From assembly GCA_030065915.1 (NCBI GenBank), contig JASJCQ010000006.1, forward strand, positions 1-64,000: a stretch of 64,000 nucleotides of DNA. The letters run 5' to 3'. The notes under the pieces were generated by a model that was not told where the DNA came from, did no database searches, and was given only the letters and a program-made list of their open reading frames with translations. Position 1 is the first letter of the stretch, and each line of letters begins with the position of its first letter. Source of the stretch: Woeseiaceae bacterium (GTDB lineage: Bacteria > Pseudomonadota > Gammaproteobacteria > Steroidobacterales > Woeseiaceae). Both the position numbers and the translations under genes were made by a program. Positions 1 to 64,000 of the stretch are shown in pieces.

Positions 1-105
1 GCAGACGGTGTAGCCGTTCCACGTATGCCATTCATTCAGCGTGTCGATGGCCTTGAAGCGACCGTAGAAAGGCGTCTCGAGTCGACCCTGGTGAACTTCG
101 GTCAT
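1..105 (-). CDS. GcvT-like aminomethyltransferase family protein, N-terminal 35 residues only
   Basis: The ATG at 103-105 overlaps the stop of the upstream FAD oxidoreductase in an ATGA arrangement, so it is the fifth gene of the operon, and it runs off the left window edge. The 35 visible residues begin MTEVHQGRLETPFYGRF and continue to WNGYTV. The ETPFY...W..YTV pattern resembles the start of GcvT-fold tetrahydrofolate-dependent methyl or aminomethyl transferases (glycine cleavage T, DMSP demethylase and related demethylases). A folate-dependent C1 acceptor next to a Rieske demethylase-type oxygenase makes metabolic sense. The family call rests on a short stretch and on context, so it is tentative. 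Confidence 0.45.
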   Translation of the reverse strand, partial: MTEVHQGRLETPFYGRFKAIDTLNEWHTWNGYTVC

Positions 106-1640
106 CGCGAACGCTCCCTTTCCAGTATCACCTGCGCGGCGTTGTAGCCGGGTGCACCGGTAACGCCCCCGCCCGGATGCGTGCCGGCACCGCACAGGTA
201 GAGACCGTCAAGCGGCATGCGGTACTGGGCCGCCCCGGCGACCGGGCGGACGAACATGAATTGATCGAGCCCGAGTTCCCCGTGGTGCCAGTGCCCGCCC
301 GACATGCCGAACTCGGCTTCGAGGTCCACCGGGGTCAGGAGCTCGGAATGGAGAACCAGGTCACGCAGGCCCGGCATTACCTCGTCCAGCGCAGCTAGCG
401 CGCCGTCATGAAAGTCGGCGCGCGCGACGTCGGTCCAGCCGCCCTCGAGATCGTAGGGAGCGAACTGCACGAGCGCGGACATCACGTGCTTGCCGCTGGG
501 CGCACAGCTGTCATCCGACACACTCGGAAAACTTAGCTCAAAGACGGGCCTGCTCGAACAACGCCCGTACTTGGCCGGGTTGAATGCGCGCTCGACGGCG
601 TCCGCCGACGGCGCCAAAAGGAAGCGACTGCTGAAGTCCTCGTACCGGAGACCGCTGACGTCCGGCAATGCGTCCAGCGCCAGGTGCAGCTTCGCGACGT
701 TGCCCTTGCTGCGCAGGTGATGAACCCGGCGAACGAACGTCGATTCGAAGTGCCTCGCGCCGACGAGCCCGAAAACGGTGGTTTTGGGATCCGCGTTCGA
801 TATGACTTTCCAGCTCGAGAATCGGCCCGCTGCCGTATCAACCCCGACGACCCTGCCATTGTCGACGACGATATTGTCGACGGGGACCCCTGTCCGGATA
901 GTGACGCCGAGCGCCTCGGCGCGATCGGCCAACGCCTTGCTGACGGCGCCGAGTCCTCCCACCGGCTGGGATACGTGGCCGCCGGTGCACAGGCGGTATA
1001 ACCAGGTCACAAGCGAGCCCGGCGAGCGCGGGCCCGTGTGCGTGCCGGTTACAGCGTCCAGCGCTATGGCGCCCTTCAAGAGGTCGGTATCGAAACGGGC
1101 GTCGAGCTCGTCGTAGATGTTCTGGCCGATCAGCTGCAGGAAGTCCCGCATATCCGCCCTGCCGAGCATGCGCAGGTCGAGACCGAGCCTGGCGAGCTTC
1201 AGCGTATCGCTGCGCTGCCCCGAGCCGAGCCGGGGCGGTGGCTTCATCAGCTGCCTGTTCAGGAACCTGGCGAAGGTGTCGCTCCAACCCATGAACTCGG
1301 TGAACGCCTCTGCGTCCTGATCGCTGGCGCCAGCCACCGTGTGTTCGTCTATGAACAGGTGTTCGCCACTGCCGCTCAACGCGACGGTCGGCATGCGCTC
1401 GTTGGTCAGCGGTATGTGAACGCCTATCGCCTTCATGACCTTCGGCTGCAGCTGATGCAGCAGGTGCGCTCCGGCCGACACCGAGAATCCGTCGGCGAAG
1501 GAACGCGTGACGGCGGCACCGCCCACTTCGTCGCGCGCCTCCAGGACGAGGACTTTCTTGCCGCCCTTTGCGAGCAACGCGGCGCAGACGAGACCGTTAT
1601 GGCCCGCGCCGACAACAATGGCGTCGTATCGCTCAGTCAT
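102..1640 (-). CDS. NAD(P)/FAD-dependent oxidoreductase, phytoene-desaturase/PYROXD2-like (paralogue 1)
   Basis: This 512-residue protein opens with a dinucleotide-binding motif (VVGAGHNGLVCAALLAKGG, about residues 9-27, followed by an acidic E at the end of beta-2 and DEVGG). It ends with the C-terminal FAD signature GLYLCGAGTHPGGGVTGAPG. Both are typical of the flavin amine oxidase/phytoene desaturase superfamily and of PYROXD2-like proteins. There is no signal peptide or membrane segment, so it should be cytoplasmic. It starts eight bases inside the end of the second FAD oxidoreductase and overlaps the next gene by four bases, so translation is coupled across the operon. The substrate is unknown. 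Context suggests oxidation of a demethylation product or intermediate of the Rieske step. No carotenoid synthesis genes are nearby, so a carotenoid role is unlikely. Confidence 0.8.
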   Translation of the reverse strand: MTERYDAIVVGAGHNGLVCAALLAKGGKKVLVLEARDEVGGAAVTRSFADGFSVSAGAHLLHQLQPKVMKAIGVHIPLTNERMPTVALSGSGEHLFIDEHTVAGASDQDAEAFTEFMGWSDTFARFLNRQLMKPPPRLGSGQRSDTLKLARLGLDLRMLGRADMRDFLQLIGQNIYDELDARFDTDLLKGAIALDAVTGTHTGPRSPGSLVTWLYRLCTGGHVSQPVGGLGAVSKALADRAEALGVTIRTGVPVDNIVVDNGRVVGVDTAAGRFSSWKVISNADPKTTVFGLVGARHFESTFVRRVHHLRSKGNVAKLHLALDALPDVSGLRYEDFSSRFLLAPSADAVERAFNPAKYGRCSSRPVFELSFPSVSDDSCAPSGKHVMSALVQFAPYDLEGGWTDVARADFHDGALAALDEVMPGLRDLVLHSELLTPVDLEAEFGMSGGHWHHGELGLDQFMFVRPVAGAAQYRMPLDGLYLCGAGTHPGGGVTGAPGYNAAQVILERERSR

Positions 1641-3249
1641 CGCCGAAGTTCTCCGGCACGGTGTTCGCGTACTTCAGGTCTTTCAGGATTTCACGTGCCG
1701 CGTTTGCGCCGGGCGCGGCCATCACGCCGCCGCCCGGGTGTGTACTCGATCCGCACATGTACAGGCCGTCGACGGGCGACCGGTATTGCGCGTAGCCGGG
1801 CACCGGCCGGTTGAACAGCAGCTGATCCATCGTCAGCTCGCCGTGGAAGATATTGCCCTCGGTGATTCCTATCTGAGACTCAATGTCTGCCGGCGTGCGG
1901 ATCTCGTAGTGCAGGATCAGGTCTTTGAAGTTCGGGCTATAGTTCGCGATCTGCTCGATAACGGTGTCGGCAAACTGCTGGCGCTCCGCGTCCGTCCAGG
2001 CGCGCCCGTCGATCTCGTAGGGACAATACTGCACGAAGCAGCTCATGAAGTGCTTGCCCGGCGGCGCCATCGTCGGATCGTTCATCGTCGGCATGACCAT
2101 GTCGATGTAGGGATCCTTCGACCAGGTGCCGTCCTTCCAGTCATCGTAGGCCCGTTCCATGCGCTCCATCGAGTCGATGAAATGCATGTCGCTGTGATAC
2201 AGCGTGCTGCCCTTCGGCAGCGCCGGGAACTCAGGCTGCCCGTCCAGCGCGATGTTCAACTTGCCCGAGGAACCGCGAATTTTGAACTCGCGGACCTTCC
2301 TGACGAAGTGCGAAGGCAGGTCCTTCTCATCCATGCAGTCGAGGAAGGTGCGCTTGACGTCCATGGCCGAGACGACGACGTCGGCGTCGATCTCGTCGCC
2401 ATTGTCGAGCGCAACGCCAATGATCTTTCCGTCGTGCACGCGGATGTGTCCCACGCCGGACTCGGTACGCAACTCACCGCCGTGCGCCTGAAATGCACCG
2501 GCAATCGCATTGGAGACGGCGCCCATGCCGCCGCGCGCGAAACCCCAGGCGCCAACGTTGCCATCGACATCACCCATGTAGTGATGCAGCAACACGTAGG
2601 CGGTGCCCGGCGAGTGAATGCCGAGTGCCGTACCGATAATGCCGCTGCCGGACAGCGCCGCCTTGATGACGTCCGTCTCGAAGTATTCGTTGAGATAGTC
2701 AGCCACGCTCATCGTCCAGAAACGCAGCGTCTCGTACATCCTGTCTTCGCCCATGTCGGCAAAGCGCTTGCCGATATCCAGGAGCCCGGCGAGATCGCGC
2801 GGATGAAACGACGTCGGGTCGGGCGGCGTCGTCAGCAGGAAGTCGCGAATGAAACGGCATTGGCGTTGCGTGTCGGACGCGTAGTGCTTGTACGCGTCCG
2901 CGTCCCGCCGGGAAAAGCGCGACATCTCCCGGTACTTCACCTCGGGATCGTGGTAGGAGCCGAAGTAATCGCCGTTCTGCATGAAGGTCAGCGAACCACC
3001 GTAGGGCGTGATCTGCAGACCGTACCTGTGCAGTTCCAGCGCACGAAAGATCTCTGGGCGCAGCAGGCTGCAGACATACGAGCAGTTGGAGTAGATCCAG
3101 TCCTTGTGGAGTTCGCGACTGACCGCCGCGCCGCCAATGTAGTCATTCTTCTCGACGCACACGACGTCGAGCCCGGCTTTGGCCAGGAAGGCCGCCGTTG
3201 TTAGGCCATTGTGGCCGGCTCCGACAACAATGACGTCATACCGCTTCAT
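1633..3249 (-). CDS. NAD(P)/FAD-dependent oxidoreductase, phytoene-desaturase/PYROXD2-like (paralogue 2)
   Basis: This 538-residue protein has the same architecture as its downstream neighbour: N-terminal VVGAGHNGLTTAAFLAKAG Rossmann motif at about residues 9-27 with EKNDYIGGAAVSRE, and C-terminal GLYMCGSSTHPGGGVMAAPG. The shared AGHNGL and THPGGGV blocks show that the two arose by duplication within this family, although they are clearly diverged. The start ATG overlaps the stop of the Rieske gene by four bases and its own end overlaps the next start by eight. Two non-identical flavoproteins kept side by side suggest either consecutive oxidation steps or a heteromeric enzyme. It has no export signal. 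Confidence 0.8.
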   Translation of the reverse strand: MKRYDVIVVGAGHNGLTTAAFLAKAGLDVVCVEKNDYIGGAAVSRELHKDWIYSNCSYVCSLLRPEIFRALELHRYGLQITPYGGSLTFMQNGDYFGSYHDPEVKYREMSRFSRRDADAYKHYASDTQRQCRFIRDFLLTTPPDPTSFHPRDLAGLLDIGKRFADMGEDRMYETLRFWTMSVADYLNEYFETDVIKAALSGSGIIGTALGIHSPGTAYVLLHHYMGDVDGNVGAWGFARGGMGAVSNAIAGAFQAHGGELRTESGVGHIRVHDGKIIGVALDNGDEIDADVVVSAMDVKRTFLDCMDEKDLPSHFVRKVREFKIRGSSGKLNIALDGQPEFPALPKGSTLYHSDMHFIDSMERMERAYDDWKDGTWSKDPYIDMVMPTMNDPTMAPPGKHFMSCFVQYCPYEIDGRAWTDAERQQFADTVIEQIANYSPNFKDLILHYEIRTPADIESQIGITEGNIFHGELTMDQLLFNRPVPGYAQYRSPVDGLYMCGSSTHPGGGVMAAPGANAAREILKDLKYANTVPENFGDD

Positions 3250-4451
3250 GACGGCACGCGCCCCAGCTCGGCCAGCAGCCAGGCAACGTAGATACTCTCT
3301 GCCCGCTCCATCTCGGAAAACGGGCCGGGCTCATAGTAGCGGGACTTAACGCCGGCATAATTATCGGTGATGATCTTCATGTCGGCCTGCGTCGTGATAT
3401 CCCACAGCCATACCAGCTCGTCCACGTCATAGTCTGTCGATTCGACAGCGTCTCCGCGCACGAGCCACGTGATCTCGCAACTGCAGTTTTCGAGATCAAC
3501 CGGCTTGAAAACATAACAGACGACGTGATCGCTATAAGCCAGCATGAAAGAAAAGGCGCCGAAGGAGAAATCGGACGCGCCGCCATCGTACGCCTGCAAC
3601 TCGCCGAGCAAAGGCGCGACGGGCTGCCCGTCGCGGCTGCCGGTCTTGTAACCCTCGAACAGTGCAGTCCGCGAATAGCCGTAACCCATCTCGCCCTCCC
3701 TGGCCTCCGAGTCGATGCGATCGATGACGCAGTCAGGCAACGGCGAATCGGCAAGCTCATGCTTCAAGGACGCCTGCAACGGTCCGCGCCGCCGATGATC
3801 GACCGTCAGCGTATGCATCCGTGCGTATTCCGGGTGCGAAGTCGAGCAGTGATAACACTCCTGGTAGTTCTCGACCGCCAGCTTCCAGTTTGCCGGTATG
3901 TCATAGCTGCGGCGTGCGGCGACTTTCATGCTGTCAAAGTCAAGCGCCCGCATCGGTGCTTCGAGCTCGCGGATCGCGCCGTCCAGCGACGGTGGGGAAT
4001 CGCTGAACGAGACGAGCACGACGCCATGCACAATACCCACAGACACCGGCTTCAATCCGTACGCGCTCATGTCAAAGTCGTCGGGCATGCTGCGGGCCGC
4101 GACGAGATCACCGTTGATACCGTATTTCCAGCCGTGATACGGACACGAGAACGCACGCGCTCGACCGTGCTGCTCGAGGCAGACGCGCGAACCGCGATGC
4201 CGGCAGACATTGGCGAACGCTCTGAGCTCGCCGTCTTCGTCTAAAACGACAATCGCGGACTCGTCCGCCACGTCAAAGCGACGAAAGTCGCCCGGTACTT
4301 CCCACTCTGACTTGTGACCGGCGACAAACCAGTTGGGATAGATGATGCGCTCCAACTCCGCCCGGTAAATAGCAGGCTCTAAGTAGAAGCCCTGCAGCAG
4401 CGACCGCCCCTCCGGTTGTTGTTGCAGGAGCTTTTGAACGGGATCATTCAT
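3246..4451 (-). CDS. Rieske-type oxygenase alpha subunit, choline monooxygenase/glycine-betaine demethylase-like
   Basis: The Rieske [2Fe-2S] ligands are at about C83-x-H85 and C103-x2-H106 (CRHRGSRVC... and CPYHGW), with the usual 17-residue spacing. The mononuclear iron site is ENYQECYHCSTSHPEY at about residues 194-209, giving H201 and H206. The bridging residue before the first His is Glu (E198) rather than the Asp of most ring hydroxylases. The ENYxECYHC form is typical of the oxygenases that attack quaternary amines (choline monooxygenase, GbcA and carnitine-oxygenase type), so N-demethylation or hydroxylation of a betaine-like compound is a better guess than aromatic ring attack. No reductase partner is visible, so it must lie outside the window or be shared. 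It overlaps the MFS gene by eight bases and the next oxidoreductase by four. Confidence 0.85.
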   Translation of the reverse strand: MNDPVQKLLQQQPEGRSLLQGFYLEPAIYRAELERIIYPNWFVAGHKSEWEVPGDFRRFDVADESAIVVLDEDGELRAFANVCRHRGSRVCLEQHGRARAFSCPYHGWKYGINGDLVAARSMPDDFDMSAYGLKPVSVGIVHGVVLVSFSDSPPSLDGAIRELEAPMRALDFDSMKVAARRSYDIPANWKLAVENYQECYHCSTSHPEYARMHTLTVDHRRRGPLQASLKHELADSPLPDCVIDRIDSEAREGEMGYGYSRTALFEGYKTGSRDGQPVAPLLGELQAYDGGASDFSFGAFSFMLAYSDHVVCYVFKPVDLENCSCEITWLVRGDAVESTDYDVDELVWLWDITTQADMKIITDNYAGVKSRYYEPGPFSEMERAESIYVAWLLAELGRVPS

Positions 4452-5664
4452 TCGGTGTTCGGGTGCGACGATAGATCATCAGGGACGCAATAAAGCCAAG
4501 GGTACAGAAGCCGACGGCAATCAGGTAGAAGTAGCGATAACCTTCGACGCCCGGGTACGCGTCCAGCAGGACACCGCCGATGTAGGGCATGTAGATATCC
4601 GGCGTGTACCCGACCAGCGACACAACGCCACCCGCGGTGCCGGTCACGGCAACCGGGACGCCGCCCTCCTCCAGCAGCGCGAAGTAGATGCCGCGCAGCG
4701 CGAAGATCGCAATCGCGGCGATCGCGATATTGGCCAGCATCAACCAGACAATGGCGGGGTTCGCCGGCGTTACTGAAAACAGGCCGAAGCTTATGATCAG
4801 GACCACGAACAGGACGACCGTGGTCCTGGCGATACCGAAGCGGTCAGCCGCGAACCCTGCCAGTACCGCAGCCGCCGGCTTAAGCCACATCCTCGCGATC
4901 GAAACAGCACCCGCCATACCCACTGACATCAGGAAGACGTCGGTCGCATACGGCGTGAAATAGAAAGACGTCCAGTAGGCGGAGTAAGCAGCGAGTATGA
5001 CAAGCGCGATCAGCCAGACGACGGGCATGCCAAGGACACGGCGAACGTCAGAAAAGCTGATCGTCTCGGAGTCACCGCGGTCGGCGACCGTGTCCTCGAT
5101 AACGAACCAGCTGACGACACCTAGCGCGATCGTCAGTGTGGACAGCACGACAATAACGGTCGAAACCGCCTGGTCGGTGCTTCCCAGCCAAACGAAGATC
5201 GCGAGTAGCGTACCGTTGACCGCCATCTCAGCAACGCCGCGCGTCGTCTCCAGGATCCCGAAAGCGCGCCCCTGTTCGTCGGGTGGCGCCCAGCCGCGGG
5301 TCACGCGAAGCATCGATGCCCAGAACATCAGCGTGATGGCCACGCCCCACCCGGCATGAATCAACAGGCTCGCGCGATACCCCGGAAACGTCGAGAAATA
5401 CAGGCCGAAGCCGCCCATGATAAACAGCGACAGCGTGATCAGCTTTCTCGGCGAGTAACGGTCAGCGACCCATCCGCCCGGGACATAGGCCAGCATGGAT
5501 GCAATGCCGAAGACGCTCATCAGCATGCCGAACTCGGTGTTGTTGAGCGAAAGCGCCTCGGACAAGGGGTCGTAGAGCCACTCACGCAGGAATGGCAGCA
5601 GGAAGATGACGCCGCCGGAAAATCCGAGCACCAGCATCAGTATCCAGCGACGGATATCACCCAT
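4444..5664 (-). CDS. MFS transporter, likely substrate importer of the Rieske operon
   Basis: The protein has 406 residues and about 12 hydrophobic segments. It has the MFS loop 2-3 signature GGWVADRYSPRKLI near residue 60, and a related loop in the second half (AGFAADRFGIARTT). It is the first gene of the five-gene operon. A purine-rich AAGGA lies about nine bases before the ATG. The 122 bases upstream, up to the SDR gene, should hold the operon promoter, but I could not pick out convincing -35/-10 boxes. Overlap of its 3' end with the Rieske gene argues that uptake and catabolism are expressed together. The substrate cannot be told from sequence. Confidence 0.8.
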   Translation of the reverse strand: MGDIRRWILMLVLGFSGGVIFLLPFLREWLYDPLSEALSLNNTEFGMLMSVFGIASMLAYVPGGWVADRYSPRKLITLSLFIMGGFGLYFSTFPGYRASLLIHAGWGVAITLMFWASMLRVTRGWAPPDEQGRAFGILETTRGVAEMAVNGTLLAIFVWLGSTDQAVSTVIVVLSTLTIALGVVSWFVIEDTVADRGDSETISFSDVRRVLGMPVVWLIALVILAAYSAYWTSFYFTPYATDVFLMSVGMAGAVSIARMWLKPAAAVLAGFAADRFGIARTTVVLFVVLIISFGLFSVTPANPAIVWLMLANIAIAAIAIFALRGIYFALLEEGGVPVAVTGTAGGVVSLVGYTPDIYMPYIGGVLLDAYPGVEGYRYFYLIAVGFCTLGFIASLMIYRRTRTPNE

Positions 5665-5786
5665 TTATTGTTGTCCTTCTTCAGGGCTCTCGAAACTGCC
5701 CGGACGCGTAAATAGACATCTGCGCCGGGCGAGCAACGAGTGTCGCCCCGGACCGGCAGCGAATCAAGCTGGAAGGCTGGATCAGG

Positions 5787-6485
5787 CTAGAATGTTATGG
5801 GTTGGCCATCCCAGGCATAGAAGCTGCCGGAGTCGTCGGGCTGCACGTGGTCAATGACTTGCAGAAGCTTGCCAGCCGAAAACGCAGGGTCGAACAACTT
5901 GCCGTCGGGTACGCCGCGTTGGAAAGGCGACGATAGCCGCGTGTCCACCGTTCCCGGGTGCAGCGCCAGCAGCACCGATTGCGGACGGCTGCGACGATGC
6001 TCGATGGCCGCGGTTTTCAACACCATGTTGAGCGCCGCCTTGGATGCGCGGTAGGACACCCACCCACCTAAGCGATTGTCGGAGATGCTGCCGACCCGGG
6101 CCGACAGCGCGGCGAATACGGACTTCGCGTCCTTCCTCATCTTTGGCAGGAAATGCTTTGCAACAAGTGCCGGTCCGATGGTGTTGATCGCGAAGACGTC
6201 CTGCATTGCCTGCGGATCAACCTGTCGCAGCGCCTTCTCGGGCTGGTAGCTGTCTGTGTGCAGAACACCGGTTGCGACGAAGACGAGATCGATCGGCCGG
6301 TCAATGGACGCTGCGGCCCCGCGGATACTGTCTTCATCCTTCAGGTCGAGTGCGGGGCGTCGAAAGGCGATGACGTCGTTGAAGACCGGACTGTCTTCGA
6401 GATGCTGCCTGACGGCTGCTCCAATGCCACCGGAGGCGCCGATGACGACAGCGGTCGCAGGAGCGGTGAATGAAGAGAGGTTCAT
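5787..6485 (-). CDS. SDR-family NAD(P)-dependent oxidoreductase, C-factor-like
   Basis: This short-chain dehydrogenase has about 232 residues. It has the cofactor motif VVIGASGGIGAAV near the N-terminus, an ATG block (VFVATGVLH, corresponding to NNAG), and an active-site YRASK with an upstream Ser (ALSARVGSI). Its overall look is closest to the C-factor/CsgA type of SDR. I chose the ATG at 6485, which begins MNLSSFTAPATAVVIG. A GTG at 6515 would add ten residues and cannot be excluded, because neither has a strong ribosome site. It lies directly downstream of the fasciclin gene and may be cotranscribed with it. The substrate is unknown. Confidence 0.75.
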   Translation of the reverse strand: MNLSSFTAPATAVVIGASGGIGAAVRQHLEDSPVFNDVIAFRRPALDLKDEDSIRGAAASIDRPIDLVFVATGVLHTDSYQPEKALRQVDPQAMQDVFAINTIGPALVAKHFLPKMRKDAKSVFAALSARVGSISDNRLGGWVSYRASKAALNMVLKTAAIEHRRSRPQSVLLALHPGTVDTRLSSPFQRGVPDGKLFDPAFSAGKLLQVIDHVQPDDSGSFYAWDGQPITF

Positions 6486-6534
6486 AGAAAAAGCGATGGC
6501 GCGTCCCTGCGCCACCGCCCTGTTTCAAACGAAC

Positions 6535-7050
6535 TTATGAGTTCGGGAGAATGACGGAGTCGATCACGTGGATGACGCCGTTGCTGGTCTTGATATCGGT
6601 CTTGATGACATTAGCTGCGTCGATGGTGACGCCGGCATCGTTGGCCGCGATCGTAACGTCCGCGCCGTTGACGGTCGTCGCTGCGTCAAGCTTGACGACA
6701 TCGGCAGCCATGACCTTGCCAGGAACGACGTGGTACGTCAGTACAGCGATCAGCTGGTCTTTGTTTTCCGGCTTCAGCAGGTTTTCAACCGTACCTTCCG
6801 GCAGCTTGGCAAACGCTTCGTCGGTCGGTGCGAATACGGTGAACGGACCGTCACCCTTCAGGGTGTCGATGAGACCCGCTGCTGTCAGAGCCGCTGCGAG
6901 CGTCTCAAACTGACCTGCGGAAACGGCGGTGTCTACGATGTCCTTCTTGTCACCGTAGGACTTGTCGCCGTAGCCTCCGGCGAAAGCGGCACTTGAGCCG
7001 AATGTGACGATGGCTGCTGCGACGAACGAAATGATCTTCTTGATTTGCAC
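6535..7050 (-). CDS. Secreted fasciclin (FAS1) domain protein
   Basis: This 171-residue protein has a signal peptide of about 23 residues (basic QIKK, hydrophobic [14 protein letters not shown], cleavage after AFA), then one FAS1 domain of about 135 residues. The FAS1 H1 and H2 boxes are visible: [15 protein letters not shown] and, at the C-terminus, [13 protein letters not shown]. The longer open frame upstream is ruled out. The GTG at 7050 has an AAGGAG eight bases before it and makes the signal peptide start correctly. FAS1 domains mediate adhesion or surface association, and single-domain bacterial versions are usually periplasmic or extracellular. It sits between an epimerase-like gene and an SDR on the same strand. 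Confidence 0.9.
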
Positions 7051-7166
7051 GTTACTAACTCCTTGTAAACTTCGAGCTGTTGTTGAGTTATGGAAAACGC
7101 AGTCGAAGATACGGACCGTCGATCGCGAAATGGTCTCGCGGCCGTATCGAAATGTTTCAACAGATT

Positions 7167-8114
7167 TCAGCTCGTCTGACGTACGCCGGATTCGGCTCGT
7201 CTCGTTGCGAGGTATTGCAGTGCTTCGACGGTGAACGCCCTGGGCGGACGTCCGATCAACGCTTCCAGCTCGCCGGGGTCGGCGGTATTGCCATCTGCAA
7301 GCATCGTTAACTGGTCTCGCGTAACCGGAAAGTTGGGAATCCAGTCGAGCAGCATGACGGGAATCTTCACGAGGAAGATCGGCGCTGGCAGTACCCACTT
7401 GTTCTTTCCGACGGCGCGGCCTACGCGCTTGACGATCTCGGCCCAGGAAAGCGACTCGGGACCGCCCAGCGTAAACGTCCTGCCAATCGTCTCGCTGTCA
7501 GCCAGCGCGGCCGTGAAGGCGTCTGCCACGTCGCGGACATGTACAGGCGACATCATCACCGCGTCCTTTCTCGGCCTGAGCCCGGTCGTAAAGCCGGCGG
7601 CCGGAATTGGCAGCCGGATGACGTCGTTCAGCAGCTGCGTACCGATCTCCATGAGGCCCCGAGGGTCGCCGAAAACGAGAGACGGTCGAAAAATCGTATA
7701 GTCCATGCCGCTGTTCTTAACGGTCTCTTCGGCGAGGAACTTCGTACGCTGATAGTCGGTGCCATCTGCATAGACACCGTTTGCGCTCATCAGCAGAAAG
7801 CGTTGGACGCCGTTCGATTTGGCTGCCTCGAATACCCGCTCTACAGCCCGAAGCTGCAGGTTCTCGAAAGTGGCGTCTCCCTCTTCACGCAGAATGCCGA
7901 CGTTGAAAATAACCGCCGAACAATCCTCCAGCGTGGATCCAATCGCGGCCTCGTCGGTCAGCTCACCGTGAATGACTCGACAGGCGTTTCTGTGACGAAC
8001 CTTGTCATCACTTCCATAGCGGACCAGAAGCGACGGCATATGGCCGTCGGCCAGCAGGGCGTCGACGAGGTAACCGCCGATAAAACCTGTTCCACCAATG
8101 ATTGCTACGCGCAT
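7167..8114 (-). CDS. NAD(P)-binding epimerase-like protein (NDUFA9/NmrA-type atypical SDR)
   Basis: This 315-residue protein starts at the ATG at 8114 ([21 protein letters not shown]). The glycine motif GGTGFIG is that of extended/atypical SDRs. Later blocks are [21 protein letters not shown] (Y..TK, the catalytic pair of atypical SDRs) and [11 protein letters not shown], which are characteristic of the complex I NDUFA9-like and NmrA-like groups. A longer frame upstream to 8279 is not supported, because the family starts at the Rossmann strand. It is divergent from the GPH symporter gene, with a LacI-type operator in the shared spacer. Its role is unknown. These proteins often bind NADPH as sensors or act on quinone- or sugar-linked substrates. 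Confidence 0.75.
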
Positions 8115-8252
8115 GCGTGTTCCGATGAGTTTTTTGGAGTCGCCTGCAAGCATTGCAGATTTCGGGGCTGTGTGGAGGGCACCGCGGCGACAAATTACAA
8201 GATGAAACAGTTGAGAATTCGCTCTGCTGGCCGCGCTCCGCCGCCTCGCGGA

Positions 8253-8266
8253 TGACAACGTTGTCA
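8253..8266. promoter_or_regulatory. Perfect 14-bp LacI-family-type operator palindrome
   Basis: TGACAACGTTGTCA reads the same on both strands and has the central CG and TG...CA ends of LacI/PurR-family operators. It lies 40 bases upstream of the GPH symporter start and 139 bases upstream of the divergent epimerase-like gene. No LacI-type regulator gene is present in the window, so the cognate protein must be elsewhere. A TTGACA-like hexamer on the minus strand overlaps one arm, which fits repression by promoter occlusion, but no matching -10 box was found. Confidence 0.7.
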
Positions 8267-8306
8267 ATTGACGGTACATTTGGTCCGTCTGCGGGGGGCA
8301 GAAATA

Positions 8307-9797
8307 ATGACAACAAAAAAGTTCGAGACGGCTCCAGAGGACCGTATCAGCGTTCCTAACCGCGTTATTTATGGCGCGGGTGCATTCGTAAACAACCTGT
8401 TAGCCGGTTCCATCGGTGGCATGATGATCGTGCTTAATTTGGGCCTGGGTATGAACCCGGCCCTGGTCGGCTTGCTCGGCGCGCTGCCGCGTTTGACTGA
8501 CGCCATCACCGATCCGTTGATGGGCTACATATCGGACAACACGAAGAGTCGCTGGGGAAGGCGCCGACCCTACATCCTCGTCGGTGCTATCGCTGTCGGT
8601 ATTATTTATGCGGTTCTCTGGCAGCTGCCGCTTGGCATGAGCGAGAACTTCTATTTCTGGTACTTCCTCGTCGGCTCGCTAATCTTCTACCTTGCGTACA
8701 CAATTTTCGCGACGCCGTGGGTGGCAATGGGTTACGAGCTGACGCCGGACTATCACGAGCGAACGCGACTGATGGGTACGCAGAACTTCATCGGCCAGCT
8801 TGCCTATTTCGTACCGCCCTGGTTGCTGCTCATCATGCAGGACGACCGTTTCTTCACAGACATCGTCGACGGCGCAGCCGGTGTCGCAATTGCGATCGGC
8901 GTCTTCTCGATCGCCGTCGGCATCCTGCCGGCGATCTTCCTGAAGGAACGATTCTCGCAGCAGATTCCAACCGGTGAAGCCGCGCCGCCGCCGGATGATG
9001 ACGCACCGACGTCCGCGGGCCAGGCCATCGGTGCCGTGTTAAAGGACTTCTTCGTCGGCTTCGGTAAGGCGCTCAAGTTCATACCGTTCCTCAAGCTCTG
9101 CCTTGCGACCTTCCTCGTCTTCAACGGCTTCATCCTGATTTCGTCGTTCCAGGCCTACGTCATCATTTACTTCGTCTCGGGCGGCGACCAGGAGATGGGT
9201 GGACTGTATGTCGGCCTTGCCGGAACCGTGCAGACCTTCTCGACGTTTGTCGTCATCGGCCTCGTCACCTGGATGAGTACCCGGCTCGGTAAACGCCGCA
9301 CGTTCATCATCTCGACCCTGGTATCGATGATCGGTTACCTGATGAAGTGGTTCTGCTACAACCCGGACATTCCTATCCTCGTGGTTCTGCCGGCACCGCT
9401 GATCGCCTTCGGTCTGGGCGGCCTGTTTACGATCATGCCGTCAATGATCGCGGATGTGGTGGACGCAGACGAACTCAATACCAATGAGCGTCGAGAGGGT
9501 ATGTACGGGTCGATATTCTGGTGGGTCGTCAAACTCGGCATGGCCGCGGCCATCGCGGGTGGCGGTTACCTGCTGAATGCGACCGGCTTCGACGTCGCGC
9601 TTGGCGGCGACCAGACCGAGCGTGCGATCTTCCTGATGCGCCTGTTCGATGCCGTGATCCCTGCAGCCGCTTCGCTGATTGCCATGTGGGCTGTCTACAC
9701 CTTCACGATCACCGAGGAGCGGGCACATGAGATTCGTATCGAGCTCGAGAAGCGCCGCGGTGGCGGTTCGACGGCAGAAGCACCGGCGCCGGCTTAA
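8307..9797 (+). CDS. GPH-family glycoside/pentoside:cation symporter
   Basis: This 496-residue integral membrane protein has about 12 hydrophobic segments. The diagnostic blocks of the glycoside-pentoside-hexuronide (MelB/XynT) family are present: RLTDAITDPLMGYISDNTKSRWGRRRP in loop 2-3 (about residues 62-88) and TPWVAMGYELTPDYHERTRL. It should import xylosides, xylobiose or related glycosides using a cation gradient. The ATG at 8307 (MTTKKFET) follows a GGGGGGC purine tract. A TTG 39 bases earlier is less likely. It is immediately followed by, and overlaps, the GH43 gene, so import and hydrolysis are coupled. The LacI-type operator upstream suggests sugar-responsive control. Confidence 0.9.
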   Translation: MTTKKFETAPEDRISVPNRVIYGAGAFVNNLLAGSIGGMMIVLNLGLGMNPALVGLLGALPRLTDAITDPLMGYISDNTKSRWGRRRPYILVGAIAVGIIYAVLWQLPLGMSENFYFWYFLVGSLIFYLAYTIFATPWVAMGYELTPDYHERTRLMGTQNFIGQLAYFVPPWLLLIMQDDRFFTDIVDGAAGVAIAIGVFSIAVGILPAIFLKERFSQQIPTGEAAPPPDDDAPTSAGQAIGAVLKDFFVGFGKALKFIPFLKLCLATFLVFNGFILISSFQAYVIIYFVSGGDQEMGGLYVGLAGTVQTFSTFVVIGLVTWMSTRLGKRRTFIISTLVSMIGYLMKWFCYNPDIPILVVLPAPLIAFGLGGLFTIMPSMIADVVDADELNTNERREGMYGSIFWWVVKLGMAAAIAGGGYLLNATGFDVALGGDQTERAIFLMRLFDAVIPAAASLIAMWAVYTFTITEERAHEIRIELEKRRGGGSTAEAPAPA

Positions 9798-11439
9798 GGC
9801 TCTGTTAATGGCCGGCTGCCTGATCGGACAGCCGGCCTTTTCCGAGTCATTCAACAATCCCGTCATACCGGGGTACGCCCCGGACCCGTCGATCGTTCGG
9901 GTCGGCGACGACTACTACCTGACCAACTCGACCTTCGAATACTTCCCGGGGCTGCCGATCTACCACAGCCGTGACCTCGTCAACTGGGAGTTGATCGGCC
10001 ACGCACTGCACCGAGAGTCGCAAATCGACCTGGATACTGCGGACTCCTCCGGCGGCGTGCACGCCCCGACCATCCGCTATCACGACGGCACCTTCTACGT
10101 CGTCGTGACTAACATCGTGCATAACAAGCCGGTCAACCTGATCGTGACCGCGGAGGATCCACGCGGACCCTGGTCCGAGCCCTACATTCTCGACGACGCG
10201 CCCGGCATCGATCCGTCGTTGTTGTTCGATGACGATGGCCGCGTCTGGTACACGGGGAACTGGCATCCGCCGGATCCCGAATTCGAGGGCCAGGCCGAGA
10301 TCTGGTTGCAGGAGCTGGATCTCGAAACGATGCAGCTGACCGGCGACAAGCATTACCTGTGGCGCGGCTGCTGCCAGGGTGCGCATGCCGAAGGCCCGCA
10401 CTTGTACAAGAAGGACGGCTACTACTACCTGATGCTTGCCGAAGGCGGCACCGGTTTCGAGCACGCAGTCGCAATCGCGATCAGCGAATCCCCTACCGGT
10501 CCGTACCTGAACAATCCACGCAACCCGATCCTGACGCACAGGCACCTGAGCTACGACCATCCGATCACCGGGGTCGGACACGCGGACCTCACCGACACGC
10601 CGGACGGCCGCTGGTTCGCGGTGACGCTCGGCTGGCGGCTGATCGACAGCGCGCATGGCATCCTCGGTCGCGAGACCTTCCTCGCGCCGGTGACCTGGGA
10701 GACCGAGCCCTATGAATGGAAGGCGGAGCGCTACACATTTCCGGTCGTCGCCCCGGCCACGGGCCGCATCGAACTGACGAACGAACTTCCCATGGAGGAC
10801 ACCCGGCAGGCGCTGGACACCCGCTTCATCGATGAGTTTGACGATGGAGACCTGGGCGGCGAGTGGAATATGCGGCGTACACACGATGAGCAATTCCACA
10901 GCCTCGATGCAAACCGGGGATTCCTGAGGCTGAACGCAGGACCCGGGTTCATCGGACCGCAATCCCGATACAGCTTCTTAGGCATACGGCAGCGCGACTT
11001 CCAGTACATGGCCGAAACGCGAATGCAGTTCGACACGGCGAGCGACGACGAGGCCGGACTGGTGCTGATGCAGAATGACCGTTCCGTTGTTGCCTTCACC
11101 GTACGCGACGGCGTACTCAGGCTTCGCCGCCTGCTGAACGGCCAGTGGTCCGATTTAAGCTCCGCGACGGTCACCGGGCAGACAATCGATCTCCAGGTCT
11201 GTGCAGACTACCTGTCAGCTGAGTTCCTGTACCGCTTGCCTGGCGGAGACTGGAAGAGCCTGGTGGCGGGTGTCGACCTGACGTCTCTGTCGCCCGCGAT
11301 GATCGATGGTTTCAATTACACTGGGGTCTACATCGGTCTCTACGCGACTGGCAACGGCGAGGCCGGTGCTTATGCCGATTTTGACTACCTGCGCTACGAG
11401 CCGACCGCTGCGAACCGCAACGACTGGTATTTTCGTTAG
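9760..11439 (+). CDS. Glycoside hydrolase family 43 (beta-xylosidase/arabinofuranosidase type) with C-terminal beta-sandwich
   Basis: The five-bladed GH43 catalytic domain spans about the first 330 residues. From the ATG at 9808, the catalytic acids are D26 (YAPDPSIVR, general base), D135 (GIDPSLLFD, pKa modulator) and E195 (HAEGPHLYK, general acid). The remaining 200 residues form the concanavalin-like C-terminal domain of XynB-type enzymes (DEFDDGDLGGEW, then IGLYATGNGEAGAYADFDY). The start is ambiguous. ATG 9808 has an AAGG eight bases before it but gives almost no signal. GTG 9760, chosen here, gives a basic RRQKHRRRLK stretch followed by ALLMAGC and AFSES, which looks like a signal peptide or lipobox. 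ATG 9727 is a third option. It overlaps the 3' end of the symporter gene. Confidence 0.85.
   Translation: MAVRRQKHRRRLKALLMAGCLIGQPAFSESFNNPVIPGYAPDPSIVRVGDDYYLTNSTFEYFPGLPIYHSRDLVNWELIGHALHRESQIDLDTADSSGGVHAPTIRYHDGTFYVVVTNIVHNKPVNLIVTAEDPRGPWSEPYILDDAPGIDPSLLFDDDGRVWYTGNWHPPDPEFEGQAEIWLQELDLETMQLTGDKHYLWRGCCQGAHAEGPHLYKKDGYYYLMLAEGGTGFEHAVAIAISESPTGPYLNNPRNPILTHRHLSYDHPITGVGHADLTDTPDGRWFAVTLGWRLIDSAHGILGRETFLAPVTWETEPYEWKAERYTFPVVAPATGRIELTNELPMEDTRQALDTRFIDEFDDGDLGGEWNMRRTHDEQFHSLDANRGFLRLNAGPGFIGPQSRYSFLGIRQRDFQYMAETRMQFDTASDDEAGLVLMQNDRSVVAFTVRDGVLRLRRLLNGQWSDLSSATVTGQTIDLQVCADYLSAEFLYRLPGGDWKSLVAGVDLTSLSPAMIDGFNYTGVYIGLYATGNGEAGAYADFDYLRYEPTAANRNDWYFR
9810..9837 (+). other. GC-rich hairpin with T-run at the symporter/GH43 junction
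   Basis: GGCCGGCTG (9810-9818) pairs with CAGCCGGCC (9829-9837) over a ten-base loop and is followed by TTTT, the form of an intrinsic terminator. It begins 13 bases after the symporter stop, but it lies inside the GH43 coding frame for every plausible start. It is either a coincidence of coding sequence or an attenuator that lowers GH43 expression relative to the transporter. Confidence 0.4.
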
Positions 11440-11673
11440 GCCGTCCCGACCCCAGCAGCAGAGGCCGACCGACGACAGCGCTGCTGACAAGCAAGCGAGA
11501 ACGCTATCCGATTCGATCCCATAACGCTGCGGTTCCAGGCGATTCGATGGTCCGCGATCGGCGCCGGCATCGGGCTGCCGGCGCTGGCCTGGCTGGTTGC
11601 TGCAGAGGTCCTGGACGCGCAGCTGAACACAGCGATCGGCGTCACGCTGGCTGTCATCGTCATAGCCGTCATC

Positions 11674-12090
11674 ATGCTGAAGCTCGTCAGTAACTACCTG
11701 ATGAACGGGTTCATGCGTTCCTACATGGACGCGGGCAACTGGGACTACCTGCTCGCTCGCTTCGGAGTAACGAAACTGCCCGTCGAGTTCCGAAGCGCGC
11801 GACGACACGTCGGCACGGGACAACTCGATCGCGACGACGTCGTCTTTGCGATGGAAGTCCACGTCGCAGAATCCGGCTTCTCGGTCAACACGCAACCCTT
11901 CGGCAGCCTCATCGTGCCCTGGCAGTCCGTGCAGATGCTCAGGCGCCGTCGACTGGCGACGGACCGGGGCCAGCAGGACGTCGTGTCCGTCATTATCGAC
12001 GGCCCTGAGTCCTTCCTCTGCATACCCTGGAGCAGCGAGCTGGACAGCCTCGTACCCAAGTCCGTGGGAATCAGTGCGGACGGGCTCTGA
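11674..12090 (+). CDS. Hypothetical membrane-associated protein; N-terminus uncertain
   Basis: From the ATG at 11674 the product is 138 residues and begins in the middle of a hydrophobic segment (MLKLVSNYLMNGF). The same frame stays open upstream to 11488 and encodes two convincing hydrophobic helices (AIGAGIGLPALAWLVAAE and IGVTLAVIVIAVIMLKLV), but contains no ATG, GTG or TTG. The C-terminal part is soluble and beta-rich, with no motif I recognise. I infer a two-helix membrane protein with a cytoplasmic domain that either starts at a rare codon or has lost its start. It lies between the GH43 and aldolase genes on the same strand. Confidence 0.5.
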   Translation: MLKLVSNYLMNGFMRSYMDAGNWDYLLARFGVTKLPVEFRSARRHVGTGQLDRDDVVFAMEVHVAESGFSVNTQPFGSLIVPWQSVQMLRRRRLATDRGQQDVVSVIIDGPESFLCIPWSSELDSLVPKSVGISADGL

Positions 12091-12196
12091 CGCGCACGGG
12101 ATTTCGGGGGTGTTTGCGGAAAATCCTGATCGTCTCTGGCCCGGGTTGCTGTACAATTTGCGCTTTCCAAAACTCAACCGATAAGAGAACAAGACA

Positions 12197-13090
12197 GTGA
12201 GTACCTTCGACGACCAGTTAGACAAAGCACGCAACACGCCCGGATTCATTGCAGCCCTCGACCAGAGTGGCGGCAGCACGCCCAAGGCACTCGGCCTATA
12301 CGGCGTTACGGAAGACGCCTGGAGCAATGACGAAGAGATGTATGACGTCGTGCACGCAATGCGCACGCGAATCATGACAAGCCCGTCATTCAACGGGGAC
12401 CGTATTCTCGGCGCCATCCTGTTCGAGAACACGATGGATCGCCAGGTCGAAGGACAGCCGACCGCCCAGTACCTGTGGAACGTCAAGAAGGTTGTGCCCT
12501 TCCTGAAAGTCGACAAGGGCCTGGCCGATGAGGCGAACGGCGTACAGTTGATGAAGCCGATTCCGGGGCTCGACGAGCTGCTGGCGCGCGCGAAGACGAC
12601 GGACGTATTCGGCACGAAGATGCGCTCAGTCATCAAGCAGGCTAACGCCGAGGGCATCAAGGCTATCGTCGACCAGCAGTTCGAAATCGGCAAGCAAATC
12701 ATCGCGGCCGGCCTCGTACCGATCATCGAGCCGGAAGTCGATATCCACTGTCCGGACAAGGCAGCAGCCGAAGACATGCTGCACGCCGAAATCATGTCGC
12801 AGCTCGACGCCCTCGCCGACGATCAGCTCGTCATGCTCAAGCTGACGCTGCCTGAAAAAGACGACCTGTACGCCGACGCCATCGCACACGCGAACTGCGT
12901 GCGGGTGGTCGCGCTGTCCGGTGGCTACTCCCGCGATGAGGCCAATGAGCGTCTCGCCAGGCAACACGGCATGATCGCGAGCTTCTCACGTGCACTGGCC
13001 GAGGGCCTGTCTGCACAGCAGACCGATGACGAGTTCAACGCGATGCTGGATGGATCCATCGGGGCCATTTTTGAGGCTTCGAAGACCTGA
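12197..13090 (+). CDS. Class I fructose-bisphosphate aldolase (bacterial type)
   Basis: This 297-residue protein begins [32 protein letters not shown]. The [12 protein letters not shown] block, the ILFENTMDR block and the [12 protein letters not shown] block with the Schiff-base lysine are characteristic of the class I aldolases found in bacteria such as staphylococci, not of the zinc-dependent class II enzymes. It catalyses reversible cleavage of fructose 1,6-bisphosphate to two triose phosphates in the cytoplasm. The start is GTG at 12197, with a weak AGAGAA upstream. A TACAAT hexamer at about 12150 could be its -10 box. A strong intrinsic terminator follows. Its position beside sugar-uptake genes fits a role in glycolysis or gluconeogenesis on polysaccharide-derived sugars. 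Confidence 0.9.
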
Positions 13091-13115
13091 TTCGTCGATC
13101 GACGTTAGCGAACAG

Positions 13116-13141
13116 ACGGCGGCCTTGGGCCGCCGTTTTTC
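13116..13141 (+). terminator. Rho-independent terminator of the aldolase gene
   Basis: ACGGCGGCC pairs perfectly with GGCCGCCGT across a three-base TTG loop and is followed by five T residues. It starts 25 bases after the aldolase stop codon. Confidence 0.9.
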
Positions 13142-13409
13142 GTTGTCGGCTGTGTGAAGCAAAGCGACTCTCGCAACAGCCACACCAGGTTTCTGTTTTG
13201 TTCAAGATGCTGGACAAGGGGTTGTCTCGGTTTTTCATTTGCTTACGAGGACCTCTTTTCTGCGTTTTTAAGTATGGCGCGTAACGCGCTCCTGATACTC
13301 ATCGCCGGCGCTGCATCGGCGCCGGCTGCGGTGCTATGATCGGCCGGCAACAAGACGCGCCTTCCAGGGCGACTTCGGGTCAACAAAAATTCCAACCAGG
13401 GGATCCTCA
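13142..13409 (+). promoter_or_regulatory. Leader/promoter region of the Oar-like TonB receptor
   Basis: No gene is seen between the aldolase terminator and the receptor start. It holds a TATGAT hexamer at 13335-13340, which could be a -10 box but has no good -35 at 17 bases. It also has a short GC-rich inverted repeat near 13304-13326 (GCCGGCG...CGCCGGC), and GACAA/TTGTC arms near 13213 separated by four bases, which resemble but do not match the LacI-type operator at 8253. The receptor's ribosome site AGGGGA lies six to eight bases before its ATG. Confidence 0.35.
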
Positions 13410-16400
13410 ATGTCACTTCATTTCCTTCAAGCCAGGCGCTTGATGCTCTGCCTGACACTGTGCGCTGCCGGTTTGTTTTCTGCGGGTATCGTCGCAGCAC
13501 AGGAGACGACGGCTTCAATGCGCATTGTCGTCTCGGACGAAGACGGTGCCAGCGTGTCCGGCGTTACAATGCTGATTCATCACATACCGACCGGACGCAG
13601 AATCACACAGTCCAGCAATGCGGCTGGTGTCGTAACGGCACGCGGCCTGGCGGTGGGTGGTCCCTACGAGGTATCGGTCGCTGACAGCACCCGTTTCTCT
13701 GCAGACGTCATCCAGGGCATTTACCTGGAGCTAGACAAGACCGAGGTCGTTCCGTTTGCCGTGCGCCCGTATGTCGAGGAAGTCGTTGTCACCGCGGAAG
13801 GTGTGTCCGACCAACTCGCGGTTGGCATTGGCGCCGGCTTCGACCGGGCGCAGATCGATGCGACACCTTCGGTATCGCGCGACTTCGTCTCGACGCTGGC
13901 CCGAGACCCGAAAATCCTGGTGGACAACAGTGTTGCTCGCGGCCCGGCTGTCTCGATGGCCGGACAGAACTTCCGCTTCAACAGTGTGACGATCGACGGC
14001 GTGCCACAAAATGACAACTTCGGCCTGTCGAAGAACGCGTCAGCGACGCAGCGCTCACCGATCTCTATCGACGCGATCGAGGCCATCAACGTCAATATTG
14101 CGCCGTTCGACGTCACCTACGGCAACTTCATCGGCGGCAACATCAACATCGTCACGAAGTCAGGTACGAACGACTTCAGCGGCAGCGCTTTCTATCTCAG
14201 CACAGACGACAGCATGACCGGCGACACCTCCGACGGTGTGGATATCGACCTTGGCGATTTCGACGAAGAGGTCTATGGCTTCACGCTGGGCGGCCCGATC
14301 ATTAAGGACAAGCTGTTTTTCTTCACAAACTACGAGAAGTTCGAGACCACGCGGCCGTCGAATGCGCAGCCGATCTCCGCTATCGCGGGCGTGACCCAGG
14401 CTGACGTCGACCGCGTCCGCAGCGTACTGCAGTCCGAATACGGCTTCGATCCGGGCCCGTACGCGGCAAGCGACACCGACGAGGACGAGAAGATCCTCAT
14501 CAAGCTCGACTGGACGATTAACGACAACCATCGAGCGGTCGCCTCTTACCAGGTCGCTGACGGCGATGTGTCGTTCGACGACTTCCCGACGGTCGCAGCG
14601 CTGCAGTCGAATCGTTACAACATCAACGAAAAGCTGACGGCCTACTCCGCCCAGTTGTTCTCATTCTGGACCGATAACCTGTCCACCGAGATCAAGGTCG
14701 GCACCAAGGAAGTCGAAAACCGCCAGATCAGCTTCGATACGAATACGCCCGCATTCCAGATCTTTACCGACGATGGCGGCACGATCAACGCGGGCGGCGA
14801 CCAGTTCAGGCACTCCAACGAACTGGACAACGAGTCTGACGTGTTCCGCATCAAGGCAGACTATTCGACGGGGAACCACGTCATAACGGCCGGCTGGGAG
14901 CGTGAGTCCAAGTCGGTGCGGAACCGCTTCCTGCCGTTCTCGAAAGGTCAGTTCACGTTCTTCTCGATCGACGACCTCGAAAACCGGGTGCTCGGATTCG
15001 CGCTGTACGGCAACTCGAATACCGGTGTGGCTACCGATGCTGAGGCAAACTTCACGCTGGATACCGACAGCTTCTTCATCCAGGACGAGTGGAGCCCCAC
15101 CGACAGCCTGACGCTGACTTACGGCCTTCGTTACGACACGTTGACCAACGACGATCCGATCACGGACAACCCGAACTTCCTGGCTCGCCGCGGCTTCGCG
15201 AACGGCGAGAACCTGGACGGCAAAGACCTCGTCATGCCGCGCTTCGGGTTCAGCTGGGACCTCGACGGTCGTACGACGATTCGCGGTGGAGCCGGCCTGT
15301 TTGGCGGCGGCGCGCCGCTGATCATCCTGTCGAACAGCTACGCCGGCGACGGCATCAGCCGCACCTTCGCCTCGTTCCTCGCGCCGTTCTTCGGACCGCC
15401 GGTCAGCGACGCGCTGGATGATGCGGTTGCGGCGCTGCCCGACCCGAATGCGGCGTTCCAGTTCCTGCAGCCGCTGATCGGTGTAAACCCGGTTGGCCAG
15501 ACGGATGCGATCGACCCGGACTATGACATCCTGAGCACGTGGAAGTACAGCATCGGCATCGACTACCTGGCCGATCTCAGCGCCTGGAACCTCGGCGATG
15601 ACTGGCAGCTGTCGGCAGACCTGATCTATTCGGATGTGGAGAACGGCTATGACATCATCGAGGCACGCCGCAGCGTCGTAGGCTCGGCGCCGGACGGACG
15701 TCCGATCTACGACTTCCCGGCGGATGCCGACTACATCACGAGGAACACCAGCGAAGGCGAAGGCACGGTCCTGACGCTGAAGGCGTCGAAAATCTTCGAC
15801 ACACAGTACGGCACACTCGACCTGAACCTCGGCTACACGCACCAGGACATCGAAGAACTGCGTTCCTACAACCGCTTTGTGACGTTCGAGACGCTGGCGT
15901 TCGATCCGAGCACGGACCTGAACAACCCGGGCGTCGCGCCGTCTCGCTACGAAGTCGAGCATCGCTATACGGCTCAGCTGACCTGGGAAAACACGCTGTT
16001 CGGCGATAACCGTACCATGGCCGGCCTCGTTTACCAGGGCCGTTCCGGACGCCACTACAGTTACGTGTTCGGCAGCAACGGCGTAGGCACGTTCGGCGGT
16101 AACTTCCTCGCAGACTTCGGCTCCGAGGGCGACAACATCGGCAATCAGCTGTTCTACGTTCCGACCGGACCGGGTGACCCGATCATCACCGGTGATCCGC
16201 AGTTCCTCTCGGACCTCGACGCGTTCATTTCGGCCACGCCGTGCCTGAGCGAAAACCGCGGCGAGATCGTTGGACGCAACAACTGCAGGACGAGCTGGGT
16301 CAACACGGTCAGCCTGCGCCTGATGCAGGAGTTCACGTTGCCGAATGACTTCAGCTTTGACGTGACGCTGGACATCGAGAACCTCGGCAACCTGTTGAAC

Positions 16401-16607
16401 GACAACTGGGGGCGCGTCGAGAGCTACACGGCGCCATCCAATGTCGCACCAGCAGCCGTCGCGCTGTCGGGTGATGGCTCGCAGTACGTGTTGTCATCGC
16501 TGCCGGGCTACGTACCGGGCGATCCGTCATCGCTGGTTCCTGCGCCGGAGATTGCGCAATTGCCTTCGGTATATCGGATCCAGCTGGGCGTGGCATTCCG
16601 CTTCTGA
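13410..16607 (+). CDS. TonB-dependent receptor, Oar-like, with N-terminal carboxypeptidase-regulatory-like domain
   Basis: This 1065-residue outer-membrane protein has a signal peptide of about 30 residues ending AQE. A carboxypeptidase-regulatory-like beta-sandwich follows at residues 31-115 (MRIVVSDEDGASVSGVTM...), then a TonB-box-like EEVVVTAEG and a plug domain containing NSVTIDGVPQNDNFG and GNINIVTKSGTNDFSG. A 22-stranded barrel fills the rest and ends in the terminal aromatic F of VAFRF. This order is that of the Oar/OmpR-like receptors common in marine proteobacteria and Bacteroidetes, which take up oligosaccharides or peptides. It stands alone between two terminators. Its closeness to GPH and GH43 genes suggests a sugar ligand, which is inference. 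Confidence 0.9.
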   Translation: MSLHFLQARRLMLCLTLCAAGLFSAGIVAAQETTASMRIVVSDEDGASVSGVTMLIHHIPTGRRITQSSNAAGVVTARGLAVGGPYEVSVADSTRFSADVIQGIYLELDKTEVVPFAVRPYVEEVVVTAEGVSDQLAVGIGAGFDRAQIDATPSVSRDFVSTLARDPKILVDNSVARGPAVSMAGQNFRFNSVTIDGVPQNDNFGLSKNASATQRSPISIDAIEAINVNIAPFDVTYGNFIGGNINIVTKSGTNDFSGSAFYLSTDDSMTGDTSDGVDIDLGDFDEEVYGFTLGGPIIKDKLFFFTNYEKFETTRPSNAQPISAIAGVTQADVDRVRSVLQSEYGFDPGPYAASDTDEDEKILIKLDWTINDNHRAVASYQVADGDVSFDDFPTVAALQSNRYNINEKLTAYSAQLFSFWTDNLSTEIKVGTKEVENRQISFDTNTPAFQIFTDDGGTINAGGDQFRHSNELDNESDVFRIKADYSTGNHVITAGWERESKSVRNRFLPFSKGQFTFFSIDDLENRVLGFALYGNSNTGVATDAEANFTLDTDSFFIQDEWSPTDSLTLTYGLRYDTLTNDDPITDNPNFLARRGFANGENLDGKDLVMPRFGFSWDLDGRTTIRGGAGLFGGGAPLIILSNSYAGDGISRTFASFLAPFFGPPVSDALDDAVAALPDPNAAFQFLQPLIGVNPVGQTDAIDPDYDILSTWKYSIGIDYLADLSAWNLGDDWQLSADLIYSDVENGYDIIEARRSVVGSAPDGRPIYDFPADADYITRNTSEGEGTVLTLKASKIFDTQYGTLDLNLGYTHQDIEELRSYNRFVTFETLAFDPSTDLNNPGVAPSRYEVEHRYTAQLTWENTLFGDNRTMAGLVYQGRSGRHYSYVFGSNGVGTFGGNFLADFGSEGDNIGNQLFYVPTGPGDPIITGDPQFLSDLDAFISATPCLSENRGEIVGRNNCRTSWVNTVSLRLMQEFTLPNDFSFDVTLDIENLGNLLNDNWGRVESYTAPSNVAPAAVALSGDGSQYVLSSLPGYVPGDPSSLVPAPEIAQLPSVYRIQLGVAFRF

Positions 16608-16630
16608 TCCGGCGTACGGCACGAACGAAG

Positions 16631-16657
16631 AAGGGCAGCTTCAGCTGCCCTTTTTTC
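16631..16657 (+). terminator. Rho-independent terminator after the TonB receptor
   Basis: AAGGGCAGC pairs with GCTGCCCTT over a TTCA tetraloop, followed by a T-run. It lies 23 bases beyond the receptor stop. The hairpin is also read from the other strand just beyond the end of the convergent STT3-like gene, with only a weak T-rich tail, so it may work both ways. Confidence 0.9.
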
Positions 16658-16677
16658 TGTCCGTAGAATCGTAGAAC

Positions 16678-18516
16678 CTAGTTGGTGAGTTTGTAGACGC
16701 CGGCCAGCGGAAGCGTTGAACCATCTTCACGTATCAACTCCAGGAGCTTCACCGGTTCAATGCCGTCCGGCAGATCATCTTTGAACACGAGGTCCCGGAT
16801 CAGCCGCGGGTTTCTTTGCTCGATGTTGTCGAGGTCCTTCAACACCGTGACGCCGTCGACCATCTCGTGCGTGTCGGCGAGCATAATCAGTATGTACTTG
16901 ATCGGGCTGCCGGCGGAGGCCAGAACGTCGGCCGGCACGCGAAAGAGATCGTTAACTTCCTGGACCTTCATGAAGTGAAAGTCGCTGATCAGGAAATTGT
17001 TCGCGATCACGCTGCAGTCCGTGTGGAACGACAGGTGGTGACCGAACTGCCCCGCCGCGAGCACGATACCGGGATCCTCCTCGCAGGCATCAGCCAGCAC
17101 CGTCATGAGCGGCTGCACGGTCTCGTACAGCACGCTGCCGGCGACCGGGTACTCGTTCAATAGCGGGCCGACGAGTGCCGGACGAAACCCGACCAGGAAC
17201 ACCAGCGCCGCACAGACGCCGACCAGGCTGCGCTTCATTTGCTGGACTGCCGGCACGTAGGCAAGAGCGAACCACGGCACACTGAGCATAAATACCGCGC
17301 CGAAGTAGTTGAGCCGGTACTGCATGAGCATCAGGCCCATGCCGACGGTCGCAAACATCGTGTAGACGATCAGATGCGCCTTACTTTCTTTGACGAGTCG
17401 CCAGATGCAGAAAAGAAGCAGGAAAGGGACAAACACGATGAACAGGCTGTACAGGCCAATCGTAGCGTTGAAACCGAAATCACCACTGATCATCGCCCAC
17501 GGACTCTGCATCTCGAGGATCTCGGACAGCATCTCCATGCGCCCGGCGACGAAGTCCGCACCGCGGGTGACCTGGGCGGTGACCGGGATCACGAGCAGGA
17601 TACCGGCAACGCCCAAGCCTGCGAGCATCGATAGCGAGAACGGCCGCATCGTCATCGCGACGAGCAGGCCCGCCGTGCAACAGGCGATGTACAGGTGGAA
17701 CCAGGACAGCGTCGTCATGTTGAACTGCATGTCGAGGAACGGGCCGGACGGCACAACGACAGCCAACTGAGCGGCCAGCAATGCGACGGCCATGAACCTG
17801 ACCGCCTTCGGATCGGGCAGGTTGCCCTTGAACCAGAGCAGCGCCACGCTCAGCAGCACCGGCAGCTGCAGGATGAAGAGCGCGTGATGAAATGCCTGTG
17901 CCAAGCCGAGTGCGACACCGCAGCCAACCGCGAGTCGGAGATTCGAGCTGTCTTTCAGCCAACGCATCGCGAGCCATGTGCACAGCATGACGAAGGACAA
18001 CTCGATGAAATGGTGGTCGATCTGGCCGAGTCGATGCTGCGTCTGCGTCGTTGGCAGCAAGGCGAAGCCGAGCAGGACCAGAGCACGAAACTCGATGCGC
18101 AGGCCGAGCTGCGAACAGATTCCGAGCAGCAGTCCCATGTTCACGCCGGTCCAGATCACCGGAATGAATACGAGCAGGGCCATCGGGTCGCCCGCCGGTG
18201 CAATGGTCTGTTGCAGGCTGACGAGGCCCGCCAGCAACAGGTCATAGGCCCAGGGCCAGGACACCCAGCTACCCTCGGGCACGTGCATCATGGCATCGAA
18301 CTGGTAGAACCCTCGCTCCGTGACCGCCGTGTCCAGGATTCGCGATGCGTGGTAGAAGGCGTCGTTGCCGAACGGCACGATACCCAGCGGCGTAAACACG
18401 GACGGCATGTTCAGGCACGCAACGACCATCGTGATCGAGGTCGCGACGGCCCAGATGACGACGTTCCTGTAATCCGGCCCGCTCGTCCGCGGCCCGGCAG
18501 CTTCGGGATTGTTCAC
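16678..18516 (-). CDS. STT3/AglB-like GT-C membrane glycosyltransferase (paralogue A)
   Basis: The protein has 612 residues with about 11-13 hydrophobic segments and a C-terminal soluble part of about 130 residues. The order of STT3-family catalytic elements is recognisable: GNDAFYH (residues about 50-56, first acidic motif), PEGSWVSWPWAYD, DHHFIE (167-172), ILEMQSP (333-339, the TIxE-loop glutamate) and MQYRLNYFG. The position of the WWDYG acceptor-binding motif reads AAGQFGHHLSFHTDCSV, so the WWD is missing. GTG at 18516 was chosen because AGGAG lies five bases upstream. The TTG further upstream is less likely. It is divergent from a GT2 gene and paralogous to the protein at 20048-21871. 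It probably moves a sugar from a polyprenyl carrier to a periplasmic acceptor, and N-sequon glycosylation is doubtful. Confidence 0.7.
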   Translation of the reverse strand: MNNPEAAGPRTSGPDYRNVVIWAVATSITMVVACLNMPSVFTPLGIVPFGNDAFYHASRILDTAVTERGFYQFDAMMHVPEGSWVSWPWAYDLLLAGLVSLQQTIAPAGDPMALLVFIPVIWTGVNMGLLLGICSQLGLRIEFRALVLLGFALLPTTQTQHRLGQIDHHFIELSFVMLCTWLAMRWLKDSSNLRLAVGCGVALGLAQAFHHALFILQLPVLLSVALLWFKGNLPDPKAVRFMAVALLAAQLAVVVPSGPFLDMQFNMTTLSWFHLYIACCTAGLLVAMTMRPFSLSMLAGLGVAGILLVIPVTAQVTRGADFVAGRMEMLSEILEMQSPWAMISGDFGFNATIGLYSLFIVFVPFLLLFCIWRLVKESKAHLIVYTMFATVGMGLMLMQYRLNYFGAVFMLSVPWFALAYVPAVQQMKRSLVGVCAALVFLVGFRPALVGPLLNEYPVAGSVLYETVQPLMTVLADACEEDPGIVLAAGQFGHHLSFHTDCSVIANNFLISDFHFMKVQEVNDLFRVPADVLASAGSPIKYILIMLADTHEMVDGVTVLKDLDNIEQRNPRLIRDLVFKDDLPDGIEPVKLLELIREDGSTLPLAGVYKLTN

Positions 18517-18582
18517 GCTTTCTCCTGTCAGATTCCGCGTAGTATGCCTCAGGCCGAAGTCGACTTTCGTGACCAAATACCG

Positions 18583-18609
18583 TTGCCAGACAAATACCTA
18601 GGTTACAAT
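18583..18609 (+). promoter_or_regulatory. Putative promoter giving a leaderless or near-leaderless GT2 transcript
   Basis: TTGCCA at 18583-18588 and TACAAT at 18604-18609 are 15 bases apart. The GT2 ATG begins seven bases after the -10 hexamer, where transcription would normally start. No Shine-Dalgarno sequence precedes that ATG. Confidence 0.4.
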
Positions 18610-18615
18610 TCGCGG

Positions 18616-19605
18616 ATGAGTGAGGTAGAGCGAATTGAGCGACGTGCGGCCAGTGACAGGGACCGTAGAAGGACCCGAATCGCCGTTCTGGTCCCCTGCT
18701 TTAATGAAGAAAGCACGATCGGCACCGTGATTGACGACTTTCGGCGCGCGATCCCTGAGTCCGTTGTTTATGTCTACGACAACAACTCGACCGATCGCAC
18801 CATCGAGGTCGCGGAAGAGCACGGCGCCATTGTTCGCAGCGAACCGATGCAGGGCAAAGGACACGTCGTCAGACGCATGTTCGCCGACATCGAGGCGGAT
18901 GTATTCATCCTGGTGGACGGCGATGACACTTACGATGCGGCCGCTGCGCCGGCCATGGTCAGCGAGTTGCTGGACAACGGCCTGGATATGATCACGGGCC
19001 GCCGCATTGAGACGTCAACCGAGGCCTATCGTTTTGGCCATCGCTTCGGCAATAAGCTCCTGACCAATCTCGTATCGGCGCCTTTCGGCCGGCGCGTGTC
19101 GGACCTGCTGTCCGGCTATCGCGTTCTGTCGCGGCGCTTCGTGAAGTCTTTCCCCGTGCTCTCCGGCGGCTTCGAAATCGAGACCGAGCTGACCGTGCAT
19201 GCGCTCGAACTGGGTATGCCGCAGGCCGAGGTCGATACGCACTACAAGGAACGCCCGGAGGATTCGGAGAGCAAGCTGAATACCTATCGCGACGGCGCCC
19301 GCATCCTGCGCACGATCATCGTTCTGCTGAAAGAGGAGCGACCGCTGGCCTTCTTCAGTGTCGTCTTTGCGGTACTGGCGACGGCGTCGGTCCTGTTGTC
19401 CGTACCGATCATCATCGAGTTCATCGAGACCGGACTCGTGCCGCGCTTCCCGACCGCGATCCTGTCGACGGGCCTGATGGTACTCGCGTTTCTCGCGCTT
19501 GCCTGCGGCTTCATCCTCGACACGGTCACGCGCGGCCGGCGCGAGCTCAAACGGCTGTCATACCTCAGAATTCCGGGTCCGGACGCCCGGCGCTTCGGAG
19601 AGTAG
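18616..19605 (+). CDS. GT2 polyprenyl-phosphate glycosyltransferase (DPM1/GtrB-like)
   Basis: This 329-residue protein starts at MSEVERIERR. The GT-A fold is clear: IAVLVPCFNEESTIGTVI, VYDNNSTDRT, GKGHVVRRMF and the metal-binding VDGDDTYD, all within the first 110 residues. Two hydrophobic helices follow near residues 245-310 (FFSVVFAVLATASVLLSVP and TGLMVLAFLALACGFIL). That layout matches GtrB/DPM enzymes, which attach a hexose from a nucleotide sugar to polyprenyl phosphate at the inner membrane. The upstream open frame is shadow sequence over the divergent gene. It is the first gene of an operon with GtrA and the second STT3-like gene. Confidence 0.85.
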   Translation: MSEVERIERRAASDRDRRRTRIAVLVPCFNEESTIGTVIDDFRRAIPESVVYVYDNNSTDRTIEVAEEHGAIVRSEPMQGKGHVVRRMFADIEADVFILVDGDDTYDAAAAPAMVSELLDNGLDMITGRRIETSTEAYRFGHRFGNKLLTNLVSAPFGRRVSDLLSGYRVLSRRFVKSFPVLSGGFEIETELTVHALELGMPQAEVDTHYKERPEDSESKLNTYRDGARILRTIIVLLKEERPLAFFSVVFAVLATASVLLSVPIIIEFIETGLVPRFPTAILSTGLMVLAFLALACGFILDTVTRGRRELKRLSYLRIPGPDARRFGE

Positions 19606-19638
19606 GCGTCAGCAAGCGCCTGGCGTCATGATTCCAAC

Positions 19639-20043
19639 GTGAGCGATTCCGGCAACAGGCGATTGTTCCCGAAGTTCGTGTTCGTCGGCACGGTCGGTTT
19701 TCTCGTTGACGCCGTGTTCCTGCAGACGTTGTTCCTGCTCGGCTATGGTCCGTTCGTCTCGCGCGCTTTTTCCGTCATCGTCGCGATGACCGCGACCTGG
19801 TACCTGAACCGGACCGTCGTCTTCCAAACGTCGAACGCCAAGGGACCAGAGTACCTGCGCCACCTCGCGGCGCAGTCGGTCGGCATGCTGATCAACGTTG
19901 GCGTCTACGCCGGCGTCCTGCTGGCCGTTCCGGCTCTGCAGCAGTTGCCGGTCATCGCGTTGGTAGTGGGTTCGCTCGCCGCGATGGTGTTCAACTTCTT
20001 CAGCGCCAAGTTCTGGACCTTCCGACACGTGAATCGAGACTGA
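19639..20043 (+). CDS. GtrA-family membrane protein (putative polyprenyl-linked sugar flippase)
   Basis: This 134-residue protein has four hydrophobic helices. The GtrA signature is visible: KFVFVGTVGFLVDAVFLQTLF at the start, TWYLNRTVVFQ in the middle and MVFNFFSAKFWTF at the end. GtrA proteins are thought to flip polyprenyl-phosphate-linked glucose or related sugars. It starts at GTG, 33 bases after the GT2 stop, and its stop is four bases before the STT3-like start, so the three genes form one operon. This is the normal GtrA-GtrB pairing with an unusual third partner. Confidence 0.85.
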   Translation: MSDSGNRRLFPKFVFVGTVGFLVDAVFLQTLFLLGYGPFVSRAFSVIVAMTATWYLNRTVVFQTSNAKGPEYLRHLAAQSVGMLINVGVYAGVLLAVPALQQLPVIALVVGSLAAMVFNFFSAKFWTFRHVNRD

Positions 20044-20047
20044 CCCG

Positions 20048-21871
20048 GTGCAGACGTCAAAGTCCGACAACAAACTGATCGCGCTGTGGCTGGTCGCAAG
20101 CCTCGTCGCGGTCATTCCCGCGTTGAGCCTCCTCCCGGGGACGCTGGTCGGCGGTGAGTACATTCCGGCCGGCAACGATGCCATGTATCACGCGAGACGC
20201 ATCCTCGATGCGGCCATGGGCGAGCGCGGTTTCTATGAGTTCGACACGATGATCCACGCGCCCGAGGGAAGCTGGATTACGTGGCCATGGGCGTATGACT
20301 ACCTGATGGCGCAGGCGCTGAGACTGGCGCTTTGGGTCCGACCGGAGATGGAGCCGATGAAGTTCCTCGCGCACGTGCCGGTCTTCTGGCTGCTCGTCAA
20401 CGTCGCCCTGCTGACCCTGCTGCTGCGAAGCCTGAAGTTGCCTCTGGCACTGTCGGCCGTCGCGCTGCTTGGTTTCGCGCTCTCGCCTCTGACGCAGCTC
20501 TTGCACGGGGTCGGGGTAATCGATCACCACTTCCTCGAGTTGACGTTCGTCTTGCTGGTGACCTGGTCGGGCCTTCGGCTGTTCGATAAACCGGGCTCCA
20601 CGTCGGCGGCCGTGCAACTAGGCGTCGTGCTCGGCATTGCGCCCGCGGCTCACACCAGCCTGTTCGTGCTGCAGATCCCCGTCCTCATTTCCGTACTGGT
20701 GTTCTGGCTTAGAGGTCAGCGCGAGCCTTTCGAGAAACTGCATGTGACAGCTGCCGCGTTGCTCACGAGTGCGACGATCGTGCTGCTGCCGTCCGAGCCC
20801 TTCCGGCAGTTCTTTTTCGAGCTGACGACCTTCTCATGGTTCCACTTCTACGTGGCGCTGTGTTCAACCGCAGCGCTCTTGCTGATGCAACGCCGGCCGT
20901 ACTCGAACAGGAACCTGGCCATTGTCGGTGCGTCGCTCGCGGTACTCGCTTTGCCCCTCGTCATCCCTTTTTTCGTGGGCGCGAACTACGTCGCCGGCGG
21001 CCAGATCGGACTGCAGGCGATTACCGAAGTGAAGAGCCCGCTGCAGATGGCGCTCCAGTCCGGCTCCCTTCTCGCTGCGACGCGATTCTACGGTTACCTG
21101 CTGCTGCTCGCGCCGGTCGTGTTCGCGGGATTCCTGTGGCTCGCGTTTACGGCCAAGAATCAGCGCAACCTGTTCTTCGCCGTCTCCGGCCTGCTCGGCA
21201 TCGTGATGCTGTTGACACAGTTTCGCTTTCATCCGTTCGGTGCTTGGGCGCTGCTCGCAGGTGGTGTCTACTTTGCCCATCGCCTCGGCGAGGCGAAAGG
21301 TTTGAAGCCTTCTGTCCTCGCAGGCGTGACACTGATCGCTCTGCTGGTGCTGATGCAGCCAGCGCTGCGTCACCAGCTCTTTCAGAAACAGGTACCCGGG
21401 CTCGACAGGGAGTATGCCGTCGTTCACCCGATCTTCAGTGAGTTCGCGGAGGCCTGCGCCACCAACCCGGGGATCGCTCTGAACGCGCAGGACGATGGTC
21501 ACCCGATTCGGTATCACACGGGTTGCAGTGTGATATCGAACAACTTCCTGCTAACGAAGCAGCACGGCGAGAAGCTGCTTTTCGCAGAAACGCTGCTCAG
21601 GTCCGACCCGTCCGAGCTGCTGGACTATGCGCCCTACCTCGAGTACGTCTTCGTACACATCTACGATATCTACACGACGACGGACGACGGCCCGGTGCCG
21701 ACGCCGCTCGACGAGCTCAAGAGACTGAATCCGCCGCTGTTCTTTGCTCTCGCGATCGAAAAAAACGTCCCGTCGAACTTCGAGCTGGTGGCCGAATTGC
21801 GAGTAGAAGACGAGCGCGACATTCCCTATGCGCAGGTGTACAGAATCACTCCGCCGGTGACGGACGACTAG
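20048..21871 (+). CDS. STT3/AglB-like GT-C membrane glycosyltransferase (paralogue B)
   Basis: This 607-residue polytopic protein is paralogous to the one at 16678-18516. The same landmarks occur in the same order: GNDAMYH (about 42-48), PEGSWITWPWAYD, DHHFLE (159-164), ITEVKSP (325-331, TIxE-like glutamate), LTQFRFHPFG and, at the WWDYG position, NAQDDGHPIRYHTGCSV followed by NNF. The tryptophans of WWDYG are absent here too. Both paralogues share FxxxAxAC, PGI and HTxCSVIxNNF in the soluble domain. The start is GTG four bases after GtrA. By analogy with three-component Gtr systems it would be the transferase that moves the flipped sugar onto a periplasmic acceptor. The acceptor is unknown. 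Confidence 0.7.
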   Translation: MQTSKSDNKLIALWLVASLVAVIPALSLLPGTLVGGEYIPAGNDAMYHARRILDAAMGERGFYEFDTMIHAPEGSWITWPWAYDYLMAQALRLALWVRPEMEPMKFLAHVPVFWLLVNVALLTLLLRSLKLPLALSAVALLGFALSPLTQLLHGVGVIDHHFLELTFVLLVTWSGLRLFDKPGSTSAAVQLGVVLGIAPAAHTSLFVLQIPVLISVLVFWLRGQREPFEKLHVTAAALLTSATIVLLPSEPFRQFFFELTTFSWFHFYVALCSTAALLLMQRRPYSNRNLAIVGASLAVLALPLVIPFFVGANYVAGGQIGLQAITEVKSPLQMALQSGSLLAATRFYGYLLLLAPVVFAGFLWLAFTAKNQRNLFFAVSGLLGIVMLLTQFRFHPFGAWALLAGGVYFAHRLGEAKGLKPSVLAGVTLIALLVLMQPALRHQLFQKQVPGLDREYAVVHPIFSEFAEACATNPGIALNAQDDGHPIRYHTGCSVISNNFLLTKQHGEKLLFAETLLRSDPSELLDYAPYLEYVFVHIYDIYTTTDDGPVPTPLDELKRLNPPLFFALAIEKNVPSNFELVAELRVEDERDIPYAQVYRITPPVTDD

Positions 21872-21917
21872 CTTCACTCGAATTCAGGCGAGAGAGTCTA
21901 CCGGCCATTCGGAAGGG

Positions 21918-21938
21918 ACGGCGCTCAGGGCCGTTTTG
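21918..21938 (+). terminator. Weak intrinsic terminator after the glycosylation operon
   Basis: ACGGC (21918-21922) pairs with GCCGT (21930-21934) across a seven-base loop, followed by TTT. The stem is only five base pairs, so the call is weak, but the position 47 bases beyond the operon's last stop is right. Confidence 0.35.
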
Positions 21939-22091
21939 ACGCCCCAAAAACCCTCTTTCTGGTCCTCAAGATTCAGATATAGCCGCCGATAGCTCACTCA
22001 GGTGGACAGGCGCCTGCTCACCGACGTTTTGACGGATAACGCGTTGGCAGCAGTGCGTGATGTCGTTCTTATTGCATAGGCGAAGTGCTCG

Positions 22092-24509
22092 GTGAATCTA
22101 CGCACGAAATTTGTTGCGCTGTTAATGCCGCTCGTGATGGCCCCGTTGCTGTTTCTCGGCAACGTCAGCTATACGCAGATCCGTGAGTCTGCCGAGGGCC
22201 GGGTCGTCGACGAGATCGACTCCCTGATGCGCGTCTACCGGATATACATGAATGCGAAGACGAAGTCGGCGACGGGCAATGCGCGCATTCTCGCCGAAAG
22301 TCCTGAAACGCTGCGCTTCCTGTCCGCATCGTCCACCGGCGACCCAACTGATTTTCTCACAATTGCCGCCAACGTTCGCAAGACCTACCCGGATTACTAC
22401 GATATCCAGGTGTTCGACGCCGCCGGGTTGCTGGCCGGCAGGAGCACCGATGCCTCCAGCGAGTCGCTGATACCCCGAGGCTTCGTGCAATCAATTCTCG
22501 CCGGCGACGAGGCGCCGGTAACGACGTTTGAAGACAGCGCCGGCGGCACGGCTTCGCTGCTTGTCGGCACACAGGTACGCGACGCTAATGGCAGCACCAT
22601 CGGCGCGGTGACCTTTTCGGTCGCGCTACAGAATCTCGAGGAAGGCACGAAGAAGCGCGGCATCGGCGACCTCGGCTACTACCTCGTTGCCAATGAAGCC
22701 GGGCGGGTCTTGTACGGTCACGCGAGGCGGGCCGTGACCGAGTTTCCGCAACACCTCGATTACAGCAACTGGACGAACATTGCGACGTCAGGTGACTTTA
22801 TCGAACAGACGGTGGCTGGCGTTGTCACCGTCGTCTTCGGTACACGACTCGAGGACGGGCTCTACCTGTACGCCGTCATTCCTGAATCTCAGATGTATGC
22901 CGCAAGCCGCAAGCTCGGACTGGTCGTTCTGCTGGTGACGGTAACGGGCATCGCGCTGACCTTTGCGGCGCTCTATCTCGCGCTGCACCATATTGTGCTG
23001 CGCCCCGTGAGCGCGATCATCGACGCGACACATGGCGTGAACAGCAATGGTATGACGGGCGCCCTGGTTGCTTATAGTAACGACGAGCTCGGGGACCTGG
23101 CCGACGCATTCAACGCGATGGGCGATCGCCTAAGGGATTCGGACGAACACGTGCAGTACCTGTCCTATCACGACAGCCTGACGGGCTTGCCGAATCGCAT
23201 GTTGTTCAGGCAACAGCTCGAAGGCGCCATGGCGCAGGCGAGCCGGGAAAACCAGAAACTCGCCCTGTTGTATGTCGACATGGATGATTTCGGTCGCATC
23301 AACGACACACTCGGCCACGAAATTGGCGACGAACTCTTGAGGCGATTCTCCGAAGACGTCGTTGCCGAGGTCCGTGCGGGCGACCTGCTGTCTCGCATCA
23401 GCTCGGAAAAGTCGGACTCTCTTATGGCTCGTCTCGGTGGCGATGAGTTTGTCGTCATGCTGCGGAATGTCGATGACGAGTACGCACCGCGCACCGTTGC
23501 CCGTAGAATTTTCAAACTACTGAAAAAGCCCTTCATCATTGAGGGCAATGAGCTTTACGTCAGCTCCAGCATCGGTATCGCCATGTTCCCGGGTGACGCC
23601 GACACCGTTGACGAGATCATCAAGAATGCCGACACGGCGATGTATCACGCGAAGGACCGAGGCAAAAACAGCTACCAGTATTACTCGGAATCGATGAACC
23701 GGGCGGCGGCCAACCGGCTGCAGATGGAGACAAAGCTGCGCAAGGCGCTGGAGCTCAACCAGTTCGAGTTGTATTACCAGCCCAAGGTCGATCCGCAGAC
23801 GTATGCGATCGTCGGCGCAGAGGCCCTGATCCGCTGGAACGATCCCGAGATCGGCATGGTGCCACCGGACGCCTTCATCAAGATCGCTGAGGATACCGGC
23901 CTCATCGTTCCGATCGGCGAATGGGTGCTGAACCAGGCTTGCATCCAGCTCAAGGAGTGGCAGGCTCGCAGCCTGCCTCCGATCAGCATGGCGGTAAACG
24001 TGTCGGCCATCCAGGTCGCGCGCCAGGACCTTGGCTTCATCGTCGCCCGGTCGTTGCGAAACAGCGGCGTCAAGGCCAAGTACCTCGATGTCGAGATCAC
24101 CGAATCCGCGTTGATGGCCGGCGGCGACAGGACCGTGCGTATGCTGAAGGAGCTGCGGAGTCTCGATGTGTCCGTCTCGCTGGACGATTTCGGCACCGGC
24201 TACTCATCGCTGAGCTATCTTCGCAAGTACCCGATCAGCAACCTGAAGATCGACCGCAGTTTCTTTGCCGAGATCGAATCGGACGACAGCAGTCGGTCGA
24301 TCGTAGCCGCCATCATTGCCATGTCGAAGACGTTGGGCATGACGGTCACCGCCGAGGGCGTTGAGAATGAAGTCCAGATGACATTCCTCCGCGAGCACGA
24401 GTGCGATTTCGCGCAGGGTTACCTGATCAGCGCACCGGTTCCGGCGCACAAGTTCGAGGCACTGCTCACCGACACCGACGGGCGCTCGCGTAGCGCAGCG
24501 ATCAGCTAG
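22092..24509 (+). CDS. Membrane-bound GGDEF-EAL cyclic-di-GMP protein with extracytoplasmic sensor and HAMP
   Basis: This protein has 805 residues. One transmembrane helix lies near residues 8-24, a Cache-like periplasmic domain at 30-270, a second helix at about 276-297, HAMP at about 298-352, GGDEF at about 357-520 and EAL at about 540-790. The GGDEF motif itself (RLGGDEF, about 447-453) is intact. The inhibitory RxxD site is not canonical, because the preceding segment reads SDSLMA. The EAL catalytic set is complete: EALIRW, NVSAIQ, EITESAL, DDFGTGYSSL, KIDRSF and EGVE. Phosphodiesterase activity is therefore likely and cyclase activity possible. The start is a GTG. It stands alone, with no partner gene beside it. 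Confidence 0.9.
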   Translation: MNLRTKFVALLMPLVMAPLLFLGNVSYTQIRESAEGRVVDEIDSLMRVYRIYMNAKTKSATGNARILAESPETLRFLSASSTGDPTDFLTIAANVRKTYPDYYDIQVFDAAGLLAGRSTDASSESLIPRGFVQSILAGDEAPVTTFEDSAGGTASLLVGTQVRDANGSTIGAVTFSVALQNLEEGTKKRGIGDLGYYLVANEAGRVLYGHARRAVTEFPQHLDYSNWTNIATSGDFIEQTVAGVVTVVFGTRLEDGLYLYAVIPESQMYAASRKLGLVVLLVTVTGIALTFAALYLALHHIVLRPVSAIIDATHGVNSNGMTGALVAYSNDELGDLADAFNAMGDRLRDSDEHVQYLSYHDSLTGLPNRMLFRQQLEGAMAQASRENQKLALLYVDMDDFGRINDTLGHEIGDELLRRFSEDVVAEVRAGDLLSRISSEKSDSLMARLGGDEFVVMLRNVDDEYAPRTVARRIFKLLKKPFIIEGNELYVSSSIGIAMFPGDADTVDEIIKNADTAMYHAKDRGKNSYQYYSESMNRAAANRLQMETKLRKALELNQFELYYQPKVDPQTYAIVGAEALIRWNDPEIGMVPPDAFIKIAEDTGLIVPIGEWVLNQACIQLKEWQARSLPPISMAVNVSAIQVARQDLGFIVARSLRNSGVKAKYLDVEITESALMAGGDRTVRMLKELRSLDVSVSLDDFGTGYSSLSYLRKYPISNLKIDRSFFAEIESDDSSRSIVAAIIAMSKTLGMTVTAEGVENEVQMTFLREHECDFAQGYLISAPVPAHKFEALLTDTDGRSRSAAIS

Positions 24510-24740
24510 CGGTCGGCGCGGTCTTCGGGAGAGGCCCGCAGCCAGGAACGGCGCCCGTCCACGCAGTTTGCAGGCCAGTTTGAGTATGAAACGGGGGCTA
24601 GGCGGTTAGTCGGCAGAGTCTTCGACGGGCGCGGAGCCTCGCTAGCAGAACCGGCAGCCCCTGACCAGACCTGATCGAGTCGGCAATCCAGTGTTATCCT
24701 TCGGCCCTGCGTATTCCCGCAAGCTCACAAACAGTCATCC

Positions 24741-26744
24741 ATGAAACGATTCTCCATGCTGTGCATGGCAGGCTTGATACTTGCCGATGCACATGCCGAC
24801 GTTGTCGATGAGATTACCGTCACGGCGACACGACGCCCGGTCGACGTTGATCTGATCTCTAGCGCGGTCAGCGTTGCCGAAGCAGACACGCCACTGCTGA
24901 CGGATGCACTGCGGGATGAGGTAGGCGTATACGTCCAGCAGACCACGCCGGGTCAGGGTGCCGCCATTATTCGTGGCCTGAAAGGTTCGGCAATCCTGCA
25001 CAGCGTCGATGGGATGCGGCTGAACAATGCGATCTTTCGCAGCGCTCCGACGCAGTATCTCGCGCTCGTGCCGTCGGCAGCCGTTGAGCGTATTGAGGTC
25101 GTGCGTGGCTCACCGACATCGCTGTATGGTAGCGATGCCGTCGGCGGCGTCGTGCAGGTCATCACGAAGAAGCCGACCTTCGAAACCGCTGGCAGTCGTG
25201 GCCGGCTGACGGGTCGGCTGGACACCGCCGAGCTGACGCGTGAGCTGCAAGGCAGTTTCGAGTTCGGTGACGAGACACTCGCGATCGGCTTCAGCGGCAG
25301 CGCATTGACGACCGGCGATCGCAGAACGGGCAGCGGCGATCGTATAGGCCCGAGTGGGTTCGATGCGTACAGTGCCCGTGCCATCGCCTACCGGCGATCG
25401 GAAGAGCGAAACTGGTTTGTCGACTTTCAGGTGGCCGAGCAACCGGAGACGCCTCGTGTCGACGAACTTGTCGCAGGATTCGGGCAAACGGAGCCCGACG
25501 CCGATGAATTCTTTTTCGCGCCCAATGCGCGAACTTTCCTGCACGCACACTACGAGCATCGCTTCAGTGGGACCGACTGGACGGTCGACCTCGCCTGGCA
25601 ACGGATCGACGACGACCGCAAGAGTGTCAGTTTCGGATCCGACCGGCGGCGATTCGAAGAGAACCGTAGCGACCTGTTGGGACTGTCCAGCAGCCTGTCG
25701 GGCGCCCGGGGCGCTGCATCATGGATAACCGGTGTCGAGTTCTATCACGATTCCGTCGACAGCAGCCGCATCGAGAGAGACCTCGATGGCGGCGCGCAGA
25801 CCGCACGCTCGCCGAGGTTCCCCGATGGATCGAGCCTGTCCCAGGCGGGTATGTATGCGAACGGAACCTGGGAGTGGGGCCCGTCGATATTGGTCAGTGG
25901 TGGCGTTCGGCTCAGCAGGGTCGACGTCGACCTGGCGGCGACCGAGCTTACTGAGGCTTCGGACTTCGACGTCACTGACCTGAGCGGCGATGCCGGCATC
26001 ATCGTTAACCTAAGCGATGCGTTACAACTGACGTCCAACATCGGTTTCGGTTTTCGTGCGCCAAACATTTTCGACCTCGGGACGCTCGGCAACCGGCCGG
26101 GGAATCGCTTCAATATCCCGAACACGTCACTCGATTCCGAGCACGTGACCCACGCGGACCTCGGCCTTCGATATCGAGCGGATCGTCTGCGCGTTGAGCT
26201 GGTCTTGTATCGCCTCGACTATGACGATCGCATCACATCTGTCACGACGGGAGAGCAAACGCCGGATGGACGCGGCGTCGTCCAAAGTGTGAATGCGTCA
26301 AGCGCAGCAATCTACGGTGTCGAAGCAGGCTTCGACGTGGATCTTTCAGACGCGTTCAGCCTGCACGGCATCATCAATTATGCACGCGGTGAGCAGCGGC
26401 TCGCCGGCGAAGTCGAAGAGCCTTCCGATCGGATGCCGCCGCTGAACGGACAGCTCAAACTGGATTACTCGGCGTCCGCGCGAGTCACGCTCGGTGCTGC
26501 GTTGAGGTTTGCGGATCAGCAGGATCGGCTGAGCGCCCGGGACGTCGGTGATAGCCGCATCGACCCGGAGGGCACAGCCGGGTGGGTGACGGCCGACGTT
26601 GTCGCTGATATTGCGGTTGATGATAGTCTAGAACTCACGCTCGCATGGGAGAACATCCTGGACGTTTCCTACCGCTACCACGGTTCAGGGCTGGATGCGA
26701 CCGGGCAGAACCTCTCGCTGACACTGACAAAAACATGGAATTGA
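24741..26744 (+). CDS. TonB-dependent outer-membrane receptor
   Basis: This 667-residue protein has a signal peptide of about 19 residues (MKRFSMLCMAGLILADAHA) and a TonB box DEITVTATRRP immediately after cleavage. The plug follows (AAIIRGLKGSAILHSVDGMRLNN, VERIEVVRGSPTSLYGSDAVGGVVQVIT), then a barrel ending YRYHGSGLDATGQNLSLTLTKTW. Length and plug motifs match the siderophore, cobalamin and heme class. The same architecture also serves oligosaccharides. Its stop is only four bases before the GH17 lipoprotein gene. That association favours a beta-glucan oligosaccharide ligand, which is inference. Confidence 0.9.
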   Translation: MKRFSMLCMAGLILADAHADVVDEITVTATRRPVDVDLISSAVSVAEADTPLLTDALRDEVGVYVQQTTPGQGAAIIRGLKGSAILHSVDGMRLNNAIFRSAPTQYLALVPSAAVERIEVVRGSPTSLYGSDAVGGVVQVITKKPTFETAGSRGRLTGRLDTAELTRELQGSFEFGDETLAIGFSGSALTTGDRRTGSGDRIGPSGFDAYSARAIAYRRSEERNWFVDFQVAEQPETPRVDELVAGFGQTEPDADEFFFAPNARTFLHAHYEHRFSGTDWTVDLAWQRIDDDRKSVSFGSDRRRFEENRSDLLGLSSSLSGARGAASWITGVEFYHDSVDSSRIERDLDGGAQTARSPRFPDGSSLSQAGMYANGTWEWGPSILVSGGVRLSRVDVDLAATELTEASDFDVTDLSGDAGIIVNLSDALQLTSNIGFGFRAPNIFDLGTLGNRPGNRFNIPNTSLDSEHVTHADLGLRYRADRLRVELVLYRLDYDDRITSVTTGEQTPDGRGVVQSVNASSAAIYGVEAGFDVDLSDAFSLHGIINYARGEQRLAGEVEEPSDRMPPLNGQLKLDYSASARVTLGAALRFADQQDRLSARDVGDSRIDPEGTAGWVTADVVADIAVDDSLELTLAWENILDVSYRYHGSGLDATGQNLSLTLTKTWN

Positions 26745-26748
26745 TGAC

Positions 26749-27768
26749 GTGCAAAGAATCTTGGCTCTTACGGTGCTCGCCTTGATCGGAAGCGGTTGTG
26801 GCGATGCAGCGCAGACGGCGGTGAAGGAAGCAATGCAGAAAGAAAGTGATTTGCTGGCCGGTGAGGTCATGGCGGTGGCCTACTCGGGCTTCCGCGAAGG
26901 ACAGCACCCGGATCGGGGAGACGGCGCCAATAATCCGAGTGACGCGGAGATCCTGGAGGACCTGCAGATCCTGGTCGAGCACGATTTCAAGCTCATTCGC
27001 CTGTACGACACCGGCGATAACTCGGAACGCGTGCTGGCGATCATCAAAGAACACGATCTCCCGATCAAAGCGCTGCTCGGCATCTGGTTGCGCGCTGAAA
27101 TCAGCAATCACGAGGGCTGCCCATGGCTGGACGAGCCGATCCCTGACAGCGAGCTCGCCGCCAACACGATCCTGAACGCGGCAGAAGTCGCGGACGGCAT
27201 TCGGCTGACGAAGGAGTATCCGGGGATAATCGTTGCGATCAACGTGGGCAATGAGGCTCTGGTCGAATGGAACGATCACATGGTCACCGTCGAGTCAGCC
27301 ATCGAGTACATCAAGCAGGTGCAGGCGGCCGTGGAAGTGCCTGTCACGACGGCGGATAACTACGACTGGTGGGCGACCGACGGATACGAGCTTGGGCAGG
27401 TTGTCGATTTTCTCGGCGTACACACCTACCCCGCATGGGAAGGCAAGACCGTTGACGAAGCCCTGGCCTACACCATCGACAATATCGAACGCGTGCGCGA
27501 GGCTATTCCGGGCAAGCCGATCGCAATCCTGGAGGCCGGCTGGGCCACGACGGCGACAGAATTCAGCGAGCAGGCAAACGAAGAGAACCAGCGCCGTCAC
27601 TACAATGAGCTGAAAGCCTGGGCTGAACAGGAGAACGTAACGGTCTTCTTTTTCGAGGCTTTCGACGAGCCCTGGAAAGGTAATCCGGACAACGCCGAAG
27701 GCGCCGAGAAGCACTGGGGTCTCTTCTTTGTTGATCGCACGCCGAAGCTGGTCTTCAGGAACGAATAA
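26749..27768 (+). CDS. Glycoside hydrolase family 17-like beta-1,3-glucanase, probable lipoprotein
   Basis: This 339-residue protein has an N-terminal signal with a Cys at residue 17 (LALIGSGCGDA). It is a plausible, not perfect, lipobox. The (beta/alpha)8 GH17 hallmarks are seen: AVAYSGFREGQHP near strand 1, VAINVGNEALVEW with the acid/base E169, DFLGVHTYPAW, and ILEAGWATT with the nucleophile E262. FFFEAFDEPWKG and EKHWGLFFVDRTPK near the C-terminus are common in bacterial GH17 enzymes. It should cut beta-1,3-glucans such as laminarin or cyclic glucans in the periplasm or at the surface. It starts at GTG four bases after the TonB receptor, so uptake and cleavage are cotranscribed. Confidence 0.85.
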   Translation: MQRILALTVLALIGSGCGDAAQTAVKEAMQKESDLLAGEVMAVAYSGFREGQHPDRGDGANNPSDAEILEDLQILVEHDFKLIRLYDTGDNSERVLAIIKEHDLPIKALLGIWLRAEISNHEGCPWLDEPIPDSELAANTILNAAEVADGIRLTKEYPGIIVAINVGNEALVEWNDHMVTVESAIEYIKQVQAAVEVPVTTADNYDWWATDGYELGQVVDFLGVHTYPAWEGKTVDEALAYTIDNIERVREAIPGKPIAILEAGWATTATEFSEQANEENQRRHYNELKAWAEQENVTVFFFEAFDEPWKGNPDNAEGAEKHWGLFFVDRTPKLVFRNE

Positions 27769-27809
27769 ACCTTTTTTCGCCGACGGTGAGCGCCGGGCGC
27801 GCGCTACTC

Positions 27810-29075
27810 TCAGTCGGACTCGTCTATAGCGTTCACGACCGCGACGGCCCGATCGGCTTCATCGCCCGGCCGTTCAGGTGCGCTCGATTCAATCACTGAC
27901 CGCAAAAGACTGAGCTTGAACGACTCGGAGTAGAAGTAGCGCTGGCCGTCCGGCTTCTCGAACCCCTGCGTTGTTGCGCGCAGGAAGTTTCGAATATCGA
28001 CAACGAAGCGCTCAATCGCACCGGGCTCCTCGGTGACGGGTTTGTCAGGCTCTGTCGCAACCGCAACCGGTTCGATGTCGGCCTTGACCAGAACGGGCTT
28101 CGGTTCGCTTATCCTGACCACGGGCTCATCGTCTGACACCGGCTTGGGGCTGTCCGGCGGAGCTACTTCCGGCACTTCAGTTTGAGAGACCGGGACCGCC
28201 GGCTGTGAAACTGGATAAGGACCCGTCTGTGCGAACTGGATCCGGCTTATCTCTCGTTCGCGAAACTTCATCTTTACCTTCGCGAGTTCCGACCGGTCGA
28301 ACTCCAATTCACTCGCCTTACTGAACGCCTTGGCCAGATCGCCGCCGAAGAAGCTGCCGGCGATGTCCTGGGCGCGCTCGAAGACCGCCTTTATCGCCTG
28401 AAGCTCGCCCTCGTCGAGATTGCCGCGTACGTTCAAGTCCATTCGCGAACGACGGGTCATCTCCAGCTGAGTGACTGAACCCGTTGCATCGGCTGCGGAT
28501 TCGGCGGACAGAGATTCTCGCTGGCGGAACTTTAGTGTGACCACGTCGCCGTCCTGCGTGCGAATCCTGACTAAGGACCGTTGCTTGACCATTGACTCGG
28601 CTGCCAGAACGGAAGCCGACGACTCCGTGTTTCTCGAGGCTTCCTCGCCGATGCTGTCCAGGCCGTTGCCTATTCTCGTGAGCGCTTTTTCGACGTCGGG
28701 TAAGTCGTCGTCTGCGACCACCTTCCGGGTTGCAGCGCCGGCGTCTTCAATATCGTCGCGAAGCTCACGCAGCTCCTCGGCCGCCTCCAGAGGCGCTTCC
28801 CGAAGCAACCAGCTCGCCGCTGACAGTGATTCACGGGCCACACCGGCGACAGATAGTTTTGACGAGTCATATCCGTTGCTGGTAAAGGAAAATTTCAGGC
28901 GCGTGCTCAAGACCTGCCGTATCTCTGCCTGGAGTACGTTCAGCCCGAGGTCACGCGGCTCATAGCCCGAAGACCGGGTGGGCGCGCCGGCGGGAATCGA
29001 CGTCTTGCCGACGGGTGGCGCTGAGGTGGAAGTCGTACCGGCTAGCGGACTGGTGCCTACATTCGAGATGTCCAT
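27810..29075 (-). CDS. Hypothetical protein, predicted intracellular, with proline-rich linker
   Basis: The protein has 421 residues and no signal peptide or membrane segment. The first 40 residues are Ser/Thr/Pro-rich and low in complexity. Residues 45-270 are helical and charged, including GNLDEGELQAIKAVFERAQDIAGSFF and GDLAKAFSKASELEFDRSEL. This LDEgEl-AI...FF.GD...AF..A.el.fD pattern recalls a family of uncharacterised gammaproteobacterial proteins annotated only as a domain of unknown function. A linker rich in Pro, Val and acidic residues (about 285-350) follows, then a small C-terminal domain (FVVDIRNFLRATTQGF). It is divergent from the kinase-HDOD gene, with a 146-base shared spacer, which suggests a functional link. 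I do not know its function. Confidence 0.65.
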   Translation of the reverse strand: MDISNVGTSPLAGTTSTSAPPVGKTSIPAGAPTRSSGYEPRDLGLNVLQAEIRQVLSTRLKFSFTSNGYDSSKLSVAGVARESLSAASWLLREAPLEAAEELRELRDDIEDAGAATRKVVADDDLPDVEKALTRIGNGLDSIGEEASRNTESSASVLAAESMVKQRSLVRIRTQDGDVVTLKFRQRESLSAESAADATGSVTQLEMTRRSRMDLNVRGNLDEGELQAIKAVFERAQDIAGSFFGGDLAKAFSKASELEFDRSELAKVKMKFREREISRIQFAQTGPYPVSQPAVPVSQTEVPEVAPPDSPKPVSDDEPVVRISEPKPVLVKADIEPVAVATEPDKPVTEEPGAIERFVVDIRNFLRATTQGFEKPDGQRYFYSESFKLSLLRSVIESSAPERPGDEADRAVAVVNAIDESD

Positions 29076-29221
29076 AGTCGCTCTCTCGTTATGTCATATG
29101 AGTGCTATCGACCGATGCCGGACTTCCTTTAGCTCGGCACCCAGGGTTTTTTCGCCGGAATCTCAAGTTCCTGAATTATCGGCCGAAACCACTTACATAA
29201 TCAGCGTGCAAGGCACTGGCG

Positions 29222-31033
29222 ATGACAGCGAAGACAGGTTCATTTGGTCGTCTCGACGTCGAATGCGAGCTCGGCAAAGGCTCGCAGGGAGTCGTGTATC
29301 GAGCATTCGACCCTGCATTGAAACGCCGGGTCGCTATCAAGGTCATCACGACTGCTGAAGAGTCTCTCGTCAATGTCGATAGCGACAATAACCTCCGCGA
29401 AGGCGAGATATCGGGCAAGCTGAAACATCCGAACATCGTCTCGGTCTTCGATGCCGGTGAGTCCGACGTCGGGCCCTATCTCGTCTTCGAATTCGTCGAA
29501 GGCGAGACGCTCGCGAAGATCCTGAAAGAGAACGGGCGGTACAGTATTCCCGATGCAGTGCCGATCATCCGGGCAACACTCCAGGCGCTCGCCGTGGCAC
29601 ATGGCGAACAGATCGTGCACTTCGACCTGAGTCCCAGGAACATTCTGATCGGCGCTGACGGCGCACCGCGCGTTATGGACTTCGGTCTGTCCCAGTTCGT
29701 ACACAAGATTGCGCGCAGCGCAGACCACGCGGTGGGCACGCTGCGCTACATGGCGCCGGAGCACTTCATGGGCGAGGAACTCGGGCCACATACCGATGTG
29801 TTTGCACTCGGCAGTACGTTCCTAGAATTGGTCACCGGCAAGCGAGCGATGTCCGGCAACACGTTTAGCAATATCCGGCAGAAGATTATCGAGGCCGATC
29901 CCGATTTCGCCGACCTGGCCGAGCTCGAGGGTGGCAAGCATTTCGAAACGTTCGTCCGAGGCGCCCTCGCACGCGATGCATCGAAGCGCTACGCCAACGG
30001 CGCCGAGATGCTGACGGCCTTCGAGCGCTTCCTGCGCGAGGCAAACCTCGAGCTGGCGGCAACCGATACGCCTGCACATCACAGTACGATCGAATACCTG
30101 CTGCGCCGCATGCGCCGCAAGAAAGAGTTCCCGACGGTGTCGAGGACGCTGGCCGATATCAACCGCCTGACGTCGTCGGACTCGGAAGCGTCGGCCGACA
30201 AGCTGTCGAACGTCATCCTCCGGGACTTCGCGCTGACGAGCAAACTCCTTAAGCTGGTTAACTCATCGTTCTACAGCGTGCGCGGCGGCAAGATCACGAG
30301 CGTGTCGCAAGCGGTTGTCCTGCTGGGACTCGAACAGGTCCGGATGACCGCGAACAGCCTGACCTTTTTCGGTCACCTGAAAGGCGGCGACACAAGACTC
30401 AAGGATTCTATGGCGCGTTCATTCCTGAGCGGCCTGATTGCACGCCATCTCGCCAAGACAAGTAAGCTGCCGCAGGCAGAAGAAGCGTTCATCAGCGGCA
30501 TGTTCCAGTCGCTGGGCGAAAACCTCGTCCTTTACTACTTTGGCGAAGAGTACGACGAGATGCTGGAACTGATGGGGGAATCCGGCGTCGGTCGCTCTGA
30601 AGCCGCAGTCAAGGTCCTGGGTGTAGACCTGTCAACGGTGGGCGCTGCAGTAGCCTCAGACTGGCAGCTGCCGAAGAACCTGATTGCGGCCATTGAGGGC
30701 TTGCCGGACGGCAAGATCGCGAAGCCCGAATCGGTCGACGAACAGATCCGTGATATTGCCGTCTTCGCCAACGAGCTTTGCTACATCGCTGCAATCGAGG
30801 AAGAGGCGGAGAAAGACCGGCTGCTCAAGGACCTGCTGGATCGATTCAGCCAGAGTGTGCCGATGGACCAGCTGTTTTGCATGAAGCTCGTTGCCGCGAG
30901 CATCGAGAAACTCAAGCAGTACGCACCCATCTTCGAAATTGCTGTCGAAAACAGCCCGTTTTGCCAGACGGCGTCTGCATGGGTGCAGGAGTACCGGGAA
31001 GGCACAGCCAAACAGGCCGTCGCGCCAAATTAG
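29222..31033 (+). CDS. Serine/threonine protein kinase fused to an HDOD domain
   Basis: This 603-residue protein has two domains. Residues 8-270 form a Hanks-type kinase: GKGSQGVVY glycine loop, K40 in VAIKVI, HFDLSPRN catalytic loop with D135, MDFGLS metal-binding D153 and the RYMAPE activation-segment end. The catalytic-loop lysine of HRDLKPxN is replaced by Ser137. Residues about 300-500 form an HDOD domain (DFALTSKLLKLVNSSFY, ITSVSQAVVLLGLEQVR), the degenerate HD fold common in signalling proteins. There is no membrane segment, so it is cytoplasmic. Kinase-HDOD fusions couple phosphorylation to a protein-interaction module. Targets are unknown. The stop overlaps the convergent lipocalin gene by four bases. 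Confidence 0.88.
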   Translation: MTAKTGSFGRLDVECELGKGSQGVVYRAFDPALKRRVAIKVITTAEESLVNVDSDNNLREGEISGKLKHPNIVSVFDAGESDVGPYLVFEFVEGETLAKILKENGRYSIPDAVPIIRATLQALAVAHGEQIVHFDLSPRNILIGADGAPRVMDFGLSQFVHKIARSADHAVGTLRYMAPEHFMGEELGPHTDVFALGSTFLELVTGKRAMSGNTFSNIRQKIIEADPDFADLAELEGGKHFETFVRGALARDASKRYANGAEMLTAFERFLREANLELAATDTPAHHSTIEYLLRRMRRKKEFPTVSRTLADINRLTSSDSEASADKLSNVILRDFALTSKLLKLVNSSFYSVRGGKITSVSQAVVLLGLEQVRMTANSLTFFGHLKGGDTRLKDSMARSFLSGLIARHLAKTSKLPQAEEAFISGMFQSLGENLVLYYFGEEYDEMLELMGESGVGRSEAAVKVLGVDLSTVGAAVASDWQLPKNLIAAIEGLPDGKIAKPESVDEQIRDIAVFANELCYIAAIEEEAEKDRLLKDLLDRFSQSVPMDQLFCMKLVAASIEKLKQYAPIFEIAVENSPFCQTASAWVQEYREGTAKQAVAPN

Positions 31034-31587
31034 TCGGTCCAGCGCTGCGGCACTTCCCTCAGCTTGCTGGTGTCGTAGCCTTCTTCACGAACGATCTGTA
31101 CCAGGTCGATGTACTCCTGTGCAGGCAGTTCGGGAGTCCTCGCCATGATCCAGACAAAGTCTCGCTTGTTGCGGCCAATGATCGTCGTTGAATAGTCATC
31201 GCTGACATAGACGATCCGGTAGTCCGCCTTGATCGGCCAGATGAAGCGCATACCCCAGATGGCGTTGCCGGTTCCTTCACGCACGAAGCCCTTCGGGTTG
31301 TATTCTTTCTGCTTCCCGTCGAATCCGCCCTTGCGGAATGAGAACGTCGTGTCGATCGTGCCGTCCGGATTCAGCTCGTAGGTCTCGACGGCGTTATAGG
31401 CCTTCGTCTCGATGAAGGTCGGGATGCTCGAGATGACGTACCAGTCGCCCATGAAGCGCTCGATGTCGACATCCTGCGCCACCCGGATATCGCCGCCGGG
31501 CGGTACGGTAGCGCAGCCGGCCCCGAGAACGGCCGCGGACAACGCGGCGAGAATCGGTCGGCCTGTTCGGAGTACACGAGTAGTCAT
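31030..31587 (-). CDS. Blc-like outer-membrane lipocalin lipoprotein
   Basis: This 185-residue protein has an N-terminal signal and a lipobox VLGAGC near residue 25. The lipocalin signature is intact: DIERFMGDWYVISSIPTF (GxW motif) after the anchor, VETYELNPDGTIDTTFSFRKG, and DYRIVYVSDDYSTTIIGRNKRDFVWIMAR covering the TDY and R motifs of bacterial lipocalins. It should be anchored in the outer membrane and bind lysophospholipids or fatty acids, as Blc does. It is followed by, but not overlapping with, the DUF6134 gene upstream on the same strand (42 bases), so the three minus-strand genes may form an operon. Confidence 0.9.
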   Translation of the reverse strand: MTTRVLRTGRPILAALSAAVLGAGCATVPPGGDIRVAQDVDIERFMGDWYVISSIPTFIETKAYNAVETYELNPDGTIDTTFSFRKGGFDGKQKEYNPKGFVREGTGNAIWGMRFIWPIKADYRIVYVSDDYSTTIIGRNKRDFVWIMARTPELPAQEYIDLVQIVREEGYDTSKLREVPQRWTD

Positions 31588-31629
31588 GATTCAGTTCCTT
31601 TGTTAACCAGACAGTCTATCTGCGAATGT

Positions 31630-32325
31630 TCAGGACCGGGTGCCGGCAATCGCTGGCTGGTCCGCTTTCAGGTTGGAAATATCTGTCGCCTGGTAGCGAA
31701 TGCGTCGCTTGCCCTTCGCCGGCGCATCGAGTGCCACCCACGTCTGGTCCGTCTTTGTGTACCAGAGAAAGATATCACCGCGGCGAACCGAGACTCGATA
31801 GCGATCGGCAGGGACATCCTGCCCTGCAACGCTGATCAGGTCCTCGCCGACGAGCTGTACATCGACCGCTTCATATTCGCCGGTCTGGGAATTTAGCAGG
31901 CGATCGGCGCTGAGTATGGCCGGGTTCCAGTAGGCGAATGACTGTACACAACCGTCCAGCGTTTCCTCGCCACGTGTGCTCGAGACCTCGAATGCCTGTC
32001 TTTCTCCGGCGCCGCTGACCGTCAGGCGTTCGCCGTTATTGTCGGTGGTGGCGTAAATCTCGTCGAGGCAGCCGCCGGACCAGATCTCGGTATTGCTGTG
32101 CTTGTATCGAAACGCCGTGACGAACAGGAACTTGACGTCAAACTCGGCCTCGGTCTCAAGCACGGTGCGCTTTCCCTCGTTCGCGATCTCGAAGTTGTGG
32201 TAGCCGATAGCCTTGTCATCGAGGTAGACATCGAATGCCCATGTCCTTCGCTCGTTGTTGGCGAAAGACGAGGACGCCGAAGCCAGGCCAAGGAAGACTA
32301 TGAAAATAGATGCTGAATATTTCAT
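31630..32325 (-). CDS. Exported DUF6134/DUF3108-like protein
   Basis: This 231-residue protein has a clear signal peptide (MKYSASIFIVFLGLASASSSFA, then NNERRTW). The mature part is rich in beta strands with TWAFDVYLDDKAIGYHNFEI near the start and DIFLWYTKTDQTWVALDA near the end, the pattern of the DUF6134 family of periplasmic proteins that often travel with DUF2878 membrane proteins. The ATG at 32325 has AGGAG seven bases upstream and overlaps the stop of the DUF2878 gene by four bases. The long in-frame extension upstream is shadow. Function is unknown. Genome context elsewhere links these families with lipid or cyclopropane fatty acid genes, none of which is visible here. Confidence 0.75.
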   Translation of the reverse strand: MKYSASIFIVFLGLASASSSFANNERRTWAFDVYLDDKAIGYHNFEIANEGKRTVLETEAEFDVKFLFVTAFRYKHSNTEIWSGGCLDEIYATTDNNGERLTVSGAGERQAFEVSSTRGEETLDGCVQSFAYWNPAILSADRLLNSQTGEYEAVDVQLVGEDLISVAGQDVPADRYRVSVRRGDIFLWYTKTDQTWVALDAPAKGKRRIRYQATDISNLKADQPAIAGTRS

Positions 32326-32870
32326 GCCGAATCTCCTGCACGGGCGGCCGCAAGTCGGACATCCGAGTATCCGTCGAGCGCGCGGGCGATCAGGGTCACC
32401 GCAGGCAGCAGGATGGCCCATCCGAGACCGATGACGAGAATCGAGTTGTCCGCCAGGTCGACTGCTCCTGCTTTCTGGCCTGCGACGAAGCTCAGCGGAC
32501 CGCAGATAGCTCCGGCCAGCGCTGTGATCGCGAGGTTCTTGCGCAGCCACTTCATTCCAACGTTTAGCGTCGTGGCAAAGAGCACCCACATCGCGACAAT
32601 CCAGTACGGGGCCACTGCGGCGTCCGCTGCCGATGTCGGGTAACTCAGGAATCCGGCCTGAACCAACAGCGTTTCCCACGCAAGTCCGATTAAGCCGGCA
32701 ACGAGCAGCAAAGCCAGCTCGTTGCTGATGCGATGTGCCCTGACCAGGTGAACCAACGCGATCAACGCGACCGTCGCTGCGCCCACTTCCGCAAGCCCGG
32801 CTGCCGCGCTGAACACAACGGCCAGCCAGCCGAACTTGAATAGTGATAAATTGATAACGACTCCCTTCAC
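32322..32870 (-). CDS. DUF2878 family inner-membrane protein
   Basis: This 182-residue protein has about six hydrophobic segments. The motifs of DUF2878 are present: INLSLFKFGWLAVVFSAAAG, LAWETLLVQAGFLSYPTSA and APYWIVAMWVLFATTLNVGMKWL. The GTG at 32870 is chosen because AGGA lies seven bases upstream and because the family starts right before the first helix. The frame extending to 33017 adds a Cys/Arg-rich stretch with no family match. Its stop overlaps the DUF6134 start in an ATGA, so the pair is translationally coupled. Function unknown. It is divergent from the HI0933-type oxidoreductase. Confidence 0.75.
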   Translation of the reverse strand: MKGVVINLSLFKFGWLAVVFSAAAGLAEVGAATVALIALVHLVRAHRISNELALLLVAGLIGLAWETLLVQAGFLSYPTSAADAAVAPYWIVAMWVLFATTLNVGMKWLRKNLAITALAGAICGPLSFVAGQKAGAVDLADNSILVIGLGWAILLPAVTLIARALDGYSDVRLAAARAGDSA

Positions 32871-33015
32871 TGCTCCATCCTCGAAAAAGTTTGCTCCAGT
32901 GAGGAAAGAGTGTCGGCGATGCCGGGATTTATTGGGTCTCAGACGAGTTTCAAGCTGTTTCCGATTGCAACAGGATCGGGAGAATCTGTAACAGGCGGGC
33001 AAGGGGCTCGAGGTC

Positions 33016-34218
33016 ATGGCATCCCATTACGACGTTGTTGTGCTAGGGGGCGGCGCCGCAGGACTGTTCTGTGCTGCGACAGCCGGTCTGCGCGGCAGGC
33101 ACGTGTTGGTCCTCGAAGGTTCGAACAAGCCTGGCAAGAAGATCCTGATGTCCGGGGGCGGGCGTTGCAACTTTACGAACCTGAACACGGACCCTTCGCA
33201 CTTCCTGTCGGACAATCCGCATTTCTGTAAGTCGGCGCTGTCACGCTACAGCCCTTACGACTTCCTGGAGCTGGTAGAGAAACACGACATTCCGTATGTA
33301 GAAAAGGCGGCCGGGCAGCTTTTCTGCGAACGTTCGTCCAGGGATATCCTGAACATGTTGCTCGCCGAATGCGAAGACGGCGGCGTCGAGCTCATCCTTC
33401 AGGCCGGAGTAGAGACTGTAGCGCCGGTAGCTGACGCCCCGGAAGCGCAATGGTCCGTGACAAGTGCCGTCGGAGAATTTCGCTGCACGTCACTTGTCGT
33501 TGCGACCGGTGGCCTGTCCATTCCGAAAATGGGCGCATCGCCGTTTGGCTACGAGCTGGCCCGGCAGTTTGGCATTGTCGTCAGGCCGACACGCGCCGCG
33601 CTGGTTCCCTTTACGTTTACCGGCGCATTCCATGAGATGACGCAGCGGCTGTCCGGCGTCAGTGCATCGGCCAATATCGCCTGCGGCGGCACGGCATTTA
33701 CCGACGACGTTTTGTTCACGCATCGCGGAATCAGCGGCCCGGCCGCGCTTCAGATTTCCAGTTTCTGGCAGCCCGGGGACGAGCTCAGCCTGAGCCTGCT
33801 GCCTGCGACGTCGATCGAGGAGGAACTTAAGCAGGCAAAACGCCAGCAGCCGAAAGTTACCGTTCGCACCGTGCTTTCGACATTGCTCCCGCGCGCCCTG
33901 GTGACAGAACTACAGACGCTATTCTGGCCCGACGACACGGAGACGCCCCTGAATGAACTCCCGGATGCCAGGCTCCGCGATATAGCCGGTAACCTGTCGA
34001 ACTGGAGTGTCAAGCCGGCGGCAACGGAAGGCTACCGTACCGCCGAGGTGACGCTGGGTGGCGTCGATACCGATGCACTGTCTTCGTCAACGCTGGAATG
34101 CCGGGACTTTCCCGGTCTGTACTTCATTGGTGAAGTGATCGACGTGACCGGCCAGCTCGGGGGCTTCAATTTCCAATGGGCATGGGCGTCCGGACATGCT
34201 GCTGGCAACGTAGCCTGA
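33016..34218 (+). CDS. HI0933/BaiN-like FAD-dependent oxidoreductase
   Basis: The 400-residue protein begins MASHYDVVVLGGGAAGLFCAATAG, an FAD dinucleotide-binding motif. It continues with the hallmark of the HI0933 family, GKKILMSGGGRCNFTN, at about residues 40-55, and ends with GLYFIGEVIDVTGQLGGFNFQWAWASG. The family includes the flavoprotein BaiN and many of unknown substrate. It is soluble and cytoplasmic and stands alone. The start is fixed by an upstream GAGG and by the match of the Rossmann strand to the N-terminus. Confidence 0.92.
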   Translation: MASHYDVVVLGGGAAGLFCAATAGLRGRHVLVLEGSNKPGKKILMSGGGRCNFTNLNTDPSHFLSDNPHFCKSALSRYSPYDFLELVEKHDIPYVEKAAGQLFCERSSRDILNMLLAECEDGGVELILQAGVETVAPVADAPEAQWSVTSAVGEFRCTSLVVATGGLSIPKMGASPFGYELARQFGIVVRPTRAALVPFTFTGAFHEMTQRLSGVSASANIACGGTAFTDDVLFTHRGISGPAALQISSFWQPGDELSLSLLPATSIEEELKQAKRQQPKVTVRTVLSTLLPRALVTELQTLFWPDDTETPLNELPDARLRDIAGNLSNWSVKPAATEGYRTAEVTLGGVDTDALSSSTLECRDFPGLYFIGEVIDVTGQLGGFNFQWAWASGHAAGNVA

Positions 34219-34371
34219 CCCGCCGGGCTGGCGGTCGACGGAGGGCACCCGATCGACTCGGCTGGATGCTTTGGCTGCCGCGACGGGAAAACGCCGTCAC
34301 CCGCATGATCGCTTTACAGCGTCTTGAGCGGCTCCCATACTTACCCTCCCCGCAAACTCAGGATGAATGAC

Positions 34372-34554
34372 ATGGACGGACTCGGTGTATTTGGCATCAT
34401 CCACCTGGCAATCGTCGTGTATGCCTTTATGCAGATCTTTGGCAGCACCGCGAGCAGTGGCAGAAAGGTGCTTTGGGTCATTATCGTCGCCGTCTTCCCG
34501 GTCGTCGGAATCATTGCCTGGTATTTCATAGGGCCAAGGTCCGCGAGCAGGTAG
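34372..34554 (+). CDS. Small two-helix PLDc_N domain membrane protein
   Basis: This 60-residue protein has two hydrophobic helices joined by a short loop: GIIHLAIVVYAFMQIF, then SSGRKVLWVIIVAVFPVVGIIAWYFIGPR. This matches the phospholipase-D-nuclease N-terminal domain that precedes the catalytic part in cardiolipin synthases and also exists as free small proteins. I prefer the ATG at 34372 because AGGA lies eight bases upstream. The ATG at 34363 would add MND but has no spaced ribosome site. Function unknown. Confidence 0.75.
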   Translation: MDGLGVFGIIHLAIVVYAFMQIFGSTASSGRKVLWVIIVAVFPVVGIIAWYFIGPRSASR

Positions 34555-34667
34555 TCAGCGCCCAGCCTTTGCTTTCCTACCCGACAGCTTGCCTTAGAAA
34601 GAGCCTTATCTGGCTGCAGACGCTGGCGACACGACACCTCGTTACGAACTGAAACAGAATTTAGTTG

Positions 34668-34700
34668 AAGTTTAAACTTTATTAGTTTAGGTTTAAACTT
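34668..34700 (+). promoter_or_regulatory. Tandem operators upstream of the MarR gene
   Basis: AAGTTTAAACTT at 34668-34679 is a perfect 12-bp palindrome. A second copy, AGGTTTAAACTT at 34689-34700, has a perfect 8-bp core. The centres are 21 bases apart, two helical turns, so two dimers would bind the same face. The block TTTAAACTTTATT is repeated exactly. They end 20 bases before the MarR start codon, which fits autorepression. Confidence 0.75.
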
Positions 34701-34719
34701 TATTGCCTGAATACCTGCC

Positions 34720-35217
34720 ATGAACGAGCCAAGACTGAGCCGATTACAGGCTTCCAGCTGGATTGCGGTCGTCGAGACCTACCAGGAATGCAACCGGCGT
34801 TACTCAGCAATGCTTCGCGAATTCGACCTGACCGTGCCGCAGTTCGACGTTCTCAACGCGATTCACAGCCTTGGCGACGATGCACTGCCGAAACGCATCG
34901 CGGAGCGGATGCTCGTCACCCGGGGCAACGTGTCCGGCGTGCTGAACAGGCTGCAGGAGCATGACCTGATCGTCACGCGGCAGACTCTACGTGACAGACG
35001 CTCGTTCGTCTGCGAGCTGACACCGGCCGGCCGGAAGCTGTTTGAAGCTGCGAGAAGCGCCGCCGCTTTGTTTATCGAGGAACAATTGTCGCCTTTTGAT
35101 GCGGACGAGATGCGCAACATCGAGGACAAGATGCGCACGATGAAAGCGCACCTGCAAACGCTCGATCCCGTTGCGATCGCGCTGCGGGCGAAGACCAATA
35201 AGGAACAAGTCGCATGA
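34720..35217 (+). CDS. MarR-family transcriptional regulator
   Basis: This 165-residue protein has the winged-helix layout of MarR: LTVPQFDVLNAIHSLGDDALPKRIAERMLVTRGNVSGVLNRLQEHDLIVTR spans the recognition helix and leads into the wing RQTLRDRRSFVCELTPAGRKLFE. The helices at either end should form the dimer interface. Its stop overlaps the hydrolase start in an ATGA, so the two are cotranscribed. The tandem palindromes just upstream are the likely autoregulatory sites. A MarR regulator coupled to a hydrolase suggests response to a toxic ester or phenolic ligand, which is inference. Confidence 0.92.
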   Translation: MNEPRLSRLQASSWIAVVETYQECNRRYSAMLREFDLTVPQFDVLNAIHSLGDDALPKRIAERMLVTRGNVSGVLNRLQEHDLIVTRQTLRDRRSFVCELTPAGRKLFEAARSAAALFIEEQLSPFDADEMRNIEDKMRTMKAHLQTLDPVAIALRAKTNKEQVA

Positions 35218-35993
35218 ATGAACTGAGACCGCCGCCACGCTCCGCACTGATCGGGGAGACGCGCGCCCTGCTCGAAGCCGGGCGGATGATACTGTCACTG
35301 ACCGCCGCGCAGCTAAACAAGCCCCGCAGCCAAGACGAACGGCTCATCATCGTACTGCCGGGCTTCGGCGCAGACGATCGGCACACTGCGCCGCTCAGGC
35401 ACTTCCTTCGCAAACAGGGATACGTTGTCGAAGGCTGGGGCATGGGCAGAAACAGGGCCGGACAGGACATGCCGAATAGTCTGGAACTGCTTTCCGATCG
35501 CTGGCCGGTCGAGGTAAGGGAAAACTACCAGGGAGAGGCCGCGGTTCCCTGCCTGGTCGACCGCTTTGTTGAGCACGCGCGTGAACGCCAGAGCCAGTCG
35601 GGACGGAACATCGTACTCATAGGCTGGAGCCTCGGCGGATACATCGCCCGCGAAGTCGCACGGGACCTGCCGGATACCGTTGAGCAGGTGATTACGCTGG
35701 GCTCGCCTGTCGTCGGCGGCCCGAAATACACGGCAACCGGTCGTTACTTCGCCCGGCAGGGTGCAGACCTCGACTGGATCGAGGCCATGATCGAAAAACG
35801 CGAGATCAATCCGATTCACCAGCCGATGACGATGATCTACAGCAAATCCGACGGGATCGTCTCCTGGCCTGCCGCGATCGACCGCTTCAACCGGAACGTT
35901 GAGCACATCGAAGTGAACGGCTCTCACCTGGGCATGGCTTTTAATCCCAGCGTCTGGTCGCACATTCTCGATGCATTGCAGCAGGACGAATAG
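35214..35993 (+). CDS. Alpha/beta hydrolase (esterase/lipase-like)
   Basis: This 259-residue protein has the alpha/beta hydrolase fold. LIIVLPGFGADDRHTAPLRHFL gives the oxyanion-side strand, and IVLIGWSLGGYIAREVARDLP is the nucleophile elbow (GWSLGG). YSKSDGIVSW carries the acidic residue and VNGSHLGMAFNPSVW the histidine. LGSPVVGGPKYT follows the elbow, as in PGAP1- and lipase-like families. There is no signal peptide. Translational coupling with MarR places it under the same control. The substrate is unknown. Confidence 0.85.
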   Translation: MNELRPPPRSALIGETRALLEAGRMILSLTAAQLNKPRSQDERLIIVLPGFGADDRHTAPLRHFLRKQGYVVEGWGMGRNRAGQDMPNSLELLSDRWPVEVRENYQGEAAVPCLVDRFVEHARERQSQSGRNIVLIGWSLGGYIAREVARDLPDTVEQVITLGSPVVGGPKYTATGRYFARQGADLDWIEAMIEKREINPIHQPMTMIYSKSDGIVSWPAAIDRFNRNVEHIEVNGSHLGMAFNPSVWSHILDALQQDE

Positions 35994-36055
35994 ACACGGA
36001 GTGGCGCGCCCCAGCGGTAACGACCTGTAGCGCCGTAGCCGCAGCGCGTTTAGGC

Positions 36056-36061
36056 TACAAT
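36056..36061 (+). promoter_or_regulatory. Putative -10 hexamer of the PhnD/histidine-kinase operon
   Basis: TACAAT lies eight bases before the ATG at 36070, so transcription would begin at or next to the start codon. The -35 region is not recognisable. The same hexamer occurs in the same place before the GT2 gene at 18616. Confidence 0.3.
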
Positions 36062-36069
36062 GCCCTGCG

Positions 36070-36960
36070 ATGAGCACCGGAACTCGAAGCCATAAGGCGG
36101 GATCTGTGGTACGGCATCCGTTGCTAGTACTGCTCGCGCTGTTTGCGCTGGCGTCCTGCCAGAACGACCAACTGTCTGCCCCGGAGACGCTGGTGGTCAG
36201 CGTGCTCCCCGACCAGTCCCGGGAAGAGCTGACTTCGCGGTTCGCGCCACTGATGAGCTACCTCGAGGCGACGACAGGCCAGTCATTAACGCTGGTACTC
36301 GCCGATGACTACGCAACGCTGTTGCAGTCGTTCATAGACGGGGAAGTTCACTTGGCTTTCTTCGGCGGGGCAACCTTCGTGCAAGCCGAGGCAGCGGTCA
36401 ATGCGGATCCTCTCGTAATGAGAGACACGGATATTGCATTTCGCAGTTGCTACGTCACAAGGGATGACGACCCACGCTCTTCTCTCGAGGACTATAGGGG
36501 CGGCTCCTTCAGTTTCGGGTCCAGCCTGTCGACTTCAGGCCACCTGATGCCGCGCTATTTCATGCAACGATTCGGTGTTATCCCGGAGCAACTCTTCTCA
36601 AGCATCGAACATTCGCGCACGCACTTTGAAACGGCGCAAAAGGTGGTTAGCGGTTCCGTTGAGATCGGCGTCATGAACTGCTCTATCCTGGAAGAGGCCC
36701 TGAGCGCAGGCACTTTGTCGGATGATCAAATCCGGATACTGGCCAAAACGCCAGCCTACGTGAATTACACTTGGGCGATCCAGGACCACATCAATGAAGA
36801 CCTGAAGACGGCCCTCGTCGATGCCTTCCTGGCGCTCGATATCGCAAGAGCAGAGCACGAGGCGATACTCATGCCACTGAGGGCGCATGTGTTTCTTCCG
36901 GCAGGCCACGCAGACTTTGAAGACATACGTCGGGCGGTGCTGGCGCTATCTGAAGACTAG
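36070..36960 (+). CDS. PhnD-like phosphate/phosphonate-type solute-binding lipoprotein
   Basis: This 296-residue protein has a lipoprotein signal ending LALASC, with the Cys near residue 31. It shows the PhnD fold markers: LVVSVLPDQSREELTSRFAPLMSYLEATTG, VHLAFFGGATFVQA, FSFGSSLSTSGHLMPRYFM and EIGVMNCSI. No permease or ATPase gene is adjacent, so it is unlikely to feed an ABC importer here. It sits two bases from the start of a membrane histidine kinase. By analogy with binding-protein-dependent sensors, it probably presents its ligand to that kinase. The ligand is unknown and need not be phosphonate. Confidence 0.85.
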   Translation: MSTGTRSHKAGSVVRHPLLVLLALFALASCQNDQLSAPETLVVSVLPDQSREELTSRFAPLMSYLEATTGQSLTLVLADDYATLLQSFIDGEVHLAFFGGATFVQAEAAVNADPLVMRDTDIAFRSCYVTRDDDPRSSLEDYRGGSFSFGSSLSTSGHLMPRYFMQRFGVIPEQLFSSIEHSRTHFETAQKVVSGSVEIGVMNCSILEEALSAGTLSDDQIRILAKTPAYVNYTWAIQDHINEDLKTALVDAFLALDIARAEHEAILMPLRAHVFLPAGHADFEDIRRAVLALSED

Positions 36961-36962
36961 TT

Positions 36963-38786
36963 ATGTCACGAGGAGAAAATCGCAGCAGAAGCCGAGAGCT
37001 GTTGGCCTATATGTACATCATGGTCACAGGGGTGTTCATTCTCGCCGCTGTCGTGTTGTTGTCACTGTTCTCTATCCAGGACGTCGAACTCGACGCCCGC
37101 GACCGCGTCACCTTCTTCCACCTGAAATCGTCGGCTATCGCCCAGGAACTTCGCCAGAACGTTCGCGAGCTTGACCACATCTTCGTTCCGCACGCGCATG
37201 TCGAGGGTGACACGACGCACGGAAGCCAAGTACATGCAGCGCTGGATCAGCAAGTACTGATTACCTCGATCGCCATCAATGCTGACAGACTGAACGTTCT
37301 GCAGGAAGAATTCGGCGGCTCCGCATTCAGCGCGACTCTTGGCAGGATCAATTCTCGAGTCCAGCAGTTGGATGAGCTCGCCTCCTCCAGGCCTTCCGCA
37401 GAGAGAGCCGACCGGTTTACACAGTCGCTGGAGCACTCAGCGCTGCAGCTGGCGAGACTGCACATCGTCGCGGCGGAAAAAGCGCTCGCCAACCTGGACA
37501 GCAATGCAAGGACGCAGCCATTCTATGTGGCTCTTTTGGCATTTGCCGCCACCACCGCATTAATTGTCGCATTCACGATGCGCCTGGTCCGGGGCTCCAT
37601 CGCCCGTGAGGCGGAAGCACGTCGCGCCCTGGAGCTTAGCCGGGAACAGCTGCACCACATGCAGAAACTCGACGCCCTGGGCCAGCTGGTAGGCGGCGTT
37701 GCGCACGACTTCAACAACTTGTTGACCGCAATCCTCGGGCAGACGAACCAGCTCCTGAAGAACACCGAGGACGATAAATCCCGCAGCAGCCTGGAGCAGA
37801 TTCACAAGGCATCCAGCCAGGCCGCCAATCTCACCCGGCAGCTGCTCGCATTCAGCCGCATGCAGCCCGTAGAAACCCAGGTCTTCCACATCGACGACTT
37901 GATGAATGACCTGGATGGCATGCTGAGGCGCATGATCGGCGAAGACATTTCGCTGGAGATTCAGCTGGGCTGCTGTCAGCCGCCGGTCGAGATGGACCCG
38001 ACACAACTGCGTCAGGTCATCCTGAATCTCGCCAGCAACGCGCGGGACGCGATGCCGCGCGGCGGTCGCATCACGATAATCACCGGTGACGTCGAAATCG
38101 AACCCGGCGACAAACAGGAGCTGGGTCCGGGCCGCTACGTGAAGATCGTTATCAACGACACCGGCGTCGGCATGACGACAGAGACCTGTGAACGTGTGTT
38201 CGAGCCCTTCTTCACAACCAAGCCAATGGGTCGTGGAACCGGGTTGGGGCTGTCAACGGTGCATGGGATCATCCACGCAGCCAACGGCAGCATCAGTGTC
38301 AGCAGCCAGCTTGGAACCGGCACCCAGTTCACGATATTGCTGCCGGCATCAGACAAGGAAGCCGTCTCGCTGGCCGACAAGCCGGTCGAACAGACCTCGC
38401 CAACAGGCACCGAGACCGTACTCATCGTCGAAGATGAGGAGATGATCCGGACGATGCTCAAGGAAGGCCTTAAGCAATACGGCTACAAGGTCCTTACAGC
38501 AAACGATGCATACGAAGGACTGGAATACTGCACCGGTGAGCAAGGCGATATCGATGTACTCATTTCGGACGTCATCATGCCGCAGATAAACGGCGCGGAG
38601 TTCCTCGACGAGGCGCGCCGCCTGCAGCCTGCCGCTGCCTGCATCCTGATGTCCGGCTACACCGATAACGTGCTGCAGGACAGTGGCCTAGAGCTCGGCA
38701 AGGTTCCGCTGCTGCAGAAGCCTTTTGAGATTGAGAAGCTGGCACGTATGGTCAGGAACCAGCTGGACCAACGCTCAGCAGCCTAG
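36963..38786 (+). CDS. Hybrid sensor histidine kinase with periplasmic sensor and receiver domain
   Basis: The protein has 607 residues: helix at about 15-38, periplasmic helical domain 40-190, helix at 187-208, HisKA with GGVAHDFNNLLTAILGQ (phospho-acceptor H248), and HATPase with NLASNARDAM (N box), NDTGVGM and GRGTGLGLSTVHGI. A C-terminal receiver follows with VLIVEDEE and LISDVIMP (phospho-acceptor D536). The H-box form HDFNNLL is that of the PAS-HisKA family used in many hybrid kinases. No response regulator with a DNA-binding output is adjacent, so the phosphorelay must end elsewhere. The operon with the PhnD-like protein suggests sensing of a bound periplasmic solute. Confidence 0.92.
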   Translation: MSRGENRSRSRELLAYMYIMVTGVFILAAVVLLSLFSIQDVELDARDRVTFFHLKSSAIAQELRQNVRELDHIFVPHAHVEGDTTHGSQVHAALDQQVLITSIAINADRLNVLQEEFGGSAFSATLGRINSRVQQLDELASSRPSAERADRFTQSLEHSALQLARLHIVAAEKALANLDSNARTQPFYVALLAFAATTALIVAFTMRLVRGSIAREAEARRALELSREQLHHMQKLDALGQLVGGVAHDFNNLLTAILGQTNQLLKNTEDDKSRSSLEQIHKASSQAANLTRQLLAFSRMQPVETQVFHIDDLMNDLDGMLRRMIGEDISLEIQLGCCQPPVEMDPTQLRQVILNLASNARDAMPRGGRITIITGDVEIEPGDKQELGPGRYVKIVINDTGVGMTTETCERVFEPFFTTKPMGRGTGLGLSTVHGIIHAANGSISVSSQLGTGTQFTILLPASDKEAVSLADKPVEQTSPTGTETVLIVEDEEMIRTMLKEGLKQYGYKVLTANDAYEGLEYCTGEQGDIDVLISDVIMPQINGAEFLDEARRLQPAAACILMSGYTDNVLQDSGLELGKVPLLQKPFEIEKLARMVRNQLDQRSAA

Positions 38787-38792
38787 CAGGCG

Positions 38793-38815
38793 CCCGCGAA
38801 TCCTCCGGTCGCGGG
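38793..38815 (+). terminator. Hairpin after the kinase gene, no T-run
   Basis: CCCGCGA (38793-38799) pairs with TCGCGGG (38809-38815) over a nine-base loop, seven bases after the stop. No T-run follows, so it may be a Rho-dependent end or a 3' stabiliser and not a true intrinsic terminator. Confidence 0.35.
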
Positions 38816-38911
38816 GAACTTAATGACGAGATGCGCGCTCTCACCCCTGTGGCTGTAATCCGCACGCAGGTGTAAGGTTACGCCTCAAAAAAAAGAACAA
38901 GGGGAAAAACC

Positions 38912-40408
38912 ATGGATCGACGCAGGTTTCTCGGTTCGTCTATCGCAGCAGCCGTCGCGGCGACGGTTCCGGCTCGCGCAGAATGGGAAGACGTCTTATA
39001 CCGACCGACGAAAGTCGAATCCGATCTCGCCGCCGTCAAACTGGATGGAAGCGAGTTCACACTCAAGCAGGCCGAGGTCCAGGAACTCAGCGACAGCCTG
39101 AAAGGCAAGCTCTGGCTTCCGGGATCGGAGGCCTACGACGAAGCTCGCACCCTGCTCGAGCCGTCATTCGACAAGCACCCGGCGTTTGTCGTTCAGCCGA
39201 CGGGGCCGGCAGACATCAGCAGTGCCGTCCGGTTCGCCCGGGATCATGATCTGCTCACGGCAGTGAAATGCGGCGGCCACAGCAGCTCGGGCAAGTCGAG
39301 CTGTGATGGCGGCATGCAGATCGACCTGTCGACCTACCGCGACGTTTACGTCGACCCAATCGAGAAGACCGCGAGGGTTGCCGGCGGCAGCCTGCTCGGT
39401 GAACTGGATCATGAGGCCATGTCGCATGGCCTGGTCACAACGGCGGGCACGGTATCGCACACGGGTGTCGGCGGTCTGACACTCGGCGGCGGCTTCGGGC
39501 GAGTCGCGAGGCGATTCGGGCTCACGATCGATAACGCACTGGAATTCGATATTGTCACGGCCGACGGTAAGCTGCGACGCGCAAGCCCCGAGCAGAACGC
39601 AGACCTCTTCTGGGCACTGCGCGGGGGCGGCGGTAACTTCGGGGTCGTCACGTCATTCAAGTTCCAGCTGCATCCCATGCGGCGCCAGGTCATGAACGGA
39701 AGCGTCATTTACCCGTTCGCCGAAGCCAAGCAGATCGCCCGGTTCTTCGGCGAATACGCAGAAGCTGCGCCGGATGAACTGGATACGAGCTTCTTCATGG
39801 GATCGCAGCCGGGCGGACAACCCGCTGCCGTGGTCAGCATCACGTTCAGCGGCGACCCCGGCAAGGCGGAGGCATTGATGGCACCGATGCTGAAGGCTGG
39901 CACCGTGATCCAGAATACAATCGCTCCGCAAGACTACGTAGCAGTTCAGCGATCAGGTGACTATAACGATATTCGAGCGAATGGCGCTTACATGAAAACA
40001 GGATTCTGTGGTCCATTCGAGGGCAAGCTCATAGACGACGCCATCGATAACTTCGAAGTCTCCGATACACGCGCAACCTGGTTCGGTACACAGCAGTCCG
40101 GCGGCAAGATCGGGCGCGTTTCCAACGAAGCGACCGCTTTCGCGCATCGGGAGGCCCGCCACAACCTGCTGTCGTTCGTCTCCTGGAAGATGGGCGAGGA
40201 CCCTGCAGACCACATCAAGTACATCAAGGCGCACTGGGAACACATGGAGCCGCACACCCAGGGCTTTTACACTAATGACGTATTCGATGAGACGCAGACC
40301 CAGGTCAACAGCAATTACCGCGGCAACTTCGCACGACTGCTGAAGATCAAGCAGGAATACGACCCGACCAACCTGTTCCGCCTCAACGCCAATATTCGAA
40401 GCACCTGA
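38912..40408 (+). CDS. Tat-exported FAD-linked oxidase, berberine-bridge-enzyme (BBE) type
   Basis: This 498-residue protein has a twin-arginine signal at its N-terminus (MDRRRFLGSSIAAAVAATVPARA). The FAD-binding domain shows AVKCGGHSSSG with H123, the usual 8-alpha-histidyl FAD attachment site, and TVSHTGVGGLTLGGGFGRVARRFGLT. The second covalent Cys of bicovalent BBE enzymes is replaced by His or Thr, so monocovalent FAD is likely. The C-terminal BBE segment NYRGNFARLLKIKQEYDP is present. It should oxidise a sugar, alcohol or secondary metabolite in the periplasm. The ribosome site ACAAGGGG lies before the ATG. No obvious partner gene is adjacent. Confidence 0.88.
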   Translation: MDRRRFLGSSIAAAVAATVPARAEWEDVLYRPTKVESDLAAVKLDGSEFTLKQAEVQELSDSLKGKLWLPGSEAYDEARTLLEPSFDKHPAFVVQPTGPADISSAVRFARDHDLLTAVKCGGHSSSGKSSCDGGMQIDLSTYRDVYVDPIEKTARVAGGSLLGELDHEAMSHGLVTTAGTVSHTGVGGLTLGGGFGRVARRFGLTIDNALEFDIVTADGKLRRASPEQNADLFWALRGGGGNFGVVTSFKFQLHPMRRQVMNGSVIYPFAEAKQIARFFGEYAEAAPDELDTSFFMGSQPGGQPAAVVSITFSGDPGKAEALMAPMLKAGTVIQNTIAPQDYVAVQRSGDYNDIRANGAYMKTGFCGPFEGKLIDDAIDNFEVSDTRATWFGTQQSGGKIGRVSNEATAFAHREARHNLLSFVSWKMGEDPADHIKYIKAHWEHMEPHTQGFYTNDVFDETQTQVNSNYRGNFARLLKIKQEYDPTNLFRLNANIRST

Positions 40409-40414
40409 TGCGCT

Positions 40415-40448
40415 GTCGCTGTCCCGCAGGGTGATGCGGGACAGCGAC
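40415..40448 (+). other. Perfect 14-bp inverted repeat between the BBE and S9 peptidase genes
   Basis: GTCGCTGTCCCGCA (40415-40428) pairs perfectly with TGCGGGACAGCGAC (40435-40448) over a six-base loop. It begins six bases after the BBE stop and ends 28 bases before the peptidase ATG. There is no T-run, so an intrinsic terminator of ordinary form is unlikely. It could be a Rho-protected 3' end or processing site. Confidence 0.6.
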
Positions 40449-40476
40449 GCTCAGACTCAACTCCCAAGGAAACACT

Positions 40477-42543
40477 ATGAAATTTGAAAGGAATGTTCTC
40501 ATGCTGCTTGTCGCCGTCGGGCTGGCGGGCTGCGGACAGTCGGAAGAACCGGCTGTCGAAGCGGTCAGCAAGGCGAGCCTGGATGACTTTGAGCTGGTCG
40601 ACCGCAGCGTCTACTTCGGCAACCCGGAAAGAACCCAGGGCAGGATCAGCTCGGACGGCAAAATGATGAGCTTCATCGCGCCTCTCGATGGCGTCCTGAA
40701 TCTGTGGGTGGCGCCGCTCGGTGACTTCGATGCGGCAAAACCGCTGACGAACGACAAGCTGCGCGGGATCGGCGGCCACCAGTGGGCATTGAACGGCAAG
40801 AACGTACTCTATGTTCGCGATACCGGCGGTAATGAAGACTTCCATATTTACTCCGTCGATCTCGACGGTGGCGAGGCCATCGACCTGACCCCGTATGAGA
40901 ATATTCGCGGGACCTTTGTCGGCAGCAGCCACCGTCATCCGGACGAATACCTGATCGGCATCAACAACCGAGACCCGCAATGGCACGATGTCTGGCGGGT
41001 CAATGTTACGACCGGCGAGAAGACACTGGTCGAAGAGCACAATCGTTTCGGGCAGTTGGTCGCGGACCTCGACCTCAACATCCGACTCGCCACCGCGCCG
41101 ACGCCGGACGGCGGGACCCAGGTCTTCAAGAAAACTGACGAAGGTGACTGGCAGGAGATCTTCAAGATCGAACCTGAGGACGCGCTGACGTCCGGCCCTC
41201 TCGGTTTCACCGAGGACAACGAGCACTTCCTGATGCTCGATAGTTCGGGCCGCGACAAGACGGCGCTGCTTAGAGTGAACATCAATACGGATGAGCGCGA
41301 GATTCTCGCCGAGGGTGACGTTGCGGATATCAGCCAGATACTCGCCGATCCGGTAACGAACGAACCGCTGGCTTATAGCGTTGAACACAAGAAGCGTGAA
41401 TGGACCGCCATGGCCGACTCAGTCGCTGGCGATCTTGACAGGCTGCGGGCGCTGAACGGATCCGTGTCCGTCTTGTCACAGACCAGGGACAACAGCCTGT
41501 GGATGGTAGCGAGCGACGGCTCGACGGAGCCGCTGACGTATTACTCCTATGACCGGGCCGCCGGTGAGCTGACAAAGCTGTTTGCCGCGAGGCCGGAGGT
41601 CAACGCGCTGCCGCTAAACGTCATGCATCCGCTGTCTATCCAGTCTCGTGACGGCCTCGAACTCGTGTCTTACCTGACCCTGCCGCCGCACGTCGATCCT
41701 GACGGAGATGGCCGGCCCGACGAGGCGGTACCGATGGTGCTCGTTGTACACGGCGGTCCGTGGGCGCGAGATTCCTATGGCTACTCGAGCTGGTCACAGT
41801 GGTTGTCGAATCGCGGCTTTGCCGTAATGAACGTCAACTATCGTGGCTCGACGGGCTTTGGCAAGGGTTTCCTGAATGCGGGCAATCGTGAGTGGGCTGC
41901 GGCGATGCATGACGATCTGATCGACGCCGTCGACTGGGCCGTCGAAGAGGGGATCGCGCAGCGCGACAAGGTTGCCATTGCGGGCGGCTCCTACGGCGGC
42001 TACGCGACGCTGGTCGGGCTTACATTCACGCCCGATACATTCGCCTGCGGCGTCGATATCGTTGGCCCGTCCAACCTGGTCACGTTGATCCAGAGCATCC
42101 CGCCTTACTGGAAGCCTTTCCTGGACACGTTCACGCTCCGTGTTGGCGATATCTCGACGGAAGAAGGCCAGAAGTTCCTGCGATCGAGGTCACCGCTGTA
42201 CAAAGCCGACCAGATCTCCAAGCCTTTGCTCATCGGTCAGGGTGCCAACGACCCGCGCGTGAAGCAGCCGGAAGCCGACCAGATAGTCGCGGCAATGGAG
42301 GAAAATCAGCTGCCCGTTACCTACGTTCTTTACCCGGACGAAGGACACGGCTTTGCACGGCCTGAGAACCGTGAGTCCTTCTACGCCATCATGGAGACAT
42401 TCCTCGCGGATTGCCTGGACGGCCGTTCGCAGCCGATGGAAGGCGCGTTCGAGGGCTCATCGACAATGGTGCCGTCGGGTGCTGAATTCGTGACCGGACT
42501 GGTCGAAGCGATGGAAGGTTTCGAACCGGTCATCAAGAAGTAG
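40477..42543 (+). CDS. S9 family prolyl-oligopeptidase-like serine peptidase, lipoprotein
   Basis: The protein has 688 residues, with lipoprotein signal LVAVGLAGCGQ and Cys at about residue 20. The first 400 residues form the beta-propeller that gates S9 enzymes (repeats such as NVLYVRDTGGNEDFHIYSVD). The alpha/beta hydrolase domain follows, with HGGPWARD (oxyanion), GGSYGGYATL (nucleophile S505), GQGANDPRVK (Asp) and PDEGHGFARPENR (His). It matches the S9C/acylaminoacyl-peptidase or DPP group that trims oligopeptides. It should be lipid-anchored facing the periplasm. The ribosome site AAGGAA lies before the ATG. Confidence 0.93.
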   Translation: MKFERNVLMLLVAVGLAGCGQSEEPAVEAVSKASLDDFELVDRSVYFGNPERTQGRISSDGKMMSFIAPLDGVLNLWVAPLGDFDAAKPLTNDKLRGIGGHQWALNGKNVLYVRDTGGNEDFHIYSVDLDGGEAIDLTPYENIRGTFVGSSHRHPDEYLIGINNRDPQWHDVWRVNVTTGEKTLVEEHNRFGQLVADLDLNIRLATAPTPDGGTQVFKKTDEGDWQEIFKIEPEDALTSGPLGFTEDNEHFLMLDSSGRDKTALLRVNINTDEREILAEGDVADISQILADPVTNEPLAYSVEHKKREWTAMADSVAGDLDRLRALNGSVSVLSQTRDNSLWMVASDGSTEPLTYYSYDRAAGELTKLFAARPEVNALPLNVMHPLSIQSRDGLELVSYLTLPPHVDPDGDGRPDEAVPMVLVVHGGPWARDSYGYSSWSQWLSNRGFAVMNVNYRGSTGFGKGFLNAGNREWAAAMHDDLIDAVDWAVEEGIAQRDKVAIAGGSYGGYATLVGLTFTPDTFACGVDIVGPSNLVTLIQSIPPYWKPFLDTFTLRVGDISTEEGQKFLRSRSPLYKADQISKPLLIGQGANDPRVKQPEADQIVAAMEENQLPVTYVLYPDEGHGFARPENRESFYAIMETFLADCLDGRSQPMEGAFEGSSTMVPSGAEFVTGLVEAMEGFEPVIKK

Positions 42544-42566
42544 ACCACACGGTCCCGGTATAACGG

Positions 42567-42601
42567 CCGGGCGGACATCGACGTCGTTCGTGGCCGCCCG
42601 G
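42567..42601 (+). other. Hairpin after the S9 peptidase gene
   Basis: CCGGGCGG (42567-42574) pairs with CCGCCCGG (42594-42601) over a 19-base loop, between the peptidase stop and the PLP-enzyme start. It is followed by TCTCTCC instead of a T-run. It may act as a weak terminator. Confidence 0.35.
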
Positions 42602-42627
42602 TCTCTCCGCTTTACAGCGAGGAGACG

Positions 42628-43767
42628 ATGGGCAGGAAGACAACCCGGCAGACTGATATTGCTCAGGGCCTGCATTACATAGACCCGGAAACGGGGAGCG
42701 TCATTCCGCCGGTCGTCGCATCAACGACGTTCGCTCGTGATGAGCAATACCAGCTCGTAGGCGGCCATCGCAGCTACAGCCGCGACCACAACCCGACCTT
42801 CGACCTGGCAGAACAAATGCTGTCTCGGCTGGAGGGCGGTCATGAAGCGCTGCTGTTTTCGAGCGGCATGGCTGCGGCGGCCGCCGTATTCCAGTCCCTG
42901 AAACCAGGCGATCACGTCGTCTACCCTAAGGTCATGTACTGGGGGCTCCGTGGCTGGCTGCTGGAGTTCGCTGAGCGCTGGGGGCTGAATCTCACGCCGT
43001 TCGATGCGACGGATCCTGACGACCTGCATCGCCGGGTACAACCCGGCGTTACCCGCCTCGTCTGGATCGAAACGCCGTGCAATCCGACCTGGGATGTCAT
43101 CGACATCGAGGGCGCGGCAGAACTGGCCCACGATGCCGGTGCGGTGCTTGCCGTCGATTCGACGGTCGCGACGCCCGTTCTGACGCGTCCGATCGAACTC
43201 GGCGCCGACATTGTCATGCACTCGGCGACCAAGTACCTGAACGGCCATGGCGATGTCCTCGCCGGCGCGCTGGTCGCTAAGGAAGACAGCGAGCTCTGGC
43301 GGGATGTGAAGACGCATCGTGCCGAAACCGGCGCAATCCCGGGTTCGATGGACGCCTGGTTGTTGCAACGAGGAATGCGGACACTGTTCCTGCGAGTCAG
43401 CCATGCGTCTTCGTCAGCGCTGGCTATCGCCCGGCATTTCGAAGGTAGCCCGGCGCTGGCATCCGTCGCCTACCCGGGCCTCGAATCCCATGCCGGCCAC
43501 GAGGTCGCGAAGAGACAGATGCACGGTGGCTTCTCCGGCATGCTGTCATTTCTCGTCAACGGTGACGAGCATGACGCGCTGCGTTTCGTTTCACGGTGCC
43601 AGGTGTTTATCCGGGCGACGTCCCTGGGCGGCGTCGAAAGCCTCATCGAGCATCGTTACTCGATCGAAGGCCCCGACAGCCCGATTCCGAAGAACCTGGT
43701 CCGTCTGTCTGTTGGCGCAGAGCATGTCGATGACCTCATTGCCGACCTGGAGCAGGCGCTGCGCTGA
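42628..43767 (+). CDS. Cys/Met-metabolism PLP-dependent enzyme (cystathionine gamma-synthase/beta-lyase family)
   Basis: This 379-residue fold-type I PLP enzyme has ISDxLH-type landmarks: YSRDHNPTFDLAEQMLSRLEGGHEALLFSSGMAAAAAVF near the PLP-phosphate site, ETPCNPTWDVID, and the Schiff-base lysine in HSATKYLNGHGD (K202). The C-terminus SLGGVESLIEHRYS is typical of the family. Members perform gamma-synthase, beta-lyase or gamma-lyase reactions on homocysteine- or cysteine-linked substrates. Sequence alone does not separate them. It has a strong GAGGAG before the ATG and is convergent with the regulator gene, one base apart. Confidence 0.9.
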   Translation: MGRKTTRQTDIAQGLHYIDPETGSVIPPVVASTTFARDEQYQLVGGHRSYSRDHNPTFDLAEQMLSRLEGGHEALLFSSGMAAAAAVFQSLKPGDHVVYPKVMYWGLRGWLLEFAERWGLNLTPFDATDPDDLHRRVQPGVTRLVWIETPCNPTWDVIDIEGAAELAHDAGAVLAVDSTVATPVLTRPIELGADIVMHSATKYLNGHGDVLAGALVAKEDSELWRDVKTHRAETGAIPGSMDAWLLQRGMRTLFLRVSHASSSALAIARHFEGSPALASVAYPGLESHAGHEVAKRQMHGGFSGMLSFLVNGDEHDALRFVSRCQVFIRATSLGGVESLIEHRYSIEGPDSPIPKNLVRLSVGAEHVDDLIADLEQALR

Positions 43768-43768
43768 A

Positions 43769-44329
43769 TCAGCGCTTGTCTTCGTCTATCGGGTAGAACG
43801 CGACCAGCACGCCTGCCTCAATCATGGATTCGCCATCCTGGGGTTCGTCGTCCTGCTGAACCGACTCCACCCAGTGCGTCAGTTGTTGCTGTAGCTCCGC
43901 GAGACGAGCGGGAGAGCCCTTCAGTCGCATCCGAACGAGCGTTACCTTGCCGTCTTCACTATCGTCCGAGCGGCGTATCGCGTCGACGATCTCGTCTTCG
44001 CCGGCTCGCAATACGTCCCGGATGGCTACGGCGTCTTCGTCGGATTCACTGGAGAACAACGAGTGATCTGCCTCGAATCGCTGCCCGACCGCCTGAAAGT
44101 GCCGTTCGATCGTGCCGCGTTTTTTCTTTTCTCGCGTGATCTTGAGAAGGCCCGCATCGTGCAGGGCATCGACATGGCGATACAGCTTGGTGACCGGCTG
44201 ACCCAGCACCTCTGCCACCTCGCTCGTTGTGCGCTCGCCTTCGGCGAATGCCTGCAGAATGCCGAGCTTGAACGGGTCCGAGAGCAGTCGGATCTGATCC
44301 AGGTTACTGATTTTAAATACTTCCTGCAC
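43769..44329 (-). CDS. ArsR-type helix-turn-helix transcriptional regulator
   Basis: The chosen start is GTG at 44329, because AAGGTGGG lies nine bases upstream. It gives 186 residues beginning QEVFKISNLDQIRLLSDPFKLGIL. The winged helix is clear: LLSDPFKLGILQAFAEGERTTSEVAEVLGQPVTKLYRHVDALHDAGLL is the ArsR/HTH_20 layout, with a polybasic wing (REKKKRGTIERHFQA). The remaining half is a ligand or dimer domain with no recognised Cys-metal motif, so a non-metal signal is likely. It is divergent from the CPBP protease gene and the spacer holds two operator-like palindromes. GTG at 44356 is an alternative start. Confidence 0.82.
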   Translation of the reverse strand: MQEVFKISNLDQIRLLSDPFKLGILQAFAEGERTTSEVAEVLGQPVTKLYRHVDALHDAGLLKITREKKKRGTIERHFQAVGQRFEADHSLFSSESDEDAVAIRDVLRAGEDEIVDAIRRSDDSEDGKVTLVRMRLKGSPARLAELQQQLTHWVESVQQDDEPQDGESMIEAGVLVAFYPIDEDKR

Positions 44330-44361
44330 AGTTCGCGTCCCACCTTGAGACAACACTTGAT

Positions 44362-44405
44362 TATTCACGACAGCGTGAATATTATTATTCACATAGTTGT
44401 GAATA
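44362..44405. promoter_or_regulatory. Two identical-architecture operators TATTCAC-N6-GTGAATA
   Basis: TATTCAC-gacagc-GTGAATA is at 44362-44381 and TATTCAC-atagtt-GTGAATA at 44386-44405. The seven-base arms are perfect in both, while the six-base spacers differ. The centres are 24 bases apart. They lie between the divergent regulator and the CPBP protease start, and the right copy ends 19 bases before that ATG. This is strong evidence for a shared regulator, most simply the ArsR-type protein next door. Confidence 0.8.
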
Positions 44406-44423
44406 TTCAGGATAGCAAAACCA

Positions 44424-45137
44424 ATGACGCTCTTCGACCATTTTCTGATCTTCCTCCTGTTCGTCGTCCAACCCGTCGTCGGCTGGATCAACTTCCGCCG
44501 TTACGTGAAAAAGATCAGGGCCGGCGAGCCGGTAGACCGCCCGAGACTGTACCTGGAGACGCAGATCGTTCAGTGGGTCTTCCTCGTCGTACTGGCCGGG
44601 GGCTGGATCTACCTCGCGCGACCGACGTCCGATCTCGGCTTTGTGCTGCCGCAGGGACCGGGCTTCCTGATGATGGCGTTCCTGGTCCTTGCGATCGGCA
44701 TCGCGTTGGCGCGGTCGACACGCGGCGTCAGCCAGCTCGACCAGTCAGAACGTGAGCGACACCGCTCGTCCTTTGGTGACCTTGGCCACTTCCTGCCGCA
44801 GTGCGACCGGGACCTGGCGGGTTTCTATCGGCTGTCAGTGACGGCCGGCATCGTCGAGGAAATCGTGTTCCGGGGCTTCGTGCTGTGGTACCTGACGCTG
44901 GTCATGCCAATGTGGGCCGCGATTCTCGTGTCATCATTTGCATTCGGCCTGGGTCACAGTTACCAGGGCGCGGGCGGCATGCTCAGGACGGGCCTGGCCG
45001 GTGTCGCTTTCGGCGTGCTGTTCGTGATCAGCGGCTCAATCTGGCTGCCAATCGTCGCTCACGCCATGCTCGACTGGCTGCAGGGTCGTCAAATACGGGA
45101 GATCTATCGCGACGCGCACGGCGCCGCAACAGCGTGA
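44424..45137 (+). CDS. CPBP-family intramembrane glutamic protease (CAAX-prenyl-protease-like)
   Basis: This 237-residue protein has about seven hydrophobic helices. The catalytic motifs of the CPBP/Abi family are intact: VTAGIVEEIVFRGFVLWYL (E145, E146 and R150), SSFAFGLGHSYQG (H178) and IVAHAMLDWLQGR. Family members include the Rce1-type CAAX proteases and bacterial bacteriocin-immunity or signal-processing proteases. No bacteriocin gene is seen nearby. The promoter and ribosome site lie under a pair of operators, so expression should be controlled by the divergent ArsR-type regulator. Confidence 0.9.
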   Translation: MTLFDHFLIFLLFVVQPVVGWINFRRYVKKIRAGEPVDRPRLYLETQIVQWVFLVVLAGGWIYLARPTSDLGFVLPQGPGFLMMAFLVLAIGIALARSTRGVSQLDQSERERHRSSFGDLGHFLPQCDRDLAGFYRLSVTAGIVEEIVFRGFVLWYLTLVMPMWAAILVSSFAFGLGHSYQGAGGMLRTGLAGVAFGVLFVISGSIWLPIVAHAMLDWLQGRQIREIYRDAHGAATA

Positions 45138-45149
45138 TCTCCCGTCAGA

Positions 45150-46733
45150 TCATTCGATTCGAGGTGCGCGCTGCTGGCCGATTTGATTGAGAATGACTGC
45201 GCTGACATTGCCGGCTTCATCGCGTTCGAAGATCAACTGTGCGTCGACAACCTTGAAGAAAAACTTGTCCTCTTCATAGGCAAATACCGGGTACGCCGGT
45301 TGTCCCGTCAGCTGAGCGAAGAGCTGCGCATCGTTCGCCGTTATCGTGATGACCAGTGCAGGCGACAACTGATAACCACCGACCAGGTCGGACAGCGCAT
45401 CGGCCTCCACATCGATTGCCGTGTACTGTCGCGGGCCCTGGTCGTCAGCGACACGCGACGCCACGGTCGTCATGCCGCCCTGCTGGAAATCGATGCTGTC
45501 GAATCCCTGCTCGCCGGCATTGAACACGATCCGGATTTCAGCTGCGGCGAAACTGAACTCGTGCTCTCCGGTCTTGTCGAGCGGAAATGCACCCTGCCCT
45601 GTCGCCTGGCCCATCAGTCGGCCGCCATCCTCGAACAGAGCCAGCATCAGGCCGGGCGCGAGCTGGAAGGTTCCGGCGTACTGCGCAAAGTCGCCGGATG
45701 AATCGACGAGTTCCTCGCCCTTGACCTGCGCCAGGCCGAGCTCGGTGATTTTCCCCGTATCGGTAGACGCTGACAGGATGACGACGCCCGTGCCCGTCTC
45801 CGGGCGAATGCCCAGGAAACTCGCGTAACCGCCGGTGCCGCCGTTGTGCCAGAAGATCGTGTCACCGTCGTCGTGCGTTTCCTTGATCCAGCCGAAAGCA
45901 CTGTCCGCGGACAAGGTGTTCTGTCGCAGCGTTTCGAGCGCAGCGTTGTCGTCATCGAAGTTCGCATCGACGAATCTCAACATATCTTCGGTCGTCGATA
46001 GCACGGCGCCGGCGCCAGCCAACGCATCGAATCCGTTCCAATTCGGCATATCGGCGCCGCCGCTGTATCCCTGGGCCAGTCGCTCCGGATCCCTGATCGT
46101 CACGCTTGTATCGGACATGCCGTAGCCGCTCAGCACGTCGCGCTGCATAGCTTCCTCGTATGAGAGACCGGCCGCCGATGCCGCGATCTCGCCGAGCAAG
46201 CCCATGCCAAGGTTGGAGTACGCGAACGCCTTGTCGAGCGAGGCAGCTTCGTATCCGCCAATGAACTCCTGCAACAGTGCCGAGTCATAGCCGGCATAGG
46301 GATTCATCGGGTCTGCCATCGGCATGTTGTCGGGCATGCGAGGCAAGCCGGATACGTGGCCGGCAAGCTCACCCGTTGTGACGCCGGCAACGGCGTCTGA
46401 CGCAAAGTCCACGTCCGGCAACCGCATGCCCAGCGTGTCTGACCAGGCCAGGCGCTCGGCCATGACCTGCTCTTCGGCCAGCAGCACAGTAAACACTTTC
46501 GTAATCGAACCAATCTCGAAAATCGTGTCGGCTTTCGGGCTGGCCGTGTCAGCCCGGCTGACCTGGCCGAAACCGGCAACGCTGGTCTTGCCGTTGTCGT
46601 ACAGACCGATAACGATAGCGCGGGCTTCTCCCTCGTCGATCATGGACTGGAGTCCGGCCTCGACCGTGTCGAGGGCAGGCCCGGCAAACGCTGGAAAGGA
46701 GAACATACAAAGCAGAATAGTTTTTGTTTTCAT
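45150..46733 (-). CDS. Exported beta-lactamase-related serine hydrolase with C-terminal DUF3471-like repeats
   Basis: This 527-residue protein has a signal peptide (MKTKTILLCMFSFPAFA). The class C beta-lactamase/DD-peptidase motifs are in order: SITK (S76 and K79), YSN (172-174) and the third motif HNGGTGGY. After about residue 360 there are two beta-rich modules that resemble each other (YAGTFQLAPGLMLALFEDGG... and VGGYQLSPALVITITANDA...), the DUF3471-like tail of many esterase/D-aminopeptidase relatives. ATG at 46733 is chosen over the long upstream frame because it creates the signal peptide. It is divergent from the APC permease. Function is probably peptide or ester hydrolysis, and true beta-lactamase activity is not implied. 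Confidence 0.88.
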   Translation of the reverse strand: MKTKTILLCMFSFPAFAGPALDTVEAGLQSMIDEGEARAIVIGLYDNGKTSVAGFGQVSRADTASPKADTIFEIGSITKVFTVLLAEEQVMAERLAWSDTLGMRLPDVDFASDAVAGVTTGELAGHVSGLPRMPDNMPMADPMNPYAGYDSALLQEFIGGYEAASLDKAFAYSNLGMGLLGEIAASAAGLSYEEAMQRDVLSGYGMSDTSVTIRDPERLAQGYSGGADMPNWNGFDALAGAGAVLSTTEDMLRFVDANFDDDNAALETLRQNTLSADSAFGWIKETHDDGDTIFWHNGGTGGYASFLGIRPETGTGVVILSASTDTGKITELGLAQVKGEELVDSSGDFAQYAGTFQLAPGLMLALFEDGGRLMGQATGQGAFPLDKTGEHEFSFAAAEIRIVFNAGEQGFDSIDFQQGGMTTVASRVADDQGPRQYTAIDVEADALSDLVGGYQLSPALVITITANDAQLFAQLTGQPAYPVFAYEEDKFFFKVVDAQLIFERDEAGNVSAVILNQIGQQRAPRIE

Positions 46734-46839
46734 GCCGGAACTATGCGGCAGGCAGACGGCATTCGCAAACGCCGTCCGCGCAGAACTGTGCCACGTCGAT
46801 ATGCCATACTCGGCGCACTCTGAGTGGGGCGTAGCGACG

Positions 46840-48138
46840 ATGAATAACCCGGAAAACCAGCTGAAGCGCGACATTGGATTGATTGCCGCGTCGCTACTCG
46901 TGCTGAACGGACTTATTGGTTCCGGGATCTTTGCCTTGCCCGGCAAGGTCGCTGCGAATGCCGGGCTGTTCAGTCCGTGGTTGTTCCTGATTGTCGGCGT
47001 CCTGTTTCTGTCGGTGATTCTCGTGTTCGCGGAACTCGCCAGTTACTACAAGACGACGGGTGGTCCGGTTCTATACGCCCGCGCGGCTTTCGGCCCCGTC
47101 GCGGGCTTCGGCACCGGCTGGGCCATCTATCTCAGTCGTGTGACCGCCTTTGCGGCGAACGCGACTTTCCTGGCCGTGTATGTCGCCGAGCTGGTGCCCA
47201 GCCTCGGCGATCCGTGGACACAGAAAACGATAACGGCATTGTTCACCGTCGGGCTGACGTGGGCGAACTACATCGGCGTCAAGGACGGTGTTCGCACGAT
47301 GGGCGTGTTCTCGGTCCTGAAGCTGCTGCCGCTGGTGCTGCTCGTCGTGCTGGGCCTGCAGGAAGTGACCGCAACGACATTGATTCCACCGGCACCGTTC
47401 ACCATCGAGGAATTGGGAGCCACGACGCTGCTGCTGATCTACGCCTACGTCGGATTCGAGACCGTTGCCGTCACGGCTGGCGAGACGTCGAAACCGCAGC
47501 GCACGCTGCCGGTAGCGCTGGTAGGCACGATGCTCGTGACGGGCCTGCTTTATTTCTTCATCGTGCTCGTGTTCATCTCGGTCATTCCGGCCGGGGCCTA
47601 CTCCGAATCGACTCTATCTGACGTCGGTCGAGCACTGGCCGGACCCATCGGCGGGACGATCATCGCACTAACGGCCATCTTCTCGATTGCCGGCAACCTG
47701 GCCGGATCGATGATCTCGGCGCCGCGGCTGGTCTTCGCCATGGCTGAGCAGAAGACCTTGCCGGACGTCTTCGCTAAAGTCCATCCATCCTACGCGACGC
47801 CGCATATCAGCATTCTTCTGCACGGCGGGCTGGCACTGCTGCTCGGACTGACGGGCAGTTTCGAGTTGCTGGCGGTTGCGAGTGCGGTCGTTCGACTGCT
47901 GGGCTACATCATCTGCATCGCTTCGTTGCCGTCTATTCGGCGCCAGCGAGGCGACGAGCCCGACTCGTTTCGTTTGCCCGGCGGCTACCTGATCCCGCTG
48001 CTGGCCCTGGGCATCTGCATCTGGCTCATCGCCCAGTCGAAACTGGAGTCCTGGATCGTTGTCGGCATCCTGCTCGCATTGGGCGGTGTCCTGTATGCTG
48101 CTGAAACCTACTACTTCTCGAGGAAGAAGACGCCATGA
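46840..48138 (+). CDS. APC-family amino acid permease
   Basis: This 432-residue protein has about 12 transmembrane segments. It starts MNNPENQLKRDIGLIAASLLVLNGLIGSGIFALPG, with the APC consensus NxxIGSGIF in helix 1. LLLIYAYVGFETVAVTAGETSKPQRTLPVAL (helix 6 region) and SIAGNLAGSMISAPRLVFAMA also fit. It should be a proton-coupled or exchange amino acid transporter in the inner membrane. The ATG at 46840 is preferred to upstream in-frame codons that overlap the divergent hydrolase promoter region. The 3' end overlaps the DUF4920 start by four bases. Confidence 0.88.
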   Translation: MNNPENQLKRDIGLIAASLLVLNGLIGSGIFALPGKVAANAGLFSPWLFLIVGVLFLSVILVFAELASYYKTTGGPVLYARAAFGPVAGFGTGWAIYLSRVTAFAANATFLAVYVAELVPSLGDPWTQKTITALFTVGLTWANYIGVKDGVRTMGVFSVLKLLPLVLLVVLGLQEVTATTLIPPAPFTIEELGATTLLLIYAYVGFETVAVTAGETSKPQRTLPVALVGTMLVTGLLYFFIVLVFISVIPAGAYSESTLSDVGRALAGPIGGTIIALTAIFSIAGNLAGSMISAPRLVFAMAEQKTLPDVFAKVHPSYATPHISILLHGGLALLLGLTGSFELLAVASAVVRLLGYIICIASLPSIRRQRGDEPDSFRLPGGYLIPLLALGICIWLIAQSKLESWIVVGILLALGGVLYAAETYYFSRKKTP

Positions 48139-48623
48139 AGACCTTTGTTGTGTTTGCCGCACTGTTGAGCCTGGCCACCGCATTCGCGGCGGGCGACGTC
48201 GTTCGCCTCTCCGAGCCGGTGGCAGAGACGGACAGCTACGAGGACTTCGGCGCTAAGATTGATGACAGTGTCGAAGCACTTTCGCTGAGCGCCGTTGTGG
48301 GGAACGCCGAGACCTATTCGGACCGGACCGTCGTGATCAAGACTCGGGTCTCGAAAGTCTGTCAGAAGAAAGGCTGCTTCTTCATTGCACAGGACGGCGG
48401 CAGCGTGGTCCGCGTCGCGTTCAAGGACTATGGCTTCTTTGTCCCGACCGACATCAGCGGCAAGACGGTGACGCTGTCGGGAAAACTCGTCAAGCGGGAG
48501 CTAAGTGCCGAGGAGGCGGAGCACTACAGCGAAGACGCACCCGGCGCCGACCTCCCGGCCGGCACCGTCTACGAGATTATTGCCGACGCGGTCCGCGTGC
48601 CGAAGACGGCCGCCGACGGCTGA
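48135..48623 (+). CDS. Exported DUF4920 domain protein
   Basis: This 162-residue protein has a signal peptide (MKTFVVFAALLSLATAFAAG). The mature part matches the DUF4920 pattern: YEDFGAKIDDSVEALSL, VVIKTRVSKVCQKKGCFFIAQDGG and VRVAFKDYGFFVPTDISGKTVTLSGKLVKREL, ending in VYEIIADAVRV. The conserved VCQKKGCF pair of cysteines is probably a metal or redox site. The fold is OB-like. It overlaps the permease gene by four bases. The functional reason is unclear. Confidence 0.82.
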   Translation: MKTFVVFAALLSLATAFAAGDVVRLSEPVAETDSYEDFGAKIDDSVEALSLSAVVGNAETYSDRTVVIKTRVSKVCQKKGCFFIAQDGGSVVRVAFKDYGFFVPTDISGKTVTLSGKLVKRELSAEEAEHYSEDAPGADLPAGTVYEIIADAVRVPKTAADG

Positions 48624-48628
48624 GGCCG

Positions 48629-48646
48629 GGGCCTGTCAACAGGCCC
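48629..48646. other. Hairpin between convergent DUF4920 and aminopeptidase genes
   Basis: GGGCCTG (48629-48635) pairs with CAGGCCC (48640-48646) over a TCAA loop, in the 22-base gap between two convergent stops. It has no T-run on either side. Confidence 0.4.
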
Positions 48647-50178
48647 TAGTTCTGATGGTGTCGGCGCAGGTATTCGTCCAGCGTGCGTACGCCCCAGCCT
48701 GAGTAACCCATCGGCACCGTGGGCGTATCGGCGAAATAGTAGTCCACACCCGCGATGTCGAAATGGGCCCAGACCTGGTCCTCGGCGACGAACGAACCGA
48801 TGAAGGCGGCACCGACACTCGCGCCCGGGCTGCCGACGCCTGAATTGATGATGTCGGCATATTCAGATTCGATCTGTTCGAAGTGCGTGCTGTCCAGCGG
48901 CAGGCGCCAGACGGCCTCGCCGGCTGCAGAGGACGCCGCCGTTAGCTGCTCCACGATTTCGTCATGCCGACCGAAGATACCGGCGTATTCTTCACCCAGG
49001 GCGCGCCCGACCGAACCTGTCAGCGTCGCAACGTTGATCAGAACGTCGGGCTCGTAGTTGACTTGCGCATAGTGGACCGCGTCCGACAGCACCAGCCTGC
49101 CCTCGGCATCCGACGAGCTGATCTCAATCGTCTTGCCGGACATCGACGTCAGGACATCACCCGGGCGAAGCGCCCGTTCCGACGGCATGTTCTCGGCCAA
49201 CGCGGCCAACGCGACGACGTTGACGGCTGCGCCGCGCTTCGCAGCCGCGAGCACGGTGCCGGTGACGACGCCGGCACCGCCCAGGTCGCCCTTCATCATC
49301 CACATGCCGTCGTTGCCCTTCAGCGAGATACCGCCGGTATCGAACGTGATGCCCTTGCCGGCCAACACGACGGGCGCCTCGTCACCACCGGCCATGTATT
49401 CGATAATGAGCAGCCTGGGCGGACGCGCAGACCCGAAGCCCACGGCCAGGTGAGCGCCCATGCCGAGGCGTTGCAGATCCTTCTCGTCGAGCACCTTGAT
49501 CCTGACGTTGTCCAGACCCTCGAACTTTTCGCGAACGCGATCGATGAACGACTGTGGGTAAATGATGTTGGCCGGTTCCGAACTCATGTCGCGCGCCAGG
49601 TAAACACCCTCGGCGACGTAGCGCAGATCATTGTCATAGCTCGCGCCTGACGCGTCGTCACTGAGGAGCCGAACCGAGGGCAACGTGTTGCGATCAACCT
49701 TGTCGGCCTGGTGCCGGTCGAAACGATAGCCTCGAAGTTGGAAGCCAAGAGCGACTCTCGCGGCAGTCGCGTCCGGCGCGACACCCTCCGCGGGCCAAAG
49801 CACCTGGACGCTGCCGCCTCTCGTATCCAGCAGCAGTGCAGACGCAGTGCCACCGAAATTCTCGGCTGCCACCCGATCGATCGTCTCGCTGCCCGTGCCG
49901 ATCAGGTCGATGCGCGAGTACGGTGCGACGCCGTACAGGGTCAATGTCGAACCTGCTTCGCCGACGAATGACGCCTCGGCAGCCGCGGCCGTCAGCGCGC
50001 CGTTGGTGCGCTCGTCGATCACGGCGGCAACTCCCGACAGCGCGTCGCCCTCTGCGACGGGGACAACCAGCCTGCCGTCGTCAGGAATCTCGAAGGATGA
50101 GAAAACGAATGCCTGCTCGGCGAAGGCCGAAACAGAGAGGCCAAGCAACGCGATGGTCGTGAAAAAAGTCCTAAACAC
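48646..50178 (-). CDS. Exported M17 leucyl aminopeptidase
   Basis: The protein has 510 residues. An unusual feature is the signal peptide (FRTFFTTIALLGLSVSAFAEQA), because classic PepA is cytoplasmic. The M17 metal-binding and catalytic motifs are intact: VVLAGKGITFDTGGISLKG, MMKGDLGGAGVVTG and SSDAEGRLVLSDAVHYAQ (the NTDAEGR-like block). It should be a two-zinc aminopeptidase working in the periplasm or outside. It starts at GTG with GGAG seven bases upstream, 32 bases after the AbgT gene, so it is in one operon with a transporter for peptide-like substrates. Confidence 0.93.
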   Translation of the reverse strand: MFRTFFTTIALLGLSVSAFAEQAFVFSSFEIPDDGRLVVPVAEGDALSGVAAVIDERTNGALTAAAAEASFVGEAGSTLTLYGVAPYSRIDLIGTGSETIDRVAAENFGGTASALLLDTRGGSVQVLWPAEGVAPDATAARVALGFQLRGYRFDRHQADKVDRNTLPSVRLLSDDASGASYDNDLRYVAEGVYLARDMSSEPANIIYPQSFIDRVREKFEGLDNVRIKVLDEKDLQRLGMGAHLAVGFGSARPPRLLIIEYMAGGDEAPVVLAGKGITFDTGGISLKGNDGMWMMKGDLGGAGVVTGTVLAAAKRGAAVNVVALAALAENMPSERALRPGDVLTSMSGKTIEISSSDAEGRLVLSDAVHYAQVNYEPDVLINVATLTGSVGRALGEEYAGIFGRHDEIVEQLTAASSAAGEAVWRLPLDSTHFEQIESEYADIINSGVGSPGASVGAAFIGSFVAEDQVWAHFDIAGVDYYFADTPTVPMGYSGWGVRTLDEYLRRHHQN

Positions 50179-50210
50179 TATGTCTCCAGTCTGGGCAGGA
50201 CGTGCTGCCG

Positions 50211-51809
50211 TCAGTTGATTCCGTAGTAGGTCGGCGTCGCCGGCCCGACCGGCAAGCCGATCACGAACACGTAAATGAAGAAGAACGTGCTCCAGAGGAT
50301 CAGAAACGCCACCGAGTAAGGCAGCATCATCGCGATCAAAGTTCCCACGCCTGCCTTGGGCACGTATTTGGCGGCGAAAGCCATAATCAGCCCGAAGTAG
50401 CTCATCATCGGTGTAATGATGTTCGTGCTGGAGTCACCGATGCGGTAGGCTGCCTGGATGACCTCCGGGCTGTAGCCGATGATCATCAGCATCGGCACGA
50501 AGATCGGTGCCGTTACGGCCCACTGCGCCGACGCGGAACCCAGCATCAGGTTGATGAAGGCGCAGATCAGGATAAAGAAGAAGAACAGTATCGGGCCGGT
50601 CAGGCCGATGCTCTCGAGGAAGGTCGCTCCGGTCACGGCTGTCACCGCGCCCAGGTTTGTCCACGAGAAGAACTTGACGAACTGCGCCGCGAAAAACACG
50701 AGCACGATATACAGGCCGAGCGTACTCATCGCGTTCGCCATCGCATCGATGACGTCGCGATCAGAACGCATCGTACCGATGACGGCACCGTAGACGACAC
50801 CCGGTACCAGGAAAAAGACGAAGATCAGGGCGACGATACCCTTCAGGAACGGCGAACCCTTGATCAGGCCGGTCTCTGGATCGCGCAGCACCGCGCCCTC
50901 GGGCACGACCAGCAGCGCGATACCGATAATCATCAGCAGCGCCGCAATGCCCGCCCACTTCAGCGCACGACGTTCGTCGGAGGTCAGTGGGTCCAGCCGG
51001 TGTTCATCGACGTCGTCGAAGCCGCCTTCCGACGGGTCATAGGGGCCTAGTGAGGGCTCGACGACCTTCAGGCTGATGAAACTCGCCACGAACGTGATCA
51101 GGAAGGTGCTGGCGATCATGAAGAACCAGTTGGCGCTCGCATCGACTGTATACTCCGGATCGATGAGGCGCGCGGCCTCCTGCGTGATGCCGGCGAGCAG
51201 CGGGTCGACGGTGCCAAGCAACAGGTTCGCGCTGTACCCACCGGACACGCCGGCGAACGCGGTGGCCAGACCCGCCAGGGGATGGCGCCCCAGGGACATG
51301 TAGAGAACCGCCGCGAGCGGGACGAGAACCACGTATCCCATTTCCGATGCCGTGTTCGAGATGACACCCGCGAAGACGATGACCACGGTGACCATCTTCG
51401 GGTTGGCGTTCAGCACCATTGCGCGGATCAGCGCGGTCAGGAGCCCCGAGCGCTCGGCGACACCGACGCCGAGCAGTGCGACGAGTACGGTACCCAGCGG
51501 CACGAATTGCGTGAAATTCGTGACGAGGTTCAGGACGATCATGCGGAACCCGTCTGCATTCATCAGACTGACCACCTCGATCAGGCCATTGTCGGCTCGG
51601 CCCTTGGCGCCTTCCGGCCGCGGATCCGGCACCGACACGTCCATCCACCCGAGCAGGCCCGATAGAAGGACTACGCCGATGGCGAACATGGCGAACAACG
51701 TAACGGGATGCGGCAGCGCGTTGCCGAGGGCCTCGACGACCTTCAGGAAACGCGTCATTCGGTTGGACTGTGGTGGGATGTCGTCCGCGATCTCTTTTTC
51801 TTCGGCCAA
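50211..51809 (-). CDS. AbgT-family transporter (p-aminobenzoyl-glutamate/antimetabolite type)
   Basis: The protein has 532 residues and about 12-13 hydrophobic segments. AbgT-family blocks are recognisable: LGNALPHPVTLFAMFAIGVVLLSGLLGW near the start, NFTQFVPLGTVLVALLGVGVAERSGLL, GVISNTASEMGYVVLVPLAAVLY, and MLGSASAQWAVTAPIFVPM with YRIGDSSTNIITPMM in the second half. The TTG at 51809 is favoured because GGGAG lies seven bases before it. TTG 51827 and the internal ATG are alternatives. AbgT proteins import p-aminobenzoyl-glutamate or export sulfonamides. The cotranscribed exported M17 peptidase points to use of folate- or peptide-like compounds. Confidence 0.9.
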   Translation of the reverse strand: MAEEKEIADDIPPQSNRMTRFLKVVEALGNALPHPVTLFAMFAIGVVLLSGLLGWMDVSVPDPRPEGAKGRADNGLIEVVSLMNADGFRMIVLNLVTNFTQFVPLGTVLVALLGVGVAERSGLLTALIRAMVLNANPKMVTVVIVFAGVISNTASEMGYVVLVPLAAVLYMSLGRHPLAGLATAFAGVSGGYSANLLLGTVDPLLAGITQEAARLIDPEYTVDASANWFFMIASTFLITFVASFISLKVVEPSLGPYDPSEGGFDDVDEHRLDPLTSDERRALKWAGIAALLMIIGIALLVVPEGAVLRDPETGLIKGSPFLKGIVALIFVFFLVPGVVYGAVIGTMRSDRDVIDAMANAMSTLGLYIVLVFFAAQFVKFFSWTNLGAVTAVTGATFLESIGLTGPILFFFFILICAFINLMLGSASAQWAVTAPIFVPMLMIIGYSPEVIQAAYRIGDSSTNIITPMMSYFGLIMAFAAKYVPKAGVGTLIAMMLPYSVAFLILWSTFFFIYVFVIGLPVGPATPTYYGIN

Positions 51810-51863
51810 CCCGATTCTCCCGGTCAAAAGACCGTGGAGTATAAATGAACTCGCCTGTATTCG

Positions 51864-52223
51864 TTATTCGGCGGGTCCCGGCTGCGCGCCTGCAGGCTTC
51901 TTCGAGCCGACGGGCATCGGCACCAGGGGCCAGAACAGCTGTTGTCCGAGTATGGCGTCACCAAGGTTCTCGACGCCCATGCGCTCCGGGTAGCGGCGGG
52001 TCATCCTGGCCGTTCCGAACAGAACGTCCCGGAGAAACAAAAGGTCGCCGCCGGCGAACCACACGAAGGGCCGCGTGACGAACATCAGCGAGCTCGTGCT
52101 GATCAGCTCTACCCAGGCATCCTGCCGGGTCTGGCCGGGCTTCCTGAAGAACTGCGTGAACACCATCTCGAAGACAACGAAGCCCAGGAAGATGCACAGG
52201 ATTACGACGATCTCTGGCTTCAT
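51864..52223 (-). CDS. Small membrane protein resembling the N-terminus of a sterol-desaturase-like protein
   Basis: This 119-residue protein has a first hydrophobic helix (EIVVILCIFLGFVVFEMVF) and a short second hydrophobic stretch, then a C-terminus rich in Pro, Lys and Gly with no helix. The opening, including FEMVFTQFFRKPGQTRQDAWVELIS, looks like the start of fatty-acid-hydroxylase/sterol-desaturase family proteins. The histidine clusters needed for iron binding are absent. It could be a truncated remnant or a short independent protein. There is no good ribosome site. It is divergent from the four-helix membrane protein. Confidence 0.5.
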   Translation of the reverse strand: MKPEIVVILCIFLGFVVFEMVFTQFFRKPGQTRQDAWVELISTSSLMFVTRPFVWFAGGDLLFLRDVLFGTARMTRRYPERMGVENLGDAILGQQLFWPLVPMPVGSKKPAGAQPGPAE

Positions 52224-52328
52224 ACATTCAACACGATACGCGGGCGGTCGCTACACGTCAGAGTTGTCGAAACAGTATAATCGAGCGCTGTCGCTCCGGG
52301 CGTGTATTGAATCAACGGAATTGATTTC

Positions 52329-52808
52329 ATGACCGAAAACAAACACCTGGCCATCTTGTTCATCGTCTTGCAGGCCGTCCTTGCAACAATGATCCTGACC
52401 TCGCTCATCAGCGTCATGCATGCGTTCATGGGCGGAAGCCGGTCGAATCCCGACTTCCTGCAGTTATACGGTTTCCAGGTATTCGGCATCGGCCTGTCGG
52501 TCGCCGCTATGATCTACAGCCTTCTCTTCTTCTCCAGAAACGGAGCGCTGGCGACGGGCTTGAGCGTTGCGTGGAAGCACATGCCGGGTTGGCTGTTGTT
52601 CCCGGTGTTCCTGCTGAACATGCTCGCGATCTGCGGCGAGCTGTCCTACCTGTTGCTGAGAGATGCCACGGAGCTGATGACGGAATGGATCAATCACGTG
52701 GCGCTGATCTGTCTCGGCGCTTCGTCGGTGGCTTTCCTCTTCATGTTCGCGGTCAGCCACGCGTACGCTGGCGGGGCGCCATACAGCAAGGAACGCTGGT
52801 CGGCGTGA
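52329..52808 (+). CDS. Hypothetical four-helix membrane protein
   Basis: This 159-residue protein has four hydrophobic segments: LAILFIVLQAVLATMILTSL, GFQVFGIGLSVAAMIYSLLFF, MPGWLLFPVFLLNMLAICGEL and LICLGASSVAFLFMFAVS. The charged start MTENKH and C-terminal KERWSA are likely cytoplasmic. I do not recognise a family. A TATAAT at 52276-52281 lies in the upstream spacer, 47 bases before the ATG. It is convergent with the SOUL-family gene. Confidence 0.65.
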   Translation: MTENKHLAILFIVLQAVLATMILTSLISVMHAFMGGSRSNPDFLQLYGFQVFGIGLSVAAMIYSLLFFSRNGALATGLSVAWKHMPGWLLFPVFLLNMLAICGELSYLLLRDATELMTEWINHVALICLGASSVAFLFMFAVSHAYAGGAPYSKERWSA

Positions 52809-52810
52809 CG

Positions 52811-53437
52811 CTATTTGTCAGACTCGATTTCGACGAGAATCTCGTTGCGTTTCATGAACCACGGGGTCATCGGTCCGTTGAAGCGAGCGAAGGCCGGCAC
52901 TCCTGTAATCGTCAAGCCGTCTGACTCGAGCGCGCTGAGCAGCGCCGACTTCTCTTTCTCGTACCTCGACTCCCTGGCGCTGCCCGACCAGGGGCGAACC
53001 GCCATGATGCGCGACGGACGTTCGACCAGCCTGATCCGCTCGTCGTTCGGTCTCGGCAGCGTCTCCATCGAGTAGGCGCGCTCCATGACAAAGGCGTAGG
53101 TGTAGGTCACCTCGCCGCCGTCATCGGCCGTCCGTGACTCGACCGGTACGGTCATATTCATCTTCTGCCCCTGGTCGACGGACTCGACAGGAATCGTCAT
53201 GTTCATCTTCGCCTGCGGCTGGTTGTCGCCGAAGATATAGCCAGCGAGGATGCGGAATGCTCTATTGCCGGCACTGCGAAAGCTGCCCTCGACTTCGACC
53301 TCCGCAACGATGTAGGGCGCGTAGCGCCTGACTTCGTACGCGTCGGTCGATCGCAGGAGTTCGTACTCCGGTTCTTCATAGGCCATCGCATCCGCCCCGC
53401 TCAGCAACAGGATTCCAATGGTAAGCAACCGTTTCAT
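52811..53437 (-). CDS. Exported SOUL-family heme-binding protein
   Basis: This 208-residue protein starts MKRLLTIGILLLSGADAMA, a signal peptide. GGA(AG) lies five to seven bases before the ATG at 53437. The SOUL/HEBP pattern is clear: EEPEYELLRSTDAYEVRRYAPYIVAEVEVEGSFRSAGNRAFRILAGYIFG, then two MNMT-PVES blocks, and a C-terminal ARFNGPMTPWFMKRNEILVEI. SOUL domains bind heme or porphyrin loosely. The bacterial exported versions have no defined reaction. Confidence 0.88.
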   Translation of the reverse strand: MKRLLTIGILLLSGADAMAYEEPEYELLRSTDAYEVRRYAPYIVAEVEVEGSFRSAGNRAFRILAGYIFGDNQPQAKMNMTIPVESVDQGQKMNMTVPVESRTADDGGEVTYTYAFVMERAYSMETLPRPNDERIRLVERPSRIMAVRPWSGSARESRYEKEKSALLSALESDGLTITGVPAFARFNGPMTPWFMKRNEILVEIESDK

Positions 53438-53564
53438 GTCAGCTTCCGTAAGGTCTGGACTCAAATGACATCGTAGACAATTCCGCCACGTTGCTTTGTA
53501 ACGAATTGTGTTCTGCGTCGGATGAGTCGCCGGTGACCGGTGGCAACGCTGCTACACTCGTACC

Positions 53565-54338
53565 ATGATCTTCTTACTCATTGGCGGTCTGATCGGGCTC
53601 GCGATAGACGGCGTTACGGGAATGCTCGTCGGCGCCGGCATCGGCTACGGTATTTCCTGGGCGATTCGCAAGAGCTTCATCGGCGGGCTCCGCGTCGCCC
53701 AGAACCAGATGATGGACTCGACGTTCTCCATCATGGGGGCGCTGAGCAAGGCAGACGGTGTCGTTTCCCGCGCGGAGATCAACGTCGTCGAACAGATCTT
53801 CAACATGCTGAGACTCAACGACCAGCAGCGCGAGCAGGCGAAGGCAGCCTTTAACCGCGGCAAACAACCCGACTTCAATCTCGACCGCGCTGTCGATGAC
53901 TTCGCGCGAATCTCTCGCTCACGCGAACCCCTCGTGCAGCTGTTCCTGCAGTTGCAGTGCATGGCCGTTGCCGCCGACGGCAGGATCGATGCAGCGGAGC
54001 ATGCGATGCTGGTGCGTGTTGCAACCAGGCTGGGATTGAGCGAACACGACGTACGCCAGCTCGAGGCATTGCTGCGAGCGACGACCGGAGGCCGACCGCC
54101 GCCGGGCGGACCGGCCGCAGGTGACCAACTGCAGGATGCCTACCAGGCGTTGGGTGTTTCCAGGGACGCCAGCGACAGCGACGTAAAGCGCGCCTACCGG
54201 AAGCTGATTAGCGAGAACCACCCCGATAAGCTGGCAGCGCGTGGATTGCCTGAAAGCATGCGCGCCGTTGCAGAGGAGCGGTCTCGTGAATTGAACAAGG
54301 CCTACGACCTGGTCAAGGAGGCGCGAGGCCTCGTCTGA
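53565..54338 (+). CDS. djlA: DjlA-like co-chaperone (TerB plus J domain)
   Basis: This 257-residue protein has a Gly-rich hydrophobic N-terminus (MIFLLIGGLIGLAIDGVTGMLVGAGIGYGISW), which DjlA uses as a membrane anchor. A TerB-like helical domain of about residues 50-165 follows. The C-terminal J domain of about 65 residues contains DAYQALGVSRDASDSDVKRAYRKLISENHPDKL, with the HPD motif at about 219-221. It should stimulate DnaK ATPase at the inner-membrane surface, as E. coli DjlA does. It is convergent with YghU. The ATG has no strong ribosome site in the short spacer. Confidence 0.93.
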   Translation: MIFLLIGGLIGLAIDGVTGMLVGAGIGYGISWAIRKSFIGGLRVAQNQMMDSTFSIMGALSKADGVVSRAEINVVEQIFNMLRLNDQQREQAKAAFNRGKQPDFNLDRAVDDFARISRSREPLVQLFLQLQCMAVAADGRIDAAEHAMLVRVATRLGLSEHDVRQLEALLRATTGGRPPPGGPAAGDQLQDAYQALGVSRDASDSDVKRAYRKLISENHPDKLAARGLPESMRAVAEERSRELNKAYDLVKEARGLV

Positions 54339-54341
54339 TTG

Positions 54342-55175
54342 TCAGCTGATGTCGTCGGCGCTGTGTCTTTCGCGCACCCGAAGTTCTTCCGGGCCCGACG
54401 TCTTGTTGACACGCACACCACGCTTCACGGCAGGCCGTGCTTCAATGGTCTTTGCCCAGCGAACGACGTTCTCGTACGACGCCACCTGCAAGAAGTCTTC
54501 GGCGTTATAGGAGTTATTGATCACGAGACCGCCGTACCAGGGGTAGGTCGCGATATCGGCAATGGTGTAGTCGTCGCCGGCCAGGAACTCACGCTCGGCG
54601 AGATTCTGGTCGAGTACGTCCAGCTGTCGTTTCACTTCCATCGCATAACGATTGATCGGGTACTCATAAGGCTCGGGCGCGTAATGATAGAAATGCCCGA
54701 AGCCGCCGCCGAGGAAAGGCGCGCTGCCCATCTGCCAGAACAGCCACGACAGGGTCTCAGCTCGTGCCTGCCCCTGCTGAGGCAGGAACTTGTCGAACTT
54801 CTCAGCGAGATACATCAGGATCGAGCCGGACTCGAAGACGCGTGTCGACGTGGAGCGGTCGTAGAGCGCCGGGATTTTTGAATTCGGGTTCAGCTCGACG
54901 AAGCCGCTGCCGAACTGGTCGCCTTCGCCGATGTCGATAAGGAATGCATCGTACTCCGCGCCGGCTTCGCCGACGGCGAGTAGCTCTTCGAGCATGATCG
55001 CGGCCTTCTGCCCGTTCGGCGTCGCCAGAGAATACAACTGCAGTGGATGCTTGCCTACGGGCAGCTCCCGCTCAAAGCGTGCACCTGCCGTCGGACGATT
55101 GATGTCGGCGAAGGCGCCGCCGTTCGGTTTGTCCCAGGTCCAGACTTTCGGCGGTGTGTAGCTGGCATCGGCCAT
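54342..55175 (-). CDS. yghU: Glutathione S-transferase-family disulfide-bond oxidoreductase YghU
   Basis: This 277-residue protein matches YghU in order and content: ASYTPPKVWTWDKPNGGAFADINRPTAGAR, LYSLATPNGQKAAIMLEELL (glutathione-binding TPNGQK loop in the thioredoxin-like domain), FVELNPNSKIPAL, FESGSILMYLAEKF and DYTIADIATYPW in the helical domain. YghU-type enzymes use glutathione for thiol-disulfide exchange. ATG at 55175 is supported by AAAGGAG seven bases upstream. It is cytoplasmic. Confidence 0.93.
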   Translation of the reverse strand: MADASYTPPKVWTWDKPNGGAFADINRPTAGARFERELPVGKHPLQLYSLATPNGQKAAIMLEELLAVGEAGAEYDAFLIDIGEGDQFGSGFVELNPNSKIPALYDRSTSTRVFESGSILMYLAEKFDKFLPQQGQARAETLSWLFWQMGSAPFLGGGFGHFYHYAPEPYEYPINRYAMEVKRQLDVLDQNLAEREFLAGDDYTIADIATYPWYGGLVINNSYNAEDFLQVASYENVVRWAKTIEARPAVKRGVRVNKTSGPEELRVRERHSADDIS

Positions 55176-55334
55176 AATCACTCTCCTTTGATTCAGACAC
55201 CAAAGGTGGGATCGACGATGCCTGTTTCAAGTCGGCCGGATGCAGACGGTCGTGTGCCGCGCCGCTGTCGCGACATCGATTTCGGCGAGCTTGTCGAGTA
55301 TGTTCGACCCAGAACAGGGAACAGGAACGCAGTC

Positions 55335-55826
55335 ATGGGACGATGGCGACCGCCGGCAGCCAGAACCTCTCCGTACATCACGCCTGCGGGCTACGAGATG
55401 CTGCAGGTAGAGCTGAAAGAGCTCTGGCTGCGGCGGCGTGATGTCGTAAAGGCCCTGTCGGAAGCCGCCGCGGAGGGCGATCGATCCGAGAACGCAGAGT
55501 ACATTTACCGCAAGAAGGAACTTGCCGGCATCGATCGACGTATCCGCTACCTGCAGAAGCGCCTGCCATCGCTCAAAGTCGTACGCGAGAAACCTGACGG
55601 CAGCGCCGTGTACTTCGGCGCGACGGTGCAAGTTTGCGATGAGGCCGGCGACATCTTCAGCTACCGGCTGGTTGGCCCGGATGAGACAGACGCGAAGAAG
55701 AACGCGATCAGCATCGATTCACCCATGGCCCGTGCACTGCTGAAGAAGTCGGTCGACGATGAAGTCCGTATCGAACTCGGTGAGACTCGCAAGACCGTTG
55801 TTGTGACCGCAATTCACTACGACTGA
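55335..55826 (+). CDS. greB: Transcription elongation factor GreB
   Basis: This 163-residue protein has an N-terminal coiled-coil (ITPAGYEMLQVELKELWLRRRDVVKALSEAAAEGDRSENAEYIYRKKELAGIDRRIRYLQKRL), with the acidic loop tip D/E residues in AAEGDRSENAEY that reach the RNA polymerase active site. An FKBP-like C-terminal domain follows, with SYRLVGPDETD and ISIDSPMARALLKKSVDDEV. The YRKKxLxxIDRRIRYLxKRL and extended basic patch favour GreB over GreA. AGGA lies eight bases before the ATG. Confidence 0.93.
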   Translation: MGRWRPPAARTSPYITPAGYEMLQVELKELWLRRRDVVKALSEAAAEGDRSENAEYIYRKKELAGIDRRIRYLQKRLPSLKVVREKPDGSAVYFGATVQVCDEAGDIFSYRLVGPDETDAKKNAISIDSPMARALLKKSVDDEVRIELGETRKTVVVTAIHYD

Positions 55827-56168
55827 TTCAGGTCGCGGGAACTTTGCGCGGCCAGCCAGCAGAATGTTGTGAAAAGCGTTTCTGTACGCAATTTTTTGCC
55901 TATGCGGAAAATCTTTTTTCTGCTACCAAAGTCCCATATTTTTACTTGTGGAATAATTTTTCGCGTATTGTGATATCCACCTACCACATTAGGCTGGATT
56001 CGGCGGAGCGTCCCTTTAGCCCTGTCCGACTCGATCTTTAACCCCCGAAACGTTCGGTGCATATTCATTGCGCCGTGCTGTAGACAAGAAACAAACGCAT
56101 ATTAGGAGGCCGCTGCGGCCTTGCAAGAAGAATACAGCCGGCGTTTTTGAATCACACGGGGATAGGGC
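55827..56168 (+). promoter_or_regulatory. AT-rich leader of the subtilase gene
   Basis: I see no gene in this 342-base interval. From about 55866 to 55985 it is markedly AT-rich compared with the surroundings. It contains T-runs and TTGTGGAATAATTTTTCGCGT, which looks like a promoter or UP-element region but lacks clean -35/-10 spacing. A small palindrome AGGCCGC-T-GCGGCCT lies at 56107-56121, after an AGGAGG-like tract. The purine stretch GGGGATAGGG just before the GTG at 56169 is a plausible ribosome site. Confidence 0.4.
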
Positions 56169-58154
56169 GTGCCTGCAAGTTACCGACGTATTACTCTTTT
56201 CTCACTCCTGGTAACCACACTTCTTCTAATCACCACGCATCAGCCGGACGACGCTCAAAGCTACATCGTCCAGGCAACCAGCCTCGACCAGGCCCGCGAT
56301 GCGGTCACCGCCGTCGGCGCCTCGGTGACGCATGAACTCGCGATCATCAAGGCTGTCAGCGCGACACTCAGCACGCGACAACGTGAGCGACTGCAGACTC
56401 ATCAGAATTTTCGAATCTTCAAAGACGGAGTCGTCCGAAGCGACACCGAGACGACGCTAACGTCCGGAAGGGAAGCCCGACTCGTCGACGCCTCTACTCA
56501 GCTGGTCAAGATGGAATACGACACCTCTACACGGTTGGTCAGAGAAGCCGACGCCTACTCACTGACGGCCAGGAAGTACGACACTTACACCGGGCGGATC
56601 AGCGAAGCAAGCGTCGAGCCTGCACCTTTAGCCACCAAAGAAAGCTACTACCCGACGACCGCGCCAGCCAGCAATGCTTTCATTACCCGTGGCTCCGATA
56701 GCGATGCTGCGCACCGCAGGCTAATCGGCGCCGACCGCCTTCTGATGGAAGGCTACACAGGAGCCGGTGTGACGATAGCCGTGCTCGATACCGGCATGTG
56801 GTATAGCCATGGAGACGTCAGACGCAACCTCTATGGGCGTAACAAGATCGTCGCCGGATTCAATGCGAAAACCGGCAGAGAAGAACAGGTACCCGACCAG
56901 CACGGTCACGGCACTCACCTTGCGAGCATCATTGGCAGCTCGAGAGTCACAAGCGGCGAGTATGAATTCGACGATGATGATGACGACGATTACGACGACG
57001 AAGATGGTTTCCAGGTTCTTGGAGTCGCGCCTAACGCGAACCTGATCAATATCGCAGCCTTTGACGAATACGGCGAAGGCAGCTACTCAGACGTCATTAG
57101 CGGACTCGACTGGCTACTCAAGGTCAAGGACAAGTACAACGTGCGCGTCTTGAACCTGTCGTTCAGCGCGCCACCGCAGTCATTCTACTGGGAGGACCCG
57201 ATCAACCAGGCCGTCATGACTCTGTGGCAATCAGGCATCGTCGTCGTCTCGTCGGCAGGTAACTCGGGGCCGGCGCCGATGACGATTGGCGTCCCTGGCA
57301 ACGTGCCCTACATCATTACGGTCGGCGCCATTACGGACAATTACACGCCCAGGGACAGGAGGGATGACCGAAATACGTCCTTCTCGGCTACCGGTCCCAC
57401 CGTCGAGGGTTTCGTCAAGCCGGAACTGGTCGCTCCCGGGGGGCATATTGCCGGCATCATGGACGAGAACGTTCACTCAATGGCACGGCAGAACCGGGAC
57501 TGGAAAGTCGGCTACCGGCTATTCGAGATGTCGGGCACGTCGCAGGCTGCAGCGGTTGTTTCGGGCTCGGTGGCGCTGCTACTGGAGGCAAAACCGTGGC
57601 TGGTGCCCGACGACGTCAAGTGCCAGCTGATGAGTTCGGCCAGTATCGGCACGATCGGAAGGAGTCACAGACTGGCCTACAGTGTGTTTCAGCAGGGCTC
57701 TGGACTTATCGACATCTACGACAGCGTCAAGAACAACAATCGTACCGGCTGTGCGAACGGCGGGATCGACATCAACCTCGACCTGACAGGGCAGCAGCGC
57801 TTCCAGGGGCCGGCAAACCTGAACGAGAACGGCATGTTCTACATCAAGCCGCCATCGGCTTCACTGAGTGACACCGATAGCGGCAGCTCGGGCGGAGGCG
57901 GCGCTGAAAACAGTGAGTACGAAGCGCTCAGCTGGGACGGCAGCTTTTCACAATGGATCAGAGGCCTGCTCTGGAACGATGGCCTGCTGTGGAACGATGG
58001 CCTGCTCTGGAACGATGGCCTGCTCTGGAATGACGGATTGCTCTGGAATGACGGCCTGCTCTGGAACGACGGCGTACTGTGGAACGACAGCATTCTCTGG
58101 AACGACCTCGCATCGGAGCCGGCGTCGATAGACCACCAGGTGGATCAGGAGTAA
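56169..58154 (+). CDS. Exported subtilisin-like S8 serine peptidase with C-terminal GLLWND repeats
   Basis: The protein has 661 residues: signal (residues 1-30), propeptide-like I9 domain (YIVQATSLDQARDAVTAVGA), then the S8 domain with D207 in VLDTGM, H247 in HGHGTH, N in SSAGNSG and S458 in MSGTSQAAA. An Asp-rich insertion (EFDDDDDDDYDDEDG) at about residues 266-280 interrupts the region after the catalytic His. After a Gly/Ser linker (DSGSSGGGG) the chain ends in eight near-identical six-residue repeats GLLWND. The repeats probably form a surface attachment or self-assembly element. It lies 37 bases upstream of the giant sensor gene and may be in the same transcript. It starts at GTG. Confidence 0.9.
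   Translation: MPASYRRITLFSLLVTTLLLITTHQPDDAQSYIVQATSLDQARDAVTAVGASVTHELAIIKAVSATLSTRQRERLQTHQNFRIFKDGVVRSDTETTLTSGREARLVDASTQLVKMEYDTSTRLVREADAYSLTARKYDTYTGRISEASVEPAPLATKESYYPTTAPASNAFITRGSDSDAAHRRLIGADRLLMEGYTGAGVTIAVLDTGMWYSHGDVRRNLYGRNKIVAGFNAKTGREEQVPDQHGHGTHLASIIGSSRVTSGEYEFDDDDDDDYDDEDGFQVLGVAPNANLINIAAFDEYGEGSYSDVISGLDWLLKVKDKYNVRVLNLSFSAPPQSFYWEDPINQAVMTLWQSGIVVVSSAGNSGPAPMTIGVPGNVPYIITVGAITDNYTPRDRRDDRNTSFSATGPTVEGFVKPELVAPGGHIAGIMDENVHSMARQNRDWKVGYRLFEMSGTSQAAAVVSGSVALLLEAKPWLVPDDVKCQLMSSASIGTIGRSHRLAYSVFQQGSGLIDIYDSVKNNNRTGCANGGIDINLDLTGQQRFQGPANLNENGMFYIKPPSASLSDTDSGSSGGGGAENSEYEALSWDGSFSQWIRGLLWNDGLLWNDGLLWNDGLLWNDGLLWNDGLLWNDGVLWNDSILWNDLASEPASIDHQVDQE
57963..58106 (+). repeat. 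Eight tandem 18-bp repeats encoding GLLWND-type hexapeptides
   Basis: The repeat unit is close to GGCCTGCTCTGGAACGAT. Units 1-6 encode GLLWND, unit 7 GVLWND and unit 8 SILWND. The first four units differ by very few bases, while later ones use different codons for the same amino acids, so selection has kept the peptide. Short near-identical units can change in number by slippage. Confidence 0.95.
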
Positions 58155-58191
58155 GCGAAGCACGAAGCTAAGGAAGGCTCTGAATACGTCG

Positions 58192-61100
58192 ATGCAACAG
58201 TCCGCGCGCACCAAGTCGATTAACGCGTATCGTATCGCGGCGGTGGCATTGTTGCTGTTCGCCGGGATCTCGCAGGCCAGCGACTCGCGAAGCATGCGCT
58301 TCTCACACATCAAACATGAAGATGGCCTGTCGCAGAGCTTCGTCTATGCAATGGTGCAGGACCGCGACGGTTTCATGTGGCTCGGCACACAGGAAGGGCT
58401 GAACCGATTTGATGGCCGCAACTTCCGTATCTACGCGGAGAACTCGGACGATCCTGAGGCGCTGGTCGATGACGGCATTCGAACACTGTTTATCGACAGT
58501 GCCGGCCTGCTCTGGATTGGCACGGACGCCGGAGGCCTCTCGGCATTCGATCCGGTCACTGAGACTTTTACAACCCACTTGCACGACCCGGCGGATCGAA
58601 CCAGCATCGCTGACGACCTGGTGCGTGTCGTCATGGAAGACAGTGCTGGCAAACTCTGGGTGGGTACAGACGGCTCAGGCCTCGACCGCTTCGATCCGAA
58701 TACCGGGGTCTTCGAGCATTTTCCGCACGACCCGCTGGACCCCGGCAGCCTGGCCGGTGGCCATGTCTGGGACATCGTTCAGCGGGACGATGGCACGCTA
58801 TGGGTTGCGACGAGCGAAGGCTTGAGCCGGTTCAATCCGACCGAGGGGACCTTTACCAACTTCAGGCATGACCAGGACGATCCTGCGAGCCTCAGCGACA
58901 GCCGCCTGCGCGCGCTGATTGAAGACAGCCGAGGGGACCTGTGGATCGGCACGCTGACCGGCGGACTGAACCGCTTCGATGACGACACATCCACCTTCCA
59001 ACGCTTCGAACACAATGCCGAAGACCCCGCAACGCTCAGCTCGAACCAGGTCAACGCGATATTCGAAGACGATGACCGCGTACTCTGGGTTGGGACCGAC
59101 CGGGGACTCAATGCCTGGAACCCCGATTCGAGCAGTTTCTCGAACTACCGCGAGGATCCGGCCGATCCGGACAGTATTGCGAACGACAACGTACTGTCGA
59201 TCTTCCAGGATCGCGGTGGCGTCTTGTGGGTCGGAACCTACGAGGGCCTGTCGCTGTGGAATCCGACGACACGCACAATGCTGCACTTTCGGCAGGATGC
59301 AGATGATGGTTCTTCCCTGTCGTCCGACGTCGTCACGTCTTTCACGGAAGACGCGACCGGCCGGGTCTGGGTTGGCACATTCGGCGGCGGCATCAATGTT
59401 CTCGACAGAAGACTCGGCAAGTTCACACAGATCGTTCACGACCCGGACGACAGCGGCAGCATCTCGTCAGACCGCGTCATGGCGCTTCTTACCGACAGCA
59501 CCGGAACCATCTGGGCTGGCACTCGCAACGCCGGGCTGAACCGAATCGATGCCGACGGCGTGACTCGCTATGTCCATGACAGTGGCGACCCGACCAGTCT
59601 GTGTGCGGACGGTGTCACCTACCTCATCGAAGACAGCAGCAAGGCCGGATTATGGGTCGCAACCTTCGGCGGCGGGCTTTGCTACTTCGACCGATCAGCC
59701 GGGGTATTTACCGCCTTTCGCCATGACCCGGAGAATCCGTCGTCAATCAGCAGCGATCGAATTCTGCATATTTTCGAAGACTCATCGCAGACGCTGTGGG
59801 TTGGTACTTTCGGCGGCAGCCTGAACCGGCTCGATCGCGATAGCGGCAGCTTCGCGCGAATCGAGGCCGAGCCAAGGCGCAACGACGGGCTCAGCGGCAA
59901 CGAGATCTACCTGATCACCGAGGACGCCAATGGCGACCTGTGGATCGCCGCCAAAGGCGGCGGCCTGAATCGCTGGTCAAAGCAGGATCGTGACCGGGGC
60001 AACGTCAGCTTCGAGCGATTCTCCGAGATTGACGGGCTGCCGAACGCGACGATCTACAGTGGCATCTGGGACCAAAAGGGCAACCTGTGGATGAGCACGG
60101 GACGCGGGCTTTCTTGCCTCAACCTGGTAACGCGGGAATTCAGGAATTTCAGCACCGAGGACGGGCTGCAAGGCAATGAGTTCAACTTCGCCGCCGGATT
60201 CGCCGGTTCGGATGGATCGTTGTTCTTCGGCGGCCTGAAAGGATTCAATGCCTTCGACCCGGCTGCACTGACCGCCAAGGGGCGCGCGCCGCAGGTCGCA
60301 ATTACGAATCTCTTGAGCCTGAACGAACCGGTGGACCTGACGCAGTCGCGTCTGGATGGCGACGCCGTAGCGCTGCGGCACGACGAATACCTGGTCAGCT
60401 TCGAGTTCGCAGCGCTGGACTTCGCCGCGCCGCTACGGCATCGCTTCATGTACAGGCTGGACGGTCTCGACCTGGACTGGATAGATTCCGGCGACCGCCG
60501 CCAGGCGACCTACACGAACCTGCCGGCCGGCGACTACACGTTCCGCGTCAGGGCCGGGAACGGCGACGGCACCTGGTCGGTCGATGAAGCGACATTGCGT
60601 CTCTATGTCCAGCCTGCACCGTGGGCCAGCTGGTGGGCCTACCTGCTGTATGCGATCGCAGGCGCACTGCTGGTGCTGACAATGATCCGTTCGTTTCGGC
60701 AACGCGCGATGCAGGCCGCAACGCTTCGCTATGCCACCGAACTCGAGCAGGTGGAAACGCGACTGAATACGGCACAGCGAATTGCGGCGATTGGTAACTG
60801 GGAATGGGAACTCGACACCGGGGAATGCTGGTGGTCGGACGAGCTATACCGCATTCTCGGACTCGACGCGCGGGACATCGACCCATCGATGGACTACTTC
60901 ATGGGCCGCGTGCATCCGGACGACCGGGAGGCTGCCCGCAGCACCGTTGAGCGATCGATTGAGGCAAAGGACTCTTTTTCCATGGTGCTTCGGATCGTCC
61001 GGCCCGACCGCACGGAGCGAATCGTGCGCTGCCGAGCCGAGTCTGTCGAAGACCAGAATGGTCGAGGCAAGACGATGTCGGGGACCATGCACGACATCAC

Positions 61101-62655
61101 CGAGCGCCAACAGGCCGAAGACGAGATCGTCCGGTTCGCAGATTTCCAGAAGCTGCTCGCAGAATTATCGTCGAGTCTCATCCAGGGAACGCCTGAGCAG
61201 ATCGAGCAGCAGGTCAGGAAAGGCCTGCGAATCACCGGGGTACACTACGGCATCGACTCCGTCAGCACCTGGTGGGTCAGCGACGATCGGACTCGAGCCA
61301 ACCTCGAATTTCGATGGTCGGTCGGCGGCGATGAAAACCTTGCCGAAAGCTACTCGCTCGAGAAGCTGGGCTGGGTCAATGAAACGCTTTCGGCAACCAA
61401 ACCGATAGTCCTCGATGACGTCCAGTCACTGGTGGACTCCGGGTGTGGTGGAGCAGCGTTGATTCGAGAAACGAAAGCACGGTCTATCGTTTCGCTTCCC
61501 ATAGTCTTGAACGACGTCACCGTCGGCGCGATTTCGTTTATCTGCTTCCGGAAGAAAAAGAGCTGGTCGCCGAAGACGGTAGAGGAACTGACGCTGATCT
61601 CGGAAGCCATCGGAGGTGCTCTGGCTCGGCTGCGAGGCGTTGTCGAGATCCAGCGACTCAAGGAGAAGCTCCAGGAAGAAAACTACTACCTGCGCAGCGA
61701 GGTGATGCTGTCGCACAAGTTTAGTGACATCGTCGGGGAAGACGAGGGTCTCAAGCACTGCCTGCAGATGGTCGAGAAAGTCGCGCCGACGGATGCCGCC
61801 GTTCTCATCCTCGGCGAATCGGGAACGGGCAAGGAGCTCATCGCCCGTTCGATTCACGAGCTGAGCTCACGCAGGGAGCGCCCGATGATCAGCGTTAACT
61901 GCCCCGCTCTGCCGTCGACGCTCATCGAAAGTGAGCTGTTCGGTCACGAAAAAGGCGCCTTTACCGGAGCGACTTCCAAGCGCCCGGGCCGGTTTGAACT
62001 CGCGGAGGGCGGCACGCTGTTCCTCGATGAGATCGGCGAGTTGTCCCTGGACCTCCAGGCAAAACTACTGCGCGTACTGCAGACGGGAGAATATGAGCGG
62101 CTCGGCGGCACAGAAACCCGGGTTGCCAACGTGAGACTCATTGCGGCGACTAACCGCGATCTCAGGTCGGCTACAGCGTCCGGCGAGTTCCGGGAAGACC
62201 TGTTTTACCGAATTAACAGTTTCCCGATCGAGCTGCCACCATTGCGTGACCGAAGCGGCGACATACCGCTGCTCGCCGAGCACTTTGTTCGAAAACACGC
62301 GGGCCGGCTCAACAAGACCATAACGGCGATATCCGCGAGCATGATCAGCGAACTGAACAGCTACGAATGGCCCGGCAACATTCGTGAACTGGAGAGTGTC
62401 ATTGTGCGCGCATTGATTTCGGCCGGCGATAATTCGGTCCTGCGCCTGCCTGAGCCTCTGCGTACCGATGACTCACAGACGGGCAACGGCAATGGCTCAT
62501 CGAGCCTCGACTACGAAGAACGATCTCACATCGTTGCCGTGCTCGAGAGCGCCGGCTGGAAGATCTCGGGTCCGCAAGGCGCTGCCGAGAAACTGGGACT
62601 TGCGCCCAGTACGCTGCGCTCACGAATGAAAAAGCTCGGCATAGAGCGCAGCTGA
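58192..62655 (+). CDS. Transmembrane one-component sigma-54 activator with double beta-propeller sensor (HTCS-type sensor, NtrC-type output)
   Basis: The protein has 1487 residues. A hydrophobic signal/anchor lies at about 13-28. About 14 two-component-regulator propeller repeats follow (residues about 35-715), each with a core such as LWVGT..GLNRFD, matching two seven-bladed propellers. A Y_Y_Y domain is at about 735-805 (AGDYTFRVRAGNGDGTWS), with a transmembrane helix at about 815-832. PAS is at about 862-980 (RIAAIGNWEWELDTGECWWS) and GAF at about 990-1150. The sigma-54 AAA+ domain shows GESGTGKE near 1208, GAFTGA near 1255, LFLDEIGELS and FREDLFYRINSF. A Fis-type HTH is at the end. No histidine kinase, receiver or AraC domain is present. 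It probably senses a periplasmic oligomer and activates sigma-54 promoters directly from the membrane. Confidence 0.9.
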   Translation: MQQSARTKSINAYRIAAVALLLFAGISQASDSRSMRFSHIKHEDGLSQSFVYAMVQDRDGFMWLGTQEGLNRFDGRNFRIYAENSDDPEALVDDGIRTLFIDSAGLLWIGTDAGGLSAFDPVTETFTTHLHDPADRTSIADDLVRVVMEDSAGKLWVGTDGSGLDRFDPNTGVFEHFPHDPLDPGSLAGGHVWDIVQRDDGTLWVATSEGLSRFNPTEGTFTNFRHDQDDPASLSDSRLRALIEDSRGDLWIGTLTGGLNRFDDDTSTFQRFEHNAEDPATLSSNQVNAIFEDDDRVLWVGTDRGLNAWNPDSSSFSNYREDPADPDSIANDNVLSIFQDRGGVLWVGTYEGLSLWNPTTRTMLHFRQDADDGSSLSSDVVTSFTEDATGRVWVGTFGGGINVLDRRLGKFTQIVHDPDDSGSISSDRVMALLTDSTGTIWAGTRNAGLNRIDADGVTRYVHDSGDPTSLCADGVTYLIEDSSKAGLWVATFGGGLCYFDRSAGVFTAFRHDPENPSSISSDRILHIFEDSSQTLWVGTFGGSLNRLDRDSGSFARIEAEPRRNDGLSGNEIYLITEDANGDLWIAAKGGGLNRWSKQDRDRGNVSFERFSEIDGLPNATIYSGIWDQKGNLWMSTGRGLSCLNLVTREFRNFSTEDGLQGNEFNFAAGFAGSDGSLFFGGLKGFNAFDPAALTAKGRAPQVAITNLLSLNEPVDLTQSRLDGDAVALRHDEYLVSFEFAALDFAAPLRHRFMYRLDGLDLDWIDSGDRRQATYTNLPAGDYTFRVRAGNGDGTWSVDEATLRLYVQPAPWASWWAYLLYAIAGALLVLTMIRSFRQRAMQAATLRYATELEQVETRLNTAQRIAAIGNWEWELDTGECWWSDELYRILGLDARDIDPSMDYFMGRVHPDDREAARSTVERSIEAKDSFSMVLRIVRPDRTERIVRCRAESVEDQNGRGKTMSGTMHDITERQQAEDEIVRFADFQKLLAELSSSLIQGTPEQIEQQVRKGLRITGVHYGIDSVSTWWVSDDRTRANLEFRWSVGGDENLAESYSLEKLGWVNETLSATKPIVLDDVQSLVDSGCGGAALIRETKARSIVSLPIVLNDVTVGAISFICFRKKKSWSPKTVEELTLISEAIGGALARLRGVVEIQRLKEKLQEENYYLRSEVMLSHKFSDIVGEDEGLKHCLQMVEKVAPTDAAVLILGESGTGKELIARSIHELSSRRERPMISVNCPALPSTLIESELFGHEKGAFTGATSKRPGRFELAEGGTLFLDEIGELSLDLQAKLLRVLQTGEYERLGGTETRVANVRLIAATNRDLRSATASGEFREDLFYRINSFPIELPPLRDRSGDIPLLAEHFVRKHAGRLNKTITAISASMISELNSYEWPGNIRELESVIVRALISAGDNSVLRLPEPLRTDDSQTGNGNGSSSLDYEERSHIVAVLESAGWKISGPQGAAEKLGLAPSTLRSRMKKLGIERS

Positions 62656-62798
62656 CCAATTGTCCGGCGCCACGCCGATGCGACTCAGGAAGTAAATCGC
62701 CGCTCTGTCGTTACGCGGCCGTGTCGTGACTGTCGATCTTTTCGAACCGCAGGGCAAGCACTAGAATCGTGGACTTATCCTTCACGGAGCCACGGACC

Positions 62799-64000
62799 AT
62801 GCCCAGCCAGAAAGTCGAATTCCCTAACGCATCCGGGCATCTGTTGTCCGGCATCATGGACCACCTGGGACGTCCGCCGGTCGCCTATGCGCTGTTTGCG
62901 CACTGCTTCACCTGCTCCAAGAATCTCAAGGCCGCGAGCAACATCAGCGCTGCATTGAATGCGTCCGGTATCGCGGTGTTACGGTTCGACTTTACCGGCC
63001 TCGGACAGAGTGAGGGCGACTTCTCTGACACCAATTTTTCGTCCAACGTTGACGATCTGCTCACGGCGTCCGCCTTCCTGGAAGAGCGCTTTGAGGCTCC
63101 CGCGATTCTTGTCGGGCACTCACTGGGAGGAACGGCCGTCCTGCAGGCAGCGCGGCGTATTGAATCCGCCGTCGCCGTTGCAACTATCGGCTCGCCATCC
63201 GAAGCCGTTCACGTCGCGCACTTGCTGGAAGGATCGAGAGACGAGCTTCGGGAGCGGGGTGAAGCCACGGTCAACCTCGGCGGCCGACCGTTCCGAATGA
63301 AGCAGCAGTTCGTCGATGACCTCGAGAGCCATGCAATCGAACCGGCATTAGGGTCGCTGCGCAAGGCGTTGCTGATCATGCACGCCCCACTGGATACCGT
63401 TGTCGAGGTCGACAACGCGTCGGCGCTGTTCGTTGCCGCGAAGCATCCCAAGAGCTTCGTCAGCCTCGATGACGCCGATCACTTGTTGAGTCGGGAAGAG
63501 GACTCACTGTATGCCGGCAAGGTACTTGCCGCCTGGGCGAGTCGCTACCTGCCGGAAAGAGACGACGTCTCTGCGGCGGACGACAGCCAGGTAGCTGCAA
63601 CGACACGCTCCGGAGGATTCCGAACCGACATCACCTTACCCAACGCACAGCTCATCGCCGACGAACCTGCGTCGGTGGGCGGTACCGGCCTCGGCCCTAC
63701 GCCTTACGACCTGCTGTCTGCCGCGCTGGCGAGCTGCACGACGATGACACTGCAGATGTACGCGAGGCACAAGAAGCTGGACCTCCGGGCGGCGACGGTC
63801 ATGATCGAACACGACAAGATTCACGCGAAAGACTGCATGGACTGCGAGAGGTCCGACGGGAAGATCGATGAATTTCGACGGACAATCACTCTCGAAGGCG
63901 ACCTGACCGAGGAACAAAGACAGAGGATGCTTGAAATCGCCGACCGTTGCCCGGTGCATAGAACGCTACACAGCGAGGTCAAGGTGCGATCGTCACTCGC
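62799..64000 (+). CDS. Bifunctional alpha/beta hydrolase-OsmC family protein, C-terminus cut
   Basis: About 400 residues are visible and no stop is reached before the window end. The first half is an alpha/beta hydrolase: FAHCFTCSKNLKAA, RFDFTGLGQSEG, the nucleophile elbow ILVGHSLGGTAV, an Asp in HAPLDTVV and a His in DDADHLL. The second half is OsmC-like: GPTPYDLLSAALASCTTMTLQMYARHKKL, the ASC Cys, and RCPVHRTL with the second Cys. This gives the peroxide-reducing thiol pair. Fusions of the two folds are known as a family of about 405-410 residues, so only a few residues are missing. It would detoxify organic hydroperoxides, with an unknown hydrolase partner reaction. The start ATG at 62799 has an upstream GGAG. 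Confidence 0.92.
   Translation, partial: MPSQKVEFPNASGHLLSGIMDHLGRPPVAYALFAHCFTCSKNLKAASNISAALNASGIAVLRFDFTGLGQSEGDFSDTNFSSNVDDLLTASAFLEERFEAPAILVGHSLGGTAVLQAARRIESAVAVATIGSPSEAVHVAHLLEGSRDELRERGEATVNLGGRPFRMKQQFVDDLESHAIEPALGSLRKALLIMHAPLDTVVEVDNASALFVAAKHPKSFVSLDDADHLLSREEDSLYAGKVLAAWASRYLPERDDVSAADDSQVAATTRSGGFRTDITLPNAQLIADEPASVGGTGLGPTPYDLLSAALASCTTMTLQMYARHKKLDLRAATVMIEHDKIHAKDCMDCERSDGKIDEFRRTITLEGDLTEEQRQRMLEIADRCPVHRTLHSEVKVRSSL

Follow-up and report, generated by a model that had tools for sequence, protein, structure and literature searches.

The window analyzed here, a 64,000-nucleotide stretch of contig JASJCQ010000006.1 from a Woeseiaceae bacterium, contains a pair of co-directional genes encoding an S8 subtilase with a tryptophan-repeat tail and, adjoining it, a giant multidomain sensor, hereafter the receptor (Table 1). 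The receptor gene starts with ATG and has no internal stop codons. The subtilase stop codon ends at position 58154 and, therefore, 37 bases separate the two genes, as stated in the initial annotation of this locus.

Table 1. Features of the subtilase–receptor gene pair (positions in the window)
Feature	Coordinates	Strand	Length or residues	Evidence
S8 subtilase, GTG start, with catalytic D-H-S and oxyanion Asn	56169..58154	+	661 aa	Peptidase_S8, 2.6e-47
Tryptophan hexad repeats in subtilase tail, 8 WND units, LLWNDG type	57966..58106	+		Repeat analysis
Predicted transmembrane one-component sigma-54 activator	58192..62655	+	1487 aa	ORF analysis
Putative signal peptide	58192..58278	+	about 1-29	AlphaFold2 helix 3-24, then low-confidence stretch; sequence
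Double seven-bladed propeller, 14 Reg_prop-type blades	58303..60291	+	38-700	Pfam, motif scan, AlphaFold2, Foldseek
Y_Y_Y domain	60427..60609	+	746-806	Pfam
Predicted membrane helix, extends as long helix towards PAS	60631..60687	+	814-832	Hydropathy scan, AlphaFold2
PAS_3	60829..61089	+	880-966	Pfam; PDB match 3nja
GAF	61261..61623	+	1024-1144	Pfam, just under curated cut-offs
Sigma-54 AAA+ domain with lid	61729..62454	+	1180-1421	Pfam; PDB matches NifA 9qq6, ZraR 1ojl
GAFTGA sigma-54-contact loop	61954..61971	+	1255-1260	Motif scan
Fis-type HTH_8	62518..62637	+	1443-1482	Pfam

Domain architecture of the receptor

The N-terminal part of the receptor matches Reg_prop in Pfam (5.5e-55), and a motif scan marks 14 blade strands; in the homologs, the same scan finds 11 to 15 strands in a similar rough pattern. 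Residues 1-857 were modeled with AlphaFold2 (pLDDT 89.3, pTM 0.71): after the N-terminal helix come the blades and a beta-sandwich, and residues 814-856 form a long helix. The best Foldseek matches of the ectodomain are 4a2m/4a2l (BT4663) and 3v9f (BT3049), with target TM of 0.80-0.89 and 26-28% sequence identity, compared with only 0.49-0.50 for the BT4673 entries. The earlier description of the periplasmic part as HTCS-like thus agrees with the modeled fold: like the Bacteroidetes HTCS (BT4663, BT3049, BT4673), the receptor combines a 14-blade double propeller with a Y_Y_Y domain. The hydrophobic helix after Y_Y_Y is consistent with the proposal that the protein crosses the membrane, as judged from predicted topology. 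The hydropathy scan also marks residues 1099-1117, within the GAF domain.

In HTCS, the output consists of a histidine kinase, a receiver and an AraC domain. By contrast, the output of the receptor is PAS-GAF-AAA+-Fis HTH, with no phosphotransfer domain found and with a subtilase as the neighbor. The Sigma54_activat match covers residues 1180-1347 (1.5e-70), and AAA_lid_14 is matched as well; Walker A is found at 1208, Walker B at 1273 and FREDLFYR at 1333. Sequence features of a one-component sigma-54 enhancer-binding protein (EBP) are present, namely, an AAA+ domain with Walker A and B and the arginine finger region, GAFTGA, and a Fis-type HTH (HTH_8, 26.0 bits, above the cut-off of 22). Both GAF families fall below their cut-offs in the receptor (GAF_2, 25.4 vs 28.6 bits; PF01590, 22.3 vs 22.4), and GAF exceeds the cut-off in two homologs, L162 and L165; HTH_8 is listed for L165 and absent from the list for L162 at 1e-4. 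Neither HisKA nor HATPase nor Response_reg is among the 18 Pfam families listed for the receptor at 0.001, nor was an AraC-type HTH detected by Pfam, HTH_8 being in its place. Pfam, motif and structural comparisons thus confirm the architecture reported in the initial annotation, including the lack of a kinase or receiver. Altogether, these data support identification of the receptor as a predicted periplasm-facing sensor fused to a sigma-54 AAA+ activator. The same genome encodes RpoN (Sigma54_DBD, 2.2e-70).

The GAF-AAA+-HTH order and the GAFTGA motif are shared with NifA, NorR and the FHL activator, which are cytoplasmic. The best NCBIfam matches of the receptor are to these three families, all below the cut-offs (FHL activator, 1.2e-115; NifA, 9.7e-112; NorR, 4.8e-103). 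Unlike them, the receptor has a predicted periplasmic sensor of roughly 800 residues. In Clostridiales, the majority of EBP sensor domains have no membrane regions (PMC6615313). The receptor appears to offer a clear example of direct coupling between a periplasmic sensor and sigma-54, with no kinase in between.

Single-frame homologs and the origin of the fusion

The propeller-AAA+ fusion is encoded in a single frame in 8 genomes, all of one genus. The full-length frame is 89% identical in one other genome and 51-56% identical in six further ones; the homolog in G079 has lost its 3' end at a contig edge. The GAFTGA motif is intact in 7 of the 8 fusions, with GAFAGA in L161. Comparison with the homolog L011 yields 197 synonymous and 111 nonsynonymous codon differences in the ectodomain, 98 and 48 in the linker-PAS-GAF region, 67 and 12 in the AAA+ domain, and 17 and 9 in the HTH. 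Because the single frame recurs in 8 genomes and synonymous changes dominate, an assembly or frame artifact joining two genes, a caveat of the initial annotation, can be dismissed with near certainty. The other caveat, a separately encoded propeller in close relatives, does not hold either: in all 8, one frame encodes both the propeller and the sigma-54 output.

In a phylogenetic tree including 70 of the 72 sensors, the sigma-54-type sensors form a single clade (support 1.0). No such fusion was found outside the genus in overlapping samples of 396 genomes from the order, 369 from the class and 398 from the phylum, and the closest named record to the receptor protein is a Woeseiaceae MAG. Other sensors carry AAA+ modules at 57-63% identity. 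Among the ORFs of at least 200 aa in one set of loci (L011-L089 plus those from L215 on present at the time), propeller and AAA+ are joined only in L011 and L014, which are not counted as extra genomes because their contigs match those in G086 and G033 in length.

The subtilase and its tryptophan-repeat tail

The catalytic motifs of the subtilase are D207, GHGTH (246-250), SAGN (362) and SGTSQA (455), and the protein matches a subtilisin-like PDB entry at 1.7e-41. In our reading of the sequence, it also includes an I9-like propeptide region. The subtilase is probably exported, given its moderately hydrophobic N-terminus; a hydropathy scan flagged an N-terminal hydrophobic segment in four homologs (L160, L161, L163, L168), with the window's own subtilase unflagged. 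The AlphaFold2 model, built from an alignment of only two sequences, has a pLDDT of 28.2.

WND units are present in all six subtilases that adjoin sigma-54-type sensors, one of these being represented by its tail only, where a contig begins. More generally, 47 of 49 paired subtilases have at least 5 tryptophans in the last 140 residues, the exceptions (L144, L259) being split or cut frames. As a control, one unrelated S8 gene of the genome was recovered, with 2 tryptophans; the motif used missed the second of the two unrelated S8 genes. In different relatives, the tryptophan motifs recur every 6, ~11 or ~18 residues, and we set aside a regular solenoid since the spacing varies in this manner. 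Three tails searched against Pfam gave no match save one to WXXGXW at 0.69. Mimicry of the propeller strand motif was considered as well: a DGxLW likeness is visible, yet Pfam finds no Reg_prop in the three tails, so this is an idea only.

Subtilase-sensor pairing across output types

This family of subtilases usually neighbors double-propeller receptors with several types of output, beyond sigma-54. We took 57 related double-propeller sensors of the order regardless of their neighbors (out of 58 matches, after dropping G099:C32, which has no ectodomain). A co-directional subtilase lies within 6 kb of 46 of these, and no gene was called between the two in 38. By output, the paired fraction is 6/8 for sigma-54, 13/14 for HK and 27/35 for GGDEF; for 7 of the 11 unpaired sensors, one of the two retrieved flanks is shorter than 3 kb. 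When all 72 fetched sensors are counted, some of them chosen for having a subtilase nearby, 55 are paired. The expected chance pairing is about 1% (~0.9%) per sensor, as estimated solely from the 5 S8 genes of this genome, 3 of which adjoin propeller sensors; hypothetical counts of 10, 20 and 40 genes were considered as well. In a control, none of 57 more distant propeller sensors had a neighboring subtilase, some of these loci having short flanks and the query being the present subtilase family, such that a very different protease would escape. In other orders, the one sensor at L266 is paired, as are all five of family f154; L268, a sensor of the same order with HK output, has 245 bases upstream, too few to judge.

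Among 107 genomes of the family, 27 contain both genes, 2 only the subtilase, 8 only the sensor and 70 neither, G104 (match to 341-841 only) not being counted as a sensor genome. The subtilase or its tail is present in the fetched contexts of 5 of the 8 sensor-only genomes (G068, G071, G078, G084, G087). Conversely, 20 fetched contexts contain such a subtilase without a propeller frame, several at contig ends. Divergences of sensors and of their subtilases (50 paired subtilases of more than 400 aa, uncorrected for species phylogeny) are correlated, with r of 0.51 for all pairs, 0.81 for adjacent upstream subtilases (n = 22) and 0.70 for adjacent downstream ones (n = 20), each with 0/2000 permutations. 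The distance from subtilase end to sensor start is 38 in the window and -22 to +31 in five homologs with the pair. The other neighbors of the fusions vary in size and strand and may include uptake genes.

The subtilase is absent beside two of the 8 sigma-54 receptors (L162, L165), despite more than 5 kb on both sides, and their genomes gave no such subtilase at 1e-40. In the midpoint-rooted tree, the sigma-54 clade is sister to L262 and L263 (support 0.893), both of them HK sensors from genome G009 and neither with a subtilase neighbor (L263 has 2.5 kb upstream). The ancestor may therefore have lacked the partner.

Search for sigma-54 promoters

The initial annotation suggested GG-N10-GC promoters near the receptor gene, and the scans did not support this expectation. 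When both GG and GC are required, even the best sites in the window have 2 mismatches, and the region preceding the subtilase contains no good -24/-12 site. No such site is common to five aligned upstream regions, and a scan of seven yielded nothing beyond one site with 3 mismatches in L161 and one with 4 in L163. Across the genome, 15 exact sites were detected, against 4 for the reversed pattern, none of the 15 on this contig. A type IV prepilin-like gene (L208) follows one of these sites, and genes for exported-looking proteins follow several, as labeled from reading of the sequences. We thus rejected a local sigma-54 regulon, given that none of the three scans yielded a local target.

Proposed mechanism and alternative interpretations

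We consider it somewhat probable that the receptor is a single-pass membrane protein and a one-component sigma-54 activator that originated by an output swap within a receptor family mostly partnered by a subtilase, with the subtilase most likely on the input side. Under this scenario, the HTCS-type double propeller and Y_Y_Y would sense in the periplasm, and a conformational change would be relayed by the membrane helix, together with the helical segment that extends it, to PAS-GAF, and PAS-GAF would control the assembly or ATPase activity of the AAA+ domain. The latter, while still membrane-bound, would remodel RNA polymerase carrying sigma-54 at promoters in other parts of the genome. The receptor type would have a single origin within the propeller family found mostly beside the putatively exported subtilase. 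The subtilase, encoded in the same operon-like pair, would supply, trim or itself be the ligand, with its tail as a candidate docking element. An input role appears to be the best explanation of the subtilase because the partner is kept across unrelated outputs (GGDEF, kinase-receiver and sigma-54). In a more specific version, which we regard as possible but doubtful, the exported protease itself is the ligand: its tryptophan array would bind repeatedly to the pseudo-equivalent blades, its substrate-loaded or processed state would be read across the membrane, and this front end would drive interchangeable c-di-GMP, phosphorelay or direct sigma-54 outputs.

A precedent for such pairing is PorZ, a double-propeller protein that binds the peptidase/sortase PorU (PMC8545088); PorZ is surface-exposed and takes part in secretion, and PorU is a cysteine peptidase (PMC5121618), unlike the subtilase partner here. 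The PorZ family model matches the receptor at 4e-38 (131 bits, below the cut-off of 260), and the PorZ structure 5m11 ranks 16 in Foldseek with a target TM of 0.35 to the ectodomain. The same kind of periplasmic sensor is found in Reg_prop/Y_Y_Y diguanylate cyclases. Among these are GdpX2 and GdpX3 of Xanthomonas oryzae, in which this sensor is described as being of unknown function (PMC6637768); such proteins synthesize c-di-GMP, whereas the receptor output would activate sigma-54. The subtilase is a candidate partner for Reg_prop/Y_Y_Y receptors with GGDEF or kinase output, the input of which one paper lists as unknown, and if the protease is indeed the input, many such sensors would be testable with one purified protein pair. 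Among the matches listed from the open PMC literature, judged by title and the opening of the abstract, none deals with the fusion of a propeller to a sigma-54 activator or with the pairing of a subtilase and a propeller protein; such reports may nevertheless exist in print.

Alternatively, the pair could be a nutrient-scavenging unit, in which the receptor reads external peptides or glycopeptides and induces the adjoining protease along with other genes, so that the subtilase is a target. The operon-like spacing fits this interpretation, as does the HTCS ectodomain fold, given that HTCS receptors induce polysaccharide-use loci. However, the same subtilase family lies beside GGDEF or GGDEF-EAL receptors without a Pfam DNA-binding domain (three proteins scanned). 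Retention of the partner by GGDEF and kinase sensors, along with the lack of a common -24/-12 site ahead of the subtilase genes, supports an input rather than a target; we consider the nutrient-scavenging unit unlikely. A proteolytic switch, whereby cleavage of the receptor by the subtilase or a different protease leads to release of PAS-GAF-AAA+-HTH for hexamer formation and enhancer binding, would account both for a tethered AAA+ acting at DNA and for a protease as the partner. It seems improbable nevertheless: the subtilase is predicted to be across the membrane from the linker, so that an additional protease acting within the membrane would have to be involved, and release fits poorly with the GGDEF and HK members that have the same partner. 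Least probable of these is a glycan-type sensor with an unusual output beside a functionally unrelated subtilase, for which one can invoke the named ligands of the fold, all glycans (heparin and heparan sulphate for BT4663, from the entry title; A-LPS for PorZ), and the missing neighbor in two fusions and both sister sensors, but which is difficult to reconcile with the absence of pairing in the distant sensors against its frequency in the related ones, far above the chance expectation and extending to other orders.

A double propeller and a sigma-54 activator encoded in one frame

The sigma-54 sensor gene is a single intact frame, and the Pfam domains of its product represent both halves of the fusion (Reg_prop, Y_Y_Y, PAS, Sigma54_activat, AAA lid, and HTH_8), with GAF scoring just under the cut-off and neither a kinase nor a receiver domain among the matches listed, as the initial annotation had it. 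When aligned to proteins of known structure, the product falls cleanly into three parts (Table). In the AlphaFold2 model of residues 1-857 (mean pLDDT 89.3), the top fold matches are BT4663 and BT3049, in line with the proposed HTCS-type double propeller. BT4663 binds glycans and transmits a scissor-like signal.

Table. Positions of the genes and protein regions discussed
Feature	Position	Strand	Description
Window subtilase	56169-58154	+	S8 protease, tryptophan-repeat tail
Window fusion	58192-62655	+	1487 aa
Fusion, propeller part	residues 31-809		BT4663 (4a2l), 4.9e-106
Fusion, PAS part	residues 854-974		PAS of GGDEF protein (3nja), 4.6e-15
Fusion, activator part	residues 1134-1484		NifA (9qq6), 1.7e-84
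Hydrolase-OsmC gene	62769-63998		alpha/beta hydrolase fused to OsmC domain
L169, window genome	C33:112000-130000		second double-propeller receptor, GGDEF output
L231 activator	2344-5019		sigma-54 activator
L158 kinase	7563-11117		hybrid kinase, 1184 residues

An artificial joining of two genes is countered by homologues in 8 of the 107 family genomes, the window genome included, each encoded by one frame that spans almost the entire length (in G079, the contig stops short of the 3' end of the gene). The other seven are 89, 56, 54, 52, 52, 51, and 51% identical to the window protein, and the codon differences from the fusion of locus L011 are mostly synonymous. L011, from a Woeseiaceae MAG, is also the nearest named record, which makes an origin of the window in Woeseiaceae most likely. 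Among the high-scoring matches listed in the order (396 genomes), class (369), and phylum (398) samples, which overlap and come from larger groups, the fusion is confined to one genus. In a tree of 70 ectodomains, the eight fusions form one clade (support 1.0); under midpoint rooting, its sister comprises two histidine kinase (HK) sensors of genome G009 (support 0.893). The fetched contexts of these two sensors showed no neighboring subtilase.

In the output module, Walker A is kept in all eight fusions and GAFTGA in seven (GAFAGA in L161), and the HTH stretch aligns in all seven that reach the C-terminal end. Pfam detected HTH_8 in one of two homologues scanned (L165) and not, at 1e-4, in the other (L162). 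The window genome yields one RpoN match. Related AAA+ modules (57-63% identity) are carried by other sensors. The L231 activator is 49% identical over residues 852-1486, with a similar PAS/GAF-like region; since its N-terminus, which differs from that of the window fusion, resembles a membrane segment, the window gene may not be alone in encoding a membrane-bound sigma-54 activator. Published accounts describe 15 one-component EBPs in Desulfovibrio vulgaris (PMC4641369) and, in Clostridiales, report membrane regions to be absent from most EBP sensor domains (PMC6615313).

A subtilase accompanies propeller sensors with different outputs

The repeat-tailed subtilase was found, as described initially, 37 bases upstream of the fusion, with its catalytic motifs and, in the tail, 8 WND units. 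When we searched for it across the family and fetched the genomic contexts, subtilases of this type were found beside double-propeller sensors with other outputs, namely, GGDEF (L142, L171), GGDEF-EAL (L149), and HisKA-HATPase-receivers-Hpt (L175). Of 57 sensors from the order sample chosen regardless of their neighbors, 46 lie within 6 kb of a co-directional subtilase (sigma-54, 6/8; HK, 13/14; GGDEF, 27/35), 38 of them with no called gene in between. Chance pairing would be about 0.9% per sensor, given 5 S8 genes, the number in the window genome (three of which adjoin propeller sensors), or 6.6% with 40 genes per genome. Two of the fusions lack an adjacent subtilase; at least 3 kb was fetched on both sides for 4 of the 11 unpaired sensors (L162, L165, L193, L241), and at L179 a subtilase lies 4.2 kb away on the opposite strand.

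The pair also occurs in other orders (L266 and all five matches of family f154; L268, a further match of the class sample, was not counted either way). In f154 (L269-L273), the subtilase lies directly upstream of the sensor, and the repeats of its tail share a similar Trp core at spacings of about 6, 11, or 18. Another 57 propeller sensors, which are more distantly related (from Massilia, Bacteroidota, and others), showed no co-directional subtilase nearby; one of them (L068) has a weak match on the opposite strand. In 20 fetched contexts (L153-L159, L180-L192), some ending at a contig edge, a member of this subtilase family stands without a propeller frame next to it. Sensor and subtilase divergences correlate, with species phylogeny left in, at r 0.51 for all pairs, 0.81 for adjacent upstream, and 0.70 for adjacent downstream subtilases.

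The suggested search for GG-N10-GC promoters yielded no sigma-54 site common to the subtilase promoters. Because, in addition, the partner is kept across sigma-54, GGDEF, and phosphorelay outputs, these genomic patterns favor a role of the protease on the input side. There is precedent for a double propeller bound to a peptidase: PorZ, which the authors of the study compare with BT4663, binds PorU (PMC8545088). For Reg_prop/Y_Y_Y diguanylate cyclases of Xanthomonas oryzae, the function of the periplasmic sensor domains is listed as unknown (PMC6637768).

We infer that the window subtilase is exported; a hydropathy scan flagged the N-terminus in four homologues and not in the window subtilase itself. 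Tail-motif spacing differs among relatives (6, about 11, or about 18 residues), and at least 4 copies of a hydrophobic-Trp core are present in 40 of 49 subtilases. The loose pattern W-V-x-[QPFH]-E ends 17 of 30 upstream-type subtilases; the C-terminus of the window subtilase, QVDQE, falls outside it. The Trp-rich tail resembles a series of short binding motifs, and the 14 similar propeller blades could, hypothetically, accept such a series.

Downstream of the sensor, the window ends with the hydrolase-OsmC gene; judged by size and strand, no gene next to the other fusions clearly corresponds to it. At L169, two tryptophan-tailed subtilases follow the receptor, and two EAL-type proteins are encoded upstream of it. 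In a recurring arrangement (L142, L143, L145, L146, L194, L257), a propeller-GGDEF receptor is grouped with two EAL-type proteins and a Trp-rich-tailed subtilase, perhaps as a self-contained c-di-GMP circuit. The L158 hybrid kinase, in which no propeller was detected, lies near a W-tailed subtilase and is perhaps a further receptor type with such a partner.
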